Part shown: positions 1 to 51,027 of the stretch, one piece after another | Layout of the letters: each line of letters begins with the position of its first letter | Position numbering within the stretch: position 1 is the first letter of the stretch | Source of the DNA: Microcaldota archaeon | GTDB taxonomy: Archaea; Micrarchaeota; Micrarchaeia; Anstonellales; Anstonellaceae | Assembly (NCBI GenBank): GCA_021814005.1 | Contig: JAKAJC010000007.1 | Location: 1 to 51,027, forward strand | Direction: 5' to 3' | Length of the DNA stretch: 51,027 nt | Made by a program: the position numbers and the translations under genes | Notes under the pieces: generated by a model | The model's database searches: none | Told to the model about the DNA's origin: nothing | Seen by the model: only the letters and a program-made list of their open reading frames with translations

Positions 1-787
1 CAACATCAGATTCAAGGAGCGACAATTCCAAATCATCAAGCAAATCCCGCACGTCGTTTTCCTCCACTGTCACCGAAGGGGTGAAGAAGCCGACCACCGA
101 CTTGCCCAAACCCATTCTGACCTTCATCTCGCGCTCGTCATCTGAGAGGGATTTTTTCTCCAAACGCGAGAGGTCTGCATCATCAAGAGAGGACTCAGTT
201 GAAGTAGTGGAAGCCGCCGGATGAGGGGCAGAAGCGGGCACTGAAGAAATTTCTGATTTTTGGGCAGTTGCAGCCGCTTTCGGTGCCGTTGTCTCGACTT
301 TGGGCTTTGCCACGGTTGGCTCTTCTTTCTTTATCACGACCGGCTCCTCTTTTTTCGAAAACGGCCAGATTGAGGAGAGAATGTTTTTCTTTTCCTCAAC
401 AGGATGAGAAACAGGAATTTGCTTCGGAGCCTCGGCCTCTTTTTTTACTTCGGCCTCTCTTTTTGTTTCAACAGCTCTTATCGATTCGGCCGCTTTTTTT
501 GTTTCAACAGCTTTTGCTTTCGGTGTTTCAACAACTCTTATCGGTTCGACAGCTTTTTTTTGCTCGACTTTCGGCTTTTGGACTTCGACTACGCGGGGTT
601 TCTCTTTTTTCTCCTCAACCTGCCTTGGCTGGGGTTTGGAAATTTCAACCGGCTCCGGCTTTGGCGCGGGTTTGGGCGTTTCGATTGTTTTTTCTTCAGC
701 CTTTGGAGTAGGGGTTTCCTTGCTCTCTTCCCGCTTGATCAGCTTGTTGACAAAGCCGGAAAGCTTATTCTTGAGAAGGCCGAACAT
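1..787 (-). CDS. ftsY: Signal recognition particle receptor FtsY, N-terminal part
   Basis: This is the SRP receptor GTPase that docks ribosome-SRP complexes at the membrane. The window holds about 262 N-terminal residues; the GTPase domain lies beyond the left edge. Translation from the ATG at 787 starts with an amphipathic helix (MFGLLKNKLSGFVNKLIK), typical of FtsY membrane targeting. A linker of about 180 residues rich in Lys, Glu, Pro and Val follows, with imperfect VETKKAAE-type repeats, and then the N domain (VEENDVRDLLDDLELSLLES) near residues 240-262. The start overlaps the end of prefoldin alpha by 23 nt, the usual archaeal gene order. The long repetitive linker is larger than in most archaeal FtsY. 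The identification rests on the N domain, the amphipathic start and synteny. Confidence 0.9.
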   Translation of the reverse strand, partial: MFGLLKNKLSGFVNKLIKREESKETPTPKAEEKTIETPKPAPKPEPVEISKPQPRQVEEKKEKPRVVEVQKPKVEQKKAVEPIRVVETPKAKAVETKKAAESIRAVETKREAEVKKEAEAPKQIPVSHPVEEKKNILSSIWPFSKKEEPVVIKKEEPTVAKPKVETTAPKAAATAQKSEISSVPASAPHPAASTTSTESSLDDADLSRLEKKSLSDDEREMKVRMGLGKSVVGFFTPSVTVEENDVRDLLDDLELSLLESDV

Positions 788-1205
788 CTTCAATCCTCGC
801 CGCCAGCACCGAGGCCTTGGCATTGAGGTCCTGCAGCTGGGTGTTGAGGCTGGCCAGGTTCTTCTGCGCGGCGTCGAACGCCTCGCTCACGGTTTTGTAG
901 CGTTTGCGCAAAAGCTCGGCAGCTTCGGACGCCTTCTTGCCCACAATGATTCCGGAACCGACCGAAAGCAGCACCTGGTCGGTGTCCACGCCCTTGCATG
1001 TGATATAAGTGCCTGAGCCGATGGGGAGAAGGCCGACTTCCTTTGCCTTGGAGAGCTGTTCAAGAGTGTCGATGGTGGCCTGCAAATCGTTAAGCGTTGT
1101 CTGCATGACGTCAATCTGGCTTGTCAGGGACGTGCCCTGCCTTTGCAAAATCTGGGCCTGAATCGCCATGCGGTTGAGGTCTTTCTCATCGTCCTCTATG
1201 CTCAT
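765..1205 (-). CDS. pfdA: Prefoldin subunit alpha
   Basis: This is the alpha subunit of the hexameric prefoldin chaperone, which captures unfolded proteins and passes them to the thermosome. The 146-residue protein has the family layout: an N-terminal coiled coil (about 5-55), a beta-hairpin core with GLLPIGSGTYITCKG and VLLSVGSGIIVGKKASEA (about 58-95), and a C-terminal coiled coil (about 96-140). Its ATG overlaps the stop of the upstream LX gene by 4 nt (ATGA), and its own end runs into ftsY, so the three are translationally coupled. Length and order (LX - pfdA - ftsY) match other archaea. Confidence 0.96.
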   Translation of the reverse strand: MSIEDDEKDLNRMAIQAQILQRQGTSLTSQIDVMQTTLNDLQATIDTLEQLSKAKEVGLLPIGSGTYITCKGVDTDQVLLSVGSGIIVGKKASEAAELLRKRYKTVSEAFDAAQKNLASLNTQLQDLNAKASVLAARIEDVRPSQE

Positions 1206-1381
1206 GCGCTCATCTCCTCGATTTTGGTAATCTTGATTTGAGTGCGGGGCAGGCGGTGGTCTGCGCCGATCTGCTGGTAAATCAACTCAGTGGCCCGTGA
1301 TTTCGAGGCCGCCTCAAGCTCCTTGACAAATGTCTTTGGAACTCCCTTGATCTGCATATTTCCGCTGACGACAAACTTCAT
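1202..1381 (-). CDS. rpl18a: Ribosomal protein L18a / LX
   Basis: This is the small archaeal large-subunit protein LX (L20a/L18ae family). From the ATG at 1381 the product has 59 residues, starting MKFVVSGNMQIKG and including the conserved ATELIYQQIGADHRLPRTQIKI stretch typical of LX in its second half. A longer reading from 1396 (MRGVV extension) is possible, but the downstream ATG matches the usual N terminus. The stop overlaps the prefoldin start (ATGA). It sits in the archaeal block between aIF6 and prefoldin alpha, here separated from aIF6 by an extra membrane protein gene. Confidence 0.93.
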   Translation of the reverse strand: MKFVVSGNMQIKGVPKTFVKELEAASKSRATELIYQQIGADHRLPRTQIKITKIEEMSA

Positions 1382-1405
1382 AACAACACCTCTCAACGTG
1401 AAGCT

Positions 1406-1900
1406 TTAATGCTTTCTTTTTCTCCCGGCCGATTTAACCGGTTGCGGCTTGGCTGCCTTGCCGCCCAGATATTTGGCGGCTGCATGGCCTATGAGGGCAA
1501 ATACTGCGTACACTACTATTGCATATGCAAACGCCCACACCTGCCAAAAAATCACTCCAATCAGGTCGAGGCTCGGGGTATATTTCATCCATTGACTGCT
1601 GATAGCACCCATGATTGCCCCGAAGATTGCGAGCAAAACACCGATGCTTGCGCCTGCCTTTGCAGTGTCGGTCCATTTGTAATTGAGATGCTTTCGCCCA
1701 TGCCAACCAACCGAAACAGCTAAGACTAAGGCAATGCCCCCCAAAACACTGGTTAGAAGAAGCATTCCTATATCATTCGGGCCGATTTTATGGGTCAGAA
1801 CAGATTCTACTGGGTATGTTAGAAAGACCAAAAGGTCAACGATGAGAAGCAGTGCGATTTTGCCCTTGTGCGGCATCAGGTATTTGTCAACAAATTCCAT
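1406..1900 (-). CDS. Four-TM membrane protein of unknown function
   Basis: I do not recognise this 164-residue protein. It has four hydrophobic segments, at about residues 14-33, 43-65, 80-105 and 112-140, and a short Lys/Arg-rich C terminus (GGKAAKPQPVKSAGRKRKH) that by the positive-inside rule should be cytoplasmic. It lies between aIF6 (stop 2 nt upstream of its ATG) and LX, a place where most archaea have no gene, and is clearly part of the same transcript. The context with ftsY could suggest a membrane-insertion role, but nothing in the sequence shows it. The coding call is firm because the frame is tightly packed between two genes. Confidence 0.8.
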   Translation of the reverse strand: MEFVDKYLMPHKGKIALLLIVDLLVFLTYPVESVLTHKIGPNDIGMLLLTSVLGGIALVLAVSVGWHGRKHLNYKWTDTAKAGASIGVLLAIFGAIMGAISSQWMKYTPSLDLIGVIFWQVWAFAYAIVVYAVFALIGHAAAKYLGGKAAKPQPVKSAGRKRKH

Positions 1901-1902
1901 GT

Positions 1903-2568
1903 TTACACCAAATCCAATGCCTGCCTTATTCTTGATTCCTCGAATCCAGAGCAGCTTTCTCCAATGATGAGTCCGCTCGAATTGGCAACAGCACCGAGGC
2001 CAACCAGAGCGTTGCCCATGTTGGTGGTGCCGTTCATGCCGTCGCAGCCGAACAGCTCTTTTAGCATGTCGGCCTCCTGCGGCTCTATCCTGTTATGGGC
2101 CAGCCAGCCCTTGTTTGTCACCACAAGCGCGCTGCCGACCGTGTGATATCCGGCCAGCGTCGCGGCGCGCACAGGAACTCCGAGCGCTTTTCCAACCAGC
2201 TTTCTCAGTTCGGGGGGAAAGTCGGGATTCACCAGCGCGCCGGTGTCATTGCACGCAATGTTGTTTCCAATCGCGCAGAAGCGCGAAGAGGGCAGAACGG
2301 TGACAGGCAGGCCCGTGCTCTCAAGCTCGGCCTTTTCGCGCGCCATCAAAAACGGCGGCGCGATGATGCCGTTCGAATTCATGGCAAGGTAGAGGCCCAC
2401 ATAGGGCGAGCCGTCCACCGATGCGGAGAGGATTGGGGTGTCCAGCACTTTTGCACCGAAAGCGAATTTTTCGGGAGCGCCGTTCGGGATTATCACTACA
2501 CTGTCGCTGGCCTTGGCATACAATCCGATGTACGGATTTCCCCCGAACTGCCCGCGCCAGAATCCCAA
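1903..2568 (-). CDS. eif6: Translation initiation factor 6 (aIF6)
   Basis: aIF6 binds the large ribosomal subunit and blocks joining with the small one. The 221 residues match the family length, and the N terminus (FGGNPYIGLYAKASDS) aligns with the usual FxGNPxIG start. Later motifs such as GNNIACNDTGALVNP and the C-terminal GSALVVTNKGWLAHN fit the five-fold pseudosymmetric repeats. The start is a TTG at 2566-2568, preceded by an AAGGTG Shine-Dalgarno at a good spacing; no ATG in frame would give the conserved N terminus. It follows rpl31e in the operon. Confidence 0.96.
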   Translation of the reverse strand: MGFWRGQFGGNPYIGLYAKASDSVVIIPNGAPEKFAFGAKVLDTPILSASVDGSPYVGLYLAMNSNGIIAPPFLMAREKAELESTGLPVTVLPSSRFCAIGNNIACNDTGALVNPDFPPELRKLVGKALGVPVRAATLAGYHTVGSALVVTNKGWLAHNRIEPQEADMLKELFGCDGMNGTTNMGNALVGLGAVANSSGLIIGESCSGFEESRIRQALDLV

Positions 2569-2599
2569 AGTGTTTCACCTTCAATACAAATTGTCCTTC

Positions 2600-3151
2600 T
2601 CAAATCTGTTTGCGTCCGCCGCTCACACCGCCCGATGATTTGGGAGTGGGCTTGACGTCGCCTGCCCTCGGTTCGGGCTGGACCGGTTTCGGAGCGGGTT
2701 TGGCCGCTTCGGCCGGTTTGGATGCCGGTGCGGATGAAGGCGCTGATGCCGCTGGCTTGGCAGCCGAAGCTGCCGGCTTGGCTTCCTCCTTCTTCTCTGC
2801 CGGTTTGGATTTCTTGGCGCGCTCCTCAGCCAGCTTCTTCTTGGCCTCGGAAGCCTTCTTGTGCTCCTCTTCCTCGCCAATCAGCCATGCCGTAAGCTTG
2901 CCCTCGTCCAGCACTCCGCGCACTTTCAATTTGCGTGGCGGCTTTTGGATGCCGTCGCGCCAGAGCGCGTCGTTCACGCCGGCCGAGATGCGCACCGCCT
3001 CCTCGTTCACCTTGAAGTGGCGTGAGAGGAAGGCGCGCAGAAGCTTCACCGCGCGGCGCGTGCGCCGTGTGCGGATGTAATCATACGCCTTGCCGAAAGG
3101 CACGGTGTAGATTCGCTCGAGCTTTTTGGATACAACTTTTTCGTCTGCCAT
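2600..3151 (-). CDS. rpl31e: Ribosomal protein L31e with long low-complexity tail
   Basis: This is a large-subunit ribosomal protein near the peptide exit tunnel. The first 90 or so residues carry the L31e fold (ERIYTVPFGKAYDYIRTRRTRR, then FLSRHFKVNEEAVRISAGVNDALW). The remaining 90 residues are a Lys/Glu then Ala/Pro-rich tail not found in ordinary L31e. The ATG at 3151 has a GGAG 8 nt upstream; a GTG at 3160 would add three residues. The gene starts 5 nt after rpl39e ends. The tail resembles other charged C-terminal extensions in this window and would project from the ribosome surface; its role is unknown. Confidence 0.95.
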   Translation of the reverse strand: MADEKVVSKKLERIYTVPFGKAYDYIRTRRTRRAVKLLRAFLSRHFKVNEEAVRISAGVNDALWRDGIQKPPRKLKVRGVLDEGKLTAWLIGEEEEHKKASEAKKKLAEERAKKSKPAEKKEEAKPAASAAKPAASAPSSAPASKPAEAAKPAPKPVQPEPRAGDVKPTPKSSGGVSGGRKQI

Positions 3152-3156
3152 GAATC

Positions 3157-3315
3157 TCACTCCTTAATCTGCAACCGGCTGCGGCGCCAGTGGCGGTTGC
3201 GCATGTTGTAGCGCACGCGGCGGTTGGTTTTGGCCATCACGAAGACCGGCACGCGCCGGTTCGCCTTCATGGCCTTTGCCAAACGGCCTTTCTTTTTCGG
3301 TGATTTTTTACCCAT
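3157..3315 (-). CDS. rpl39e: Ribosomal protein L39e
   Basis: This is the tiny basic tunnel-lining protein of the archaeal large subunit. The 52-residue reading frame begins [20 protein letters not shown] and ends [12 protein letters not shown], with the [21 protein letters not shown] middle typical of L39e in its central half. It sits directly upstream of rpl31e, the universal archaeal arrangement. The ATG at 3315 is the only start giving the conserved N terminus. Confidence 0.96.
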
Positions 3316-3340
3316 GAATTCCACCTCGAACAAATGTCAT

Positions 3341-3673
3341 TTATCCAATATAATTCTGGGCAGGCGGCGCGGTTGTGCGCTTCTGCCGGTCGTGCATGTC
3401 GCGGTATGTGCTCCACACGAGCTCCGCCTTCTTGCCCTCGATGATTTTGACTATGGTGTGGCTGGGCACGGGGGGCTGGTGTGACGAGTCGGGCCGGTAG
3501 TCCACAAGAACCACCTGCCCTGTCTTGACCTGCGCGCCGATCTTTGTCGCAACCATGAGCGTGAGGATGTTGTCATCCCACATGCGGCAGGTTGCCTGCA
3601 CCGACGCGTCGGCCGAGCGCACGTCCTTGTCGGAGGGGCGCAGCACTTCAATGACTTTGCCTGGGTGATACAT
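3341..3673 (-). CDS. Conserved-looking small protein, unknown
   Basis: I do not recognise this 110-residue product (MYHPGKVIEVLRPSDKD...). It is rich in alternating hydrophobic residues with GKVIEVL near the start, ILTLMVATKIGAQVK in the middle and HTIVKIIEGKKAELVWS near the end, which suggests a small beta-barrel. The ATG at 3673 has GGAGG six nt upstream; an ATG at 3679 overlaps the PDCD5 stop as ATGA. It lies between the PDCD5 gene and rpl39e in a translation operon, so a role on RNA or the ribosome is a reasonable but untested guess. Confidence 0.75.
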   Translation of the reverse strand: MYHPGKVIEVLRPSDKDVRSADASVQATCRMWDDNILTLMVATKIGAQVKTGQVVLVDYRPDSSHQPPVPSHTIVKIIEGKKAELVWSTYRDMHDRQKRTTAPPAQNYIG

Positions 3674-3675
3674 AT

Positions 3676-4080
3676 TCATCCCTCCGCGCGGCCTGCGGCC
3701 GCGTTTGTGTTTTCGGACATTGCCGTCTCGTCACTTCCTTTTCTCTTCATGTCATCCCCGCCCTTGCGATGGATGGTGATTGTTCCCTCTTTGCGCGTGC
3801 CCGACAATTTCACGAGCATTGCGCGCAACTGCGCTTCGTTGAGCCGGCCGTTGAGCTTGCGGGCCTGCTGCAGGTATGAAATTGCCTGCACGGTTCGGGA
3901 GAACAAATCCGGCGACGACATTTTCACAAGCATCAGCCGCTCGTATGCGGCCGGCTCGAGAATTGTTGCAAGGGCGCTGCGCAATTGCTCTTCCTGCTGC
4001 GCGCGCGCCTGTGCCTGCTGGTAGACGTCCGCCATCTTCTTGCGGCGCAGCGCCTCCATGTCGGCTTCGTTGTCGGCCAT
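3676..4080 (-). CDS. PDCD5-family DNA/RNA-binding protein
   Basis: This is the archaeal homologue of PDCD5/TFAR19, a small three-helix nucleic-acid-binding protein almost always encoded beside rps19e. Of 134 residues, the central part (RRKKMADVYQQAQ... and LEPAAYERLMLVKMSSPDLF...VQAISYLQQARKLNGRLNEAQL) is the conserved helical core. The C-terminal 35 residues after DDMKRKGSDE are low complexity. The gene follows rps19e by 17 nt and is coupled to the next gene. The family's biochemical role in archaea remains loosely defined. Confidence 0.93.
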   Translation of the reverse strand: MADNEADMEALRRKKMADVYQQAQARAQQEEQLRSALATILEPAAYERLMLVKMSSPDLFSRTVQAISYLQQARKLNGRLNEAQLRAMLVKLSGTRKEGTITIHRKGGDDMKRKGSDETAMSENTNAAAGRAEG

Positions 4081-4097
4081 GTAGTTCAGCCTGCCGT

Positions 4098-4532
4098 TTA
4101 GGCGACCTCCTTTTTCTTGGCGCTGCCGATTTCCTTGGCAACGCTGTCGAGGAAGGCCTGGCCTTTCGGGCTGATGTAGCGGCCCACCTTCTTTTTGGTG
4201 AGCAAACCGGCCTTCTCAAGGGCCTGCATTCCCTTGCGAATCATGTTCCCGCCCGAGCGGCGGAAATGCTCGCGGGCCACGCCGTTGTTCTGGCGCCCGC
4301 CGTAGTGCGTGCGCATGGAACTGACTCCCACTGGGGAGTGGCCGTAAGCCTGATAGAGAATCGAGGCGCAGCGGACATACCAGAACTGGTCGTCCTGCGG
4401 CAGGCGCTCCGCGTGGGGGCCTGATTTCACATTGCCCACCCAAGCGGGTGGCGCAGCCAGACCTGCACCGGGCAGTTTGCCTGCGGCAGCGCGGATAAGC
4501 TGGTGTGGGTTGACATCGAACGCATTAACCAT
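4098..4532 (-). CDS. rps19e: Ribosomal protein S19e
   Basis: This is a small-subunit protein of archaea and eukaryotes. The 144 residues contain the conserved DDQFWYVRCASILYQAYGHSPVG and THYGGRQNNGVAREHFRRSGGNMIRKGMQALEKAGL regions of S19e, which fold as a winged-helix-like bundle. The ATG is preceded by GAGGTG at close spacing. It appears to be the first gene of the run down to ftsY, after a structured leader (see 4533-4590). Length and context are normal. Confidence 0.97.
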   Translation of the reverse strand: MVNAFDVNPHQLIRAAAGKLPGAGLAAPPAWVGNVKSGPHAERLPQDDQFWYVRCASILYQAYGHSPVGVSSMRTHYGGRQNNGVAREHFRRSGGNMIRKGMQALEKAGLLTKKKVGRYISPKGQAFLDSVAKEIGSAKKKEVA

Positions 4533-4590
4533 GGTTCACCTCTGAATGCGGGCCCTTTCGGGCGAGCGGTCTAACCTCCTTGGAGGAATA
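4533..4590 (-). promoter_or_regulatory. Structured 5' leader of rps19e
   Basis: Just upstream of rps19e the transcribed strand contains GCCC-GAAA-GGGC, a 4-bp GC stem with a GNRA loop (4552-4563), and a perfect CCTCC/GGAGG palindrome (4575-4586) whose AAGGAGG half is an extra Shine-Dalgarno with no ATG after it. A TATA-like TTAAAAA lies near 4615-4622. These suggest a folded leader that could control the operon, for example through S19e autoregulation; that is inference. Confidence 0.4.
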
Positions 4591-4670
4591 GAACGTCTGT
4601 AATTGGATTTTGGGGTTTTTAATGGTTTTGGGCGGGAAAGAGTGGTGGCCCGTGGCCGGCTGTTTGCCGC

Positions 4671-5000
4671 CTATTTGCGCTTTGAGTAAGAAAAAGCCCT
4701 TTTTTTGCCGCAAGCGCAGGTGTAAATCGCTCTCTTTGTTTTACTGTCAAGGCGCACCTTGACATTGTAACCGGCAATCCACGGCCTGTAGCAGCTTTTG
4801 CAGAACAAGTGTTTTCTCCCGCTTTTCATTGGCAGGCGGTGGCGCGCGGCCAGCACGCAGGCCAATTTGACATATTTGCGCGCCAGCTTTTCATCAGAGC
4901 GCACTTCCTCGCGCGCAAGGCGCAGAAGCGTGTCCACCCGCCGCGCCGCGATGACGGGCATGGGGTCGAGACGGATTTTTTCCAAAGCCATGAAAATCAT
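4671..5000 (-). CDS. rnp4: RNase P protein component 4 (Rpp21 family)
   Basis: This is a protein subunit of archaeal RNase P, which trims tRNA 5' leaders. The 109-residue product has the two N-terminal helices of the family (RRVDTLLRLAREEV, ARKYVKLACVLAARHRLPM) and a zinc ribbon with CKSC and CACG cysteine pairs. The ATG at 5000 overlaps the upstream stop as ATGA; the in-frame ATG at 4991 is an alternative start. The gene lies at the end of a GNAT - flavin reductase - rnp4 run, just upstream of the rps19e leader. Confidence 0.93.
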   Translation of the reverse strand: MIFMALEKIRLDPMPVIAARRVDTLLRLAREEVRSDEKLARKYVKLACVLAARHRLPMKSGRKHLFCKSCYRPWIAGYNVKVRLDSKTKRAIYTCACGKKRAFSYSKRK

Positions 5001-5677
5001 TTCTTCTCGTTTGGTTTTTCTTTCGGCGAATCTTTCGAAGGAGCGGGTTTGTCTTCTTTTTTGTTTTCTTCTTTCGGCGAGGGCTTGTCTTCCTTCTTGT
5101 CTTCTTTTTTGTTTTCTTCCTTTTTCTCTTCTTTCTTTTCCTCTTTTTTCTCGGGTTTCTTTTCATCCTCTTTTTCAAATTTCACCATTTCGCGCCTCAT
5201 GCCGAAATAGCTCTTGCTGCCCCAGTTGAAGAGCATGGCCTGCTTGCTGTTTTCCTCGTCAGGAAAGTGCGCCTCCAGAACCTCGCCAAGCACCAGCACG
5301 TGGTCTCCGGAATTGAACATTGCCACAAGCTCGCATTCCACCCACGCGAACGCCCCGTCAACCAAAGGCGCTTTCACCGTTTTGGCGGGTTTGAGCGTCA
5401 GCTGGTATTCGTCCACCTTGTCGATTACGCGGCCCGTGGCCGAACCTATCGCCATCGCCTTCTCCATCATGGCTTCGGGCAGGGTGGAGATGACGAATGC
5501 CTTTGATGATTCCACAAGCTCAAGCGAAAACGATTTCTGGTTGAGGGCCACCACCACCATGGGCGGCTTCACCGAGGCGGGAGTCACCCAGTCGACAATG
5601 GTGACATTGGATTTGCCCTCGTACTGGGCCGAGAGCAGGCAGGTCTGGCGCGGATAGAATAGTCTGTAATGGTACAT
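4997..5677 (-). CDS. Flavin reductase-like FMN-binding protein with charged tail
   Basis: The first 165 residues match the flavin reductase/FMN-binding split-barrel family: SNVTIVDWVTPASVKPPMVVVAL, then FVISTLPEAM and the HVLVLGEVLEAHF strand. Such proteins bind FMN and reduce it or use it with unknown partners. The last 60 residues are almost only Lys, Glu, Asp and Pro (KKEEKKEEKKEEN type), which is odd for the family. The gene lies between a GNAT gene and rnp4, and its stop overlaps the rnp4 start. Confidence 0.85.
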   Translation of the reverse strand: MYHYRLFYPRQTCLLSAQYEGKSNVTIVDWVTPASVKPPMVVVALNQKSFSLELVESSKAFVISTLPEAMMEKAMAIGSATGRVIDKVDEYQLTLKPAKTVKAPLVDGAFAWVECELVAMFNSGDHVLVLGEVLEAHFPDEENSKQAMLFNWGSKSYFGMRREMVKFEKEDEKKPEKKEEKKEEKKEENKKEDKKEDKPSPKEENKKEDKPAPSKDSPKEKPNEKK

Positions 5678-5701
5678 GCGCCTATTTGGGGCCTATCTCT
5701 T

Positions 5702-6301
5702 TTAGGCCTTTTCCAATCTCTTGGCAAACACGCCCCACGCGTCCGGCTCAAGCGTCTGGGCGCCTATGCGCTCGTAGTCGAATTTGCACATCAGGCGCGC
5801 CGACGCCATGTTGAGCAAACGGCGCTCCATCACCAATCCGGCCGCCACGGAATATCCGTGCCATCCGGCGATGCCCTCCAGCCCGTCCAGCAGGGCCGAG
5901 CCTACACCGCCGCCCGCCTGCGGGTCTTTGGCAATCTGGTCGATATAGAGAATTTTTTTGCCGCTCATCATCTTCCGGTAAGCCTCGTTGATTTCAAGAG
6001 TGTCAAAAAGAAACGGCTCCTCACGGCGGATGCAGTCCAAATCGTATGCAAGCGCATAGCCGGAAATTTGTCCGTTGTTGCGGGCCACCAGCACCAGCCC
6101 CTGTTTTGTGTCGGTGATGCGCGCAATGAATTTGTCGTCTTTCACTTCTGTGACAAAGAAGCCGTTTTTCATGCGCGGGTTGAGGTTTTCAGGCGAATCC
6201 AGCTTTATGAAATGCTTCAGCTGTATCTCGCGCATGCGTGCAACATCTGCCGGTGTCGCGGGCATGACATTGAACTGCGTTCTCACCATAAGCATATTCA
6301 T
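5702..6301 (-). CDS. GNAT-family N-acetyltransferase
   Basis: This 199-residue acyl-CoA-dependent transferase has the GNAT core: GLVLVARNNGQISGYALAYDLD (strand 4), the acetyl-CoA loop region IDQIAKDPQAGGGVGSALLDGL with the GxGxGS-like GGGVGSA, and a final strand near YERIGAQTL. The substrate cannot be read from sequence. A TTTTATAT TATA box lies about 26 bp before the ATG at 6301, so the mRNA is probably leaderless; ATGs at 6295 and 6289 are alternatives. Confidence 0.85.
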   Translation of the reverse strand: MNMLMVRTQFNVMPATPADVARMREIQLKHFIKLDSPENLNPRMKNGFFVTEVKDDKFIARITDTKQGLVLVARNNGQISGYALAYDLDCIRREEPFLFDTLEINEAYRKMMSGKKILYIDQIAKDPQAGGGVGSALLDGLEGIAGWHGYSVAAGLVMERRLLNMASARLMCKFDYERIGAQTLEPDAWGVFAKRLEKA

Positions 6302-6385
6302 ATTTTAGGTGTGTTAATCAATATAAAAGAGAGTATTTGCTTGTGTGTTTGCGGAACTAGAGTCATTAAAAGCCCCCTAATCCAT

Positions 6386-6402
6386 CCACCTCTCAGAGGT
6401 GG
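6386..6402 (+). promoter_or_regulatory. Perfect palindrome covering the Shine-Dalgarno
   Basis: CCACCTC-tca-GAGGTGG is a perfect 7-bp inverted repeat. Its right arm is the Shine-Dalgarno of the lipoprotein gene, ending 4 nt before the ATG at 6407. It could be an SD-sequestering hairpin. Because a TATA-like TTAAAAG at 6366-6372 would place the transcription start inside it, it could instead be an operator. Confidence 0.5.
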
Positions 6403-6406
6403 TAAT

Positions 6407-7309
6407 ATGGGGGGAAGACCAATTTTTGGGCTTCTATTAGCTCTTGCAATATCCGGCTTCTTGCTGGCCGGCTGTCTGGGCGGCCAGCCAGCAGCGCCGC
6501 AGGGCGGAACCAGCGTGACTCCGGGCGGAAGCGGCACGGCGCCTTTGTCTGCATCTGCGGGCCGCGCGGTGATGACAATCACCGACAAAGCGGCTGACAT
6601 GGGCACGGTGACCAGCATTATGGTTACTGTAAGTTCGGTTCAGCTTCACAGCAGCACCGGCGCCTGGATAAACGCCAACATCACGCCGAAAACATATGAC
6701 CTGCTCAAGCTCAAGGCGGAGGGGCTCAACGCGCTTTTGGCCGATTTCAGCGTGCCGGCCGGCTCCTACGACCAGCTGAGACTTGACATCTCCAAAGTGG
6801 TGGTTGTTGACGCAACCGGCTCGCATGACGCGAAGCTGCCTTCGGGCACGCTGCGCATAATGAGCGGCGTGAACGTGAGCGCCAACAGCACCTCGGCAAT
6901 CAGCTTCGACTTCATAGCCGACGAATCGCTGCACATGACAGGCAACGGACTCTACATCCTTGCGCCAGTGGTGCAGGTGGAAAGCCGCGAGAACGCCGAA
7001 GTCGATTCGCGCAACCGGGAGGACGTCAAGGTCGGCGGAGGCCGCGTGCACTCCCAGAAGAAGGTTGGCATGGACATCAGCGGGCGTGTTGACGAGGACG
7101 CGCGCATCCCGCGCGACGCAAACCTCACAATAAACGCGAACGACGATGTCGAAATCGAGGTGCCCGGTATAGAAGAGCGGGCCGAGAATGCTCAAAACGA
7201 GACCGAAATTCGCATTCCGGTCGCAGTAAACCGCACCAGCACCAGAAGCGGCGGCGAAGACGGCCTGCCGTTCAATGCCAGCGAGCGCATGCGCGTCGGC
7301 TGGGGCTAA
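6407..7309 (+). CDS. DUF4382-domain lipoprotein
   Basis: The 300-residue protein begins with a signal peptide ending in a lipobox, ISGFLLAGC (Cys about 23), then a Gly/Pro/Ser linker. Residues about 45-190 fit DUF4382 (GRAVMTITDKAADMGTVTSI, WINANITPKTYDLLKLKAEG, SVPAGSYDQLRLDISKVVV). The C-terminal 100 residues are polar and acidic with several NxS/T sites. It should be anchored on the outer face of the membrane. The ATG at 6407 is chosen for its signal peptide and the GAGGTGG before it; the frame is open farther upstream, but that part opposes the GNAT gene. Confidence 0.88.
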   Translation: MGGRPIFGLLLALAISGFLLAGCLGGQPAAPQGGTSVTPGGSGTAPLSASAGRAVMTITDKAADMGTVTSIMVTVSSVQLHSSTGAWINANITPKTYDLLKLKAEGLNALLADFSVPAGSYDQLRLDISKVVVVDATGSHDAKLPSGTLRIMSGVNVSANSTSAISFDFIADESLHMTGNGLYILAPVVQVESRENAEVDSRNREDVKVGGGRVHSQKKVGMDISGRVDEDARIPRDANLTINANDDVEIEVPGIEERAENAQNETEIRIPVAVNRTSTRSGGEDGLPFNASERMRVGWG

Positions 7310-7330
7310 ATAAATATTTTTTCTTTTTTA

Positions 7331-7357
7331 GGGCGGCCAGGAGCCGCCCGCATTTTT
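7331..7357 (+). terminator. Hairpin plus T-run terminator
   Basis: GGGCGGC (7331-7337), a 5-nt loop and GCCGCCC (7343-7349) form a perfect 7-bp stem, followed by GCATTTTTT. Another T-run precedes it. It ends the lipoprotein transcript just before the tRNA-Ile promoter (TTTTAAAC at 7378-7385). Confidence 0.7.
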
Positions 7358-7406
7358 TCCCAGCCAGGCCGAACTCGTTTTAAACTTCAATCAGTCAATT
7401 TCTATC

Positions 7407-7520
7407 GGGCCCGTAGCTCAGCCCGGTTAGAGCGCCTGTCTTATATGTGGATTTGTCCGGATTGTCGGACAAGCTCTCGAGGAGAGCAGGTGGTCAAGAG
7501 TTCAAATCCCTTCGGGCCCA
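7407..7520 (+). tRNA. tRNA-Ile (anticodon UAU), intron-containing
   Basis: The acceptor GGGCCCG (7407-7413) pairs with CGGGCCC (7513-7519), with discriminator A at 7520. The D arm is GCTC/GAGC, the anticodon stem CCTGT/GCAGG (7435-7439, 7486-7490), and the T arm AAGAG/CCCTT with one A-C mismatch. With an intron at the canonical 37/38 site, the spliced loop reads CTTATAA, so the anticodon is TAT, decoding AUA. Most archaea instead use a CAU anticodon modified to agmatidine. A TATA box (TTTTAAAC) lies about 25 bp upstream. Confidence 0.88.
7446..7484 (+). other. 39-nt tRNA intron
   Basis: The intervening sequence sits between anticodon-loop positions 37 and 38. It contains a strong internal hairpin (TTGTCCG at 7453-7459 with CGGACAA at 7466-7472). 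CTT (7440-7442) can pair with AGG (7480-7482) to form most of the central helix of a bulge-helix-bulge splice motif. Boundaries are set by the need for a 7-nt anticodon loop. Confidence 0.75.
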
Positions 7521-7522
7521 TA

Positions 7523-8833
7523 TCATTCACTCTGAAAAATAGCTGAATAACGAACCGAAACACCCAGCCTAGTTTTTCTTACATATTTCTTTTCAATCAA
7601 ATTAGCTAGGCGTTGAATTATATTCTCCTTTGAAAGCATGAGTTCAAACTTTTCCCTCATAGCATTTTGAATATCGGACAGAGACGCACCATTTTTTCTC
7701 TCAAGGAGGATTTGATATAGTTGTTTCTCTCTATCTGTGAGGTCTAGTCCACTCTCAATATTATTTTCAACTACGTGTTTTTGTATACTCTGTATGAATG
7801 ATAGTGTTATCCTTTTCTCTCGAGCGGATAGCATCTTCAAGTACGCGTCATGACACATGTGTATAAAACGAAGAGGATTTCCTTTTGCCGATATAGCTAA
7901 TTCCAATAATGCATCTTTTTCAAATGGTAAAATATCCGCCTCCCAATCTATCTTCGGGTTTATCCGTTTAGTTTTCGTAAACATAATTCGCTTAGCGAGT
8001 AATTCACAGAGATGTTCTGGGCTAAAAGGCGGCACTTTTATTTCAACAATATCTTTTACGAACTCCGGATCCTTTTCTTTTATATGCGCATAATCATCAG
8101 TCGGAATAGTATAAATTGGAATAATTATCTCAACTTCATCAAGAACTCTTTGCAGAAACGTATTTTGTTCCGAGTTAGAAAAAATCGTCTGATAATCGTC
8201 AATACTCAACACAACTGGTTTAGTCATATGCGTTTTTATCTCCTTAATTAAATCTAATTCTGTTCCACACCGAAAATTGTGTTTTTTTGCCTCAGTCATC
8301 GCATTTTCAAGGTCATCCTTGTTCTTTATTTCGTATAATCCCGCGGCCAGTGTCTCTTTTTTTTCTTGTTCCTGGCGACTCAAATCAGAGATTTGATTCC
8401 GAGCTTCTTCACACATTGTTTGTATCAATTGAAGTTTGAACTTTTCAATTGAAACTGTTGGCATGACATAGAAATCCGAGTAATAGAAATCTCCATTATC
8501 TTCATTACCTCTTTTTTTTATAAAACTCAGTAGTGTGGATTTTCCAATTCCTTTTTCTCCATAAATTACGATTCGTTTCTTATTCTTTATGCTTGCAACC
8601 AACGCGCGCGCAAGTTCTTTTACAATCTCGACTCTATCTGTAAATAATTTAAGTCCGAGGTCACCTGCAAAATATTTTTCAGTAAAAACGAGGCCCTCTA
8701 GCTTGTACTCATGCGTATAGCCCCGTAAGGTAGTATCAAATTCTTTGCTGAATGCGTCGTAAATTTCATTTGACAGAAAATCACCCAACAATATCCTTCG
8801 TTGGCTCGCCGGAACAAATAAAAGCATCCTCAT
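7523..8833 (-). CDS. AAA+ ATPase with winged-helix C terminus (Orc1/Cdc6-like layout)
   Basis: The 436-residue protein has a Walker A (YGEKGIGKST, about residues 92-101), a Walker B (VVLSIDDYQ, about 207), a sensor-2-like GNPLRFIHMCHDAY, and a C-terminal winged helix (LTDREKQLYQILLERKNGAS). This order resembles archaeal Orc1/Cdc6 and related AAA+ ATPases, but the central part diverges, and a transposition or STAND-type ATPase is also possible. The gene is clearly more AT-rich than its neighbours and ends 3 nt from the tRNA-Ile 3' end, which suggests transfer. Iterons lie upstream at 9001-9053. ATGs at 8833 and 8827 both fit as start. Confidence 0.8.
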   Translation of the reverse strand: MRMLLFVPASQRRILLGDFLSNEIYDAFSKEFDTTLRGYTHEYKLEGLVFTEKYFAGDLGLKLFTDRVEIVKELARALVASIKNKKRIVIYGEKGIGKSTLLSFIKKRGNEDNGDFYYSDFYVMPTVSIEKFKLQLIQTMCEEARNQISDLSRQEQEKKETLAAGLYEIKNKDDLENAMTEAKKHNFRCGTELDLIKEIKTHMTKPVVLSIDDYQTIFSNSEQNTFLQRVLDEVEIIIPIYTIPTDDYAHIKEKDPEFVKDIVEIKVPPFSPEHLCELLAKRIMFTKTKRINPKIDWEADILPFEKDALLELAISAKGNPLRFIHMCHDAYLKMLSAREKRITLSFIQSIQKHVVENNIESGLDLTDREKQLYQILLERKNGASLSDIQNAMREKFELMLSKENIIQRLANLIEKKYVRKTRLGVSVRYSAIFQSE

Positions 8834-9000
8834 GAATGGCTAATCCAGTTACCCAGTAGATTTGAAGTAGGAATCCTCGGTGGGTCATAACTCCCACTCA
8901 TCGGACGGCGGTCCATCATTTTCGCATGGGGTCCTTCACCGCTTCTTGGCTATTCTCTTCATCTCCAACTTTTGGGCCGTTTGCCTGAATTCTAGACGTC
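8834..9000. other. Non-coding stretch upstream of the AAA+ gene
   Basis: I see no gene here. There are two short hairpins, GTGGG/CCCAC (8880-8897) and GGAC/GTCC (8903-8914), close together; on the minus strand they would lie in the 5' leader of the AAA+ ATPase mRNA. Neither looks like a tRNA or a C/D-box RNA. Confidence 0.5.
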
Positions 9001-9053
9001 GGTAATCTTTATTAACTAACAGCTAACTAACCCATAACTAACTTATGATTACC
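9001..9053. repeat. Three 11-bp-spaced iterons inside an inverted repeat
   Basis: TAACTAAC occurs at 9013-9020, 9024-9031 and 9035-9042, an exact 11-bp period. The array is bracketed by GGTAATC (9001-9007) and its perfect inverse GATTACC (9047-9053). The element lies between the AAA+ ATPase gene and pyrB, about 70 bp upstream of the pyrB TATA box. It could be an operator bound on one DNA face, or origin-type iterons. Confidence 0.8.
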
Positions 9054-9111
9054 ACAAAAATGATGTTTTTTGGGCTTTCGCGTATTTGTTTTCTTCCACG
9101 GTCTCTACACG

Positions 9112-9119
9112 CCTTTTAA
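9112..9119 (+). promoter_or_regulatory. TATA box of pyrB
   Basis: CTTTTAAAT lies about 35 bp before the pyrB ATG, giving a predicted start about 8-10 nt upstream of the codon and hence a very short leader. Confidence 0.6.
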
Positions 9120-9150
9120 ATCTCCTTTCACCCAATAATTTGGTGCTGGG

Positions 9151-10059
9151 ATGACTGATGTAATCTCCATCCGTGATTTGGACAAGCCGACAATCGAGAA
9201 GCTGCTCGAGTCGGCCGAAAAAATGGAGAAAAACCTTTTCACCTCACATGAAATGTTCCGCGGCAAAGTGGCGGCCACACTCTTTTTCGAGGCAAGCACA
9301 AGAACTCATCTTTCATTTCAGACGGCGGCGCAGCGCCTCGGCATGAGCATAGTGCCCTACTATCACAACGCATCCTCATCCACAAAGGGCGAGTCACTGC
9401 GCGACACAATCCGAATAGTCGACGGCTATGCCGACATTCTTGTCATGCGCCATCCGCAGGAGGGCGCGGCCCGCTACGCGGCCGAGCAGGCCCAGCATCC
9501 GGTGGTGAATGCGGGCGACGGCGGCAACCAGCATCCGACGCAGACTTTAATCGACCTTTACGCAATTCTGAAAGCAAAAGGAAAAATCAAAGGCCTCAAT
9601 GTGCAGCTTGTCGGCGACCTCAAGCACGCAAGGGCAATGCGCTCGCTTCTCTACGCGCTGGGCATGTTCGGTGCAACCGTCAAGCTGGCGGCGCCCGTGG
9701 GGCTTGAAATGGATCCGGCAATAATCAAGGAGACTGAGGAGAAATTCGGCGCGAAAATAACGCAAACCGCCGACCTCGACCTCTCGGGCAGCGATGTTGT
9801 CTATGTCTGCAGAATACAGAAAGAGCGCTTCGCAGACCCGTATGCAGCCAGCAAGCTGGCCGCCTCATTCAGAATCAGCCCAGAGCTTCTCAAAAACGCG
9901 AAAAGCGACATGATTCTCATGCACCCTCTGCCGAAAATAGATGAAATTCCGCCGGAGGTAGACAACTCGCCGCACGCATATTACTTCCAGCAGGCCCGCT
10001 GCGGCGTGCCGGTGCGCATGGCAGTGCTGGCATACTGCATGAAAGGAAAGGTGGATTGA
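9151..10059 (+). CDS. pyrB: Aspartate carbamoyltransferase, catalytic chain
   Basis: PyrB joins carbamoyl phosphate and aspartate to give carbamoyl aspartate, the committed step of pyrimidine synthesis. The 302 residues contain the carbamoyl-phosphate motif FEASTRTHLSF (about 48-58), the mobile-loop GESLRDTIR, GDGGNQHPTQTLIDLYAI and the C-terminal MHPLPKIDEIPPEVD. Length is standard. The ATG has a TATA box about 35 bp upstream. pyrI follows after one nucleotide, so the two chains are made from one transcript. Confidence 0.98.
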   Translation: MTDVISIRDLDKPTIEKLLESAEKMEKNLFTSHEMFRGKVAATLFFEASTRTHLSFQTAAQRLGMSIVPYYHNASSSTKGESLRDTIRIVDGYADILVMRHPQEGAARYAAEQAQHPVVNAGDGGNQHPTQTLIDLYAILKAKGKIKGLNVQLVGDLKHARAMRSLLYALGMFGATVKLAAPVGLEMDPAIIKETEEKFGAKITQTADLDLSGSDVVYVCRIQKERFADPYAASKLAASFRISPELLKNAKSDMILMHPLPKIDEIPPEVDNSPHAYYFQQARCGVPVRMAVLAYCMKGKVD

Positions 10060-10060
10060 A

Positions 10061-10516
10061 ATGCCCCTGCTTATCGAGCGAATTCAGGAGGGAACGGTCA
10101 TCGACCGTATCCAGGCTTTCCGCGGCATCCGCGTATTGGAAATTCTCAAACTCGTTCTCTCGGGCGGCAAGCAGGAAGAGATGAAGTCGCGCATTGCGCT
10201 TGTCATCAACGTGCCCTCGCACCACATGGGCCGCAAGGACATACTCAAAATCGAGGGCAGGGAGCTGCAGCCGGCGGAAGTGAACAAAATCGCGCTCATC
10301 GCCCCGCAGGCACGCCTTAACGTGATTCGCGGCGGCAAGGTGGCCAAGAAGCAGGATGTCAAGCTGCCGCCTAAACTTGAAGACATCGCAATCTGCCCCA
10401 ATCCGCAGTGCATAAGCCGCTCCGAGCGCGAGAGCAGCGTGTTTCTCAATGAGCCAAGCGGCCTGCGCTGCCAGTACTGCGAGCGGCTGTTCGCGCCAAA
10501 CGAGCTGCTGGTCTGA
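10061..10516 (+). CDS. pyrI: Aspartate carbamoyltransferase, regulatory chain
   Basis: PyrI binds nucleotide effectors and holds the catalytic trimers together. The 151-residue chain has the allosteric domain (GTVIDRIQAFRGIRVLEILKL, then KDILKIEGREL) and a C-terminal zinc domain with CPNPQC and CQYC cysteine pairs, as in the enteric enzyme. It starts 1 nt after the pyrB stop. A short gap separates it from the secreted protein gene at 10521. Confidence 0.97.
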   Translation: MPLLIERIQEGTVIDRIQAFRGIRVLEILKLVLSGGKQEEMKSRIALVINVPSHHMGRKDILKIEGRELQPAEVNKIALIAPQARLNVIRGGKVAKKQDVKLPPKLEDIAICPNPQCISRSERESSVFLNEPSGLRCQYCERLFAPNELLV

Positions 10517-10520
10517 AAAA

Positions 10521-11984
10521 ATGGCGCCGGAGAGCGGGTCTGCACTCCGATTCTGCTTTTTCTCAGTTATTTGCATCTTTCTTTTTCTTTGTCAAATTTC
10601 ATCTGCAGAGCTTAGCGATTCTCCACAGCACAATGCCGTGCTGGCGCGCAATCTGCAGGCAGTTGCTTCTCTTTCGCACGAAGCAAAGCCGTCATGGGTG
10701 GTTGAAGAGCAGCCAAGCGTCAATCAGCCAATCACCTGGGCCTATTTCTACATCGGCCCCGCCAGCCCCTCGTCATCAGGCCGCGTGTCCAACCTCCATC
10801 CTCCGCAGGTTTTCTGGAATTGGGGCGAGCATCATGAAGCGCATGTGGAGGAAAGCGTGCAGTCCGGCCCGCCCTGCGACGGCGTGATAACCACCACTCT
10901 CAACAATCCAGGCGAGCCGGTCTTGAGCGGCACACTCATTTGGAGTGCGGCAGACAAAAGCGCAACAGCGCCGCACTCGGCCTCTTCGCCAAATCCTGCC
11001 CTGAGCCCGTTGGCGCCAACCGCATGGCTTGACGCAAACCTGCATACAACCGAGGGCGCCAACCGCACTTCCATCCTTCCGCCCCTCACGGTTTCATTTG
11101 ACGGATATGTGAATGTGGAATATGTCCGCTCCCGCTATTTTCCAAGGCCGGTTTATGACGCAAAAGGAAATTTCGTTGGCTGCGTGCCCGACTCGTCAAT
11201 CGAAATTTTCACAGCCTCGCGCCGGCTCGTTTCGTCAAGAGTGTGGCCAATCGAGCACGGCGAGCCGCTTTTCATGCGCCTTGCGCCCGCAGACGGCGAG
11301 CAGCTATCGCTGCATCCCAACGCGCGCCTGCTCACTCTTGCCAACCGCAATGCGCGGCAGCTTTCCATTTCTCTCAACAGCACTTCTCTTGCTTCCAGCC
11401 GCTTCACACGCTACGAAATAAAATCAGAAGAATTCGGTTTTGTTTCAGTCCGGCGCGCTGAAATTGAAGCGGCAAGCGAGTGGAATGTTCCGGCTTCGTC
11501 AGACACGTCTTCCTATCTTCTTGAGGCAAATTCAACTTTTCTTTATCTTCTGCCCACCGCGCTTGATGCGCAGAACCGCTCGTTTGCATGGCAGTTCAGC
11601 CAGTTTCTGCGCTATCCTCTGCCGCTCGGCATTTCCCAGCTCGGGCTTGCGCTCGAAGATGATTTCGGCAACAAATGGAATTACACATGGGCAATGCGCA
11701 CGCGCGCGGGCAGCGGAATCGGAGGGCCGGACGCAAAGGCAGCATCGCTGAATCTTCTGGATTCGCGCGTCACTCCGCAAATGCCGTCTTTTGTTGATTT
11801 GGGCGGCGGCGTGTTCCGCGCACGGCTCCTGCCGTCAGACAAATGGCGGGAGGCGCAGGCAATTTTCTTCACGCCGTCCAGTCTGCCGCTCATCATCGGC
11901 GGCCTGATTGCAATCGCTGTCTGCTTCCACATATTCATGACATTGGCGCCGCCGCAGGAAAAAACAAGACGAAAAACTGGTTAG
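10521..11984 (+). CDS. Secreted, C-terminally anchored protein, unknown
   Basis: I do not recognise this 487-residue protein. From the ATG at 10521, 4 nt after the pyrI stop, it has an N-terminal signal peptide (FCFFSVICIFLFLCQISSA), a large outer domain with many NxS/T sequons, and one C-terminal membrane helix (LPLIIGGLIAIAVCFHIF) followed by a basic tail. That makes it a type I surface protein. The frame is open upstream inside pyrI, but only this start gives a signal peptide. Its stop overlaps the convergent DHH gene by 4 nt. Position suggests co-transcription with pyrBI, with no evident functional link. Confidence 0.85.
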   Translation: MAPESGSALRFCFFSVICIFLFLCQISSAELSDSPQHNAVLARNLQAVASLSHEAKPSWVVEEQPSVNQPITWAYFYIGPASPSSSGRVSNLHPPQVFWNWGEHHEAHVEESVQSGPPCDGVITTTLNNPGEPVLSGTLIWSAADKSATAPHSASSPNPALSPLAPTAWLDANLHTTEGANRTSILPPLTVSFDGYVNVEYVRSRYFPRPVYDAKGNFVGCVPDSSIEIFTASRRLVSSRVWPIEHGEPLFMRLAPADGEQLSLHPNARLLTLANRNARQLSISLNSTSLASSRFTRYEIKSEEFGFVSVRRAEIEAASEWNVPASSDTSSYLLEANSTFLYLLPTALDAQNRSFAWQFSQFLRYPLPLGISQLGLALEDDFGNKWNYTWAMRTRAGSGIGGPDAKAASLNLLDSRVTPQMPSFVDLGGGVFRARLLPSDKWREAQAIFFTPSSLPLIIGGLIAIAVCFHIFMTLAPPQEKTRRKTG

Positions 11985-13372
11985 TCTTTTTTTATCTGGC
12001 CTTCAATCGCTTTTGAGAAAAGCGCGAGAAATTCGTTAAGCTTGTCCGCCGGCACAGAGGCGCCCGCCGCAATGGCATGCCCGCCGCCGGCCCCGCCAAG
12101 AGGGGTGCATGCCTCGCGAAGCGCAAGCCCCAGATTCAGGCCGTTGTTTACCAGTTTTTTCGTGCCGCGCGTAGAGACCTTGATTTTTCCGCTTGCGTCA
12201 AGCGCCACGGCCAGAATCGGCTTTGTCCGCCCGCCGGGATAAACCATGCCTGCAACAACTCCAATCAGGCCGTCGTCAATCACGCCGCGTCCGTCCAAAA
12301 AGAGGAACGGCCCCCAGTCGCGCACAACGCGGTAAGCATAATCCACGCCGTCGCGCAAAGCCCGGCGGTGCAGAAGCAGAAGGGCGCGCCCCTTCTCAAG
12401 CGCTCCGGCTCTGCCCAGACAGATGTCTATTCCCAATTGCGGCTGGTCATGCCTTCCGCACGCATTCATCAATGTGGAAAATTCGCCGGCCTCGTATAAT
12501 TCGGGCGTTGAAATGAAGCGGGGGAACAGATAAGTCTCGCCAACAAGCTTCTCGCCCGGGAATTTTCCGCCCGACGCTTCCGCCATGTGCGAAGCCAGCG
12601 CGCCAATCAGCCGCTTTTTCTCCTCAGCATCAAGCTGGTTGTATGTCTTCCATCCGCTCTTGTTTTCAGCATCAGTGCTTTTGCCGAAATTCGCGCCTAT
12701 TCCCTGCAAAAACTGCACGCATCTCTCCTCATGCCCGCCAAGGCCGGGCAGATAAGGCTCGTCAGCATAAGCCAAAAGCTGAGGCAGAGGCCTGCTCATC
12801 CGCCCGTAGAGGCGCAAATCAATGGGCGCCTCCACAATGTTCTTGCCAACAAAATCCTGCAGCAGCATCCTGTTCGGGCCCTGCATGGGTGCCTGTATGT
12901 CCCCGACCGCGCCGACTATGGCAGCTTCGGGCAGCACGCGCAGGCCCCAGTAGGCTGTGGTCGCGCCGCACATCTGCGTGCCGCCGTCTATTCCGAACAA
13001 GTGAGCGTTCAGCTGCAGGCGCGAATTTTTCGGCGCAATCTGGTGGTGGTCGAAGATGACCACTTCGCCCGCCAGTTCCTGCACCCCGTCCTGCCCGCCG
13101 CCCAAATCAGTGAAAATTATTTCTTTTTCCCCCCTAATCTCGTCAAGCAAGGCTTCATCGAGTTTTCGAATCGTTTTGATGCGATACGAAATTTTCTTTT
13201 CTTCCAAAAAGGCGGCCGCAATCGAGCCCGAGGTGAGCCCGTCGCAGTCGTAGTGGTTGACAATAAGAGGCGCGCGCATGCGCTCGACCGCCTCGCGGCA
13301 TTCTGCCGCGCGGGCGAGAAATTCGTCCCAGCGCGCGGGGGGAGACAGCTGCTCCGATGTGTTGTCGGCCAT
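11981..13372 (-). CDS. DHH-family phosphoesterase (RecJ-like)
   Basis: This belongs to the archaeal RecJ/GAN-like DHH nucleases, which act on single-stranded nucleic acid and in some archaea associate with the replication machinery. Visible motifs are motif I VNHYDCDGLTSG, IIFTDLGGG, the signature VIFDHHQIAP, and the DHHA1 GGGHAIAAGASVP near the C terminus. Chosen start: the ATG at 13372 (MADNTSEQ), which lies about 25 bp after a minus-strand ATAAAAAG box, implying a leaderless mRNA; this gives 463 residues. The frame stays open to 13477, next to tRNA-Ala, but that part lacks homologous character. Confidence 0.9.
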   Translation of the reverse strand: MADNTSEQLSPPARWDEFLARAAECREAVERMRAPLIVNHYDCDGLTSGSIAAAFLEEKKISYRIKTIRKLDEALLDEIRGEKEIIFTDLGGGQDGVQELAGEVVIFDHHQIAPKNSRLQLNAHLFGIDGGTQMCGATTAYWGLRVLPEAAIVGAVGDIQAPMQGPNRMLLQDFVGKNIVEAPIDLRLYGRMSRPLPQLLAYADEPYLPGLGGHEERCVQFLQGIGANFGKSTDAENKSGWKTYNQLDAEEKKRLIGALASHMAEASGGKFPGEKLVGETYLFPRFISTPELYEAGEFSTLMNACGRHDQPQLGIDICLGRAGALEKGRALLLLHRRALRDGVDYAYRVVRDWGPFLFLDGRGVIDDGLIGVVAGMVYPGGRTKPILAVALDASGKIKVSTRGTKKLVNNGLNLGLALREACTPLGGAGGGHAIAAGASVPADKLNEFLALFSKAIEGQIKKD

Positions 13373-13487
13373 CGGCGCTATTTGCCCTTCCTTCTTTTTA
13401 TGGGCGAGGGAAGTGAATTTCCATTCCGGAATGGTGGACGTTCCATCCATATCGTTTATTAGCACTAAACGTGTCAATTTTTCATGC

Positions 13488-13559
13488 GGGCTCGTGGCGC
13501 AGCGGTAGCGCGTTCCGTTTGCAACGGAAAGGTCGAGGGTTCAAATCCCTCCGAGTCCA
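13488..13559 (+). tRNA. tRNA-Ala (anticodon UGC)
   Basis: The acceptor GGGCTCG pairs with CGAGTCC (one G-U pair), the D arm is GCGC/GCGC, the anticodon stem TTCCG/CGGAA encloses TTTGCAA with anticodon TGC, and the T arm is GAGGG/CCCTC. No intron and no encoded CCA. A TTTATTAG box lies about 30 bp upstream; short G/C palindromes follow the gene. Confidence 0.95.
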
Positions 13560-13653
13560 TTCCCATATGGGGAACACACGAATTATCCATGCCCCCCTAG
13601 GGGTTTCACCCCCTTCAAATTATCCTCGAAGACGGATTCATCCTCTTTTTCAA
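13560..13653. other. tRNA-Ala downstream spacer
   Basis: This spacer has two palindromes: TTCCC-ATAT-GGGGAA just after the tRNA and CCCCTAGGGG near 13592-13602. They may end tRNA-Ala transcription or the convergent gene. No gene is visible. Confidence 0.4.
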
Positions 13654-13977
13654 TCAACAGCCCAAGATGCCGTGCAGACTGTAAGGGCTGACGCCCCTGC
13701 CGAAGTTGTTGTCCGTTTTTTCCTCATGGCTTTCTTTTTCTTCAAGCGCGCGCACTGCCTGCTTGAGCGGCCCGTTTTCTCCGGCTCCCATCTGCTGAGC
13801 GGTGCCATAAGGAACTTTGTCGGTCATTGGCGCGGCAAAGCGGATAATCTGCCGGTCGGCCGGTGTCTTGTCTGTTTTGCCGTTTTTCTTCTCAGGCACA
13901 TCTGAATAGACTTTTGCGATGAGAACGAACAATTCTTTGGAATTTTTGATAGGGGTTGCTGTCTTTTGGTCTGCCAT
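13654..13977 (-). CDS. Small hypothetical protein
   Basis: I do not recognise this 107-residue polar protein. It begins MADQKTATPIKNSKELFVLIAKVYSD and has a basic middle (KKNGKTDKTPADRQ), with no membrane segment or cysteine cluster except one C-terminal Cys. The ATG at 13977 has AGGTGA 7 nt upstream; an earlier ATG at 14010 is less likely. It is transcribed divergently from the HEAT-repeat gene. The Shine-Dalgarno and codon pattern support it as a real gene, but only moderately. Confidence 0.6.
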   Translation of the reverse strand: MADQKTATPIKNSKELFVLIAKVYSDVPEKKNGKTDKTPADRQIIRFAAPMTDKVPYGTAQQMGAGENGPLKQAVRALEEKESHEEKTDNNFGRGVSPYSLHGILGC

Positions 13978-14043
13978 CTTTTCACCTGAATCTAATGCGC
14001 CTTCATTCAAATATAAGCATTATTGAACAGAAATATGCATAAT

Positions 14044-14071
14044 GGCGCCGTCACAGGGCCGGAACGGCGCC
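14044..14071. repeat. 8-bp inverted repeat between divergent genes
   Basis: GGCGCCGT (14044-14051) and ACGGCGCC (14064-14071) are a perfect inverted repeat with a 12-nt spacer. It lies just upstream of the TTTTAAG box (14083-14089) of the HEAT-repeat gene and may be an operator. Confidence 0.45.
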
Positions 14072-14128
14072 GCATGGCCGTCTTTTAAGGTTTTACGCGC
14101 CTCCCCACTCCATCGAGAGGGGATTTGC

Positions 14129-15688
14129 ATGAGCGAGAGAAAAAGCGCTAAAACAGCCGCTGCCAACAACCCCAGCCAGGCCCATCTCTCGCCCCCTCCT
14201 TCCTCGCCGCAGGACGAGAGTGCGCACATCGACAAGCTCGTTTCACTCACCTATGATTCCAATCCTGACGTGCGCCGCCGCGCCGCGCTCGAACTCTCGA
14301 AAATCGACGACCCGCGCGCCGTGTTCGCCCTCCTTGAATTGGGCGCAGACAAAGACCCGTCTGTTCAGGATTTGGCCCGCTCGTCTTTGAACAGCTTCAA
14401 GGGCGAGGAGAAGGAAACCCTGATTTCGCTGGAAAAGATTTTCGAGGCGCGGCAGGAGGGCCGCGTGCCATCCGAGGACATGCTGGCCGCCAAGCAGAAG
14501 CTCATGCCGTCTTTGGAGAAATACTTTTTCTCAAAACACAAGGGCGTGCGCGAGAAGCTCATGCCCTCATTGGAGAAAATCTTCAGCTGGATGCCGCCCG
14601 AATCAAAGGGCGGCTCGCCCCAAATCTCAGCCGCGCCGGCGCAGCAGATCCCCCCGCTCCCGCCCATCTCGTCCTCCAAATCACATTCGCACACCTCGCG
14701 CCAGGGCTTTGTGGATGTTGCCACCGCGCATCTCAGCGAAGAGGAAAAAGAGGATGCGCGCTCGGAAGAGGCAGCTTCCATGCGCGGCCAGATGCCCATG
14801 CGCGCCTCGCCGTCGGGCGAGGATGATGATGCATCTGATGAGTCGTCAGACGCAGTACCAGCTTCTGTTCCAATGGAGCACACTCCCGCGCGCGACCCGC
14901 TGGCAGGTGTGGATTCAATCCGCTCGCACTCAAAGCGCGTGCTTGAGCAGGCCGAGGCAGACGTCGGCGTGCCTGCCCACCTGCGCTCGGCCGAAGACCT
15001 GCGGCGCATGAGGTCCGGCGGTGCAGCCAATCAGTCAATTTCCCCCTCTTCGCCCGCCATGCAGCAGCGCATGGAAGAGGCAACAAACTTCCCTGTTCCC
15101 GAATATCTGCAGCCAAAAGCCCCTTCCCCTACAGCGGCCATTCCGTCCATGGTGGATGAGGAAAAGGTGGAAGAGGTTCTCTCGGACGAGGGCGTGCGCA
15201 TGCCGCGCCACGCGCTCTACTACTACAAGCTGGCCTATGCAATCGCCATGACACCGGGCATCAAGGCGTCCGAAGTCAAGAAGGAGAAAGAGCGTCTTAT
15301 CAAGGATTCCAAGCAGGACATCGAGCTTGCATTCAAGCTTGCCATGGAGCGCACCGCAACCGAGGGCATCGAAAGCCTGTCAGGCCTCAAGCCCGGCATG
15401 AAAAAACTTTCAACTCTCCCGCTCGAAGTGCTAGACAACATGGTGGTTTCAGTGCCGCATGGCAAGAGGCTTCTGGCCTACAACCGGCTTCTTCTCTCGG
15501 ACGGCAAGCATCAGCTGCCTCTTTACGTGCCCCCGCCCCGCGCGGACGGCATAAAGCCGGGCGATTTGCTCTCATTGCGCGACGCGTTCGTCGACTACTG
15601 GGTGAAGCAGAATCCCGCGCCGGGCGGCCAGCCGGGCGAATTGGTGCTCATGCTGGGCAAGAACGGACAACTTATTGTGACAAAGTAG
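14129..15688 (+). CDS. HEAT-repeat protein with long disordered middle
   Basis: The 519-residue protein starts MSERKSAKTAAANN after a GAGAGGGG Shine-Dalgarno. Residues about 30-95 hold HEAT/PBS-lyase-like repeats (SNPDVRRRAALELSKIDDPRAV, KDPSVQDLARSSLNSF). Two near-identical KLMPSLEK units follow (KQKLMPSLEKYF and REKLMPSLEKIF, about 128-155). The next 200 residues are Ser/Pro/acidic low complexity. The C-terminal 160 residues form a new conserved-looking domain (LYYYKLAYAIAMTPGIKASEV...). It is probably a soluble scaffold; no catalytic motif is seen. The frame is open farther upstream, but the SD favours this start. Confidence 0.75.
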   Translation: MSERKSAKTAAANNPSQAHLSPPPSSPQDESAHIDKLVSLTYDSNPDVRRRAALELSKIDDPRAVFALLELGADKDPSVQDLARSSLNSFKGEEKETLISLEKIFEARQEGRVPSEDMLAAKQKLMPSLEKYFFSKHKGVREKLMPSLEKIFSWMPPESKGGSPQISAAPAQQIPPLPPISSSKSHSHTSRQGFVDVATAHLSEEEKEDARSEEAASMRGQMPMRASPSGEDDDASDESSDAVPASVPMEHTPARDPLAGVDSIRSHSKRVLEQAEADVGVPAHLRSAEDLRRMRSGGAANQSISPSSPAMQQRMEEATNFPVPEYLQPKAPSPTAAIPSMVDEEKVEEVLSDEGVRMPRHALYYYKLAYAIAMTPGIKASEVKKEKERLIKDSKQDIELAFKLAMERTATEGIESLSGLKPGMKKLSTLPLEVLDNMVVSVPHGKRLLAYNRLLLSDGKHQLPLYVPPPRADGIKPGDLLSLRDAFVDYWVKQNPAPGGQPGELVLMLGKNGQLIVTK

Positions 15689-15694
15689 ATTTGT

Positions 15695-16285
15695 TTAGTC
15701 TTTTTTCTCTTCAACCTTTTCTTTTGTTATTTCCTTCTTTTCTTTCTCCCTCTCGTGCGCCGCGCGCGCGGCACGCTTCTTCATCCATTCGTCGCGCGTT
15801 GTCTCCCTGTTGCGCACGTTCGCCCGCTCCACTCCGCGCCAGTTTTTGATGAACTTCAAAAACACGTCGGCCGGGCCAATCCACAGCCTGCCGCCCAACT
15901 TGGTTGTCATGTAATTGAGCCTAAGCAGCACCATCTCGTCGTTCTTGTCCCACTTGGAAAGATACGCCTTGCCTTCCTCCACCCCCCCATTTCCATCAAA
16001 GAGGCCGGCCAGAAATGCGGCCGCATAATCATTGGCGTGTGAAAAGCGCTCCACCTCCCCCTTGAGCACCTCGTCGAAAAACGTGCGGTAGGCGGAATGA
16101 AAGAAATAGACAGAACCGGCTTCCCATCTCACCTTGGAAGCGTCGGCCACGCCAAGCGTCATGGCGCGCGAAAGAAAGGTCGTTCTCATGTCCTCGCTGC
16201 CCACTATGCCGATGCCTTCGCGCGTGCGGCAGTGCTTCCACAGGCCGATTAAGTACGACACTTCGGGCGTGAGCTTGATTTTCAT
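15695..16285 (-). CDS. Stand-alone LAGLIDADG-like protein
   Basis: The 196-residue protein carries a clear LAGLIDADG-type helix, FLAGLFDGNGGV (about 91-102), followed by LSKWDKNDEMVLLRLNYMTTKLGG as in these endonucleases. The N terminus (VSYLIGLWKHCRTREGIGIVG) looks like a first, degenerate copy. In place of acidic LAGLIDADG residues, the first copy has W-K-H at the end and the second keeps D-G-N. A Lys/Glu-rich tail ends the protein. It is not inside an intron or intein, so it may be a domesticated DNA-binding regulator rather than a homing enzyme. It shares a bidirectional promoter with the flippase gene. Confidence 0.75.
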   Translation of the reverse strand: MKIKLTPEVSYLIGLWKHCRTREGIGIVGSEDMRTTFLSRAMTLGVADASKVRWEAGSVYFFHSAYRTFFDEVLKGEVERFSHANDYAAAFLAGLFDGNGGVEEGKAYLSKWDKNDEMVLLRLNYMTTKLGGRLWIGPADVFLKFIKNWRGVERANVRNRETTRDEWMKKRAARAAHEREKEKKEITKEKVEEKKD

Positions 16286-16336
16286 GTCATTCTTTTGGAT
16301 TTCACTTATAAAAAGACGAGAGGTTCAATACCTCAT
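16286..16336. promoter_or_regulatory. Bidirectional 51-bp promoter (LAGLIDADG gene / flippase)
   Basis: A single TTATAAAAA element (16306-16314) lies in the centre, about 25 bp from the minus-strand ATG and 27 bp from the plus-strand ATG. Both transcripts would be leaderless. Confidence 0.65.
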
Positions 16337-17986
16337 ATGGAGCTGGACGAAGAAACAGCGACTATGGCGGTCGGCACCTTCTGGTCAAACCTGGGCGTCA
16401 TAGCCGTCAAGCTCGTTTCATTCATCTACATGATTCTCATCGCCCGCCTCGTCGCCCAATCCGAGGTCGGCCTCTTCTATCTGGGCATCGGCATGATGGG
16501 GGTTGTCAGCATTTTCGCCGACCTGGGCATTTCGCAGACAGTGCAGCGCTATCTGCCCTATTTCTTGGGAAAAAACGACAAAGCCTCCGCCCGCCGCGTG
16601 CTGGCCCTCAACATCTTTCTGGGCCTGCTCCCACCCCTCATCGTCGCGTTTTTAGTGTGGCAATTGGCGCCGGCCATCGCCAACAATGTGCGCAATCCCG
16701 GCCTGGAGCCCCTTCTGGCATATCTGGCCATCTACCTGTTTGTGAACCAGGTTTTCAACATCCTGCTCAACATCCTTGTCGCCCTCAAAAAGATGAAAGA
16801 GCGCTCGGTCGGCACAAATCTGCAGAACGTTCTCAAGGTCGTCTTTACCCTGTTGCTGGTGTGGGCAATCGGCCCGCAGGCGGCCACGCTCTCCATTGCT
16901 TTCATCCTCTCGCTGGCGGCGGGGGCAATCTACCTGCTCTACGTGGCCTTCGGCGTGCTGAAATCCCAGGATTTGCTGCCTGCGCCGGCCGATTTGTTTG
17001 ACACTGCCGCGCGCCCGCTTCTTCTCAACATCCTGCCCTTCGGCCTCACCATGCTGGGCGTTTCCATGTTCAGCCTGCTCATCAGCTACATGGGCGTGCT
17101 GGCGCTGGGCTATCTTTTGGGCGGGGCCGGCAACGCATCCATCGGCATCTACAGCATGGCCACCGCGTTTGCGGCCGTGGCCAACATCCTGGCCGCATCG
17201 GTCATCACAATCTTTCTTCCAGTCGCCTCCGGCCTGGTGAGCAAAACCGATTCAGCCAAAATCACAAAAACCGCCCAAACCGCCCTGCGCTGGGTGCTGT
17301 TTTCCACCATCCCCGTCGTTGCCTTCCTGGCGGCGTTTGCCCCCTCCCTTCTGCGCGTGCTGTATGGAGCCGACTACGAATCCGGCGCGCTTACACTTTC
17401 CCTTTTCTCCATCGGCACCCTTCTCTATTACCTTGGCTCGGTGCAGGGCACCCTGATTGCGGCGCACCGTTTTGTCAAGCTTGAGCTGATTGCATTTCTC
17501 TTCGGTGCGCTGGCCAATGTGATTCTCAACTTCGCCCTCATCCCAATATGGGGCATCAACGGCGCGGCCTTTGCCTCTCTGGCCTCATTCGGCATCATCG
17601 CGGCAGTCAACCATTATTTCGCCCGGAAAAAATTCGGTTTTTCAATTCCAACAAGCGCTTGGAAAAACCTGTTCTGCGGTTTCTTGCTTCTTGCCCTGCT
17701 GGCTGCCCTGCACGCAATCTCCTATGACTATCTGGTTCATCTGCCCATTCCGCTGCCATCAGGCTCGCTGGCGGGAATGGTGCTGGACAAGGTGGTCAAG
17801 GTCATTATTCTGGGCTTCTTCATGGGCCTGGGCTGCCTGGCCTATCTTGTCCTGCTCAATCTCTTTGGCCTGTTTGAAGACGAGGACCGCTCGGTGATGA
17901 AGCATCTTCTGGACAAAATGAAGCTGCCCGCCAAAATCAAGGCGTCGCTTTTAGGTTTCATTTTCTGGGGCGCAAAAAAAGATTAG
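16337..17986 (+). CDS. Polysaccharide flippase (MOP/Wzx type)
   Basis: This 549-residue membrane protein opens the polysaccharide island and should flip lipid-linked sugar units across the membrane. It has about 14 hydrophobic helices, the usual number for MOP exporters, and the N-terminal family signature around TFWSNLGVIAVKLVSFIYM...GLFYLGIGMMGVVSIFADLGI. The ATG at 16337 lies 27 bp after a TATA box shared with the divergent gene. The last codons are duplicated downstream in a tandem repeat (17970-18036). Confidence 0.92.
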   Translation: MELDEETATMAVGTFWSNLGVIAVKLVSFIYMILIARLVAQSEVGLFYLGIGMMGVVSIFADLGISQTVQRYLPYFLGKNDKASARRVLALNIFLGLLPPLIVAFLVWQLAPAIANNVRNPGLEPLLAYLAIYLFVNQVFNILLNILVALKKMKERSVGTNLQNVLKVVFTLLLVWAIGPQAATLSIAFILSLAAGAIYLLYVAFGVLKSQDLLPAPADLFDTAARPLLLNILPFGLTMLGVSMFSLLISYMGVLALGYLLGGAGNASIGIYSMATAFAAVANILAASVITIFLPVASGLVSKTDSAKITKTAQTALRWVLFSTIPVVAFLAAFAPSLLRVLYGADYESGALTLSLFSIGTLLYYLGSVQGTLIAAHRFVKLELIAFLFGALANVILNFALIPIWGINGAAFASLASFGIIAAVNHYFARKKFGFSIPTSAWKNLFCGFLLLALLAALHAISYDYLVHLPIPLPSGSLAGMVLDKVVKVIILGFFMGLGCLAYLVLLNLFGLFEDEDRSVMKHLLDKMKLPAKIKASLLGFIFWGAKKD

Positions 17987-18036
17987 GCTGCGGTGCGCAA
18001 AAAAAAAAGATTAAGTTGCGCCGCGCAAAAAAATTA
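17970..18036. repeat. Three tandem copies of the flippase 3' end
   Basis: Units GCGCAAAAAAAGATTAGGCT (17970), GCGCAAAAAAAAAAGATTAA (17995) and GCGCAAAAAAATTAAGCGCC (18023) repeat every 25-28 bp. The first includes the flippase stop and the last the stop of the convergent wecB. On the minus strand each unit supplies a T-run, so the array could act as serial terminators for wecB. Confidence 0.7.
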
Positions 18037-19206
18037 AGCGCCCTCTTTCTGCTTGTTGTGTTCCCAGCGGCTGACGCGCCCCTGCCATTTTTCCAAAATA
18101 TCCATAATCAGTTTCGCGCTGTTTCCATCCCCATACGGGTTGGCTCCCGCCGACATCTTGGCGTGGTTTTTCTCCACCTGTTTGACCACATCCACAATAT
18201 GCCCAGCCGTGGTGGGTTCGGCCAGCACATTGACTCCAGCCTCCACGCTCTCGGGCCGGTCGGTGACAAAGCGCACTGTGACGCACGGCACGTGCAATGC
18301 CGCCGCTTCCTCCTGCATGCTGCCGGAATCGGTGCAAATCAGCCGGCACTTGCTCATCAGATACATGATGTGGGTATATGACGGGATTTCCTCAATCAGG
18401 TGCAGATGGGGGCGGTGCTCCACCTTTGACTGCAGCCCGTGCTGCTCCAGCGCCGCCTTGGTGCCGGGCCGAATCGACCACACAACCTCATAGCCGGATT
18501 CAGACAGCTCCAGCGCCGCCATTGCCGCCGCGCCAAAGCGGGTTTTGTCCATGGTCGTCTCGCGCCGATGAATTGAGAAATAAATCGTTGGCCTCGAAAA
18601 ATCAATATCGTGTTTTTTGAAAAATTCGGCCCCGCCCTCGCCCCGCACCGCCGCCCAGCGCGCCGCGTCCACCACGCTGTTACCGACCACATGGATGCGC
18701 TCGGCCGCAAAGCCTTCTCCCAAAAGATTTTTCCGGTTCGTCTCGGTGGCCGCGAAATACAAATCAGAGGCCGCGTCCGAGCAGCGGGTGTCCAGCTGTT
18801 CTGGGAATGGCTCGTGGCTGAATGTGCGCAGGCCTGCTTCGATATGGCCGACAGTCACCAGGTTGAGATAGGCCGCCAGGCTGCCGGCCATCGCTGTCAG
18901 CGTGTCGCCATGCGTCAGCACAACATCAAGTTTTTTCTCCTTGGTGCGCAGCAGCTGGTCCAGAGCCAGTATCATCTTGCCCACGCTCTCGGCCGGGCTC
19001 GCGGCCGAGCCCACCTCAAGTTTGTGGTGGGGCTCTGGCAAATCCATGTTCTCGTACACGCCGCCGAAAAGGTGGTGCGAATAGTGCTGGCCGGTATGAA
19101 TCAGCACCGGCTCGTGCCCCCGTTTTTTCGCCTCCCAGTAAAGGGGGGCCATTTTGATGATGTCCGGCCGCGTGCCGGTGAGCAGGCCTATTCTCAGATG
19201 TTTCAT
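18034..19206 (-). CDS. wecB: UDP-N-acetylglucosamine 2-epimerase (non-hydrolysing)
   Basis: This enzyme interconverts UDP-GlcNAc and UDP-ManNAc. The 390 residues show the family motifs [13 protein letters not shown] (11-23), [38 protein letters not shown] and [20 protein letters not shown]. Length is typical. No UDP-ManNAc dehydrogenase (WecC) is present in the window, so UDP-ManNAc itself may be used or the partner lies elsewhere. A TTAATAG box lies about 30 bp upstream of the ATG, divergent from gmd. Confidence 0.95.
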
Positions 19207-19278
19207 TGCACCACGTTTGCATTTCTTCTAGTGAACTATTAATCCCTTGTGCTGCCGCGCGCAGTTTCATCGCATGGA

Positions 19279-19286
19279 TTATAAAC
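19279..19286 (+). promoter_or_regulatory. TATA box of gmd
   Basis: TTATAAAC is centred about 26 bp before the gmd ATG (19308), implying a leaderless mRNA. The divergent wecB appears to use a separate box (TTAATAG near 19235-19241). Confidence 0.55.
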
Positions 19287-19307
19287 AAAAATCACCAAAA
19301 GAGCGGT

Positions 19308-20321
19308 ATGAAACGCGCATTCGTCACCGGCATCACCGGCCAGGACGGCTCTTATCTGACCGAGCTGCTGCTGGCCAAGGGCTACGAGGTTCACGGGCTG
19401 GTGCGCCGTTCCAGCACCTTCAACCGCGGCCGCATCGAGCCGCTTTATCTCAATGCCAAAGGCGAGAAGGTCCCGCTCTATCTTCATTACGGCGACCTGA
19501 GCGACAGCGGAAATCTTTTTGCGCTCCTGCGCAAGATAGACCCGCAAGAGGTTTACAATCTGGGCGCCCAGAGCCATGTCAAGGTCAGCTTCGAAACTCC
19601 TGAATACACCTCAGATGTCAATGCCATCGGCACCGTGCGCCTGCTTGAGGCGATTCGCCAGCTCGATTTGGATGCGCGCTTCTATCAGGCATCATCGAGC
19701 GAACTCTACGGCAAGACCTCGGCTCTCAAACAGGACGAGAGCACCCCGTTCCATCCGCGCTCACCGTACGGCTTTGCTAAACTGATGGCCTACTGGGCAA
19801 CAGTGAACTACCGCGAGAGCTATGGCATGTTCGCCTCGAACGGCATTCTCTTCAACCACGAGTCACCCCGCCGCGGCGAGGGATTCGTCACCCGCAAGAT
19901 TACCATTTCATTGGCCCGCATACTGGCCGGTCTTGACAAGGAGCTGCGCCTGGGCAATCTGGACGCAAAGCGCGACTGGGGCTTTGCCGGAGATTTCACC
20001 GAGCTCATCTGGCGCATCTTGCAGCACAAGGAGGCGGATGACTTCGTCATCGCGACCGGCGAAACGCACTCGGTGCGCGAATTTTTGCAGGAAGCATTCT
20101 CATACAAGGGCCTTGACTGGCAGAAATATGTCAAGATTGATCCGGCTTACATGCGCCCTGCCGAAGTGGATTACCTCTGCGGCGACTCTGCCAAGGCCCA
20201 GCGGCTTTTGGGCTGGACTCCCAAGGTGAAATTCAAGGAGCTTGTGCGCATGATGGTGGATGCCGACATCAAAGAATTGCAGTCAAAACCGATGGCAAGG
20301 CAGATAAGCCCGAATCCGTAA
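19308..20321 (+). CDS. gmd: GDP-mannose 4,6-dehydratase
   Basis: Gmd converts GDP-mannose to GDP-4-keto-6-deoxymannose, the precursor of GDP-fucose, GDP-rhamnose and GDP-perosamine. The 337-residue SDR has [15 protein letters not shown] (8-22), the [13 protein letters not shown] substrate loop, the SSSELYGK active-site segment with catalytic Glu, SPYGFAK (Tyr and Lys), and [17 protein letters not shown]. The ATG at 19308 gives the standard N terminus [18 protein letters not shown] second Gmd-like gene lies convergently downstream. Confidence 0.96.
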
Positions 20322-20349
20322 CTTATTTTTTGTATCCGGCTTATTTTTT
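20322..20349. repeat. Duplicated T-tract between convergent genes
   Basis: CTTATTTTTT occurs at 20322-20331 and again at 20340-20349, 18 bp apart. The second copy contains the stop codon of the minus-strand gene and the first directly follows the gmd stop, where it can serve as a T-run terminator. Confidence 0.6.
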
Positions 20350-21306
20350 CGGCTTGCGCGCCGAGTCAAGTTTTTCCAAACAGCTCTGCACCATCATTTT
20401 GACCAGCTGTTCAAAACTTGTGCGGGCCGACCAGCCAAGCTCGCTCTTTATCTTGGCGGGGTCGCCGACCAGATAGTCGACTTCCTGCCTTCTCACAAGC
20501 TCAGGCTCGCTTGTCACGCATTTGCGATAATCCATGCCTACTTCGGCAAACGCCTGCTCGCACACGTCGCGCATGGGGTGCCCGATTCCGGTGGCTATGA
20601 CATAATCCTGCGGCGTTTCGGCCTCCATCATCAGGTGCATGGCTTCTGCATAATCCCCTGCAAAACCAATATCGCGAATCGGGCGCAAATCCCCCAAAGG
20701 CAGCGGGTCGCGCCTGATTCCGGCGGCAAATTCAGCGGCCGCGAGCGCGACTTTCGGCATAAGAAATTTCGGGGGATGGCGGGGAGATTCGTGCGTGAAC
20801 AATATGCCGTTTGCGGCAAACAGGCCGTCCTTTCTGGCCGCCTGCACTTCCAAATGCGCGTCCCATTTGCTTTTTGCATAATCATTGTATGGCCCTATCG
20901 GGCTTTTCTCGTTCTTTTTTTCCATGCTGGGCTTGAATATGTATCCGGTCGAGGCCTGAAAGAGGCGGGCATCGCGCGCGTGCGCCTTCATGGCATTGAT
21001 TATGTTTTTCACTCCCCCAACATTCACTGCGCGCGCCTTGGCTTCGTCAATTTCCCCCCATTCAACCGAGAGGAAAAATGCCAGATTGTATATTTCGTCG
21101 GGCCGGCTCTTCTCCAGCAGCCGCGCAACCGCCTTCGCGTCGGCAATATCGCATTTGTGATAAGACGCCAGAAATTCCGCCACATCAGCATTCGGCTGCG
21201 CTGATGTGCCCGCTCCGGCAACAGAATAGCCCCGCCCGGCCAGCAGTTTGCCAAGGTAATACCCGTCCTGGCCGTTGACTCCGAAAATCAGCGCGCTTTT
21301 AGTCAT
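20341..21306 (-). CDS. Gmd-like NAD-dependent sugar epimerase/dehydratase or reductase
   Basis: This 321-residue SDR is a paralogue of the adjacent Gmd, with GVNGQDGYYLGKLLAGRGY near the N terminus, NHES-like FTHESPRHPPKFLMPKV, and matching C-terminal EVDYLVGDPAKIKSELGW. The Gmd segment SSSELYG is here STGYIFK, so the catalytic Glu is replaced, while a YAKSK (Tyr/Lys) pair is retained. It may therefore act as a reductase or epimerase on the Gmd product (an Rmd-like role), but the exact reaction is not readable. The ATG at 21306 is chosen over an upstream start at 21327; a TTAAATA box lies about 25 bp before it. Confidence 0.8.
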   Translation of the reverse strand: MTKSALIFGVNGQDGYYLGKLLAGRGYSVAGAGTSAQPNADVAEFLASYHKCDIADAKAVARLLEKSRPDEIYNLAFFLSVEWGEIDEAKARAVNVGGVKNIINAMKAHARDARLFQASTGYIFKPSMEKKNEKSPIGPYNDYAKSKWDAHLEVQAARKDGLFAANGILFTHESPRHPPKFLMPKVALAAAEFAAGIRRDPLPLGDLRPIRDIGFAGDYAEAMHLMMEAETPQDYVIATGIGHPMRDVCEQAFAEVGMDYRKCVTSEPELVRRQEVDYLVGDPAKIKSELGWSARTSFEQLVKMMVQSCLEKLDSARKPKK

Positions 21307-21388
21307 GCCCTGACTTGGCCGACTCACGATTAAATATGTTCTTCAGTCCTCATTCCCATATGCCTAAAGCAGCATTCTGGTGCAGTCC

Positions 21389-22576
21389 ATGAAAATCGGA
21401 CTTCTAATCCCGTATCTGCGCGAGCCGGCAGGCGGGGAGATACAGACTCTCACGCTCGCTATCGGATTGCAGAGCGCAGGCCACGACGTCATAATCTACA
21501 CCCACAACGCCAACTCCGAGCGCTGTTATCCCCAGCTGTTCAGCCAGGTTCGGGTGAAATCAGTCACCCTCCCCAATTCGCTGCAAGACAAGCTTCAGGC
21601 GAACAAGCGCACGCTCATGAGTCTTTTTGCCGCTTTTCGGCCCTACTACGAACTGCTTTTGATGTACCAGCTCTCGCGCATAGTTGACAACGACCGCGAG
21701 GTCCTGCTGTGCACAAACATGCCGTCCGAGTGGGCCGCCGGCCTTGCTTCGCGGCGCCTGCGCGTGCCGTGGGTATGGATATGCAACGAGCCGCCGTTCT
21801 ATTTCGATTCGCGGATAAAGAAAAGCCTCTGGCGCACAATAGTTCCATGGCCCGTCTATAATTTGTGGGACAAATGGATTGTGAAATCAGCATCGCAAAT
21901 ATTTTCCCTGAGCAGCACTGCCAAGCCCTACATCGACAAGGTCTATGGCGTGAATTGCAGGCCCGAGTATCTGCCGTTCATGCCGGGCTCGAAATTCCGC
22001 CCTCCACATGTGCCCCGAAAAGAGGGCGAGCCAATCCGCGCCCTGTTTGTGGCGTCATTCAGCACCTACAAGCGCCCGCAGGACGCAATCGAGGCGATGC
22101 AATATGCCCCCGGCGCAACGCTCAACCTCATCGGGCAGGGGTATATGCAAAAAGAGCTGGAGGAGCAGATAAAACGCCTCAACCTTCAGGACCGGGTTCA
22201 TTTGATTCCCCGCGTGGACGACAAGACTCTGGCCGATTATTATGCGAATTCGGACGTGTTTATCCACACTGCAGAGCAGGCATGGGGGCTGGTGGCGTTC
22301 GACGCCATGGACCGCGGCCTGCCGGTCATCACCTGCCCCGCCTGCGCCATCATCGAAGTGATGCAGGACGGCAAGACGGGTCTGTTCGTGCCCAACCGCG
22401 ACCCCGTGGCGATTGCAGAAAAAATAAGATGGGTCGGCGAGCATGGGGCCGAGGCCGAAAAAATATCAAAAGCCGGCCATGCGGTGGTGGCAAGCCTCAG
22501 CATGGAGAGATATGTGCGCGCGCTGGAGGAGGCTTTCACATCTGCGCTTGAAAAAAACGCCGCCAAGCGCAAATAG
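21389..22576 (+). CDS. Glycosyltransferase family 4
   Basis: The 395-residue protein has the GT-B fold of GT4 retaining transferases: N-terminal MKIGLLIPYLREPAGGEIQTL, an acceptor half with LLLMYQLSRIVDNDREVLL, and the donor half with ALFVASFSTYKRPQDAIEAM, then VFIHTAEQAWGLVAFDAMDRGLPVI, where the usual EGFGL/E-x7-E segment is EQAWGLVAFDAM. It should add a nucleotide-sugar unit on the cytoplasmic side. Its last codons are duplicated downstream (22595-22616). The ATG at 21389 is preferred to a GTG at 21380. Confidence 0.92.
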   Translation: MKIGLLIPYLREPAGGEIQTLTLAIGLQSAGHDVIIYTHNANSERCYPQLFSQVRVKSVTLPNSLQDKLQANKRTLMSLFAAFRPYYELLLMYQLSRIVDNDREVLLCTNMPSEWAAGLASRRLRVPWVWICNEPPFYFDSRIKKSLWRTIVPWPVYNLWDKWIVKSASQIFSLSSTAKPYIDKVYGVNCRPEYLPFMPGSKFRPPHVPRKEGEPIRALFVASFSTYKRPQDAIEAMQYAPGATLNLIGQGYMQKELEEQIKRLNLQDRVHLIPRVDDKTLADYYANSDVFIHTAEQAWGLVAFDAMDRGLPVITCPACAIIEVMQDGKTGLFVPNRDPVAIAEKIRWVGEHGAEAEKISKAGHAVVASLSMERYVRALEEAFTSALEKNAAKRK

Positions 22577-22616
22577 GCGCCGCCCCGCGCAAACAAAACG
22601 CCGCCAAGCGCAAATA
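22554..22616. repeat. 22-bp direct repeat of the glycosyltransferase 3' end
   Basis: AAAACGCCGCCAAGCGCAAA plus TA is found at 22554-22575 and 22595-22616, perfect over 22 bp with a 41-bp period. The first copy contains the stop codon (TAG); the second copy carries TAA at the same place. Confidence 0.85.
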
Positions 22617-22655
22617 ATTCATCCCTGTCAAACTGAAATAATTATTCCATTTCTC

Positions 22656-22663
22656 TTATAAAT
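22656..22663 (+). promoter_or_regulatory. TATA box of the C-methyltransferase gene
   Basis: TTATAAAT is centred 25 bp before the ATG at 22685, predicting a leaderless mRNA. Confidence 0.6.
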
Positions 22664-22684
22664 TTGCGGCACCATCATCTTCTA

Positions 22685-23899
22685 ATGGGCTTAATCACCA
22701 AGTGCCGAGTCTGCGATTCATCCAAGCTTCAAATGGCCATCGATTTGGGCGACCAGCCGTGGGGGAACCATTTCCTCAAGCCGGACGAAGTCGGCCGCGA
22801 GCCGAAATACCCTCTTCAGGTGGTGTGGTGCCAGGACTGCCATGCCGCCCAGCTCAATTTCACAGTGCCAAAAGAGGTGATGTTCGGAGACCATACCTAT
22901 CTCTCCGGAGTTACCAAAACTTTGAGCGCCCACTTCATGCAGGAAGCCGTATTGATGGATGCATGTTTTCCAAAAAGCACTGACAAATGCGTGCTCGACA
23001 TCGGTTCAAACGACGGCACCCAGCTCAAACAGTACAAGGCATTGGGCTGGAGCGTGCTGGGCGTGGAATCGTCCAAAACAACCGCCCTTATCGCGAACGT
23101 GGCCGGAATACCGACTGTAAACGAATTCTTCAATCTCGAGGTCGGCCGCAAGATGGGAAAGAAATTCGATGTCATCAACGCGGCCGGAGTTTTCTATCAT
23201 CTTGAGGAGCTCCATTCAATCACAGACGCAATCCGCGAATCCCTCAAGGCGGACGGCATATTCTCGGTCCAGTTCATGTACATGAAGCATGTGCTGGAAA
23301 ACCTCACATTCGACCAGATATACCATGAGCATCTTCTCTACTACAATCTTGCCACCCTGCAGCGGCTTTTGGAGCGCCACGGGCTGGAAATATTTGACTC
23401 GCATTTCTCGCAGTCTCACGGCGGCTCCGTGGTCGCGTACGCGTGCCACAAGGGAGCCAGGCCGCCCAGCGCCAAATTCAAGGCAATGCTGGCGGACGAG
23501 GAGCGGACGGGCTGCAACACCCTGGAGGCATACAAGGAGCTGGCCAAAAAAATCGAAGAGGTCAAGGCGAACAATCTGGCATTTTTGAAAAAAGCGAAAG
23601 CCGCGGGCAAGCGCATCTACGGCATGGGCGCGCCTGTCAAGGGCAACACGCTACTGAATTACTTCGGCATCGGCACGCAGTATCTGGACGTGCTGGTTGA
23701 GAAAAACCGCCTGCGAAAAGGCCTTATCTCGCCCGGCATGCACATACCGGTTGTAATTGAGGACGAGCTCACTGTCACTCCCGACGTCTACTATGTGCTG
23801 GCCTGGAATTTCAAGAAAGAGATTCTGGCCAACAACGCGGAGCTTATACGCAAGGGAGTGGAATTCTATTTCCCGCTAGATCCAAAGGATTTGGCCTGA
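22685..23899 (+). CDS. Sugar C-methyltransferase (zinc-ribbon, SAM-dependent)
   Basis: This 404-residue protein has the three-part layout of nucleotide-sugar C-methyltransferases such as TylC3/NovU/EvaC: an N-terminal zinc-binding domain (CRVCDSS and CQDCHAAQL), a SAM-binding domain (VLDIGSNDGTQLKQYKALG, about 97-115), and a C-terminal Methyltransf_14-type domain (YGMGAPVKGNTLLNYFGIG). Such enzymes add a methyl branch to a 4-keto-deoxysugar nucleotide, usually at C3. The island supplies GDP-, CDP- and dTDP-4-keto sugars, so the substrate is open. Confidence 0.9.
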   Translation: MGLITKCRVCDSSKLQMAIDLGDQPWGNHFLKPDEVGREPKYPLQVVWCQDCHAAQLNFTVPKEVMFGDHTYLSGVTKTLSAHFMQEAVLMDACFPKSTDKCVLDIGSNDGTQLKQYKALGWSVLGVESSKTTALIANVAGIPTVNEFFNLEVGRKMGKKFDVINAAGVFYHLEELHSITDAIRESLKADGIFSVQFMYMKHVLENLTFDQIYHEHLLYYNLATLQRLLERHGLEIFDSHFSQSHGGSVVAYACHKGARPPSAKFKAMLADEERTGCNTLEAYKELAKKIEEVKANNLAFLKKAKAAGKRIYGMGAPVKGNTLLNYFGIGTQYLDVLVEKNRLRKGLISPGMHIPVVIEDELTVTPDVYYVLAWNFKKEILANNAELIRKGVEFYFPLDPKDLA

Positions 23900-23915
23900 G
23901 CTCGGGCGGTTTTTT

Positions 23916-24977
23916 ATGGGCGACACAAATCCCATTGCCTCTCCCGTTTCATCTCCGATTCTCACCATCACCATTCCAACATACAATCGGGCGAATTTCC
24001 TTCTCCCTTTTCTAAAATCAATCGCGGCCCAGCTGCAGGCCGACAATCTGCAGGATGATGTTGTCGTGCATGTCAATGACAACGCCTCGCCTGATTCCAC
24101 TCAGGCGGATGTGCAGGCATTTCGCGCCGCCAATCCGTGGATGCGCATCACCTACGCGCGCCTTCCCAAAACAGTGAGTCCGGACCAGAATGGCATTCTG
24201 TCCGTGGGGGCGGTGAAAACGCCATGGACCTGGATTATGGCCGATGACGACGCTTTCACGCCGGGCGCCATCGCCTTTGTGACAAGCCGCATCCGTGCTC
24301 TTTCACCAGACATATCTTTCATGACGATTCAGCATGATGTCTATAATTCGGACCTCACGCAGCTGATGATGAAGATATCCGGCGTCATTCATGGAGATCA
24401 TGTCTTCACTGGCCTCTCGCCGCAAATCACGCCTCTTCTCGGCCAGTATGTTTTCATGGGCAAGCACATTTTCCGCACCCAGAAATGGGAGCAGACAGAA
24501 AACATGCAGAAATATGCCGACAGCCGCCTGCTGCTTCTGTATTTCATTTTCTACTGGCTGTCAAAAGGCGAGAAGGTGGCCTTCTACGACCGCCTTTGCG
24601 TGCTGCAGCGCTACAACAATTCGCAGATGGGGGAGCAGGATGTTTTCGAAATATTCTGGGGCGTGCTGCACCACATTCCCACCATGATTTACGAGGTTTC
24701 CCAATCCGAGGAGCAGCGCCGCCACATGCTTGACGCCACTTTCCACCGCTTTGCCCTTCTGAGCTACAAAAAGGCGGAGCCGAGCGGCATTCTCCCGTCC
24801 GCGCGCGACTGGCAGCTTTTCAACGAAGCCAGAAAATTCCACGGTCATGACTGGAGGTTCTGGCTTTTCTACCCGCCCCAGCTTGTCATGCCCCCCGACC
24901 TCACTCGGGCGCTCAAGCCGGTCTATGACTGGGTGCGCACCATCCGCCACAGGGGGCCGGCCGCAAAAAAAGAGTGA
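23916..24977 (+). CDS. Glycosyltransferase family 2
   Basis: The 353-residue GT-A protein has LTITIPTYNRANFLLPFLKS (about 17-36), VVVHVNDNASPDSTQADV, and a DxD-type metal site in TWIMADDDAFTPGA (about 103-116). The C-terminal half has no membrane helix and should define the acceptor. It follows the C-methyltransferase by 16 nt, so it is likely co-transcribed. Confidence 0.9.
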   Translation: MGDTNPIASPVSSPILTITIPTYNRANFLLPFLKSIAAQLQADNLQDDVVVHVNDNASPDSTQADVQAFRAANPWMRITYARLPKTVSPDQNGILSVGAVKTPWTWIMADDDAFTPGAIAFVTSRIRALSPDISFMTIQHDVYNSDLTQLMMKISGVIHGDHVFTGLSPQITPLLGQYVFMGKHIFRTQKWEQTENMQKYADSRLLLLYFIFYWLSKGEKVAFYDRLCVLQRYNNSQMGEQDVFEIFWGVLHHIPTMIYEVSQSEEQRRHMLDATFHRFALLSYKKAEPSGILPSARDWQLFNEARKFHGHDWRFWLFYPPQLVMPPDLTRALKPVYDWVRTIRHRGPAAKKE

Positions 24978-25090
24978 GGGAGAAGGCGAATTTCGCGACG
25001 AGCGCGCCGCCGCCATCACGCTTTTATAATCTGGGGGCTTAATCCAGCTTATCGTTTATCCAGGTACTGCTGTCGCTGCAAGGTTTTTCC
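24978..25090. other. Spacer with TATA-like box
   Basis: TTTTATAAT (about 25021-25029) lies 65 bp before the acetyltransferase ATG, so this transcript would carry a leader of about 40 nt. No gene is visible. Confidence 0.4.
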
Positions 25091-25753
25091 ATGAACGTCT
25101 CGTCTTACGAAACCGACATTCTGGAGATTCTTCACAACATCAAGCATCAAATTCCAGAAACCCGGGCCCACACGCTCATCCCTGTTTATGACAATGGCGT
25201 GCGGGTGGCGCACCTGCGGCTGATAACCTCGGCCGATTTGGGCAGGCCTGAACTCATCCAGCTTCTGGCAAAATGGCGCACCGTGCACGAGCACTGGTTC
25301 CCGGCCCAATTCAAGGTGACCGCCGAGGGCACAAAACGCTGGCTGGAACTGGGCGTGCTGGAATGCAAAGACCGCATCCTCTTCATGCTCGAAGACGAGC
25401 GGAACCAGCCGATAGGGCACATGGGCTTTTACCGTTTCAATTTTGCTGAGCGCCATTGCGAGATAGACAATGTCGTGCGCGGCGAGGCAGCCAAACCCGG
25501 CATAATGACTCCCGCACTGCAGGCGCTGATGCGCTGGGGCCTTGACGTGTTCCAGCCTGCCGAACTCCGCCTTTCAACATATGCTGAAAACGACAAAGCC
25601 ATCTCGCTCTACAAGCGCTGCGGCTTTGAGCCTTATGACAAAACCCCGCTGGTCGCTTCCCGCACTCCGGAGCGCGTGGATTGGGTGCCGGCCAAGGCCG
25701 GGCAGGAGGGCGAGCGTTATTCGCTCTGGATGCGCTTTAAGCCAAATCAATGA
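25091..25753 (+). CDS. GNAT acetyltransferase in sugar cluster
   Basis: The 220-residue protein has a GNAT fold: RILFMLEDERNQPIGHMGFYRFN (strands 3-4), REV-like CEIDNVVRGEAAKPGIMTPALQALMRWGLDVF, and LRLSTYAENDKAISLYKRCGF, a strong GNAT motif B. About 65 N-terminal residues are extra. Because it precedes two PLP aminotransferases, it probably N-acylates an amino sugar, as PseH/WecD-type enzymes do. The substrate is inference. Confidence 0.85.
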   Translation: MNVSSYETDILEILHNIKHQIPETRAHTLIPVYDNGVRVAHLRLITSADLGRPELIQLLAKWRTVHEHWFPAQFKVTAEGTKRWLELGVLECKDRILFMLEDERNQPIGHMGFYRFNFAERHCEIDNVVRGEAAKPGIMTPALQALMRWGLDVFQPAELRLSTYAENDKAISLYKRCGFEPYDKTPLVASRTPERVDWVPAKAGQEGERYSLWMRFKPNQ

Positions 25754-25768
25754 TTTTAGGCGACTCTT

Positions 25769-26929
25769 ATGCAGCTGTCCACACCAAAAGCATCCGAAGA
25801 AATAGAGCATCCCGACATCCGCGTGATGTCAATCGAGTGCGAAAAAGTGGGCGGCATCAATCTTTCACAGGGTGTGTGCGACACGCCGACGCCTCCGGCC
25901 GTTCTCGCGGGGGCCAAGGCCGCGATGGACAAGGGGCTCAACCATTACACCCGCTACGACGGCATACCTGAATTGCGCAAAGCCATCGCCCAAAAAGCGG
26001 ACAAGTTCAACCACATAAAAGCGGACGCCGAATCCGAGATTGTGGTGTCTGCCGGTGCCACAGGCGCGCTTTTTTCCGCCATGCTGGCGCTTCTTCAAAG
26101 CGGGGACGAAGTGGTTTTGTTCGAGCCGTATTACGGCTATCACCTCCAGACAATTCTTGCGGTCGGCGCGCGGCCGCGCTATGTGCGGACCACTCCTCCG
26201 GACTGGAATTTCGAGCTGGCCGATTTGGAGCGCGCGATTACGCCGAAAACAAAAGCCATCATCCTCAACACCCCCTCAAACCCTTCAGGAAAAGTGTTCA
26301 CGCGCGAAGAGCTAAACCAAATCGCCGATGTCTGCGAAAAGCACGACCTGCTGGTGTTTACTGACGAAATCTACGAATATTTCACATATGACGGCGTCGA
26401 GCACATCAGTCCGGCCTCCCTGCCGAAACTGCGCGGGCGGACCATCACCATATCGGGCCCGTCGAAAACATTCAGCATCACCGGCTGGCGTGTCGGCTAC
26501 TGCATCTGCGGCCTGGAGCAGAAAGAGCGCATAGGCAACGCGAACGACCTTCTTTACGTATGCTCACCTTCCCCGCTGCAGGCCGGAGTGGCGGCGGGCA
26601 TGGAAAGCCTGCCGGCCTCGTTTTACGAATCGCTGTGCAAAATGTACAAGACAAAGCGGGACATGCTCTGCCAAACTCTCAAAACAGCCGGCCTTACACC
26701 ATATGTTCCAAAAGGGGCCTACTATGTGCTGGCTGATGTCAGCCGCCTGCCGGGCAGCGGCAGCAAAGAGAAGGCGATGCACCTGCTCCGCACCGCCGGA
26801 GTTGCGACTGTTCCGGGCCGGGCGTTTTATCATGATAAAAGCGGCGAGCACCTTGTGCGCTTCTGCTTTGCAAAAAACGATTCGGATTTGCAGGAAGCCT
26901 GCGCGCGCCTGCGCAAACTGAAAATTTGA
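25769..26929 (+). CDS. Class I/II PLP-dependent aminotransferase
   Basis: This 386-residue fold-type I enzyme resembles the aspartate/aromatic aminotransferase family. It has GGINLSQGVCDTPTPPAV, HYTRYDGIPELRKAIA, IILNTPSNPSGKVFTREEL, FTDEIYEYFTYDG and the PLP-lysine segment SGPSKTFSITGWRVGY. This family acts on amino acids rather than nucleotide sugars, so its presence here may supply an amino donor, make a keto acid for the ThDP or aldolase enzymes, or provide an amino acid decoration. It lies 15 nt after the GNAT gene. Confidence 0.92.
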   Translation: MQLSTPKASEEIEHPDIRVMSIECEKVGGINLSQGVCDTPTPPAVLAGAKAAMDKGLNHYTRYDGIPELRKAIAQKADKFNHIKADAESEIVVSAGATGALFSAMLALLQSGDEVVLFEPYYGYHLQTILAVGARPRYVRTTPPDWNFELADLERAITPKTKAIILNTPSNPSGKVFTREELNQIADVCEKHDLLVFTDEIYEYFTYDGVEHISPASLPKLRGRTITISGPSKTFSITGWRVGYCICGLEQKERIGNANDLLYVCSPSPLQAGVAAGMESLPASFYESLCKMYKTKRDMLCQTLKTAGLTPYVPKGAYYVLADVSRLPGSGSKEKAMHLLRTAGVATVPGRAFYHDKSGEHLVRFCFAKNDSDLQEACARLRKLKI

Positions 26930-26951
26930 TTTGCTTGAACGGGGGATTTCT

Positions 26952-28082
26952 ATGGAAAAGAAATATTCTACAAAGAAAATCAGTTTCGCCGGCCCGTGGA
27001 TTACGAAAAAAGAGGAGGAATACATGCTCGACGCCGTCCGGAACGGCTGGTACGCGACATTTGACAAGGACATAATCCTCTTCGAGAAAACCATGCGCGA
27101 CTACATGGGCATGAAGCACGCGCTCGGCACCCATTGCTGCACCCAGTCGCTGCATCTTGCCGCCGCTTCCATGGGTCTGGGCGCAGGGGACGAGGTGATA
27201 TGCACCGATTTCTCCTGGGTGGCCACGGCCTACTCATTTGTCTACACCGGCGCAAAGGCGGTGTTTGTGGACATCGACCCCGACAGCTGGTGCATCGACC
27301 CTGCCGCCATCGAGAAAGCCATCACCCCGAAATCGAAGGCAATCATGCTGGTGCACACCTTCGGACATCCAGCGCAGATGGACGAAATCATGGAAATCGC
27401 GCAGAAGCACAACCTGCGCGTGATTGAGGATGCCGCGCCGTCTCTTGGCGCCAAATTCAAGGGCAAACTTGTCGGAACTTTTGGCGATGTCGGCTGCATC
27501 AGCTTTCACGGTGCAAAAATCGCGGCTTCGGGCGAAGGCGGCGTTTTCCTGACAAACAACGACGAGTTATACGAAAAGGCCAAACTGCTCGCATCGATGG
27601 GCCGCACAGACTCCAAGGCCGTATTCTGGTCAGACCAGGTCGGTTACCAGTACACAATCGGCAACCTCCCCGCAGCCATGGCGCGGGCGCAGGTGGAGCG
27701 CATCGACGAACTGGTGGCAAACAAGAGGAAAATCTTTGACTGGTATTACGAACGCCTGGGCGACGTGGAAGGCATCAAGATACTCAAGGAGAAAAAAGAC
27801 TGTTTTTCGAACTATTGCTATCCTTCCATGCTGCTTGAGGATTCGCTCAAGTGCGACCGGGACGAGCTCATCCGTCAGTTGAAGGCCCGCAACATCCATC
27901 CGCGCCCCGCGTTCCCCCGCATGAGCCGCTTCCCGATGTTCGAAGCGCGGTTCCCCAATCCGGAAAGCGCTTTGGTGGAGCGCAGGGGAGTCTCGCTGCC
28001 GGCAGCGCACAATCTGGTGGAAGAGGACGTGGATTTCGTGTGCGAAAGCATCCTCGAGCTGACCGGCAAGAAATCGAAATAG
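26952..28082 (+). CDS. DegT/DnrJ/EryC1 sugar aminotransferase
   Basis: The 376-residue protein is a nucleotide-sugar aminotransferase of the ArnB/PerA family. It has NGWYATFDKDIILFEK, GDEVICTDFSWVATAYSFVY, VIEDAAPSLGAKFKGKLVG and the PLP-lysine segment ISFHGAK (Lys about 189). With Gmd in the island, GDP-perosamine synthesis is the leading guess, followed by N-acetylation by the GNAT protein; CDP- or dTDP-4-keto sugars are other candidates. The ATG at 26952 is chosen by homology. A T-rich tract (28091-28119) follows. Confidence 0.93.
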   Translation: MEKKYSTKKISFAGPWITKKEEEYMLDAVRNGWYATFDKDIILFEKTMRDYMGMKHALGTHCCTQSLHLAAASMGLGAGDEVICTDFSWVATAYSFVYTGAKAVFVDIDPDSWCIDPAAIEKAITPKSKAIMLVHTFGHPAQMDEIMEIAQKHNLRVIEDAAPSLGAKFKGKLVGTFGDVGCISFHGAKIAASGEGGVFLTNNDELYEKAKLLASMGRTDSKAVFWSDQVGYQYTIGNLPAAMARAQVERIDELVANKRKIFDWYYERLGDVEGIKILKEKKDCFSNYCYPSMLLEDSLKCDRDELIRQLKARNIHPRPAFPRMSRFPMFEARFPNPESALVERRGVSLPAAHNLVEEDVDFVCESILELTGKKSK

Positions 28083-28090
28083 GCAGCCAA

Positions 28091-28119
28091 AATTTTCTTT
28101 GTTCTTTTCTTTTTGTTTT
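28091..28119 (+). terminator. T-rich terminator between convergent genes
   Basis: The 39-bp gap between the DegT gene and the convergent ThDP gene has four T-runs of 4-5 nt (TTTTC, TTTTC, TTTTTG, TTTTTA), typical of archaeal termination. Confidence 0.5.
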
Positions 28120-28121
28120 TA

Positions 28122-29936
28122 TCAGCTGTCCCAGCCCTCGTACATGTCAATGAGCATGTTCTCCTTGAGCTCTTTTCTCGGCAGGAGCGGAGTCAAATCC
28201 TCCAGCGGCCTGCTCACCAGCTGGCCTTGCTCATTCTGATAGGTGCTGCCTTTGGTGTCAAGCCCTTTTTTGGGCGACATCATCACTTCGCACATCGCAG
28301 CGCCCTTGATTGAGAGGAATTCCTTGATTTGCTTCTGCAAATCAGCATTGTTTGTCAGGCGGCGGTAAGGCAGCCCGTACGCAACAGATATCTTTTCCAT
28401 GTCCGGCAGGCCGACTCCCGTGTCCGGGTCGGTGGCCACGAAATGCGAATTGAACAGGTTCTTCTGAGTTTCGCGAATGGACAAATATCCGAAATTGTTT
28501 ATCACAAATATTTTGATTGGCAGGTGGTAATGCACTATGGTCTGGAGTTCCTGGATGTTGAGCTGTATGCTTCCATCCCCCGCCAGGCAGACAATCTGTT
28601 TCTGCCGCCCTTCGGCAACCGCGGCGCCTATCGCGGCCGGAAGGTCGTATCCCATCGACGCGCATCCGGAATTGAAAATCACCCTCTGCCCGGATTTGAT
28701 GTCAAACGCCTGGTAGGGGCCGATGCACGCGAATCCATCGGTGCATACCACTGTCTCATTCTCTTTCATCGCATTGGACAGCTCCTTGACAAACGCATAG
28801 AGATTGACATAGTCTTTCTCCTTGTAATGCTCAGGGCGCACAACCGGATATTTCGCGTTTATTTTCATGCAATACTGCATCCATTCCTTTTTTTCAGCCA
28901 GCCCGCCGCTCCCCACTTTGTCAAGCAGTTTCTGTATGAAAACAGCGGCGTCCGCCACCACTGGCATGTCGGGATGAATTGTGGGCTTTCGCAATTCGGC
29001 CTCATCAATGTCAACAACAATCTTGTAAGCCGCCCTTGCGAACATCTTGTAATTATAGCTCACCATGCGCGTGTTGAGCCTGGTGCCGATGCACAAAAGC
29101 AAATCAGAATTCTGCACGATGAAATTCCCGCCTCTGGGGCCCAGCGTCCCCTGCCTTCCCTGATAATATGGGTTATTTGCCTCAATCAGGTCAAAGCCGG
29201 TGAATGAGGTGATTACCGGCACCTTGAGTTTTTGCACCAGTTCAAGCAATTTTTCCTGCGCGTGCGCGATGCGGATTCCTTTTCCAATCAAAAGGACCGG
29301 CCGCTTGGCCTTTGCGAGCCGCGATGCCGTGTCCTGCACCTGTTTGTCGAGTCTGGCCATGTCGGCATTTTCTTTCATCTCGCTCCTGTCAAATCCCCTG
29401 AGCTTGTCGGGTTCAATCTGCGATGACTGCACGTCGAGCGGAATGTCAATCCAGCAAGGCCCGGGCCGCCCATGGCGCGCGAGATAGAACGCTTTTTCCA
29501 GATGATAGCGGATGTCTTGGGGGTTGTCGACAACTGCCGCGTATTTTGTGACCGGCTTGACCATGTCGATGATATTGATTTCCTGGTCGCCAAGCTGGCG
29601 CAATTCAGGGAACGGGCGCATGGTTTCGCGCTTGACCTGTCCTGATACCACCACGCTGGGCACAGAATCCAGCCACGCCCCTATGACGCCTGTAAGCGTA
29701 TTGGTGCTGCCCGGCCCTGTTGTGACAAGCGCCACTCCCACATCTCCCCTGTCCCGCGCATATCCTTCCATTGCCATGGCGCACGCCTGCTCATGCAGGT
29801 TGCACACATATTTGATTTTTCCATGGCTGCCAAGGCTGTCTATGAGGTGCATGCAGCCGCCGCCAGACAGGGTGAAGATGTCGTGCACGCCTTGGCGGTA
29901 AATGAAGTCAATCACATAATCGGAGAGTTTAGTCAT
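28122..29936 (-). CDS. ThDP-dependent acetolactate synthase-like enzyme
   Basis: The 604-residue protein is a thiamine diphosphate enzyme of the acetohydroxyacid synthase superfamily. It has the N-terminal activating Glu in NLHEQACAMAMEGYAR (about 46-62), TTGPGSTNTLTGVIGAW, and the C-terminal ThDP/metal motif GDGSIQLN...NN with 24 residues between. It is last in an operon with rfbF and rfbG, so a sugar substrate is likely. The closest known precedent is YerE, which transfers a two-carbon unit from pyruvate to CDP-4-keto-3,6-dideoxyglucose in yersiniose synthesis. Ordinary branched-chain amino acid synthesis is less likely, as no small subunit or ilvC is near. Confidence 0.85.
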   Translation of the reverse strand: MTKLSDYVIDFIYRQGVHDIFTLSGGGCMHLIDSLGSHGKIKYVCNLHEQACAMAMEGYARDRGDVGVALVTTGPGSTNTLTGVIGAWLDSVPSVVVSGQVKRETMRPFPELRQLGDQEINIIDMVKPVTKYAAVVDNPQDIRYHLEKAFYLARHGRPGPCWIDIPLDVQSSQIEPDKLRGFDRSEMKENADMARLDKQVQDTASRLAKAKRPVLLIGKGIRIAHAQEKLLELVQKLKVPVITSFTGFDLIEANNPYYQGRQGTLGPRGGNFIVQNSDLLLCIGTRLNTRMVSYNYKMFARAAYKIVVDIDEAELRKPTIHPDMPVVADAAVFIQKLLDKVGSGGLAEKKEWMQYCMKINAKYPVVRPEHYKEKDYVNLYAFVKELSNAMKENETVVCTDGFACIGPYQAFDIKSGQRVIFNSGCASMGYDLPAAIGAAVAEGRQKQIVCLAGDGSIQLNIQELQTIVHYHLPIKIFVINNFGYLSIRETQKNLFNSHFVATDPDTGVGLPDMEKISVAYGLPYRRLTNNADLQKQIKEFLSIKGAAMCEVMMSPKKGLDTKGSTYQNEQGQLVSRPLEDLTPLLPRKELKENMLIDMYEGWDS

Positions 29937-29967
29937 AATTCCAGCCTCTTTCTTTTGGTCCGGCCCG

Positions 29968-31038
29968 TTATTTCAGCAGGGCGCGCAGTTCGGCAATGGC
30001 CGCGCTGAATTCTTCAGCAGTGAAATCATCAACTTTCTCCACCTTGAAATTCTGCCGCGGCAGGACAAGGCTCAATCCGCTTCCTACGCGTTTTTTGTCT
30101 TTTTTCATGGCCTCAAGAATGCGGGTCTCGCCATCAAGATGCAAATCACTGGTATTTAATGTGATATTGGGCCTGACGCATTCCGCAATCTGCCCGAAGC
30201 GGGCTGCGGTTATGCTGCCGCGTTTTTTCGAGGCGATGGCGGCGAAAAGGATGCCGGCCATTACGCCTATTCCATGCGGCACCCGGTAATCCGATGCTGT
30301 CTCAAGAGCATGGCCGAAGCAATGGCCGTAATTGAGCAGATTGCGCCTGCCCTTGTCGAATTCGTCTTCCTGAATAAATTCGGCCTTGATGCGGAGGCTT
30401 TTTTGCACAATAAGCCCGATTTTTTTGCTGTCATCTTTTCTTATGCGCGCTAGCCCGCCGATTGCGTCGAGGTCGGCCTCGCTTTTCGCGTCAATGAGGT
30501 GCAGTTTCACGACCTCTCCCATTCCGCTGTGAAAGTCAAGGTCAGAGAGCGTCTTTACGAACGACGTTTCGATGAAAATGCTCTTGGGCGGACAGAATGT
30601 GCCGAGCAGATTTTTGTATTGCTTGTAATTGAGCGAGGTTTTTCCCCCGATGCAGCTGTCGGCCTGCGCCAGCAGCGTGGTCGGCACAAAGCACCAGTCA
30701 ATGCCGCGATAGAGCGTCGAGGCCGCAAATCCGGCCACATCCTGTGTGATGCCCCCTCCAATCGCAACCAGAGTCGAGTTGCGCTTGGCCGCGCGTTCAA
30801 TCATCTTGTCATAAATCAGATTCGCCCCGTCCAGACTCTTGTTCTCTTCAGTCGCCTCAAAGCTGATTATTGCCTCTTGTGGTATTGCCGAGAGCTGTTT
30901 GGAATAGAGCCGCTGGACGTTGGCGTCGATGACATACGCCGCATTGGGCATGGCGGCGAGACTGCGCACGAAATCGAATTCCTGGCCGAAAAAAGCCGAA
31001 TATGGTCCAGTCCGAGACTTGATTTCCAACTTTAACAC
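29968..31038 (-). CDS. AroB-like sugar phosphate cyclase / 3-dehydroquinate synthase family
   Basis: The 356-residue protein has the DHQS-family motifs: NAD-binding GGGITQDVAGFAASTLYRGI, PTTLLAQADSCIGGKTSLN, the metal-site GMGEVVKLHLI and NYGHCFGHALE, and PHGIGVMAGILF. The start is a GTG at 31038 overlapping the stop of the SDR gene. The context is a sugar operon without other shikimate genes, and archaea usually make dehydroquinate by another route. It may therefore cyclise a sugar phosphate or keto sugar, as 2-epi-5-epi-valiolone-type synthases do. True DHQ synthase activity is the main alternative. Confidence 0.88.
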   Translation of the reverse strand: MLKLEIKSRTGPYSAFFGQEFDFVRSLAAMPNAAYVIDANVQRLYSKQLSAIPQEAIISFEATEENKSLDGANLIYDKMIERAAKRNSTLVAIGGGITQDVAGFAASTLYRGIDWCFVPTTLLAQADSCIGGKTSLNYKQYKNLLGTFCPPKSIFIETSFVKTLSDLDFHSGMGEVVKLHLIDAKSEADLDAIGGLARIRKDDSKKIGLIVQKSLRIKAEFIQEDEFDKGRRNLLNYGHCFGHALETASDYRVPHGIGVMAGILFAAIASKKRGSITAARFGQIAECVRPNITLNTSDLHLDGETRILEAMKKDKKRVGSGLSLVLPRQNFKVEKVDDFTAEEFSAAIAELRALLK

Positions 31039-31709
31039 GATGTGAAGCCTCCGTCCGCGATGATAATCTGCCCCGTAAGATAAGTGTTGTCTTCAGAGAC
31101 GAGAAATCTCACCACTTTGGCGATTTCATCCGGCTGGGCGAAGCGGCGCAATGGAATGTTGGGCAGGATTATTTTGCGGTCCTCCTCGCCAACGTTCTTT
31201 CTGGTGAGCTCGGTCTCGGTATAGCCCGGGCAGACCGAATTTACCAAAATGTTGTAAGGCCCCAATTCGACTGCCAGTGCTTTGGTGATTCCGTTGATGC
31301 CGAATTTGGTGGCCGAATAGACGGTGCGCTTTTCCTTTGAAACAACGCCGAATATGGAGCTGATGTTGACGATTCGCCCCCATTTCTTCTGTTTCATGCC
31401 CGCGCTGGCCATGCGCGCGAGCTTGAGCGGGCCTACGAGGTTGACCGCCATCATCTCGTCAATGTCATTGTCTTTGATGGCTTCGAGCGGGGAGATGTTG
31501 TTGATGCCCGCCACATTGATTAGTATGTCAAAAGAAGCTCCCTGGTTTTTTTCCAAAAATCTGGCCAGTGATTTGTCATCTGCCAAATCAAGCTCTGCCC
31601 GCTCGGGCGCCACCACTTCGTAGCCCGCGCCGGCCAGCTCGTTTTTTATGGCCTCGCCGATGCCCCGGCTTCCGCCGGTCAGTAGGACTTTTCGTTTTTT
31701 CATTGTCAT
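31032..31709 (-). CDS. Short-chain dehydrogenase/reductase (FabG-like)
   Basis: The 225-residue classical SDR has LTGGSRGIGEAI (TGxxxGIG), the NVAGINN segment, catalytic Ser in NISSIFG and the YSATK Tyr/Lys pair, and ends in GGFTSC. The ATG at 31709 overlaps the upstream aldolase stop (TAATG), and its own stop overlaps the AroB-like start, showing tight coupling. It likely reduces a keto group made by a neighbouring enzyme. The frame stays open farther upstream, but that part lies inside the aldolase gene. Confidence 0.92.
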   Translation of the reverse strand: MTMKKRKVLLTGGSRGIGEAIKNELAGAGYEVVAPERAELDLADDKSLARFLEKNQGASFDILINVAGINNISPLEAIKDNDIDEMMAVNLVGPLKLARMASAGMKQKKWGRIVNISSIFGVVSKEKRTVYSATKFGINGITKALAVELGPYNILVNSVCPGYTETELTRKNVGEEDRKIILPNIPLRRFAQPDEIAKVVRFLVSEDNTYLTGQIIIADGGFTSC

Positions 31710-32527
31710 TACCCGCACAATTTGTCGATATTGGTGACCTCGTTTCTGAGGCGCTTCTGCAGCATCTCGATGCGCACGTCGTCCTCTTTGAAGATGCGGC
31801 CGTAATACTCCTTCTTGAGCTGCAGCCACAAAAGCTCGAATTCGACTGCTTTGAGAATTCCGTCATGGAGCTCCAATCGGTCGCTCTTCGGATTCTCGAA
31901 CACAACCTTGCGCGTTTCGTACCTGTCAAGAATGCCTTTCTTGGCGAGGCGCTGGATGAAGTCGATTGAATCTGTGGAGATGCCGCCGCCCATGCAGCAG
32001 CGGAACCCCTTTGCTTTTGATTTGGTGAATATGTCTTCGCAGACAGCGTACATCTCCTCGCCGTTGATTTTGTCGCGGCCGAGGTCCAGCGAGCCGCTCA
32101 TGTCCACCCTGCCCAGCACGATGTTCTTGAGCTTGTTGATGCCCTTCTCGGCGTAAATCGCATCAAGGTTCTGGTGCGCGGTCTTTGTCTCTACGTTGAT
32201 GCCGAACTCGATGCTTTCCTTCTCTTCGGGCGTGATGTGCTTGTCGAGCGCCTGAAGGAACTTGCGGGCGGCATACGGAGTCTCCACCATCGGCGCCACG
32301 ATTCCGCTCACGCCCAGATGCATTGCCTCGTAGAGGTTGCTCAGCGCCTCGGGCCCGCCGATTTTGATGACAAGGCCGACGTCGCTCTCCTGCGCAATCT
32401 CCTTGAGCCGCATCAGCTCGTTCATGCGCGAGGCTTCGGTCTCGAATTCAGCCTTGAGCATGACAACCGAATAGTCTTTTTTCATCTGCTTCAAAAGTTG
32501 GACCAGACTGCATTCCAGTTTGTTCAT
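31709..32527 (-). CDS. HpcH/HpaI aldolase or citrate lyase beta family protein
   Basis: The 272-residue protein resembles class II pyruvate aldolases and CitE-like lyases: VVMLKAEFETEASR, IKIGGPEALSNLYEAMHLGV, the metal-site VAPMVETPYAARKF, and GRVDMSGSLDLG, matching the conserved Glu and Asp ligands. Such enzymes make or break C-C bonds next to a pyruvoyl or acyl group. The ATG at 32527 has GAGTG 6 nt before it. It is coupled to the SDR downstream and follows rfbG by 36 nt. The substrate is unknown. Confidence 0.82.
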   Translation of the reverse strand: MNKLECSLVQLLKQMKKDYSVVMLKAEFETEASRMNELMRLKEIAQESDVGLVIKIGGPEALSNLYEAMHLGVSGIVAPMVETPYAARKFLQALDKHITPEEKESIEFGINVETKTAHQNLDAIYAEKGINKLKNIVLGRVDMSGSLDLGRDKINGEEMYAVCEDIFTKSKAKGFRCCMGGGISTDSIDFIQRLAKKGILDRYETRKVVFENPKSDRLELHDGILKAVEFELLWLQLKKEYYGRIFKEDDVRIEMLQKRLRNEVTNIDKLCG

Positions 32528-32563
32528 ATGCATCACTCAGCCGTATTTCAGTATTTTTTGCGC

Positions 32564-33556
32564 TCAGGCCTTTTCGTACCTGTCGAAATAACGGGAATAC
32601 CACTTAATCGTTTCCTTCAAGCCCTCTTCCAGCCCGTACTGGGCCTTCCACCCAAGAATCTCGCGCGCCTTTTTGGCCGAGAGGTGCTGGGCGCGGATTT
32701 CATGCACCGGCTTGTTTTCGATAATTGGCGTGATTTTTGTCTTGCCCATGAGCTTGGCGATGAGCTCCACCAGTTCGAGCACGTTCTTCTGCGTTTCGTT
32801 TGAGAAATTGAACGCCTCTCCCTTCATTTTTGGATTGTATTTTTCGGCCAGTGTGAGATAAGCCGACACCGCGTCCTTGACATAAATATAATCGCGAATC
32901 ATTTTGCCGTCCGAGCGCACAATTGGCCTCTCGTTGTTGCGCAGAAGTTTGATGGTGCCCGGCACTATGCGGTTGAAATTGAGGTCTCCGCCGCCGAAGA
33001 AATTGCCGCACCTGCTTATCGTGACCGGCAAGCCGTAGGTCTGGGCATAAGTCTGCGCGATGAGGTCGGCGCAGCTCTTGGAGCAGTCGTACGGGTGGCG
33101 GCCCTGCAATGCCATGTCCTCGGTGTATGGAAGATTTTCATGCTCGCCATAAGCTTTGTCTGATGATGCCACCACTATGTTTGCAATCTCTTTCTCATGG
33201 ACGCGGCAGGCTTCCAAAAGATTCCACGTGCCGCGGATGTTTGCCTCGAAAGTGGGAAGTGGCGAGCGGTTGGCCTGCGGAACCAGAGTCTGCGCGCCCA
33301 GATGGAATACAACCTGCGGTTCGTATTCGTTGATGGTGCGTTCCAGAACCCAATAATCTTCCAGCGAGCCCCTCACGCAGCGGACGCGCTTGTCAAAACC
33401 CTCATCCAAAAAACGTGAGCCTGGCACATGGTCGCGCACAAGGCAGACCGGCTCGGCTCCGCGCTCCAGCAGCTCTTCGACCAGCCAGGAGCCGACCAGC
33501 CCGCTGGCGCCGGTGACGAGCGCGCGCTTGCCTTTCCAAAATGCTGAAGAAGCCAT
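32564..33556 (-). CDS. rfbG: CDP-glucose 4,6-dehydratase-like SDR
   Basis: The 330-residue extended SDR has KRALVTGASGLVGSWLVEEL, the active-site SSDKAYGEHE (family form SSDKxY), PYDCSKSCADL (Tyr/Lys) and RIVPGTIKLLRNNERPIVRSDG, the last typical of RfbG. It should convert CDP-glucose to CDP-4-keto-6-deoxyglucose. The ATG at 33556 has AGGTG 5 nt upstream and overlaps the rfbF end by a few nucleotides short of it. The pairing with RfbF and RfbH supports the call. Confidence 0.9.
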   Translation of the reverse strand: MASSAFWKGKRALVTGASGLVGSWLVEELLERGAEPVCLVRDHVPGSRFLDEGFDKRVRCVRGSLEDYWVLERTINEYEPQVVFHLGAQTLVPQANRSPLPTFEANIRGTWNLLEACRVHEKEIANIVVASSDKAYGEHENLPYTEDMALQGRHPYDCSKSCADLIAQTYAQTYGLPVTISRCGNFFGGGDLNFNRIVPGTIKLLRNNERPIVRSDGKMIRDYIYVKDAVSAYLTLAEKYNPKMKGEAFNFSNETQKNVLELVELIAKLMGKTKITPIIENKPVHEIRAQHLSAKKAREILGWKAQYGLEEGLKETIKWYSRYFDRYEKA

Positions 33557-33564
33557 AGCCGCAC

Positions 33565-34362
33565 CTACCATATTCTCCAGGGCACGTGCCCCGAATCCCA
33601 CATCCGGTTGAGGTCCAGATAATCTTTGTAAGTGTCCATCATGTGCCAGAATCCCTCGTATTTGTAAATTCCAAGCTGGCCCTCCGATGCGAGGCGGCCC
33701 AGCGGCTCGCGCTCAATCATGCAGCTCTCGTCGTCTTTTATCCAGTCGAACATCTCTTTTTTGAAAACATAATATCCGGCATTGACATATTCGTCGATTT
33801 TGGGCTTCTCGCGGAACCGGATGACCTTGTCGCCGTCCAAATCCATCAGCCCGAACCGGCTTGGGGGGCGCACGCCCGTGAGCACTCCGATGCGGCCGCT
33901 CTTGGCATGGAAATCGGCCAGCGTGCTGATGTTGATGTCCGACACTCCGTCGCCATACGCGACCATGAATCGGTCGGTGTCAACATATTTCTGGATGCGC
34001 TTGATGCGCGCCCCGGTCTGGGATTTGAGGCCGGTGTCGGCGAATGTGATGGTCCAGTCGTCCTCGGGCCCAAGGCGGTGAATCTGGTCTTCCTGTCGCC
34101 TGCCCATGCGGAGCGTCAAATCGTTGGACATGAGGTCGGAGTGGAGGAAATACTCCTTGATGCTCTCGCCTTTGTAGCCGAGGCACAGAATGAAGCGTTT
34201 GAACCCGAATTTCGAGTAGCCCTTCATTATGTGCCAGATAATCGGCTTGCCTCCGACCGTGACCATGGGCTTGGGCTTGAATTCGGTCTCCTCGCGCAAG
34301 CGGGTGCCCTCACCCCCGCACAAGATGACCACTGGAATGTCACTGGGTTTCTCTCCTCCCAT
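33565..34362 (-). CDS. rfbF: Glucose-1-phosphate cytidylyltransferase
   Basis: RfbF makes CDP-glucose from CTP and glucose-1-phosphate. The 265 residues include the nucleotidyltransferase signature VVILCGGEGTRLREETEFKPKPMV, IIWHIMKGYSKFGFKRFILCLGY, FMVAYGDGVSDINI (metal Asp), and GYYVFKKEMFDWI. The ATG at 34362 gives the expected N terminus; the frame stays open far upstream only because it overlaps rfbH. It is the first gene of a six-gene minus-strand operon. Confidence 0.96.
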   Translation of the reverse strand: MGGEKPSDIPVVILCGGEGTRLREETEFKPKPMVTVGGKPIIWHIMKGYSKFGFKRFILCLGYKGESIKEYFLHSDLMSNDLTLRMGRRQEDQIHRLGPEDDWTITFADTGLKSQTGARIKRIQKYVDTDRFMVAYGDGVSDINISTLADFHAKSGRIGVLTGVRPPSRFGLMDLDGDKVIRFREKPKIDEYVNAGYYVFKKEMFDWIKDDESCMIEREPLGRLASEGQLGIYKYEGFWHMMDTYKDYLDLNRMWDSGHVPWRIW

Positions 34363-34416
34363 GACGCTATTGGGCCGTCTGTAACTTTTAAGGATTTGGT
34401 TGCCTAATGCTATCCT
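34363..34416. promoter_or_regulatory. Bidirectional 54-bp promoter (rfbF / rfbH)
   Basis: CTTTTAAG (34385-34392) lies midway between the divergent ATGs, 26.5 and 28.5 bp from each. It reads as a TATA-like box on both strands, so rfbH and the rfbF operon would be co-regulated and leaderless. Confidence 0.65.
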
Positions 34417-35745
34417 ATGCCCGATGCGAAACCAGACGCCCATCAACTGCGCCGGCAGATTCTGGACCTCACCCGCCAGTTCTACGCGCAGGCGCACAAA
34501 CCGGCACCGTATAAGCAGGGCGGCAAAATACCCTATGCAGGCCGCGTTTTTGACGAGAACGAGCTCGTCTCGCTGGTCGACTCCTCCCTGGATTTCTGGC
34601 TCACGGCCGGGCGTTTCAGCGCCCGCTTCGAGAAAGAGCTGGCGGCCTACACCCATCACAAGCATGCGCTCTTTGTCAATTCCGGCTCGTCTGCCAATCT
34701 GGTGGCTCTCTCCGCCCTCACCTCCCCGCTCATGGGGTCCCGCCGGATTCGGGCCGGGGACGAAGTCATCACCTGCGCCGCCTCTTTTCCCACCACTGTC
34801 AATCCAATCCTGCAAAACGGCGCAGTTCCTGTCTTTCTTGATGCTGAGGTCGGCACCTACAACATGGATTTGAGCCGTCTGGAGGAGGCGCTCAGCGACA
34901 AGTCGCGCGCCGTGATGGCGGCGCACTGCCTCGGCAACCCGTTTGATTTGGACAAGCTTGTTTCATTCTGCAAAAAGCACGAGCTGTTTTTAGTGGAGGA
35001 CTGCTGCGATGCGCTGGGCGCGACCTGGGACGGGAAACTGGTCGGCACTTACGGCGATGTCGCGACACTCTCATTCTACCCCGCCCATCATATTACGACT
35101 GGTGAGGGCGGGGCAGTGCTCACATCCAGCGCCCTCATCAAACGCGCGGCCGAATCCATGCGCGACTGGGGCCGCGACTGCTGGTGCGTTCCCGGCGCTG
35201 ACAACACCTGCGGCAAGCGCTTCGGCTGGCAGCTTGGCGATTTGCCGTTCGGCTATGACCACAAATACACCTATTCGCACGTGGGTTACAATCTCAAGGC
35301 AAGCGACATGCAGGCGGCGGTGGGCTGCGAGCAGCTCAAAAAAGCCGACGCATTTGTGGCCGCCCGCCGCAAAAACCACGCCTATCTTCTCAAAGCCCTT
35401 AGTGCGTATGACTCATACTTCATTCTCCCGCGCTCGCTTCCCAAGGCAAATCCATCGCCGTTCGGTTTCGTGCTCACCGTGCGCGAGGACGCGGGTTTCA
35501 CACGCAACGAAATCACGGCACATCTGGAAAAATCGGGCATTGCCACGCGTCTTTTGTTTGCCGGCAACATCCTCAAGCAGCCGGCCTACCGCGGAACAAA
35601 GCACCGCGTGGTTGGCGAATTGAGGGGCGCAGACCAGATAATGAACAACTCGTTCTGGGTTGGCGTTTATCCCGGCCTTGGGCAGGCGCAACTGGATTTC
35701 ATGATAGAGCGCATCAGCTCGTTTGTCAAGCAGAAGAAAAATTAG
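34417..35745 (+). CDS. rfbH: CDP-4-keto-6-deoxyglucose-3-dehydratase (E1)
   Basis: RfbH removes the C3 hydroxyl from CDP-4-keto-6-deoxyglucose using PMP and an iron-sulfur centre. The 442-residue protein has [12 protein letters not shown] (His 224/225) where ordinary aminotransferases have the PLP lysine. It also has cysteines at 197, 255, 257 and 265, matching the E1 spacing C-x57-C-x1-C-x7-C for a [2Fe-2S] cluster. Its usual reductase partner (E3, RfbI) is not in the window. It is transcribed divergently from rfbF-rfbG, completing the trunk to CDP-3,6-dideoxyhexoses. Confidence 0.96.
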
Positions 35746-35773
35746 CGCAAAAGAATTGGCGCAGCGCAGTTGT

Positions 35774-36766
35774 TTATTTCGAGTGTTTGCCCAATTTTTT
35801 CCAGAAAATCGGCCAAGTCGCCCGGCATCCCAGCACTTTTTTTCTTCCAGCCCCGCCCGCATGCTCATCAATTTGAACCGGCGTCAGCAGGCCGGGCAAA
35901 ATGCCGCGCAGAATGGCCCAAGAAACTGCCGGGCGCAGCTTGAGAAGCATCCCAAATGCCAGCGCAAGTGAAAACAGCGTGCACGCGCCCATCAGCCAGA
36001 ATTTTCGAATCCCTTTCTCGTTTTTTCGCACTGTCCACAGCCGGTTGCGCGCGGTCTGGTAATATGGGAACGGCCGCCCTGGGAACGGCTTGTATTTGTG
36101 CAAAATGATTGAGGACGGCACCATCCACGTCGAAATCCCGCGGTTCGCCGCCCTCCAGCCCAAGTCAAGGTCTTCGTCATACATGAAAAATGATTTGTCA
36201 AATCCGCCCAAATTCTCAAACACCTCGCGCGAGATTAGAAACGAGCAGCCGGTCGGGGCCAGGAGTTCCAATTCTTGCGAATATGCATCTGCACTCTCCC
36301 CGTCTCCAACCGAGCCAGAAAAGCCCCACGCGCTCATGAAGAGTCCGACAGAATTTACAATCTGCGGCCTGTCAGCCAGCAGAACTTTGGAGCACGCGAC
36401 AACATCAAATCCAGCCGCCTTCTTCTCATCTGCAAATTTCACCAGATTCGAGAGCCAGTCGGCCTGCGCAACCGTGTCTGGATTGACTATGAGCAGGTAT
36501 CGGCCCAGCGCTGATTCAGCCCCAAAATCATTCCCGCCCGCATACCCTGTGTTTGACGGGCTTGAAACAACGCGCACCTGCGGAAAATTTGTTTTGACAA
36601 AATCAGCAGAGCCGTCGCTTGAGGCATTGTCAATGTAGAGCACCTCGAATTCTGCTCCGCGCTGGGCCAGAATGGAGCTGAGGCATTCTGCAAGATATCC
36701 CAAATTGTTGTATCCCAGCACCAAAACCGAAACATCGGGCTTGGGAGCGGGCTTGGATGACGCCAT
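35774..36766 (-). CDS. Glycosyltransferase family 2 with membrane segment
   Basis: The 330-residue protein is a GT-A transferase of the rhamnosyltransferase-like group: VSVLVLGYNNLGYLAECLSS, EVLYIDNASSDGSADFV, YLLIVNPDTVAQADWL (DxD equivalent NPD), and FMYDEDLDLGWRAANRG. A hydrophobic stretch (FWLMGACTLFSLALAFGMLL) near residues 265-285 should anchor it. The ATG at 36766 is 27 bp from a TATA box shared with rmlA. Proximity to the rml operon makes rhamnose transfer plausible. Confidence 0.92.
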   Translation of the reverse strand: MASSKPAPKPDVSVLVLGYNNLGYLAECLSSILAQRGAEFEVLYIDNASSDGSADFVKTNFPQVRVVSSPSNTGYAGGNDFGAESALGRYLLIVNPDTVAQADWLSNLVKFADEKKAAGFDVVACSKVLLADRPQIVNSVGLFMSAWGFSGSVGDGESADAYSQELELLAPTGCSFLISREVFENLGGFDKSFFMYDEDLDLGWRAANRGISTWMVPSSIILHKYKPFPGRPFPYYQTARNRLWTVRKNEKGIRKFWLMGACTLFSLALAFGMLLKLRPAVSWAILRGILPGLLTPVQIDEHAGGAGRKKVLGCRATWPIFWKKLGKHSK

Positions 36767-36818
36767 ATATTCATGATTGGTGGGGAGTTTTTTATAGTAT
36801 GAACACCCAATCTCATCC
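36767..36818. promoter_or_regulatory. Bidirectional 52-bp promoter (GT2 / rmlA)
   Basis: TTTTTATAG (36789-36796, CTATAAAAA on the other strand) is centred 26-27 bp from both divergent ATGs, predicting leaderless transcripts in both directions. Confidence 0.65.
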
Positions 36819-37547
36819 ATGAAAGGAGTCATTCTGGCCGGCGGCCTGGGCAGCCGGCTCATGCCGTGCACGCGCATCACAAACAAGCACCTGCTGCCGG
36901 TCTATGACCAGCCGATGGTGTATTACCCGATTCAGCTTTTGCGCTCGGCCCGCATTCATGACATCTTCGTGGTGACGGGGCCCGAGCATGTCGAGGATTT
37001 CAAGACCGTGCTTGGCGACGGGCATGAGCTTGGTGTAAAACTGATGTTCCGCACACAGGAAAAGCCGGGCGGAATTGCGCAGGCGCTCGGCCTCGCGCGC
37101 GAATTTGTCGGCAGCGAGAAATTCGCCGTTGTTTTGGGCGACAACATTTTCGAGCACGACCTCGGGCCTGACATCGCGAATTTCGAGTCGTCGGACATGG
37201 AGGCGTTTCTGTTTCTAAAAGAAGTCGGGGACGCGCAGCGTTTTGGCGTGGCGGAAGTTAAGGATAACAAAATCGTCTCGATTGAGGAAAAGCCAAAAAA
37301 GCCCAAGTCAAATCTTGCGGTCACCGGCCTCTATCTCTACGACGCCAAGTCGGTGTTCGGAGTCATCGCGAACCTCAAGCCGTCCGGGCGCGGCGAGCTG
37401 GAAATCACCGATGTCAACAACCATTACGTGAAAAAAGGAACCTGCGGCTTCACCCAAGTCAAGGGCGACTGGAGCGATGCCGGCACGTTCGAGTCGCTCT
37501 TTCACGCCTCCAAGGTGGCCAGAAAGAAAAAGGGGCTGCGCGACTGA
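36819..37547 (+). CDS. rmlA: Glucose-1-phosphate thymidylyltransferase
   Basis: RmlA makes dTDP-glucose. The 242-residue protein has MKGVILAGGLGSRLMPCTR, NKHLLPVYDQPMVYYPIQLL, FAVVLGDNIFEHDL (metal Asp) and FTQVKGDWSDAGTFESL. It is shorter than the enteric enzyme of about 290 residues, as usual for archaeal forms. It heads the rmlABCD operon. Confidence 0.95.
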   Translation: MKGVILAGGLGSRLMPCTRITNKHLLPVYDQPMVYYPIQLLRSARIHDIFVVTGPEHVEDFKTVLGDGHELGVKLMFRTQEKPGGIAQALGLAREFVGSEKFAVVLGDNIFEHDLGPDIANFESSDMEAFLFLKEVGDAQRFGVAEVKDNKIVSIEEKPKKPKSNLAVTGLYLYDAKSVFGVIANLKPSGRGELEITDVNNHYVKKGTCGFTQVKGDWSDAGTFESLFHASKVARKKKGLRD

Positions 37548-37565
37548 AATCTTTAGGGGATTGTC

Positions 37566-38525
37566 ATGAAACTTCTCGTAACCGGCGGCTGCGGATTTAT
37601 CGGCAGCCACTTCATCCACCTCGCGCTCGCCAAAGACGCTGGCACGAGCATTGTCAATCTCGACAAACTGACTTACGCCGGCAGACCGGAAAACGTCGCA
37701 GACCTCAAAAACGAGCCGCGCTACAAATTTGTCAAAGGCGACATATGCGATGCCGCGCTTGTGCGCAGGCTCGCCAAAGACGCGGACATCATCGTTCATT
37801 TCGCGGCCGAAACCCATGTCGACCGCTCCATTCTCTCGGCCGGAGAATTTGCCAAAACCGACGTGCTCGGCACCCAGACACTGCTCGAGGCGGCGCTGCA
37901 TTCCGGCCACGAGCGGTTTTTCCACATCTCCACCGACGAGGTTTACGGCAGCCGCAAATCAGGCTATTTCAAAGAAGATGACAAGCTGGAGCCGAACTCG
38001 CCCTATTCCGCCTCCAAGGCCGGTGCGGAAATGATGGTGCGCGCCTACGAGCATACCTACGGGCTGAAAAACACAATCACGCGCAGCTCCAACAACTACG
38101 GACCAAACCAGCACCCCGAAAAGTTCATTCCGCGCGCGATTACAAATCTTTTGCGCGCGCGCCAAATCCCGATTTACGGCACTGGAGAGCAGGTGCGCGA
38201 CTGGATTCACGTGCGCGACAACTGCGAAGCCATCTGGATGCTTCTGGAGAAAAAACATCTCGGCATATTCAATGTCGGCATGATGGACGGGCAGACCAAC
38301 ATTTCCATTGCAAAGCGCCTGCTTGCCCTCACCGGCCGCGACGAAACTTCACTCAAGTATGTTGAGGACCGCAAGGGCCACGACTTCCGCTACGCGATTG
38401 ACACTTCCAAACTGCGCGCGGCCGGCTGGAAGCCGCAAGTTAATCTTGACGCCGGCCTCAAGGAAACGGTCGCATGGTACCGCGCCAACCAAAAATGGTG
38501 GGAGCCGGCAGTCATCGACAAATAA
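37566..38525 (+). CDS. rmlB: dTDP-glucose 4,6-dehydratase
   Basis: RmlB makes dTDP-4-keto-6-deoxyglucose. The 319 residues have MKLLVTGGCGFIGSHFIHLA, ETHVDRSI, HISTDEVYGS (catalytic Thr-Asp-Glu), PYSASKAGAEMMV (Tyr/Lys), and RSSNNYGPNQHPEKFIPRAI. All catalytic residues are present. It starts 18 nt after rmlA. Confidence 0.97.
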   Translation: MKLLVTGGCGFIGSHFIHLALAKDAGTSIVNLDKLTYAGRPENVADLKNEPRYKFVKGDICDAALVRRLAKDADIIVHFAAETHVDRSILSAGEFAKTDVLGTQTLLEAALHSGHERFFHISTDEVYGSRKSGYFKEDDKLEPNSPYSASKAGAEMMVRAYEHTYGLKNTITRSSNNYGPNQHPEKFIPRAITNLLRARQIPIYGTGEQVRDWIHVRDNCEAIWMLLEKKHLGIFNVGMMDGQTNISIAKRLLALTGRDETSLKYVEDRKGHDFRYAIDTSKLRAAGWKPQVNLDAGLKETVAWYRANQKWWEPAVIDK

Positions 38526-38556
38526 TAGAGATTTTGCTTATCGGAGGTAAAATTGC

Positions 38557-39117
38557 ATGGTCGATCAAGTGAACCGCATCCAGAAGCTGCCACTGGCCGG
38601 CGCGCTGCGCATCCAGACACTGTCTTTTCCAGACCCGCGCGGCTCGTTTAATGTGGTGCTCACCGGCCCCACTTTGGAGCAGAACGGCGTGCACTTTGAT
38701 TTGAAAATGGAATTCCGCTCGGTGTCGAAAAAAGGCGTGCTGCGCGGCCTGCATTATCAGGCGGGCGAGCATGCGCAGGCCAAACTCGTTTCCTGCACCT
38801 GGGGCGAGGCGTATGATGTGCTTGTGGATTTGAGAAAAAGCTCGCCAACATTCGGGAAATGGACCGGCGTGCATCTGCGCGCGCAGGACGGGCAGACGCT
38901 CTACATCCCGCGCGGATTTGCGCACGGCTATCTGGCGCTCTCACAAGAGGCAGAGCTTCATTACATGGCAGACAACATGTACGAGCCGTCAGCCGAGCGG
39001 GGCGTGCATTATGCAGACCCCGAGCTGAAAATCGACTGGCCGATTAAAACGCCCCCTCTTCTTTCCAAGCGCGACATGATTTGGCCCACTTGGAGCAAGT
39101 GCGAGAAATTCGAGTGA
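38557..39117 (+). CDS. rmlC: dTDP-4-dehydrorhamnose 3,5-epimerase
   Basis: RmlC epimerises dTDP-4-keto-6-deoxyglucose at C3 and C5. The 186-residue cupin has PRGSFNVVLTG, SKKGVLRGLHYQAGEHAQAKLVSC with the catalytic His, and YIPRGFAHGYLALSQEAELHY. The ATG follows a strong GGAGGT Shine-Dalgarno, one of the few classic ones in this island. Confidence 0.95.
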   Translation: MVDQVNRIQKLPLAGALRIQTLSFPDPRGSFNVVLTGPTLEQNGVHFDLKMEFRSVSKKGVLRGLHYQAGEHAQAKLVSCTWGEAYDVLVDLRKSSPTFGKWTGVHLRAQDGQTLYIPRGFAHGYLALSQEAELHYMADNMYEPSAERGVHYADPELKIDWPIKTPPLLSKRDMIWPTWSKCEKFE

Positions 39118-39132
39118 GCCTGTGGTGAGCAT

Positions 39133-40023
39133 TTGAAAATTTTGGTGACAGGGGCCAGCGGCGTGGTGGGCTTGGAGCTCAGCCGCAGGCTGGCGGCCGC
39201 AGGCCATGAGCTGAGCGCCGCCTATCTGGACCATCCGCTGCAAGAATTCGCGCCTCTAAAACTTGATATTCTAAACGAGCGCAGCGTGCAGGCGGCTTTT
39301 GACACAATCCGCCCCGACTGGGTCATTCACTGCGCCGCCATGACAAACGTGGACGAGTGCGAGCGCCATCCGGCTCAGGCCATGGAAATAAACGCAAATG
39401 CGAGCGGGCGTCTGGCCCGCGCCGCGGCCGCGCACGGCGCGCGTTTTGCCTACATCTCAACTTCATTTGTATTCGGAAATCATCCCGCCGGCTTAAGACT
39501 TGACGAGACTGCAGTTGCCGACCCCATAAATGAATATGGCAAAAGCAAACTGGAGGGCGAGCGCCAGACTGCCGCGGCAAGTGCGGAGCATCTCATCCTG
39601 CGCATCGACCAGCCCTACGGCTGGACGCCGGCCTGGCAGAAAACAAACATGGTGAAGCGCACATTGGAGCAATTCGCGGCCGGCCGGCCTTTCTCTGTTT
39701 TTAACGACTGGTACAATCAGCCGACCTTTCTTTCGAATTTCGCACAGGTCTGCCAGGCGCTCATAGAAACCGATTCGCGCGGCATTTTCCACTGCGCCGG
39801 CGCCGACCATCTTTCGCGCTATGAATGGGCTTTGCGCATCGGCAAGATTTTCGGCCTCGACACCGGCCTTGTGTCTCAGAACACGTCGGCATCAATGAAT
39901 TTCCCGGCCCGCAGGCCGAATGTTGCGCTCGACTGCCGGGCGGCCGAGAAGCGCACCGGAATGCGCATGGCCGGCGTTGACGAGGGCCTCAAGCAGATGA
40001 AAAAGGAGCGCCGCGCAGACTGA
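39133..40023 (+). CDS. rmlD: dTDP-4-dehydrorhamnose reductase
   Basis: RmlD completes dTDP-L-rhamnose. The 296-residue SDR starts with TTG at 39133 (MKILVTGASGVVGLELSRRL) and has CAAMTNVDECE, FAYISTSFVFG, the YGKSKLEGE Tyr/Lys pair and LRIDQPYGW. It ends the rml operon, about 190 bp before the 16S 3' end on the other strand. Confidence 0.94.
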   Translation: MKILVTGASGVVGLELSRRLAAAGHELSAAYLDHPLQEFAPLKLDILNERSVQAAFDTIRPDWVIHCAAMTNVDECERHPAQAMEINANASGRLARAAAAHGARFAYISTSFVFGNHPAGLRLDETAVADPINEYGKSKLEGERQTAAASAEHLILRIDQPYGWTPAWQKTNMVKRTLEQFAAGRPFSVFNDWYNQPTFLSNFAQVCQALIETDSRGIFHCAGADHLSRYEWALRIGKIFGLDTGLVSQNTSASMNFPARRPNVALDCRAAEKRTGMRMAGVDEGLKQMKKERRAD

Positions 40024-40215
40024 ATAATTTCTTTCTTTTTTCAAAATCGAACTTTTCTGGCTCGCGCTAAGAATAGTAAAATTCGTACGCGATCAAGAAT
40101 AAACCCGAAGACATGTGTGAGTTTTGCTAAAGTCATCTCCTTTGCACTTGCTAGACGATCTCATTGATCGCTATCTATCTGTCCATACTCTATCTATGCG
40201 AATAGTTAGAGTTTT
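40024..40215 (-). other. 16S rRNA 3' trailer
   Basis: No gene is seen. The stretch holds the downstream arm of the 16S processing stem (ACGCGATCAAG, 40087-40097), which is the perfect inverse of CTTGATCGCGT at 41818-41828, and T-runs after rmlD (40026-40042). Confidence 0.7.
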
Positions 40216-41744
<1,529 letters not shown>

Positions 41745-42005
41745 GTTCTTGCAAAGTACAAAGAATTGAATTGACGAGAGGACCACGCTTAACTTTACGC
41801 ATGTCCTCGTTTAGTCACTTGATCGCGTGCGTCGAATCGAACAGGAGCCCGATTCCCATCCGAATCCCAAAAGAAAGCCAGATGAACAGGCCTAAGGGGT
41901 GTTCGTTATTTTCCAGCTCGAGTGCATGAATGCACCGAGTTGTCCGACGTGCGATGCAGACCCGTGGGGTCGCCTCGACGTGGTAGCGTATTACGATGCA
42001 ATGCA
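41745..42005 (-). other. 16S rRNA leader with processing stem arm
   Basis: The leader carries the upstream arm of the 16S processing stem (CTTGATCGCGT in plus orientation, 41818-41828, with a bulged continuation matching CGAAT) and a hairpin CGAGAGGAC/GTCCTCG at about 41775-41810. It starts at the promoter near 42006-42018. No protein gene is supported here. Confidence 0.65.
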
Positions 42006-42018
42006 AATATATAAAGGT
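42006..42018 (-). promoter_or_regulatory. 16S rRNA promoter (TATA box)
   Basis: CTTTATATAT on the minus strand predicts a start near 41985, about 240 nt before the mature 16S. Confidence 0.55.
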
Positions 42019-42241
42019 ATCCTCGATACGGCGAAGAAAGTGCGAAAAAGAAAAACAGCCGTCTTTGAGCATCTTTCATTTATCGTCGTAATTTTCTTTT
42101 TGGAATTTTTCGCGTGTTGTTTTGTGCTGCAAAAAAATCAGCGCAGCCGCCAAAACGCGCATACGCAGGGGTCTCGCTGCTTGTCTTCAATATTCTGTTT
42201 TTTCCGACTGCTTTATACTCTCTAACCCCAATATACTATAT

Positions 42242-42442
42242 ATGGGCGAAGAAGAAAAGCAAAAAACGATTGAGGCATGGAACAAGCACGTCATACTGAC
42301 AAACAGCAAACGCAAATACATGGGCTTCAGCTCCGACGCCGAGGCCGATTTCTGCGACCAGTTTAGAAACGGCGTTCTGGCGCACGACAAGCTGACGAAA
42401 AAAGAAAAACTCGAAATTCTGATTACGGCGAAACTGAAATAA
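42242..42442 (+). CDS. Small charged protein between the rRNA genes
   Basis: I do not recognise this 66-residue protein (MGEEEKQKTIEAWNKHVILT...). It is highly charged with predicted helices and no cysteine pair or membrane segment. The ATG at 42242 lies about 30 bp after TTTATA (42208-42213), consistent with a leaderless mRNA. It sits between the divergent 16S and 23S promoters. Upstream, 42019-42241 is AT-rich with no other gene. Coding status is moderate. Confidence 0.55.
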   Translation: MGEEEKQKTIEAWNKHVILTNSKRKYMGFSSDAEADFCDQFRNGVLAHDKLTKKEKLEILITAKLK

Positions 42443-42560
42443 AATTCAATTCAACATTCGATAAAATGCGATTCAACAAAATCTTCGTCGTATAATTCAA
42501 TTTAGCCCCGTAACGGCCTTTTGTCCGTTCTTTTTCACCCCGAGCCTCCGCCGTCGATAC

Positions 42561-42569
42561 CTTTAAATA
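42561..42569 (+). promoter_or_regulatory. 23S rRNA promoter (TATA box)
   Basis: CTTTAAATA with a C-rich upstream context lies about 280 bp before the mature 23S, predicting a start near 42590. Confidence 0.6.
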
Positions 42570-42589
42570 CCCTTCCAACCATAGCTCTA

Positions 42590-42844
42590 GCTACCCGTTT
42601 CGGCCGCACGTTAAGCGCCGACATCAGCGCCGGCCTGGTCCGGTTGCGATGAACACACTCACCCTTTAGCATGGGCCACCGAACTTGTAAGTTCACCAGA
42701 CGGCTGGGCTAAGAGGTGCAACGGGTGCGTCGAGGCCGCCTGGCCTCGACGAAGGATGCAAATGGCATTCATCCATCAAGCCCCTATCTTCCGTATTTGG
42801 GGTCCACATGGTCATGACGAGTAGGCAGCCAGACGGATTCCTGG
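42590..42844 (+). other. 23S rRNA leader
   Basis: The leader holds a perfect 9-bp hairpin GTCGAGGCC-gcct-GGCCTCGAC (42729-42750) and the 5' arm of the 23S processing stem, GTAGGCAGCCAGAC (42821-42834). That arm is the perfect inverse of GTCTGGCTGCCTAC at 45983-45996 and again at 46640-46653. No protein gene is seen. Confidence 0.7.
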
Positions 42845-45800
42845 ATGTGGTAAGCTGTTTAACATCATTCAGTGGATGGCTAGGCTCTGGTAGAGCGAAG
42901 CACCGCGGCAAGCCGCGAAAGTACTGGGGGAGGCGCAGGCTGCCTGCGATCCCAGTGTCGTGCTGTGTCCTGCAATGGACGAAAACGCCGAGAATTAAAA
43001 CATTCTAGTAACGGCAGGAAAAGAAACCAATTGGGATTCGGCTAGTAAGGGTGACTGAACGCCGAAGAGCACGCACCGAATCCGACCTTGGCAACAGGGC
43101 GGAGATGTGGGGTGGACGAACCATGATCGAGAGCACAAGCGCCTGGAACGGCGCGCCATAGAGAGTGATAGCCTCGTGTGCGAACCGGTCGCGGTGGGAA
43201 ACCAAGCGAGTAGTGCCCCTCGGGTTTGGGGCATGAATATGGGGGCATCAACCTCCAATGCTAAATATAACCAGAGACCGACAGCGAATGAGTATCGCGA
43301 GAGAATGCTGAAAAGTTCCCCGGAAGGGGGATGAAAAGATCCTCAAACTGAATGAATACAGGTTGATACGGCGCGGAAGGAATGTAGTCTCCAAAAGTGG
43401 ACGTCTGCAAAGCCGTTTGCGATGGAGATGTAACAGTGTCGTATCGTTCTTCTCGAAGCAAGAGCCAGGGAGTTGCTGCTGCGTGGCAAGGCGAAAGCCG
43501 AAGCGAAAGCGAGTGCGCGCATCGTAAGAAAGGCGCGTCGTCTGAATAGGGCGATCAGTCACTCTCAGCAGACCTGAAGCCGATGTGATCTATGCGTGGA
43601 CAGGACGAAGCCCGCCTGACGGCGGGTGGAGGTCCGCTACCGGTGCTAGTATATTCTGCTCGGGTGATCTACGCATAGGGGTGATAGTCCAATCGAACTC
43701 GGCAATAGCGGGTTCCCCCCGAAATGCCCCTCAGGGCAGCCTCGCTGGAGGCAAATGGTGGGGTAGGGCACTGATCATTGGGCGCGGGCTCGAAAGGGCT
43801 CACCTGATTGTCAAACCCCGAATCTACCATTACCTACGAAGGCGGGAGTCGGGCTCTACTGGGTAAGCTAGTAGGCCGTTGCGGGAACAACCGGAACTGG
43901 GGTTAAGGTCCCTAAATTCAGGCTAAGTGTGAATTGCAAAAGCGTTTGCGGTCCTATACAGCTGGAAGGTAGGCTTAGAAGCAGCCATCCTTTAAACAAC
44001 GCGTTATAGCGGACCAGTCTAGATCGCAGATTCTTAAGATGATCGGGGCTAAGCCTGATACCGAGACCTCAGCGCATCAACCTTAACGGGTCGATGTCGT
44101 GTAGGGGGGCGGGCTGATGGGGTCGAAGCCGGGGAGTAATCTCCGGTGGACCGGTCAGTCACGAATATCCTGGTACTAGTAACAGCTAATCCAGGTGAAA
44201 ATCCTGGGCGCCGCATAGCACACGGTTTTCTGGGCCACGTTTGTCAGCCCAGAGTAAGGCGGTCCTAAGTGCACGGGTAATTCCCAGTGCGCAAAAGGGA
44301 AACCGGTTAAAATTCCGGTCCGAATCAGATAGACGCGGCAACGCTAACATCTACTCTTGACGGTTTGGGATAGGGAAGGTGGGGGAGACCCCATTTAACT
44401 TCGACAGAGCCTTGGAGACTCATTAGGAGGAGAAGAGGTTCAATCGGAGGTAGGCCTCACGGTCTTCCTGATTCCCGGACTCCATGAAAAGAGCGTAGAT
44501 GCGATTCTGATTCACCGTACCTAGAACTACTACAGGTGCTGCTGGCTGAACAAGCCAAGGCGTGTCGGGACAATTCAGCAAAGGGAACTCGGCAAACTAG
44601 CCGCGTAACCTAGGGAGAAGCGGTGCCTGCCTTTGTGTTGAGCATAGGCAGGCCGCAGTAACAAGGGGAGGTCGACTGTTTATCAAAAACACAACTCGCT
44701 GCTAACCGGAAACGGTCTGTATAGCGGGTGACGCCTGCTCACTACTGGTACGTGAACGCCTGTTTCAACGGGCCTAAGCGCCAGCAAAGAGCGGGGGTAA
44801 CTCTGACCCTCTTAAGGTAGCGTAATACCTCGCCGCTTAATTGGTGGCTTGCATGAAGGGCGTAACGAGCCTCCCGCTGTCCCTTGCTGGAACCCGGTGA
44901 ACTTACTACTCAGTGAATATGCTGAGGACTCCCAGTGGGAAACGAAGACCCCGTGGAGCTTTACTATAGCCTGATGTTGTGATATAGGGCTGCTAACGCA
45001 GCGTAAATGGGAGCCGTTATGCCGGTCTTTTCGGGGGCCGGATAGGCGCAAGTGTAACACCATTTTAGCGGTCTTGTATTACTTACGGAAACGGACAGCG
45101 TCAGGTGGATAGTTTGGCTGGGGCGGTACACCCTCGATAAGGAAACAAGGGTGCCCAATGCTCGACTTAGGCGCGTCAGAAATGCGCTGGTAAGGGTCAA
45201 AGACAAATGTCGGGCTGACGGTGTTCTTAAAAGCGTGGAACGCCGAGACGAAAGTCAGGCTTAGCGAACCTTGATATCCCGTTGATGAGGATTCAAGCTG
45301 TCAGACAAGCTACCCCGGGGGTAACAGGCTCGTCGCGGGCGAGAGATGGACAAGTTCCGTTTTTCGCATGCGTCGCAATCTGTTTCCTTCAATTGTAAAT
45401 TCCCAACTGGAAAAATTAATAGCGGGAAGCCTTAAGCAAGCAACCCGCGCCAAAATAAAACACATTTCCAACCTCTTACTATCTGTCGATGTATAGATAA
45501 TAGGTGTTGGGATACTACAAGGAAACGAATGGATTGTGACGTTATTGTGGAATTTGTTCACTCAAATACACATCGACCCCGCGGTTTGGTACATCGCTGT
45601 CGGCTTAGGTCATCCTGGTGGTGCATAAGCCACCAAAGGTTGGGTTGTTCATCCATTAAAGACCTACATGAGCTGGGTTCAGAACGTCGCGAGACAGTTC
45701 GGTAGTATCTACTGGGAGTGTTGCCACCTGAGAGGAAGAACCCATGAGTACGCGAGGAACTTGGGTCCGGCGCCTCTGGTCTACCGGTTGTGTCAAGCAT

Positions 45801-45975
45801 TGCCGGGCAGCTACGCGCTATCTGATAAGACCTGAATGCATCTAAGGTCGAAGCAGGTCTCAAAACGAGGTGGTTAAGGGGCGGATAGCAGATCCGTTTG
45901 ATAGAGCGGGGGTGTACGCACTAAGCGCAAGCGAGGTGTTCAGCCCGCCGCCACTAAACCCTATTACCACATCTA
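42845..45975 (+). rRNA. rrl: 23S ribosomal RNA (with insertion in helix 89)
   Basis: The sequence matches archaeal 23S from CAGTGGATGGCTAGGCTC near the 5' end, through GGGGGTAACTCTGACCCTCT, CCTCGCCGCTTAATTGG-type peptidyl-transferase elements, GACGAAAGTCAGGCTTAGCG and the sarcin-ricin loop AGTACGCGAGGAACTTGGGT (45746-45765, local variant). Ends are approximate. About 220 nt interrupt helix 89 (see 45347-45565). No 5S gene follows. Confidence 0.96.
45347..45565 (+). other. Probable archaeal intron in 23S helix 89
   Basis: The helix 89 sequence GCGGGCGAGAG ... CATCGACCCCGC is interrupted by about 220 nt of AT-richer sequence. The ends of the insert pair (GGACAAGTTCC at 45348-45358 with GGAATTTGTTC at 45549-45559, 11 bp with G-U pairs), and GAG/CTC just outside leaves 3-nt bulges, as in a bulge-helix-bulge splice site. 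It has no endonuclease ORF. Boundaries are approximate to a few nucleotides. Confidence 0.65.
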
Positions 45976-46017
45976 GTCTTAAGTCTGGCTGCCTACGAAA
46001 TTTTTTATTTTCAAACT
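45965..46017 (+). repeat. 53-bp direct repeat, copy A (23S 3' processing arm)
   Basis: The sequence from TACCACATCTAGTCTTAAGT to ATTTTCAAACT includes GTCTGGCTGCCTAC (45983-45996), the 3' arm of the 23S processing stem. It recurs at 46622-46675 with a single T inserted in the T-run. Confidence 0.9.
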
Positions 46018-46147
46018 GCCTAGCGAAAGCTCGGGATTTTGTTTTGTATTTTTGAACCTCTAGCGGAAGCAGGGTTCGACGAGAACAAAACCTATTTAAT
46101 CATATCCACCTATAATTAATAACAAGAAACAATCGAGAGGTCATTTC
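46018..46147. other. Spacer after the 23S trailer
   Basis: It has short GNRA-type hairpins (AGC-GAAA-GCT at about 46021-46031), T-runs and the promoter of the next gene: a CCTATAATTAATA box near 46110-46122 and a GAGAGGT Shine-Dalgarno before 46148. The first part is a diverged match to 46676-46785. Confidence 0.5.
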
Positions 46148-46483
46148 ATGAGCCACACCGGGTCTCTCAGTTTTGTAAAACATCCAATCAGCAATGTTAT
46201 CGCATCTGGTGTCAGTGCCAAATCCGCTCTTGTGCGAAACATCTTCACTTTCATGCTCGAAAAAACCAGTCAGAAAACGATCATGAACGTGAGTCATATT
46301 GCCGGGAGCAGAAAGCTTCCAGAGGAGAAGTACAAACGCGCCAGCGATTCTGTATGCCGCGCTTTGAGCAAGAATAGCGGGTTACCTTTCACCAAAGTTG
46401 GTCATCTGAAGCTTGACAACAACGGCTCGCATGTTGATTTCTACCAAATAGAGCCTATGATTTCTGTGGAATCAAATCCTTAG
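46148..46483 (+). CDS. Small protein between the duplicated rRNA arms
   Basis: I do not recognise this 111-residue basic protein (MSHTGSLSFVKHPISNVIAS...). It looks helical with possible winged-helix character (IFTFMLEKTSQKTIMNVSHIAG, then HLKLDNNGSHVDFYQIE as a hairpin). It has a TATA-like box and GAGAGGT before the ATG. It is flanked by the 53-bp repeats that copy the 23S processing arm, so it may belong to a small inserted element. Confidence 0.65.
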   Translation: MSHTGSLSFVKHPISNVIASGVSAKSALVRNIFTFMLEKTSQKTIMNVSHIAGSRKLPEEKYKRASDSVCRALSKNSGLPFTKVGHLKLDNNGSHVDFYQIEPMISVESNP

Positions 46484-46621
46484 GGCTCAGATGCCTTCAT
46501 TTGTTCTTCCCCAGCTCTTTAGCATTCGCAAGGACAATTCATAGGGGAGAAAATCAGGAAGACCCTCAAACTGAAAGGAGGGGACGAAGATAGTTCGAGT
46601 GTTCCCCTCCTTGCGGTTCGG
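46484..46621. other. Spacer with long-stem hairpin
   Basis: GGAGGGGA (about 46577-46584) pairs with TTCCCCTCC (about 46603-46611) around a loop of about 20 nt; this could end the upstream gene. No gene is supported. Confidence 0.45.
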
Positions 46622-46675
46622 TACCACATCTAGTCTTAAGTCTGGCTGCCTACGAAATTTTTTTATTTTCAAACT
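46622..46675 (+). repeat. 53-bp direct repeat, copy B
   Basis: Near-identical to 45965-46017 at an offset of 657 bp, with one extra T. It carries a second GTCTGGCTGCCTAC (46640-46653) able to pair with the 23S leader arm at 42821-42834. Confidence 0.9.
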
Positions 46676-46790
46676 CCTTAGCGCGAGCGCTGCAATTTTT
46701 GCCCGCAGCTTTTTTGGAATTTGTTTTTGTTGTTTTCGAACCCGCCTAGCGCGAGCCAGAAAAATCTATTTGTTCGTCCTCGCATCCGTC

Positions 46791-47138
46791 ATGTCCAAAA
46801 CCAAAAAAACGGAGGACGAGCTCTTGGCCGCTCTTGCGCGCGCCTACTGCAATTTCTGCCAGAACAAAAAACTCAAAATCACCCGCACAATAAAAATCGA
46901 GTGCCAAAAATGCGGCAAGGTCCGGCTGATTCAGGCCAAGATTCAGCGCATTGGGCCGAAGCCGCTAAGCTCCCCAATCCCCTCTAACGCCGAAGAACAT
47001 TCTTTTTCACCCCGTAAAATAAGCCCGCGCCGGTTTCAACTCTACGTCGTTCTTCTCGGAAGTCCACGAAAGCTTTATATTTTATCCCTCTTTATACCCC
47101 GACGAAGAAGAAGTAACGTTGGAGGGATTCCACTATGA
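46791..47138 (+). CDS. Small zinc-ribbon protein
   Basis: The 115-residue frame starts MSKTKKTEDELLAALARAY and has a CNFC ... CQKC double-CxxC zinc ribbon with basic residues between (about 22-48), suggesting nucleic-acid binding. I cannot name a family. The C-terminal 50 residues are less convincing, overlap the promoter of the pilin gene (TTTATATTTTA at 47070-47080) and end 4 nt inside it, so the protein may have been extended by loss of an earlier stop. The frame is open upstream of the ATG, but this start fits the zinc-ribbon protein. Confidence 0.6.
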   Translation: MSKTKKTEDELLAALARAYCNFCQNKKLKITRTIKIECQKCGKVRLIQAKIQRIGPKPLSSPIPSNAEEHSFSPRKISPRRFQLYVVLLGSPRKLYILSLFIPRRRRSNVGGIPL

Positions 47139-47617
47139 CATTTGCAAGCCCAAAAGGTCAAGGCGCGACTGAATATCTCGTGCTTCTGGCCGTCGTGTTA
47201 ATTGTCGCCATGGTGGCGATCGCCCTCTTGGGTTTCTTCCCTGGCCTCTCGTATGATGCCAAGAAATCCGAGTCGGACTCCTACTGGCGCAGCGCCCGGC
47301 CTTTCCAGGTCCAGCAGCACACACAGCCTGCAGGCGGCAACCTGACGCTGGTCATCGGCAACGTTGACTCGGCTCAGCTCAAACTCACCAACGTCTCAGT
47401 TGCGGGTGGTGGATTCGCCGGCAGCTACACAACAGCTACCTACATTGCAGGCGGCCAGACTGCGACAATCTCAGTCGGCTGGACTACAAACGGCACATGC
47501 GCGTCAGGCACAGCGTACGAATACAACATCAACTTCAGCTATGATGGAACCGGCGACAACCCGGTCACCAATCAGAAGCAGTACGGTGCCAAGACGATTC
47601 TGGGCAAGTGCTCGTAA
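47135..47617 (+). CDS. Class III signal peptide pilin-like protein 1
   Basis: This 160-residue protein begins MTFASPKGQGATEYLVLLAV, a class III signal (short basic leader, QGATEYL, long hydrophobic helix) processed by EppA-type peptidases and used in archaeal pili. After the helix come SYWRSARPF and an Ig-like beta domain with cysteines near residue 127 (GTCASG) and 159 (LGKCS), a likely disulfide. A TTTATATTTTA box and GGAGGG precede the ATG. It is first of four tandem paralogues. Confidence 0.88.
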   Translation: MTFASPKGQGATEYLVLLAVVLIVAMVAIALLGFFPGLSYDAKKSESDSYWRSARPFQVQQHTQPAGGNLTLVIGNVDSAQLKLTNVSVAGGGFAGSYTTATYIAGGQTATISVGWTTNGTCASGTAYEYNINFSYDGTGDNPVTNQKQYGAKTILGKCS

Positions 47618-47625
47618 GGTCTAAA

Positions 47626-47653
47626 CCTTTTCTTTTTTCTTTTTTAATTTTTT
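47626..47653 (+). terminator. T-run terminator after pilin 1
   Basis: Four T-runs (TTTTC, TTTTTTC, TTTTTTAA, TTTTTTA) lie within 28 bp after the stop, as in archaeal factor-independent termination. Partial read-through to pilin 2 would set unequal amounts. Confidence 0.6.
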
Positions 47654-47678
47654 ATCAATCTAAATACGGGGTGGTGCT

Positions 47679-48143
47679 GTGCGCAAATATCTCTCGGGTC
47701 AAGGAGCTTCCGAATACCTGATTATCCTGGCAGTCGTGCTTATCGTTGCGCTGGTGGCCATCGCCCTCTTGGGCGCCTTCCCATCATTTGGCGGCGACGC
47801 CCGCATGAGCGAAACAAAGCAGTACTGGAGTTCTCAGACTCCCTTCTCAATACTCTCCTACAACCAGTACGGCTCCAACATGTCAATCACTCTGAAGAAT
47901 GTCGCCACAGACCTGCTGACCATCACCAACATCAGCATCGGCAACGTCACGGCCAATTATCCTTCCGGAATCTCGTTCAACGCGGGAGCCGAGAAGACCG
48001 TCACCATCTCCGGCTTTAGGAACTGCTCAGCCGTTGATTACGACTTCTTCCAGTACAACGTCGTAATCTACTACAACAGCTCCTACCTCGCCAACACCTT
48101 CAACGGCAACAAGCCGCTGATAGGAGCCTGCAACATCCAGTAA
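47679..48143 (+). CDS. Class III signal peptide pilin-like protein 2
   Basis: This 154-residue protein starts with GTG at 47679 (RKYLSGQGASEYLIILAV) after GGTG. It has the class III signal, the shared QYWSSQTPFSI motif about 30 residues after the helix, an N-glycosylation-rich beta domain, and cysteines in FRNCSAV and GACNIQ at positions matching pilin 1. It is the most typical member of the set. Confidence 0.88.
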   Translation: MRKYLSGQGASEYLIILAVVLIVALVAIALLGAFPSFGGDARMSETKQYWSSQTPFSILSYNQYGSNMSITLKNVATDLLTITNISIGNVTANYPSGISFNAGAEKTVTISGFRNCSAVDYDFFQYNVVIYYNSSYLANTFNGNKPLIGACNIQ

Positions 48144-48163
48144 ATCCTTTTTGGGTTTTTTTC

Positions 48164-48643
48164 ATGCCTCCTATGCGATTGTCGCATGGCCATTACGCCC
48201 AAGCATCGACAGAGTATCTGGTCATAATCGCGGTCGTGCTGGTGCTGGCCCTCGTCATTCTGGGCCTGGTGGGGGGCTTTCCGTCTTTTTCATACAATGC
48301 TCAAGCCGGAGATTCGGTGCGCTACTGGGCGTCTTCCGCCTCCCCGATTGCCATCATAGATTTCAAACAGGTCAACAGCTCTCTCTCCCTGAGGGTGGAA
48401 AACAAGGCCCCAGTGGCCGTCAGCATCACAGCCATGAGTCTTAGCGCCGCAGCAACATATCCAATCTCCGGTCTGCCGATAAGCCTGCCGCCCGGCGGGG
48501 CTGCCACGCTCAATCTGACAACCGAGTCATGCACCGGGTACCAGAGCATCAGCTACGCGGTAAACATCACATACAGCACCGATCAGGTGTCAAGCCTCAG
48601 CCAGAGCGGGGCAAAACCATTATACGTGTCCTGTTCGGACTAG
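48164..48643 (+). CDS. Class III signal peptide pilin-like protein 3
   Basis: This 159-residue member has the processing site QASTEYLVIIAVV, with Ala in place of the usual Gly before the cleavage position. The rest follows the family: RYWASSASPIAI motif, beta domain, cysteines in ESCTGYQ and YVSCSD. The exact start within MPPMRLSHGHYAQ is uncertain. A T-run precedes it. Confidence 0.85.
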   Translation: MPPMRLSHGHYAQASTEYLVIIAVVLVLALVILGLVGGFPSFSYNAQAGDSVRYWASSASPIAIIDFKQVNSSLSLRVENKAPVAVSITAMSLSAAATYPISGLPISLPPGGAATLNLTTESCTGYQSISYAVNITYSTDQVSSLSQSGAKPLYVSCSD

Positions 48644-48651
48644 GGTAGGCG

Positions 48652-49137
48652 ATGAGCATGTCCAACCAACGCGCGCAAGGCAGTGTCGAATACCTCGTCA
48701 TACTGGCAATGATTTTGATAATCTCCGCCGTGGTCGTTTCGCTTTTGAGCCTCTACCCGGGCGCTGGCGGCGAAATGCGCGGCAACGAGCAGGCTTCCTA
48801 CTGGTCCGGGGCCCAGCCTTTCGGCATCCGCGACACGCAGCAGCTCGGCACGGGCAACATCACGCTGGTGCTGGTCAACCATGCGCCCCGCCCTCTCACG
48901 CTCAAGACAGTCAATCTCACATTCGGCTCCGGCATATGGTTTGCCAACACCACGCGCACAGAGTTCAACCCCGGCGAGAGCCGGACAGTGTTCATCATAG
49001 GCGGTGCCAGCATGCCGAATTGCTCTATTGTGTCTGCGCGGTCTTTCTCCTACTCAGTCCAAATAATCTATGATGACGACCCTCTCAAAGACAAACTGCA
49101 GCCCGGCTCGCTGCCGCTCAACGTTGCTTGCGGGTAA
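48652..49137 (+). CDS. Class III signal peptide pilin-like protein 4
   Basis: This 161-residue member starts 8 nt after pilin 3 (MSMSNQRAQGSVEYLVILAM). It has SYWSGAQPFGI after the helix, cysteines in MPNCSIV and NVACG, and the shared C-terminal GSLPLNV. It is the last of the plus-strand array and ends 5 nt before the end of a convergent gene. Confidence 0.87.
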   Translation: MSMSNQRAQGSVEYLVILAMILIISAVVVSLLSLYPGAGGEMRGNEQASYWSGAQPFGIRDTQQLGTGNITLVLVNHAPRPLTLKTVNLTFGSGIWFANTTRTEFNPGESRTVFIIGGASMPNCSIVSARSFSYSVQIIYDDDPLKDKLQPGSLPLNVACG

Positions 49138-49142
49138 GCAGT

Positions 49143-50186
49143 CTATTCATCCTTCTTTTTCATGCGCCTGAAAAGGAACGCTGCCGCGCCTATGACAAAG
49201 AGCGGCGCAAGCAGTCCTATGCCGAACCATCCGCCGAAATCCAGGCGCAGCGCGGAAGCAGAGGCTCCTGCCGGGCCGGAGGCATTTGCATTTGAGGCGT
49301 TGGCAGGCGCTGTTTTGTTTGTTTCATTTCTTCCATCCACCCTTGCCAGCCCCGGCGCGGTCCAGTTGCCCGCCTGCTCGGCCGCGAGCGGGCGCAGCAC
49401 GACATAAACGCGTTCGTATTCTCCGCCACTCTGCGAGGGGGGCATGTTCCACTGCAGCAAAATCGGCGCCGATGAGTTGACAAACTCCGGGTATTCCCAT
49501 TCAAAGCCGACCAGGGCCTGCGACGTCACCAGCGCCGGAGGCAGCGATTCACTCAAGATAAGGTTCGTGTCGTTGGCCGGTCTTGTGATGCGCAGGCGCA
49601 CGCGCGTGGCCTGTTGGCCGTCAGGCAGCTCTATGGCGTAAAACGCGCGGCTTATGCCGGAGCCATAATTTTGCACAAGAATCGGCTCAGCCGCGGCGGC
49701 GGGGGCGGCCCCGCTGTCCCATCCTGCGCCGCTTGGCGGCGAAATGCAGGGCGGAATTTTGAAAAATATCTGGCCAAAACTGTCGTTTGTGTAATCGACC
49801 GCCTCAACAAGTCCTTTTGTGACAATCACCAGATTGCTGGCATTGTTCGTTGCCACCATATCGTAGCGGCCGGGAGGCCGGCGCGCAAAAACTGCCCAGC
49901 CATCTGCCGTGGTCTTCACGGTGCTGACAAGATGCCGCCCGCCATCATAAGAATAGAGCGCGACAATTTTGCCGCCCGCCGGCTGGTCGAGATGGGTGAC
50001 CTTCACCTGAATGCTCTCGTTTGCGCAGAACGGGACAAGATGAAGCTCGAAATTCGAGCCCGCGGCGCTGTTGGACGAGCGGACTTCGTTTGAAAGAACC
50101 TGAGTGTCAAGGCCCGAAGTAAGGGCGGCCAATCCGGCCGCCAGCGTGAGCGCAAGGACGATGAATATGGTGTATCCTCGAGCCAT
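49143..50186 (-). CDS. Secreted, C-terminally anchored protein, unknown
   Basis: I do not recognise this 347-residue protein. It has a signal-anchor (YTIFIVLALTLAAGLAALTSG, split by Gly), a beta-rich outer region with an Ig-like stretch (HLDQPAGGKIVALYSYDGGR... FARRPPGRYDMVA), an NxS/T-rich and Ala/Asn-rich stalk (about 285-310), and a C-terminal helix (GIGLLAPLFVIGAAAFLF) with RRMKKKDE. The ATG follows GGAG. Its place between pilin genes suggests a surface or pilus-associated role, which is inference. Confidence 0.82.
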   Translation of the reverse strand: MARGYTIFIVLALTLAAGLAALTSGLDTQVLSNEVRSSNSAAGSNFELHLVPFCANESIQVKVTHLDQPAGGKIVALYSYDGGRHLVSTVKTTADGWAVFARRPPGRYDMVATNNASNLVIVTKGLVEAVDYTNDSFGQIFFKIPPCISPPSGAGWDSGAAPAAAAEPILVQNYGSGISRAFYAIELPDGQQATRVRLRITRPANDTNLILSESLPPALVTSQALVGFEWEYPEFVNSSAPILLQWNMPPSQSGGEYERVYVVLRPLAAEQAGNWTAPGLARVDGRNETNKTAPANASNANASGPAGASASALRLDFGGWFGIGLLAPLFVIGAAAFLFRRMKKKDE

Positions 50187-50257
50187 GAAAATCTCCTGTT
50201 TATATATCGTCGTTGGGCTTTAAATTCTTATGTTTTTCCAACTATTATAACAGAGTA

Positions 50258-50755
50258 TTAGTCTTTCATGTTCTCGCCCTGATAACGGCCCCCGTAAACC
50301 CCGCCGTCGGCCTTCTCAAGCCGTATGAAAACCAGCTGCGCCACGCGCGCGTCCGCATGCAGCGTCAGGCCGTGGGAATTCGACACCACCAAAAGAGCTT
50401 CGGAGCGGCCGGTGTAGCCGGGGTCCCACAGGGCTGTCTGCACCGACGCGCCCATGCGCAAAATGCTGGAGCGGCTGCGGGCCATGGCGGCGCAGTCGGC
50501 CGGAATGGAAACCGTTTCGTTGAATACGATTTTGTATGCGCCGGGGCCGAGATGGATGGTGCCGTCGGGTGCGAACGCAAGCGGCCGGCTGCCTGGTATT
50601 TTTCTTTTCCGATTGTCCAAATCGATGTGGCCAGCCTCGTCAAACGCCCACACGCTCTGCACGCTCAAATCCACTCCCGCTGGCTGAAACTGCTCGTCGA
50701 GCTTGTGCTGCGTGATATGCCGGCCCAAGCGTATCTGCTTGCCACTAAGAATCAT
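50258..50755 (-). CDS. dut: dUTP diphosphatase (dCTP deaminase-like archaeal family)
   Basis: The 165-residue protein matches the archaeal dUTPase family related to dCTP deaminase: QPAGVDLSVQSVWAF near the N terminus, MARSRSSILRMGASVQTALWDPGYTGRSEA in the core (the SRSS phosphate-binding motif), ADARVAQLVFIRLEK and the C-terminal GRYQGENM. It should hydrolyse dUTP to keep uracil out of DNA; dCTP deaminase is the main alternative. It shares a 53-bp bidirectional promoter with pilin 5. Confidence 0.88.
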   Translation of the reverse strand: MILSGKQIRLGRHITQHKLDEQFQPAGVDLSVQSVWAFDEAGHIDLDNRKRKIPGSRPLAFAPDGTIHLGPGAYKIVFNETVSIPADCAAMARSRSSILRMGASVQTALWDPGYTGRSEALLVVSNSHGLTLHADARVAQLVFIRLEKADGGVYGGRYQGENMKD

Positions 50756-50808
50756 ACGCTATCAATGCCAAGCTAAGGAATAAAAACCACCTCATCTAAC
50801 GCAGGGGT
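50756..50808. promoter_or_regulatory. Bidirectional 53-bp promoter (dut / pilin 5)
   Basis: AATAAAAA (50779-50786) is centred 27.5 bp from the dut ATG and 26.5 bp from the pilin ATG, the same geometry as three other divergent pairs in the window. Confidence 0.6.
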
Positions 50809-51027
50809 ATGTCTGCACATTATCGGGCAGCCGAGCAAGGCCAATTTTCCACTCAGCACGCGCGGGGGCAGGGCGTGGTCGAGTATCTGGTGATTATCGC
50901 CGTAGTTCTCATCATCTCGCTCATGGCCGCAGTCCTTTTGGCAAACTCTCCCGGCCCGGCAGCCGACATCCGCTCTTCCACCTCGGCAGCATACTGGAGT
51001 TCGCAGGCCACTCCGTTCCTCATAATA
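50809..51027 (+). CDS. Class III signal peptide pilin-like protein 5 (cut by window end)
   Basis: The visible 73 residues start MSAHYRAAEQGQFSTQHARG and show QGVVEYLVIIAVVLII, a class III signal helix, then AYWSSQATPFLI, the family motif. The leader before the cleavage site is longer (about 20 residues) than in pilins 1-4. The C-terminal domain lies beyond the window. Confidence 0.85.
   Translation, partial: MSAHYRAAEQGQFSTQHARGQGVVEYLVIIAVVLIISLMAAVLLANSPGPAADIRSSTSAAYWSSQATPFLII

Follow-up and report, generated by a model that had tools for sequence, protein, structure and literature searches.

A probable protein-binding array in an insertion between a tRNA gene and pyrB of a micrarchaeal genome

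The three-unit repeat array at positions 9001–9053 of the stretch of DNA analyzed here (51,027 nucleotides, hereafter the window) is, on sequence grounds, most probably a site for cooperative protein binding that belongs to an acquired element. The reading that we prefer goes one step further and holds that this element is small and that the user of the array is the element's own protein; we give this version a probability of roughly 40%. The features on which the argument draws are as follows.

7407–7520, plus strand: tRNA gene with an intron, bordering the insertion on the left
7521–9112, no strand assigned: AT-rich insertion of ~1.5–1.6 kb found in this genome only, from the tRNA 3' end to the pyrB promoter
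7523–8833, minus strand: gene for an orphan AAA+ ATPase with a C-terminal winged helix
9001–9007, plus strand: GGTAATC, left arm of the framing inverted repeat
9008–9015, plus strand: TATA-like TTTATTAA, overlapping the first unit, with GGTAATC just before it
9013–9042, plus strand: TAACTAAC three times at an exact 11-bp period (starts 9013, 9024 and 9035)
9047–9053, plus strand: GATTACC, right arm of the framing inverted repeat
9114–9121, plus strand: pyrB TATA box TTTTAAAT, at −37 from the ATG
9151–10059, plus strand: pyrB, the chromosomal context of the insertion
10061–10516: pyrI, next after pyrB

The initial annotation described three repeats at exact 11-bp spacing bracketed by GGTAATC and GATTACC, with an AAA+ gene (7523–8833, minus strand) on one side and pyrB (9151–10059, plus strand) on the other, and both the pattern and the neighbors are confirmed. 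In the 51-kb window the array is the sole 8-mer triple with equal spacing (9–40 bp searched), and dinucleotide shuffles yielded no such triple in either 20 versions of the window or 1000 versions of the local 1.6 kb. The core bases are identical across the three units (24/24), and all differences are confined to the spacers that follow them: AGC, CCA and, after the last unit, TTA. Identical cores with varied spacers suggest a selected 8-bp recognition word, not a recent tandem duplication. The framing arms are perfect 7-bp reverse complements, a feature that arises by chance in ~0.8% of shuffled flanks, and the right arm also keeps the register of the array, where TGATTACC at 9046 can be read as a degenerate fourth unit (5/8 matches). 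The search for other copies that had been proposed found the array to be single in the genome, even when two units with 2 mismatches were accepted. Among the 301 genomes of the phylum searched, no other genome contains an exact pair of units, and one contains a pair with 1 mismatch. A structured RNA at the array was considered and rejected, as Rfam gave no match nearby and folding was no better than that of shuffled sequences.

Comparison with relatives supports the view that the array and the AAA+ gene belong to an acquired, lineage-specific, AT-rich insertion at a tRNA 3' end. In two congeners, G003 and G002, this same tRNA gene, also with an intron, stands directly before pyrB, separated from it by ~50 bp and ~170 bp, respectively, and both the array and the AAA+ gene are absent from the junction. 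Absence of a segment from the same tRNA 3' site in relatives, which serves as a test for a mobile element, is thus seen in both. No DNA match to the 1592-bp insertion was found in 19 relatives. Its GC content is 32–40% over most of its length compared with 53–62% outside, and it contains the array and one gene, that of the AAA+ winged-helix protein, and nothing else. The left edge coincides with the tRNA end, with the AAA+ stop codon beginning ~2–3 bp beyond, and the right edge can be bracketed to ~9053–9112, after the array and before the TATA box of pyrB. A search of the far border for an att copy of the tRNA 3' end in direct orientation gave neither a shared 8-mer nor a 10–20-bp near-match, and no inverted repeat of the tRNA end at the right side and no terminal inverted repeats were found. 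Because the right edge is inexact and an att repeat is lacking, the assignment of the array to the insertion rests on its position and its absence from relatives. By this comparison, the array did not belong to the pyrB control region ancestrally, and it looks like part of a mobile-element remnant and not like a pyrB control switch.

The tRNA gene itself has two peculiarities. Its anticodon is uncertain: ARAGORN with introns gives Ser(tga), which is implausible for the tRNA body, and a reading by hand suggests Ile(UAU). The orthologous gene in G003 (L039, G003:C87, ~1–215) has an extra ~110 bp inserted into its T loop, which may be a second, non-canonically placed intron.

We envisage that a small element was acquired between the tRNA 3' end and pyrB and brought the array with it. 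With a spacing of one helical turn, the three 8-bp sites could then be bound by a multimer along one face of the DNA. As the AAA+ winged-helix ATPase is the sole gene in the insertion, it is taken as the most likely predicted binder; the candidate DNA-binding module would be its C-terminal winged helix, placed by a structure model at about residues 365–431. The likely use would be control of the element's transcription, because the array overlaps both the TATA-like box at 9008 and the predicted start site. The GGTAAT of the left arm also fits an archaeal BRE (RNWAAW), and the TTTATTAA octamer is also the best TATA-like match ahead of pyrB in G003. If the box at 9008 is used, transcription would start near 9035–9040, within the array, and the start region is a usual position for an archaeal repressor site. 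Against this reading, the array lies ~170 bp upstream of the annotated start of the AAA+ gene, and the TATA-like site nearest to that gene is at 8824, away from the array. Since the profile match does not start until 8770, the true start codon may be situated downstream of the annotated 8833.

The same motif occurs well beyond this phylum. An exact-pattern search of viral and genome contigs returned 81 loci, so the initial annotation's own caveat, that many unrelated loci might carry the same low-complexity repeat, proved partly justified: spacers are identical in 21 of the 81, mostly plain tandem repeats in unrelated genomes including archaea, and varied in the other 60. In 32 of these 60, a tyrosine-recombinase gene (Pfam Phage_integrase) could be detected in the flanking sequence retrieved, nearly always on the same side and strand and in several cases 10–60 bp away, and many of the loci lie ~90 bp after rpsI, near its 3' end. 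Among clostridial examples, TAACTAACNNN ×3 (L070, L113, L116, L066 and similar loci) is found within 10–60 bp of where a tyrosine-recombinase gene ends (its 3' end); in many cases rpsI lies ~90 bp ahead of the array, or some other conserved gene is adjacent. These clostridial arrays are possibly a signature of element ends, and from motif identity and position we infer that they may be arm-type integrase sites. A literature search with the motif letters gave no match, and no paper was found that calls such arrays arm-type integrase sites.

These loci open a different interpretation of the window array, namely that it comprises arm-type integrase sites left by an element that a tyrosine recombinase, now lost or acting in trans, had inserted at the tRNA 3' end. 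The clostridial arrays share with it the same 8-bp word in three copies, the 11-bp period, the varied spacers and the location of the element at the 3' end of a conserved gene. Both rpsI and tRNA 3' ends are recognized integration targets (PMC4701971); archaeal integrases favor tRNA 3' ends, and integrated plasmids lacking detectable att sites have been reported (PMC8371274). However, the insertion contains no integrase gene, and the genome's sole Phage_integrase match sits on another contig, C2. The array has no second copy in the genome, no att core duplication is seen, the 1.5 kb between array and tRNA gene is unlike the bacterial layout, and the host is an archaeon. The terms "arm-type" and "arm-binding" do not appear in a review of archaeal recombinases (PMC8371274), and the arm-site status of the clostridial arrays is itself drawn from their position. 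We therefore regard integrase arm sites as a doubtful explanation, and the stronger proposal, that one and the same three-site TAACTAAC array serves both an archaeal mobile element and the clostridial tyrosine-recombinase elements, as very improbable. The single tyrosine recombinase that the genome yielded (L128, G000:C2:122128) has a zinc-ribbon-like tail and is preceded by a gene resembling that of ribosomal protein S10.

The loci with identical spacers raise a simpler possibility, a neutral tandem repeat to which no protein binds, since plain 11-bp TAACTAAC tandem arrays of this kind do occur in unrelated genomes (21/81 loci), archaea among them. In the window, however, the cores are identical and the spacers differ. 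At least five changes all fall in one three-column run, for which a hand calculation gives p of roughly 0.02 under neutral drift, and the framing inverted repeat adds to the case against neutrality. A neutral origin is thus unlikely.

The identity of the AAA+ protein bears on a third alternative, in which an integrated mini-replicon has the repeats as its origin iterons and this protein binds them as an Orc1/Cdc6-type initiator. An initiator-type gene beside repeats is a usual arrangement in plasmids, and archaeal plasmid modules of iterons and Orc1/Cdc6 likewise place an AAA+ winged-helix gene next to direct repeats, here in an integrated segment. Foldseek also returned archaeal and eukaryotic Orc1/Cdc6 proteins as the best matches (2qby_B, E 1.5e-6), but from a low-confidence structure model (mean pLDDT 57.8, pTM 0.42) and with TM-scores of only ~0.3. 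By sequence, the protein is closer to archaeal ATPase_2 (PF01637) than to Orc1/Cdc6: profile comparison with hhalign gave E 2.5e-12 for ATPase_2 versus 9.2e-8 for Cdc6, and Pfam gave a match to AAA_16, one to ATPase_2 at or just below the cut-off, a weak winged-helix match at the end and none to Cdc6_C (PF09079). ATPase_2 proteins share its layout of an AAA+ domain and a C-terminal winged helix, from which the protein of the window differs as a divergent orphan. The label Orc1/Cdc6-like given to the gene at first is therefore acceptable as a loose description of fold and not as a family assignment.

The gene is present in 3 of the 301 genomes of the phylum, the two relatives being distant (22–27% identity). 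No relatives were found in viral contigs, phages, plasmids or genome contigs, and PADLOC, PHROGs and NCBIfam gave nothing beyond weak matches. Neither distant relative has an array of this kind upstream, which indicates that the AAA+ family does not need one. In one of them (G280, L038 5314–6849), the gene likewise points toward the 3' end of a tRNA gene, 160 bp away, a hint of a family of elements associated with tRNA genes. The other (G100, L037 1–3713) has on one side what looks like part of a DNA methyltransferase gene and on the other an IS-like transposase gene, both named by reading. With Cdc6_C absent, relatives that lack the array and a Cdc6 of the genome's own encoded elsewhere (contig C15), iterons of a replication origin are quite unlikely; of the original proposal of an origin element in an integrated replicon, the integration gains support and the origin function does not.

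As to pyrB, the array does lie in the divergent intergenic region, ~108 bp upstream of the pyrB ATG. The gene has its own TATA box beyond the array, which is ~70 bp upstream of that box, and congener G002 has the identical TTTTAAAT octamer at the identical position. Most relatives have a TATA-like box at ~−37 to −53 from the matched pyrB start, and TAACTAAC is found upstream of none of 29 other pyrB loci (258 bp covered in G003). A cooperative operator for pyrB, the other function first suggested, is highly improbable and was rejected as the main reading, because the array is single-copy in the genome and relatives keep pyrB without any such spacing, the very finding that the suggestion had named as its refutation.

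Overall, the array moves from the category of pyrB control to that of cargo of an acquired element. If the shared use of one array by archaeal and clostridial elements were true, either accessory integrase sites of the arm type would function in archaea or the system would have passed between domains. Whatever its role in archaea, the three-site TAACTAAC array that recurs where clostridial tyrosine-recombinase elements end may provide a searchable signature for such elements. For the reading that we prefer, the array and the AAA+ protein encoded beside it would constitute a simple candidate protein–DNA pair in an archaeal genome.

Follow-up and report, generated by a model that had tools for sequence, protein, structure and literature searches.

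The operon at positions 28122–35745 of the window, as we term the whole stretch of 51,027 nucleotides that was analysed, would make a CDP-activated 3,6-dideoxyhexose that carries a carbon branch at C4 and is modified by a cyclase and a short-chain dehydrogenase (SDR); we give this reading a probability of roughly 55%. That enzymes of the YerE type branch a CDP-sugar at C4 is already known; what appears to be new is the combination with a dedicated donor synthase and a TIGR04425–SDR pair. No description of a module with such a pair and a donor synthase of changing fold was found in the open-access literature searched. The orphan TIGR04425 family and the equally orphan YerE-like enzymes, for most of which the natural substrates are unknown, are brought together by the module in a single conserved pathway that can be tested.

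All seven genes are intact, as judged from the open reading frame list and checks of their ends, with six on the minus strand diverging from rfbH on the plus strand across a gap of 54 bp. The sequence-only reading, which had the genes running in one direction with overlaps, holds at two junctions: the HpcH and SDR genes truly overlap (GGTAATGAC, TAATG), and the GTG start of the AroB-like gene sits within the stop region of the SDR gene (TCGTGTTAA). The other junctions are short gaps of 8–36 bp, namely 8 bp for rfbF/rfbG, 27–36 bp for rfbG/HpcH and 31 bp for AroB-like/ThDP. The window is one whole contig (G000:C34:1-51027) of a 1.2 Mb genome that is 92% complete. Since full-length archaeal 16S (40215–41743, minus strand) and 23S (42851–45976, plus strand) rRNA genes lie on this same contig, its archaeal origin is sound, and contamination or misbinning is very unlikely.

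The trunk of the pathway consists of RfbF, RfbG and RfbH, which on strong grounds of family membership would convert their substrates to CDP-4-keto-3,6-dideoxyglucose. RfbH (34417–35745, plus strand, 442 aa), the CDP-4-keto-6-deoxyglucose 3-dehydrase, scores 694 bits with NF011936 against a curated cut-off of 423 and is 81% identical to the copy of a same-genus relative. The RfbF-like glucose-1-phosphate cytidylyltransferase (33565–34362, minus strand, 265 aa) reaches 299.3 bits with TIGR02623, for which the curated cut-off is 300.25, and is 73% identical to the same gene of that relative. The RfbG-like CDP-glucose 4,6-dehydratase (32564–33556, minus strand, 330 aa) is assigned by context: TIGR02622 is its best-matching family, though the score of 212.5 bits is below the curated cut-off of 278.45, and the protein is 55–70% identical to archaeal copies adjoining rfbF and rfbH.

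The ThDP protein (28122–29936, minus strand, 604 aa) is predicted to be a YerE-like carboligase and not an acetolactate synthase. Its best solved relative is JanthE of Janthinobacterium sp. HH01 (PDB 8rph-8rpj), which matches it over the full length (449 bits with 8rph), with AHAS next at 245 bits. JanthE is itself a YerE-like enzyme, the physiological substrates of which are unknown (PMC12188165). The sequence-only reading had proposed a tree of this protein as a check; when E. coli IlvI, IlvB, PoxB, Gcl and Oxc are included, it groups with JanthE at 100/100, away from AHAS, the branches to the outgroups (AHAS, pyruvate oxidase, glyoxylate carboligase, oxalyl-CoA decarboxylase) being long. 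With the AHAS model TIGR00118 it scores 370 bits, below the cut-off of 538. Residue E49 and the GDG motif G453-D454-G455 are invariant or nearly so in 23 members of the family; the cofactor motif of JanthE, in contrast, is an unusual CDG (PMC12188165). The ThDP proteins of cyclase loci, that of the window among them, make up a single clade (97/93) when sampled through the cyclase, and those of archaeal relatives that lack a cyclase fall outside it. The only other PF02775 match in the genome is a 294-residue frame, the size of which would fit an oxidoreductase beta subunit. A tblastn search of plasmids with the ThDP protein gave no matches.

The AroB-like protein (29968–31038, minus strand, 356 aa, GTG start) likewise appears not to be the enzyme its generic Pfam name suggests: by score and tree it is placed in the uncharacterised NCBI family TIGR04425 and not among the DHQ synthases. 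It passes TIGR04425 at 406.3 bits (cut-off 400) and fails the true-AroB model TIGR01357 at 262 bits (cut-off 305), and a tree of 108 rows, among them AroB of archaeal relatives, separates the TIGR04425-like proteins from AroB at 100/100. It is the single DHQS-family protein of the genome, and chorismate synthase, detected in 14 of 14 control genomes, has no match in this 92% complete genome. TIGR04425 is named as an AroB-related putative sugar phosphate phospholyase (cyclizing), with no assigned reaction. All 13 DHQS positions checked, the numbering and roles of which we take to be those of the A. nidulans enzyme, are kept in the 65 TIGR04425-like proteins (12 of them in 65/65, K356 in 64/65 with one gap), and about twenty other positions are specific to the family, e.g. 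Q99, W115, C129, P150, G174 and C240. This pattern supports retention of the DHQS chemistry, with its steps of oxidation, phosphate elimination and reduction, on a different substrate. The DHQS residues presumed to lie on the carboxylate side are all present. A plasmid tblastn search with the protein returned mostly true aroB, and the two contexts examined there were shikimate genes. The SDR paired with the predicted cyclase (31032–31709, minus strand, 225 aa) matches PF13561/PF00106.

A genome scan with the AroB-like protein yielded 80 loci, 65 of them TIGR04425-like and 15 true-aroB controls. The former are spread over Lentisphaerota, Nitrospirota, Chlorobiota, Elusimicrobiota, Melainabacteria, Omnitrophota, Spirochaetota, Proteobacteria, Planctomycetota and others. 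The SDR adjoins the cyclase in 63/65 of them, while ThDP genes are found in 46/65, HpcH genes in 45/65 and rfbF/G/H in 28–30/65, many of these loci being short contigs. Of the 32 longest loci, all 32 have the SDR, 27 ThDP, 21 rfbF, 21 rfbG and 19 rfbH, and rfbF/G/H accompany about 60–65% of the longer module loci. None of the SDR, ThDP, HpcH and rfbF/G/H genes occurs in the 15 true-aroB loci (Fisher p = 2e-14 for SDR, 3e-7 for ThDP, 5e-7 for HpcH; full range 2e-14 to 8e-4). The same neighbours recur in the 65 cyclase loci and in none of the controls, so that chance falls far short of explaining the gene set. The four genes are also co-conserved with rfbFGH, the co-occurrence for which the sequence-only reading had proposed a search. 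The generic Pfam names would also suit an acetolactate synthase and a 3-dehydroquinate synthase of ordinary primary metabolism that came to lie in a sugar locus by chance. The sequence-only reading had named as its refutation a firm grouping with AHAS and DHQ synthase, complete pathways and no co-conservation; the trees, the curated scores (370 against 538, 262 against 305), the missing chorismate synthase in a 92% complete genome and the linkage to rfbFGH all point the other way, and an AHAS/AroB identity, which is refuted on these points, is left with only the slightest probability.

The HpcH/HpaI-fold protein (31709–32536, with the start at 32527 or 32536, minus strand, PF03328) is the proposed maker of the 2-oxo-acid donor. 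Its structural model has a pLDDT of 95, and HpaI, SwHKA and other pyruvate/PEP-binding folds are among the nearest structures. In its family the metal ligands E116 and D145 are invariant, but His45 and Arg70 of HpaI are replaced by F31 and an invariant K58, a correspondence drawn from motif alignment. The combination of an HpaI-like fold and kept metal ligands with these replacements suggests a divergent pyruvate-handling enzyme and not a standard HpaI. A relative found in Ilyobacter belongs to a catabolic gene context that has no relation to this one.

The distribution of this enzyme is informative as to its role. In 44 of the 46 ThDP loci there is one, and only one, enzyme out of three unrelated kinds: HpcH (38), NeuB-family (3) or HMGL/DRE-TIM (3). 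The other two are contigs of ~3 kb, so that every locus with enough flank has one. Enzymes with each of the HpcH, NeuB and DRE-TIM folds are known to condense aldehydes with pyruvate or PEP. Most of the cyclase loci that lack ThDP have no aldolase-type enzyme, the eight exceptions being on short or cut-off contigs. The YerE-like enzyme ErwE prefers 4-hydroxy-2-oxo acids, and the preference of MMAR_2332 is similar (PMC12247030). Since a condensing enzyme accompanies ThDP in all covered loci, is mostly missing without it, would supply the type of acid that ErwE prefers and is also paired with ThDP in archaeal relatives (see below), the most plausible role of the aldolase is to supply the ThDP enzyme with its donor. 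The statement of the sequence-only reading that the aldolase has no role in the YerE-type route is thus not supported, both because an aldolase-type enzyme is present in 44/44 adequately covered ThDP loci and because ErwE uses 4-hydroxy-2-oxo acids (PMC12247030).

From CDP-4-keto-3,6-dideoxyglucose the proposed pathway would continue as follows. Judging from the replacement of one fold by another and from co-occurrence, the HpcH-like enzyme would condense pyruvate with an aldehyde, probably phosphorylated, to a 4-hydroxy-2-oxo acid. The ThDP enzyme, by its kinship with JanthE and ErwE, would decarboxylate this acid and add the acyl group to the C4 ketone. The AroB-like enzyme might then, as a weaker proposal, oxidise the branch and eliminate its terminal phosphate, leading either to ring closure on the branch ketone or to a terminal-deoxy ketone, with the SDR reducing the ketone that remains. 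Finally, the branched sugar would pass to the surrounding surface-glycan genes. If the donor were a C7 3-deoxy-2-oxo acid 7-phosphate, the ThDP product would have its ketone and terminal phosphate at the spacing found in DAHP, which would allow ring closure by the cyclase. In M. marinum the caryophyllose branch is a 1,3,4,5-tetrahydroxyhexyl chain (PMC5706390); by analogy, this is the chain that would be expected from a C7 3-deoxy-2-oxo acid, and decarboxylated DAHP would have the same carbon chain. As far as sequence comparison goes, the residue differences of the HpcH-like enzyme (His45, Arg70) and the sub-threshold score of RfbG count against this explanation.

In the fullest version of this pathway, the aldolase would make a 2-oxo acid phosphate that is joined to C4, and a DHQ-synthase relative would close a carbocycle on the branch, giving a CDP-sugar with a 4-C-cyclohexyl substituent by a widespread route that is present in an archaeon. 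This version is put forward tentatively, as a possibility with the odds against it. If the carbocycle forms, this would be a new route to carbocyclic sugars directly on a nucleotide sugar. That the ThDP proteins of cyclase loci constitute one clade (97/93) suggests that the cyclase is coupled to the ThDP pathway. In a second class of loci ThDP is missing, and the cyclase and SDR are accompanied by SIS, Gfo/Idh, 2-hydroxyacid dehydrogenase and CTP_transf_3 genes; no description of the two TIGR04425 neighbourhood types was found in the literature searched. Eleven loci carry the cyclase and SDR with neither ThDP nor aldolase, most of them with a cytidylyltransferase of their own, and in the cyclase tree one ThDP-less group nests inside the ThDP-type clade. 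Because such ThDP-less loci exist, and one group is nested in this way, the substrate of the cyclase may be a small sugar phosphate and not the branch.

These loci bring in a rather unlikely alternative, by which the operon makes two parallel products: the aldolase, ThDP enzyme and RfbFGH would give an acyclic 4-C-branched CDP-sugar of the erwiniose/caryophyllose type, and the cyclase and SDR would separately make a cyclitol, from e.g. heptulose 7-phosphate or a DAHP-like acid, that enters the same glycan. It would account for the 11 loci and the nested group, for the preservation of all likely carboxylate-side DHQS residues, and for the cyclase and SDR being the tightest pair, with the strongest correlation of distances (r = 0.89; 0.67–0.76 for other pairs). 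It fits less well with the lack, in the window operon, of a second activating enzyme for the cyclitol, with the single clade of ThDP proteins and its implied coupling, and with the occurrence of ThDP in 27/32 of the longer cyclase loci.

The fate of the branch ketone bears on a further alternative. A putative branch-ketone reductase (extSDR6 or F10) is kept in 37/44 ThDP loci and is absent from this genome, so the ketone may often be reduced elsewhere instead of being consumed in ring closure. The AroB-like enzyme could then be a non-cyclising phospholyase: it would split off the phosphate at the end of the donor chain and, in concert with the SDR, yield an acyclic, caryophyllose-like sugar with a methyl group at that end. 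The methyl end of the caryophyllose branch (1,3,4,5-tetrahydroxyhexyl; PMC5706390) agrees with this proposal, as do the retained reductases. It is, however, improbable here, given that this genome has no such reductase to act on the branch. DHQS-type intermediates, moreover, cyclise readily when a ketone is free.

Returning to the preferred reading of a branched sugar modified by the cyclase and SDR, the archaeal relatives indicate how the module may have been assembled. In the same order, three loci without a cyclase (L138-L140) have rfbFGH, ThDP, a DRE-TIM aldolase and a probable acetaldehyde dehydrogenase; a fourth (L137) has rfbFGH, ThDP and a NeuB-like gene; and a fifth (L141) has rfbFGH and ThDP with neither an aldolase-type enzyme nor a cyclase. 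The sequence-only reading called the sugar one not described in archaea, which is fair, but this archaeal order also has simpler loci of the YerE type, and most instances of the full module are bacterial. RfbF, RfbG and RfbH are 73, 70 and 81% identical to the copies of archaeal relatives, whereas the best match found for the ThDP protein, a bacterial one, is no more than 52% identical, and only 1 of the 301 genomes of the phylum has the cyclase and HpcH genes. It is for these reasons that the trunk is probably native to the archaeal lineage and the ThDP–cyclase–SDR–aldolase cassette acquired; loss elsewhere in the phylum is possible, and less economical. In the same-genus relative, rmlABCD-like genes adjoin rfbH, rfbF, rfbG and the gene of a different ThDP protein, and the cassette is missing. 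The trunk in the window also lies beside rmlABCD-like genes. An archaeal surface-glycan locus would thereby alter its chemistry through cassette exchange on a conserved CDP trunk, as bacterial O-antigen loci do.

Among known systems, the CDP-yersiniose pathway of Yersinia pseudotuberculosis shares the CDP-4-keto-3,6-dideoxyglucose trunk and the ThDP carboligase subclass; YerE uses pyruvate directly, and that pathway, unlike the window, lacks a cyclase with its SDR partner as well as an aldolase. Among the archaeal loci, the simpler L141 is similar to this pathway. ErwE, for erwiniose, and MMAR_2332, for caryophyllose, are likewise ThDP ligases, which form a 4-C branch from hydroxylated 2-oxo acids (PMC12247030), but no cyclase has been described for them, and in the M. 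marinum literature searched no aldolase or cyclase is named in the caryophyllose cluster. Bradyrhizose is a bacterial carbocyclic higher-carbon surface sugar (PMC4743980), and the likeness is one of sugar type; in the available part of its description the proposed 11-gene cluster includes a dTDP-glucose 4,6-dehydratase (PMC4743980), unlike the CDP trunk of the window, and that part contains no matching genes, so that bradyrhizose was set aside as a known analogue.

The functional unit may extend beyond the seven genes. Three plus-strand genes of the window, a GNAT acetyltransferase (25091–25753, PF13302), a class I/II aminotransferase (25769–26929, PF00155) and a DegT-type sugar aminotransferase (26931–28082, PF01041), are probable members of an extended set. 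An Omnitrophota locus (L068) holds the whole module together with relatives of all three (35, 60 and 69% identity, respectively), which is why the unit may reach as far as 25091.

Loci of the AroB-like cyclase family TIGR04425 recovered in the genome scan include a second type, which lacks the ThDP gene (L044, L045, L046, L077, L084, L092, L094 and L096–L099). In these loci the cyclase and its paired SDR are surrounded by genes for SIS, Gfo/Idh, 2-hydroxyacid dehydrogenase and cytidylyltransferase proteins in varying mixtures, and in some of them aminotransferase genes are also found nearby; one is hosted by a Thermoplasmatales archaeon. The ThDP-less loci probably represent a separate unknown pathway, leading to an (amino)cyclitol or an ulosonate.

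In three cyclase-free loci of same-order archaeal relatives (L138, L139 and L140), an aldolase of the 4-hydroxy-2-oxovalerate type is accompanied by what is probably an acetaldehyde dehydrogenase, a ThDP protein and an extended SDR, a gene set that looks like an archaeal erwiniose-type pathway. The rfbFGH trunk is complete in L140, and L138 carries a fragment of rfbF where its contig ends.

The glycan locus shared with the operon also encodes an NDP-sugar C-methyltransferase (22664–23899, forward strand; PF08421/PF08484), which may introduce a further carbon branch onto a sugar.

Elsewhere in the window, a 114-base tRNA match (7407–7520, forward strand), not called by ARAGORN under bacterial settings, is probably an archaeal tRNA with an intron. 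The archaeal 16S (40215–41743, reverse strand) and 23S (42851–45976, forward strand) rRNA genes are divergent and separated by approximately 1.1 kb, rather than forming a single operon. Four successive forward-strand ORFs of about 160 residues each (47135–49137) begin with QGxxEYLxxLA-type segments that resemble archaeal class III signal peptides, as in pilin-like proteins.
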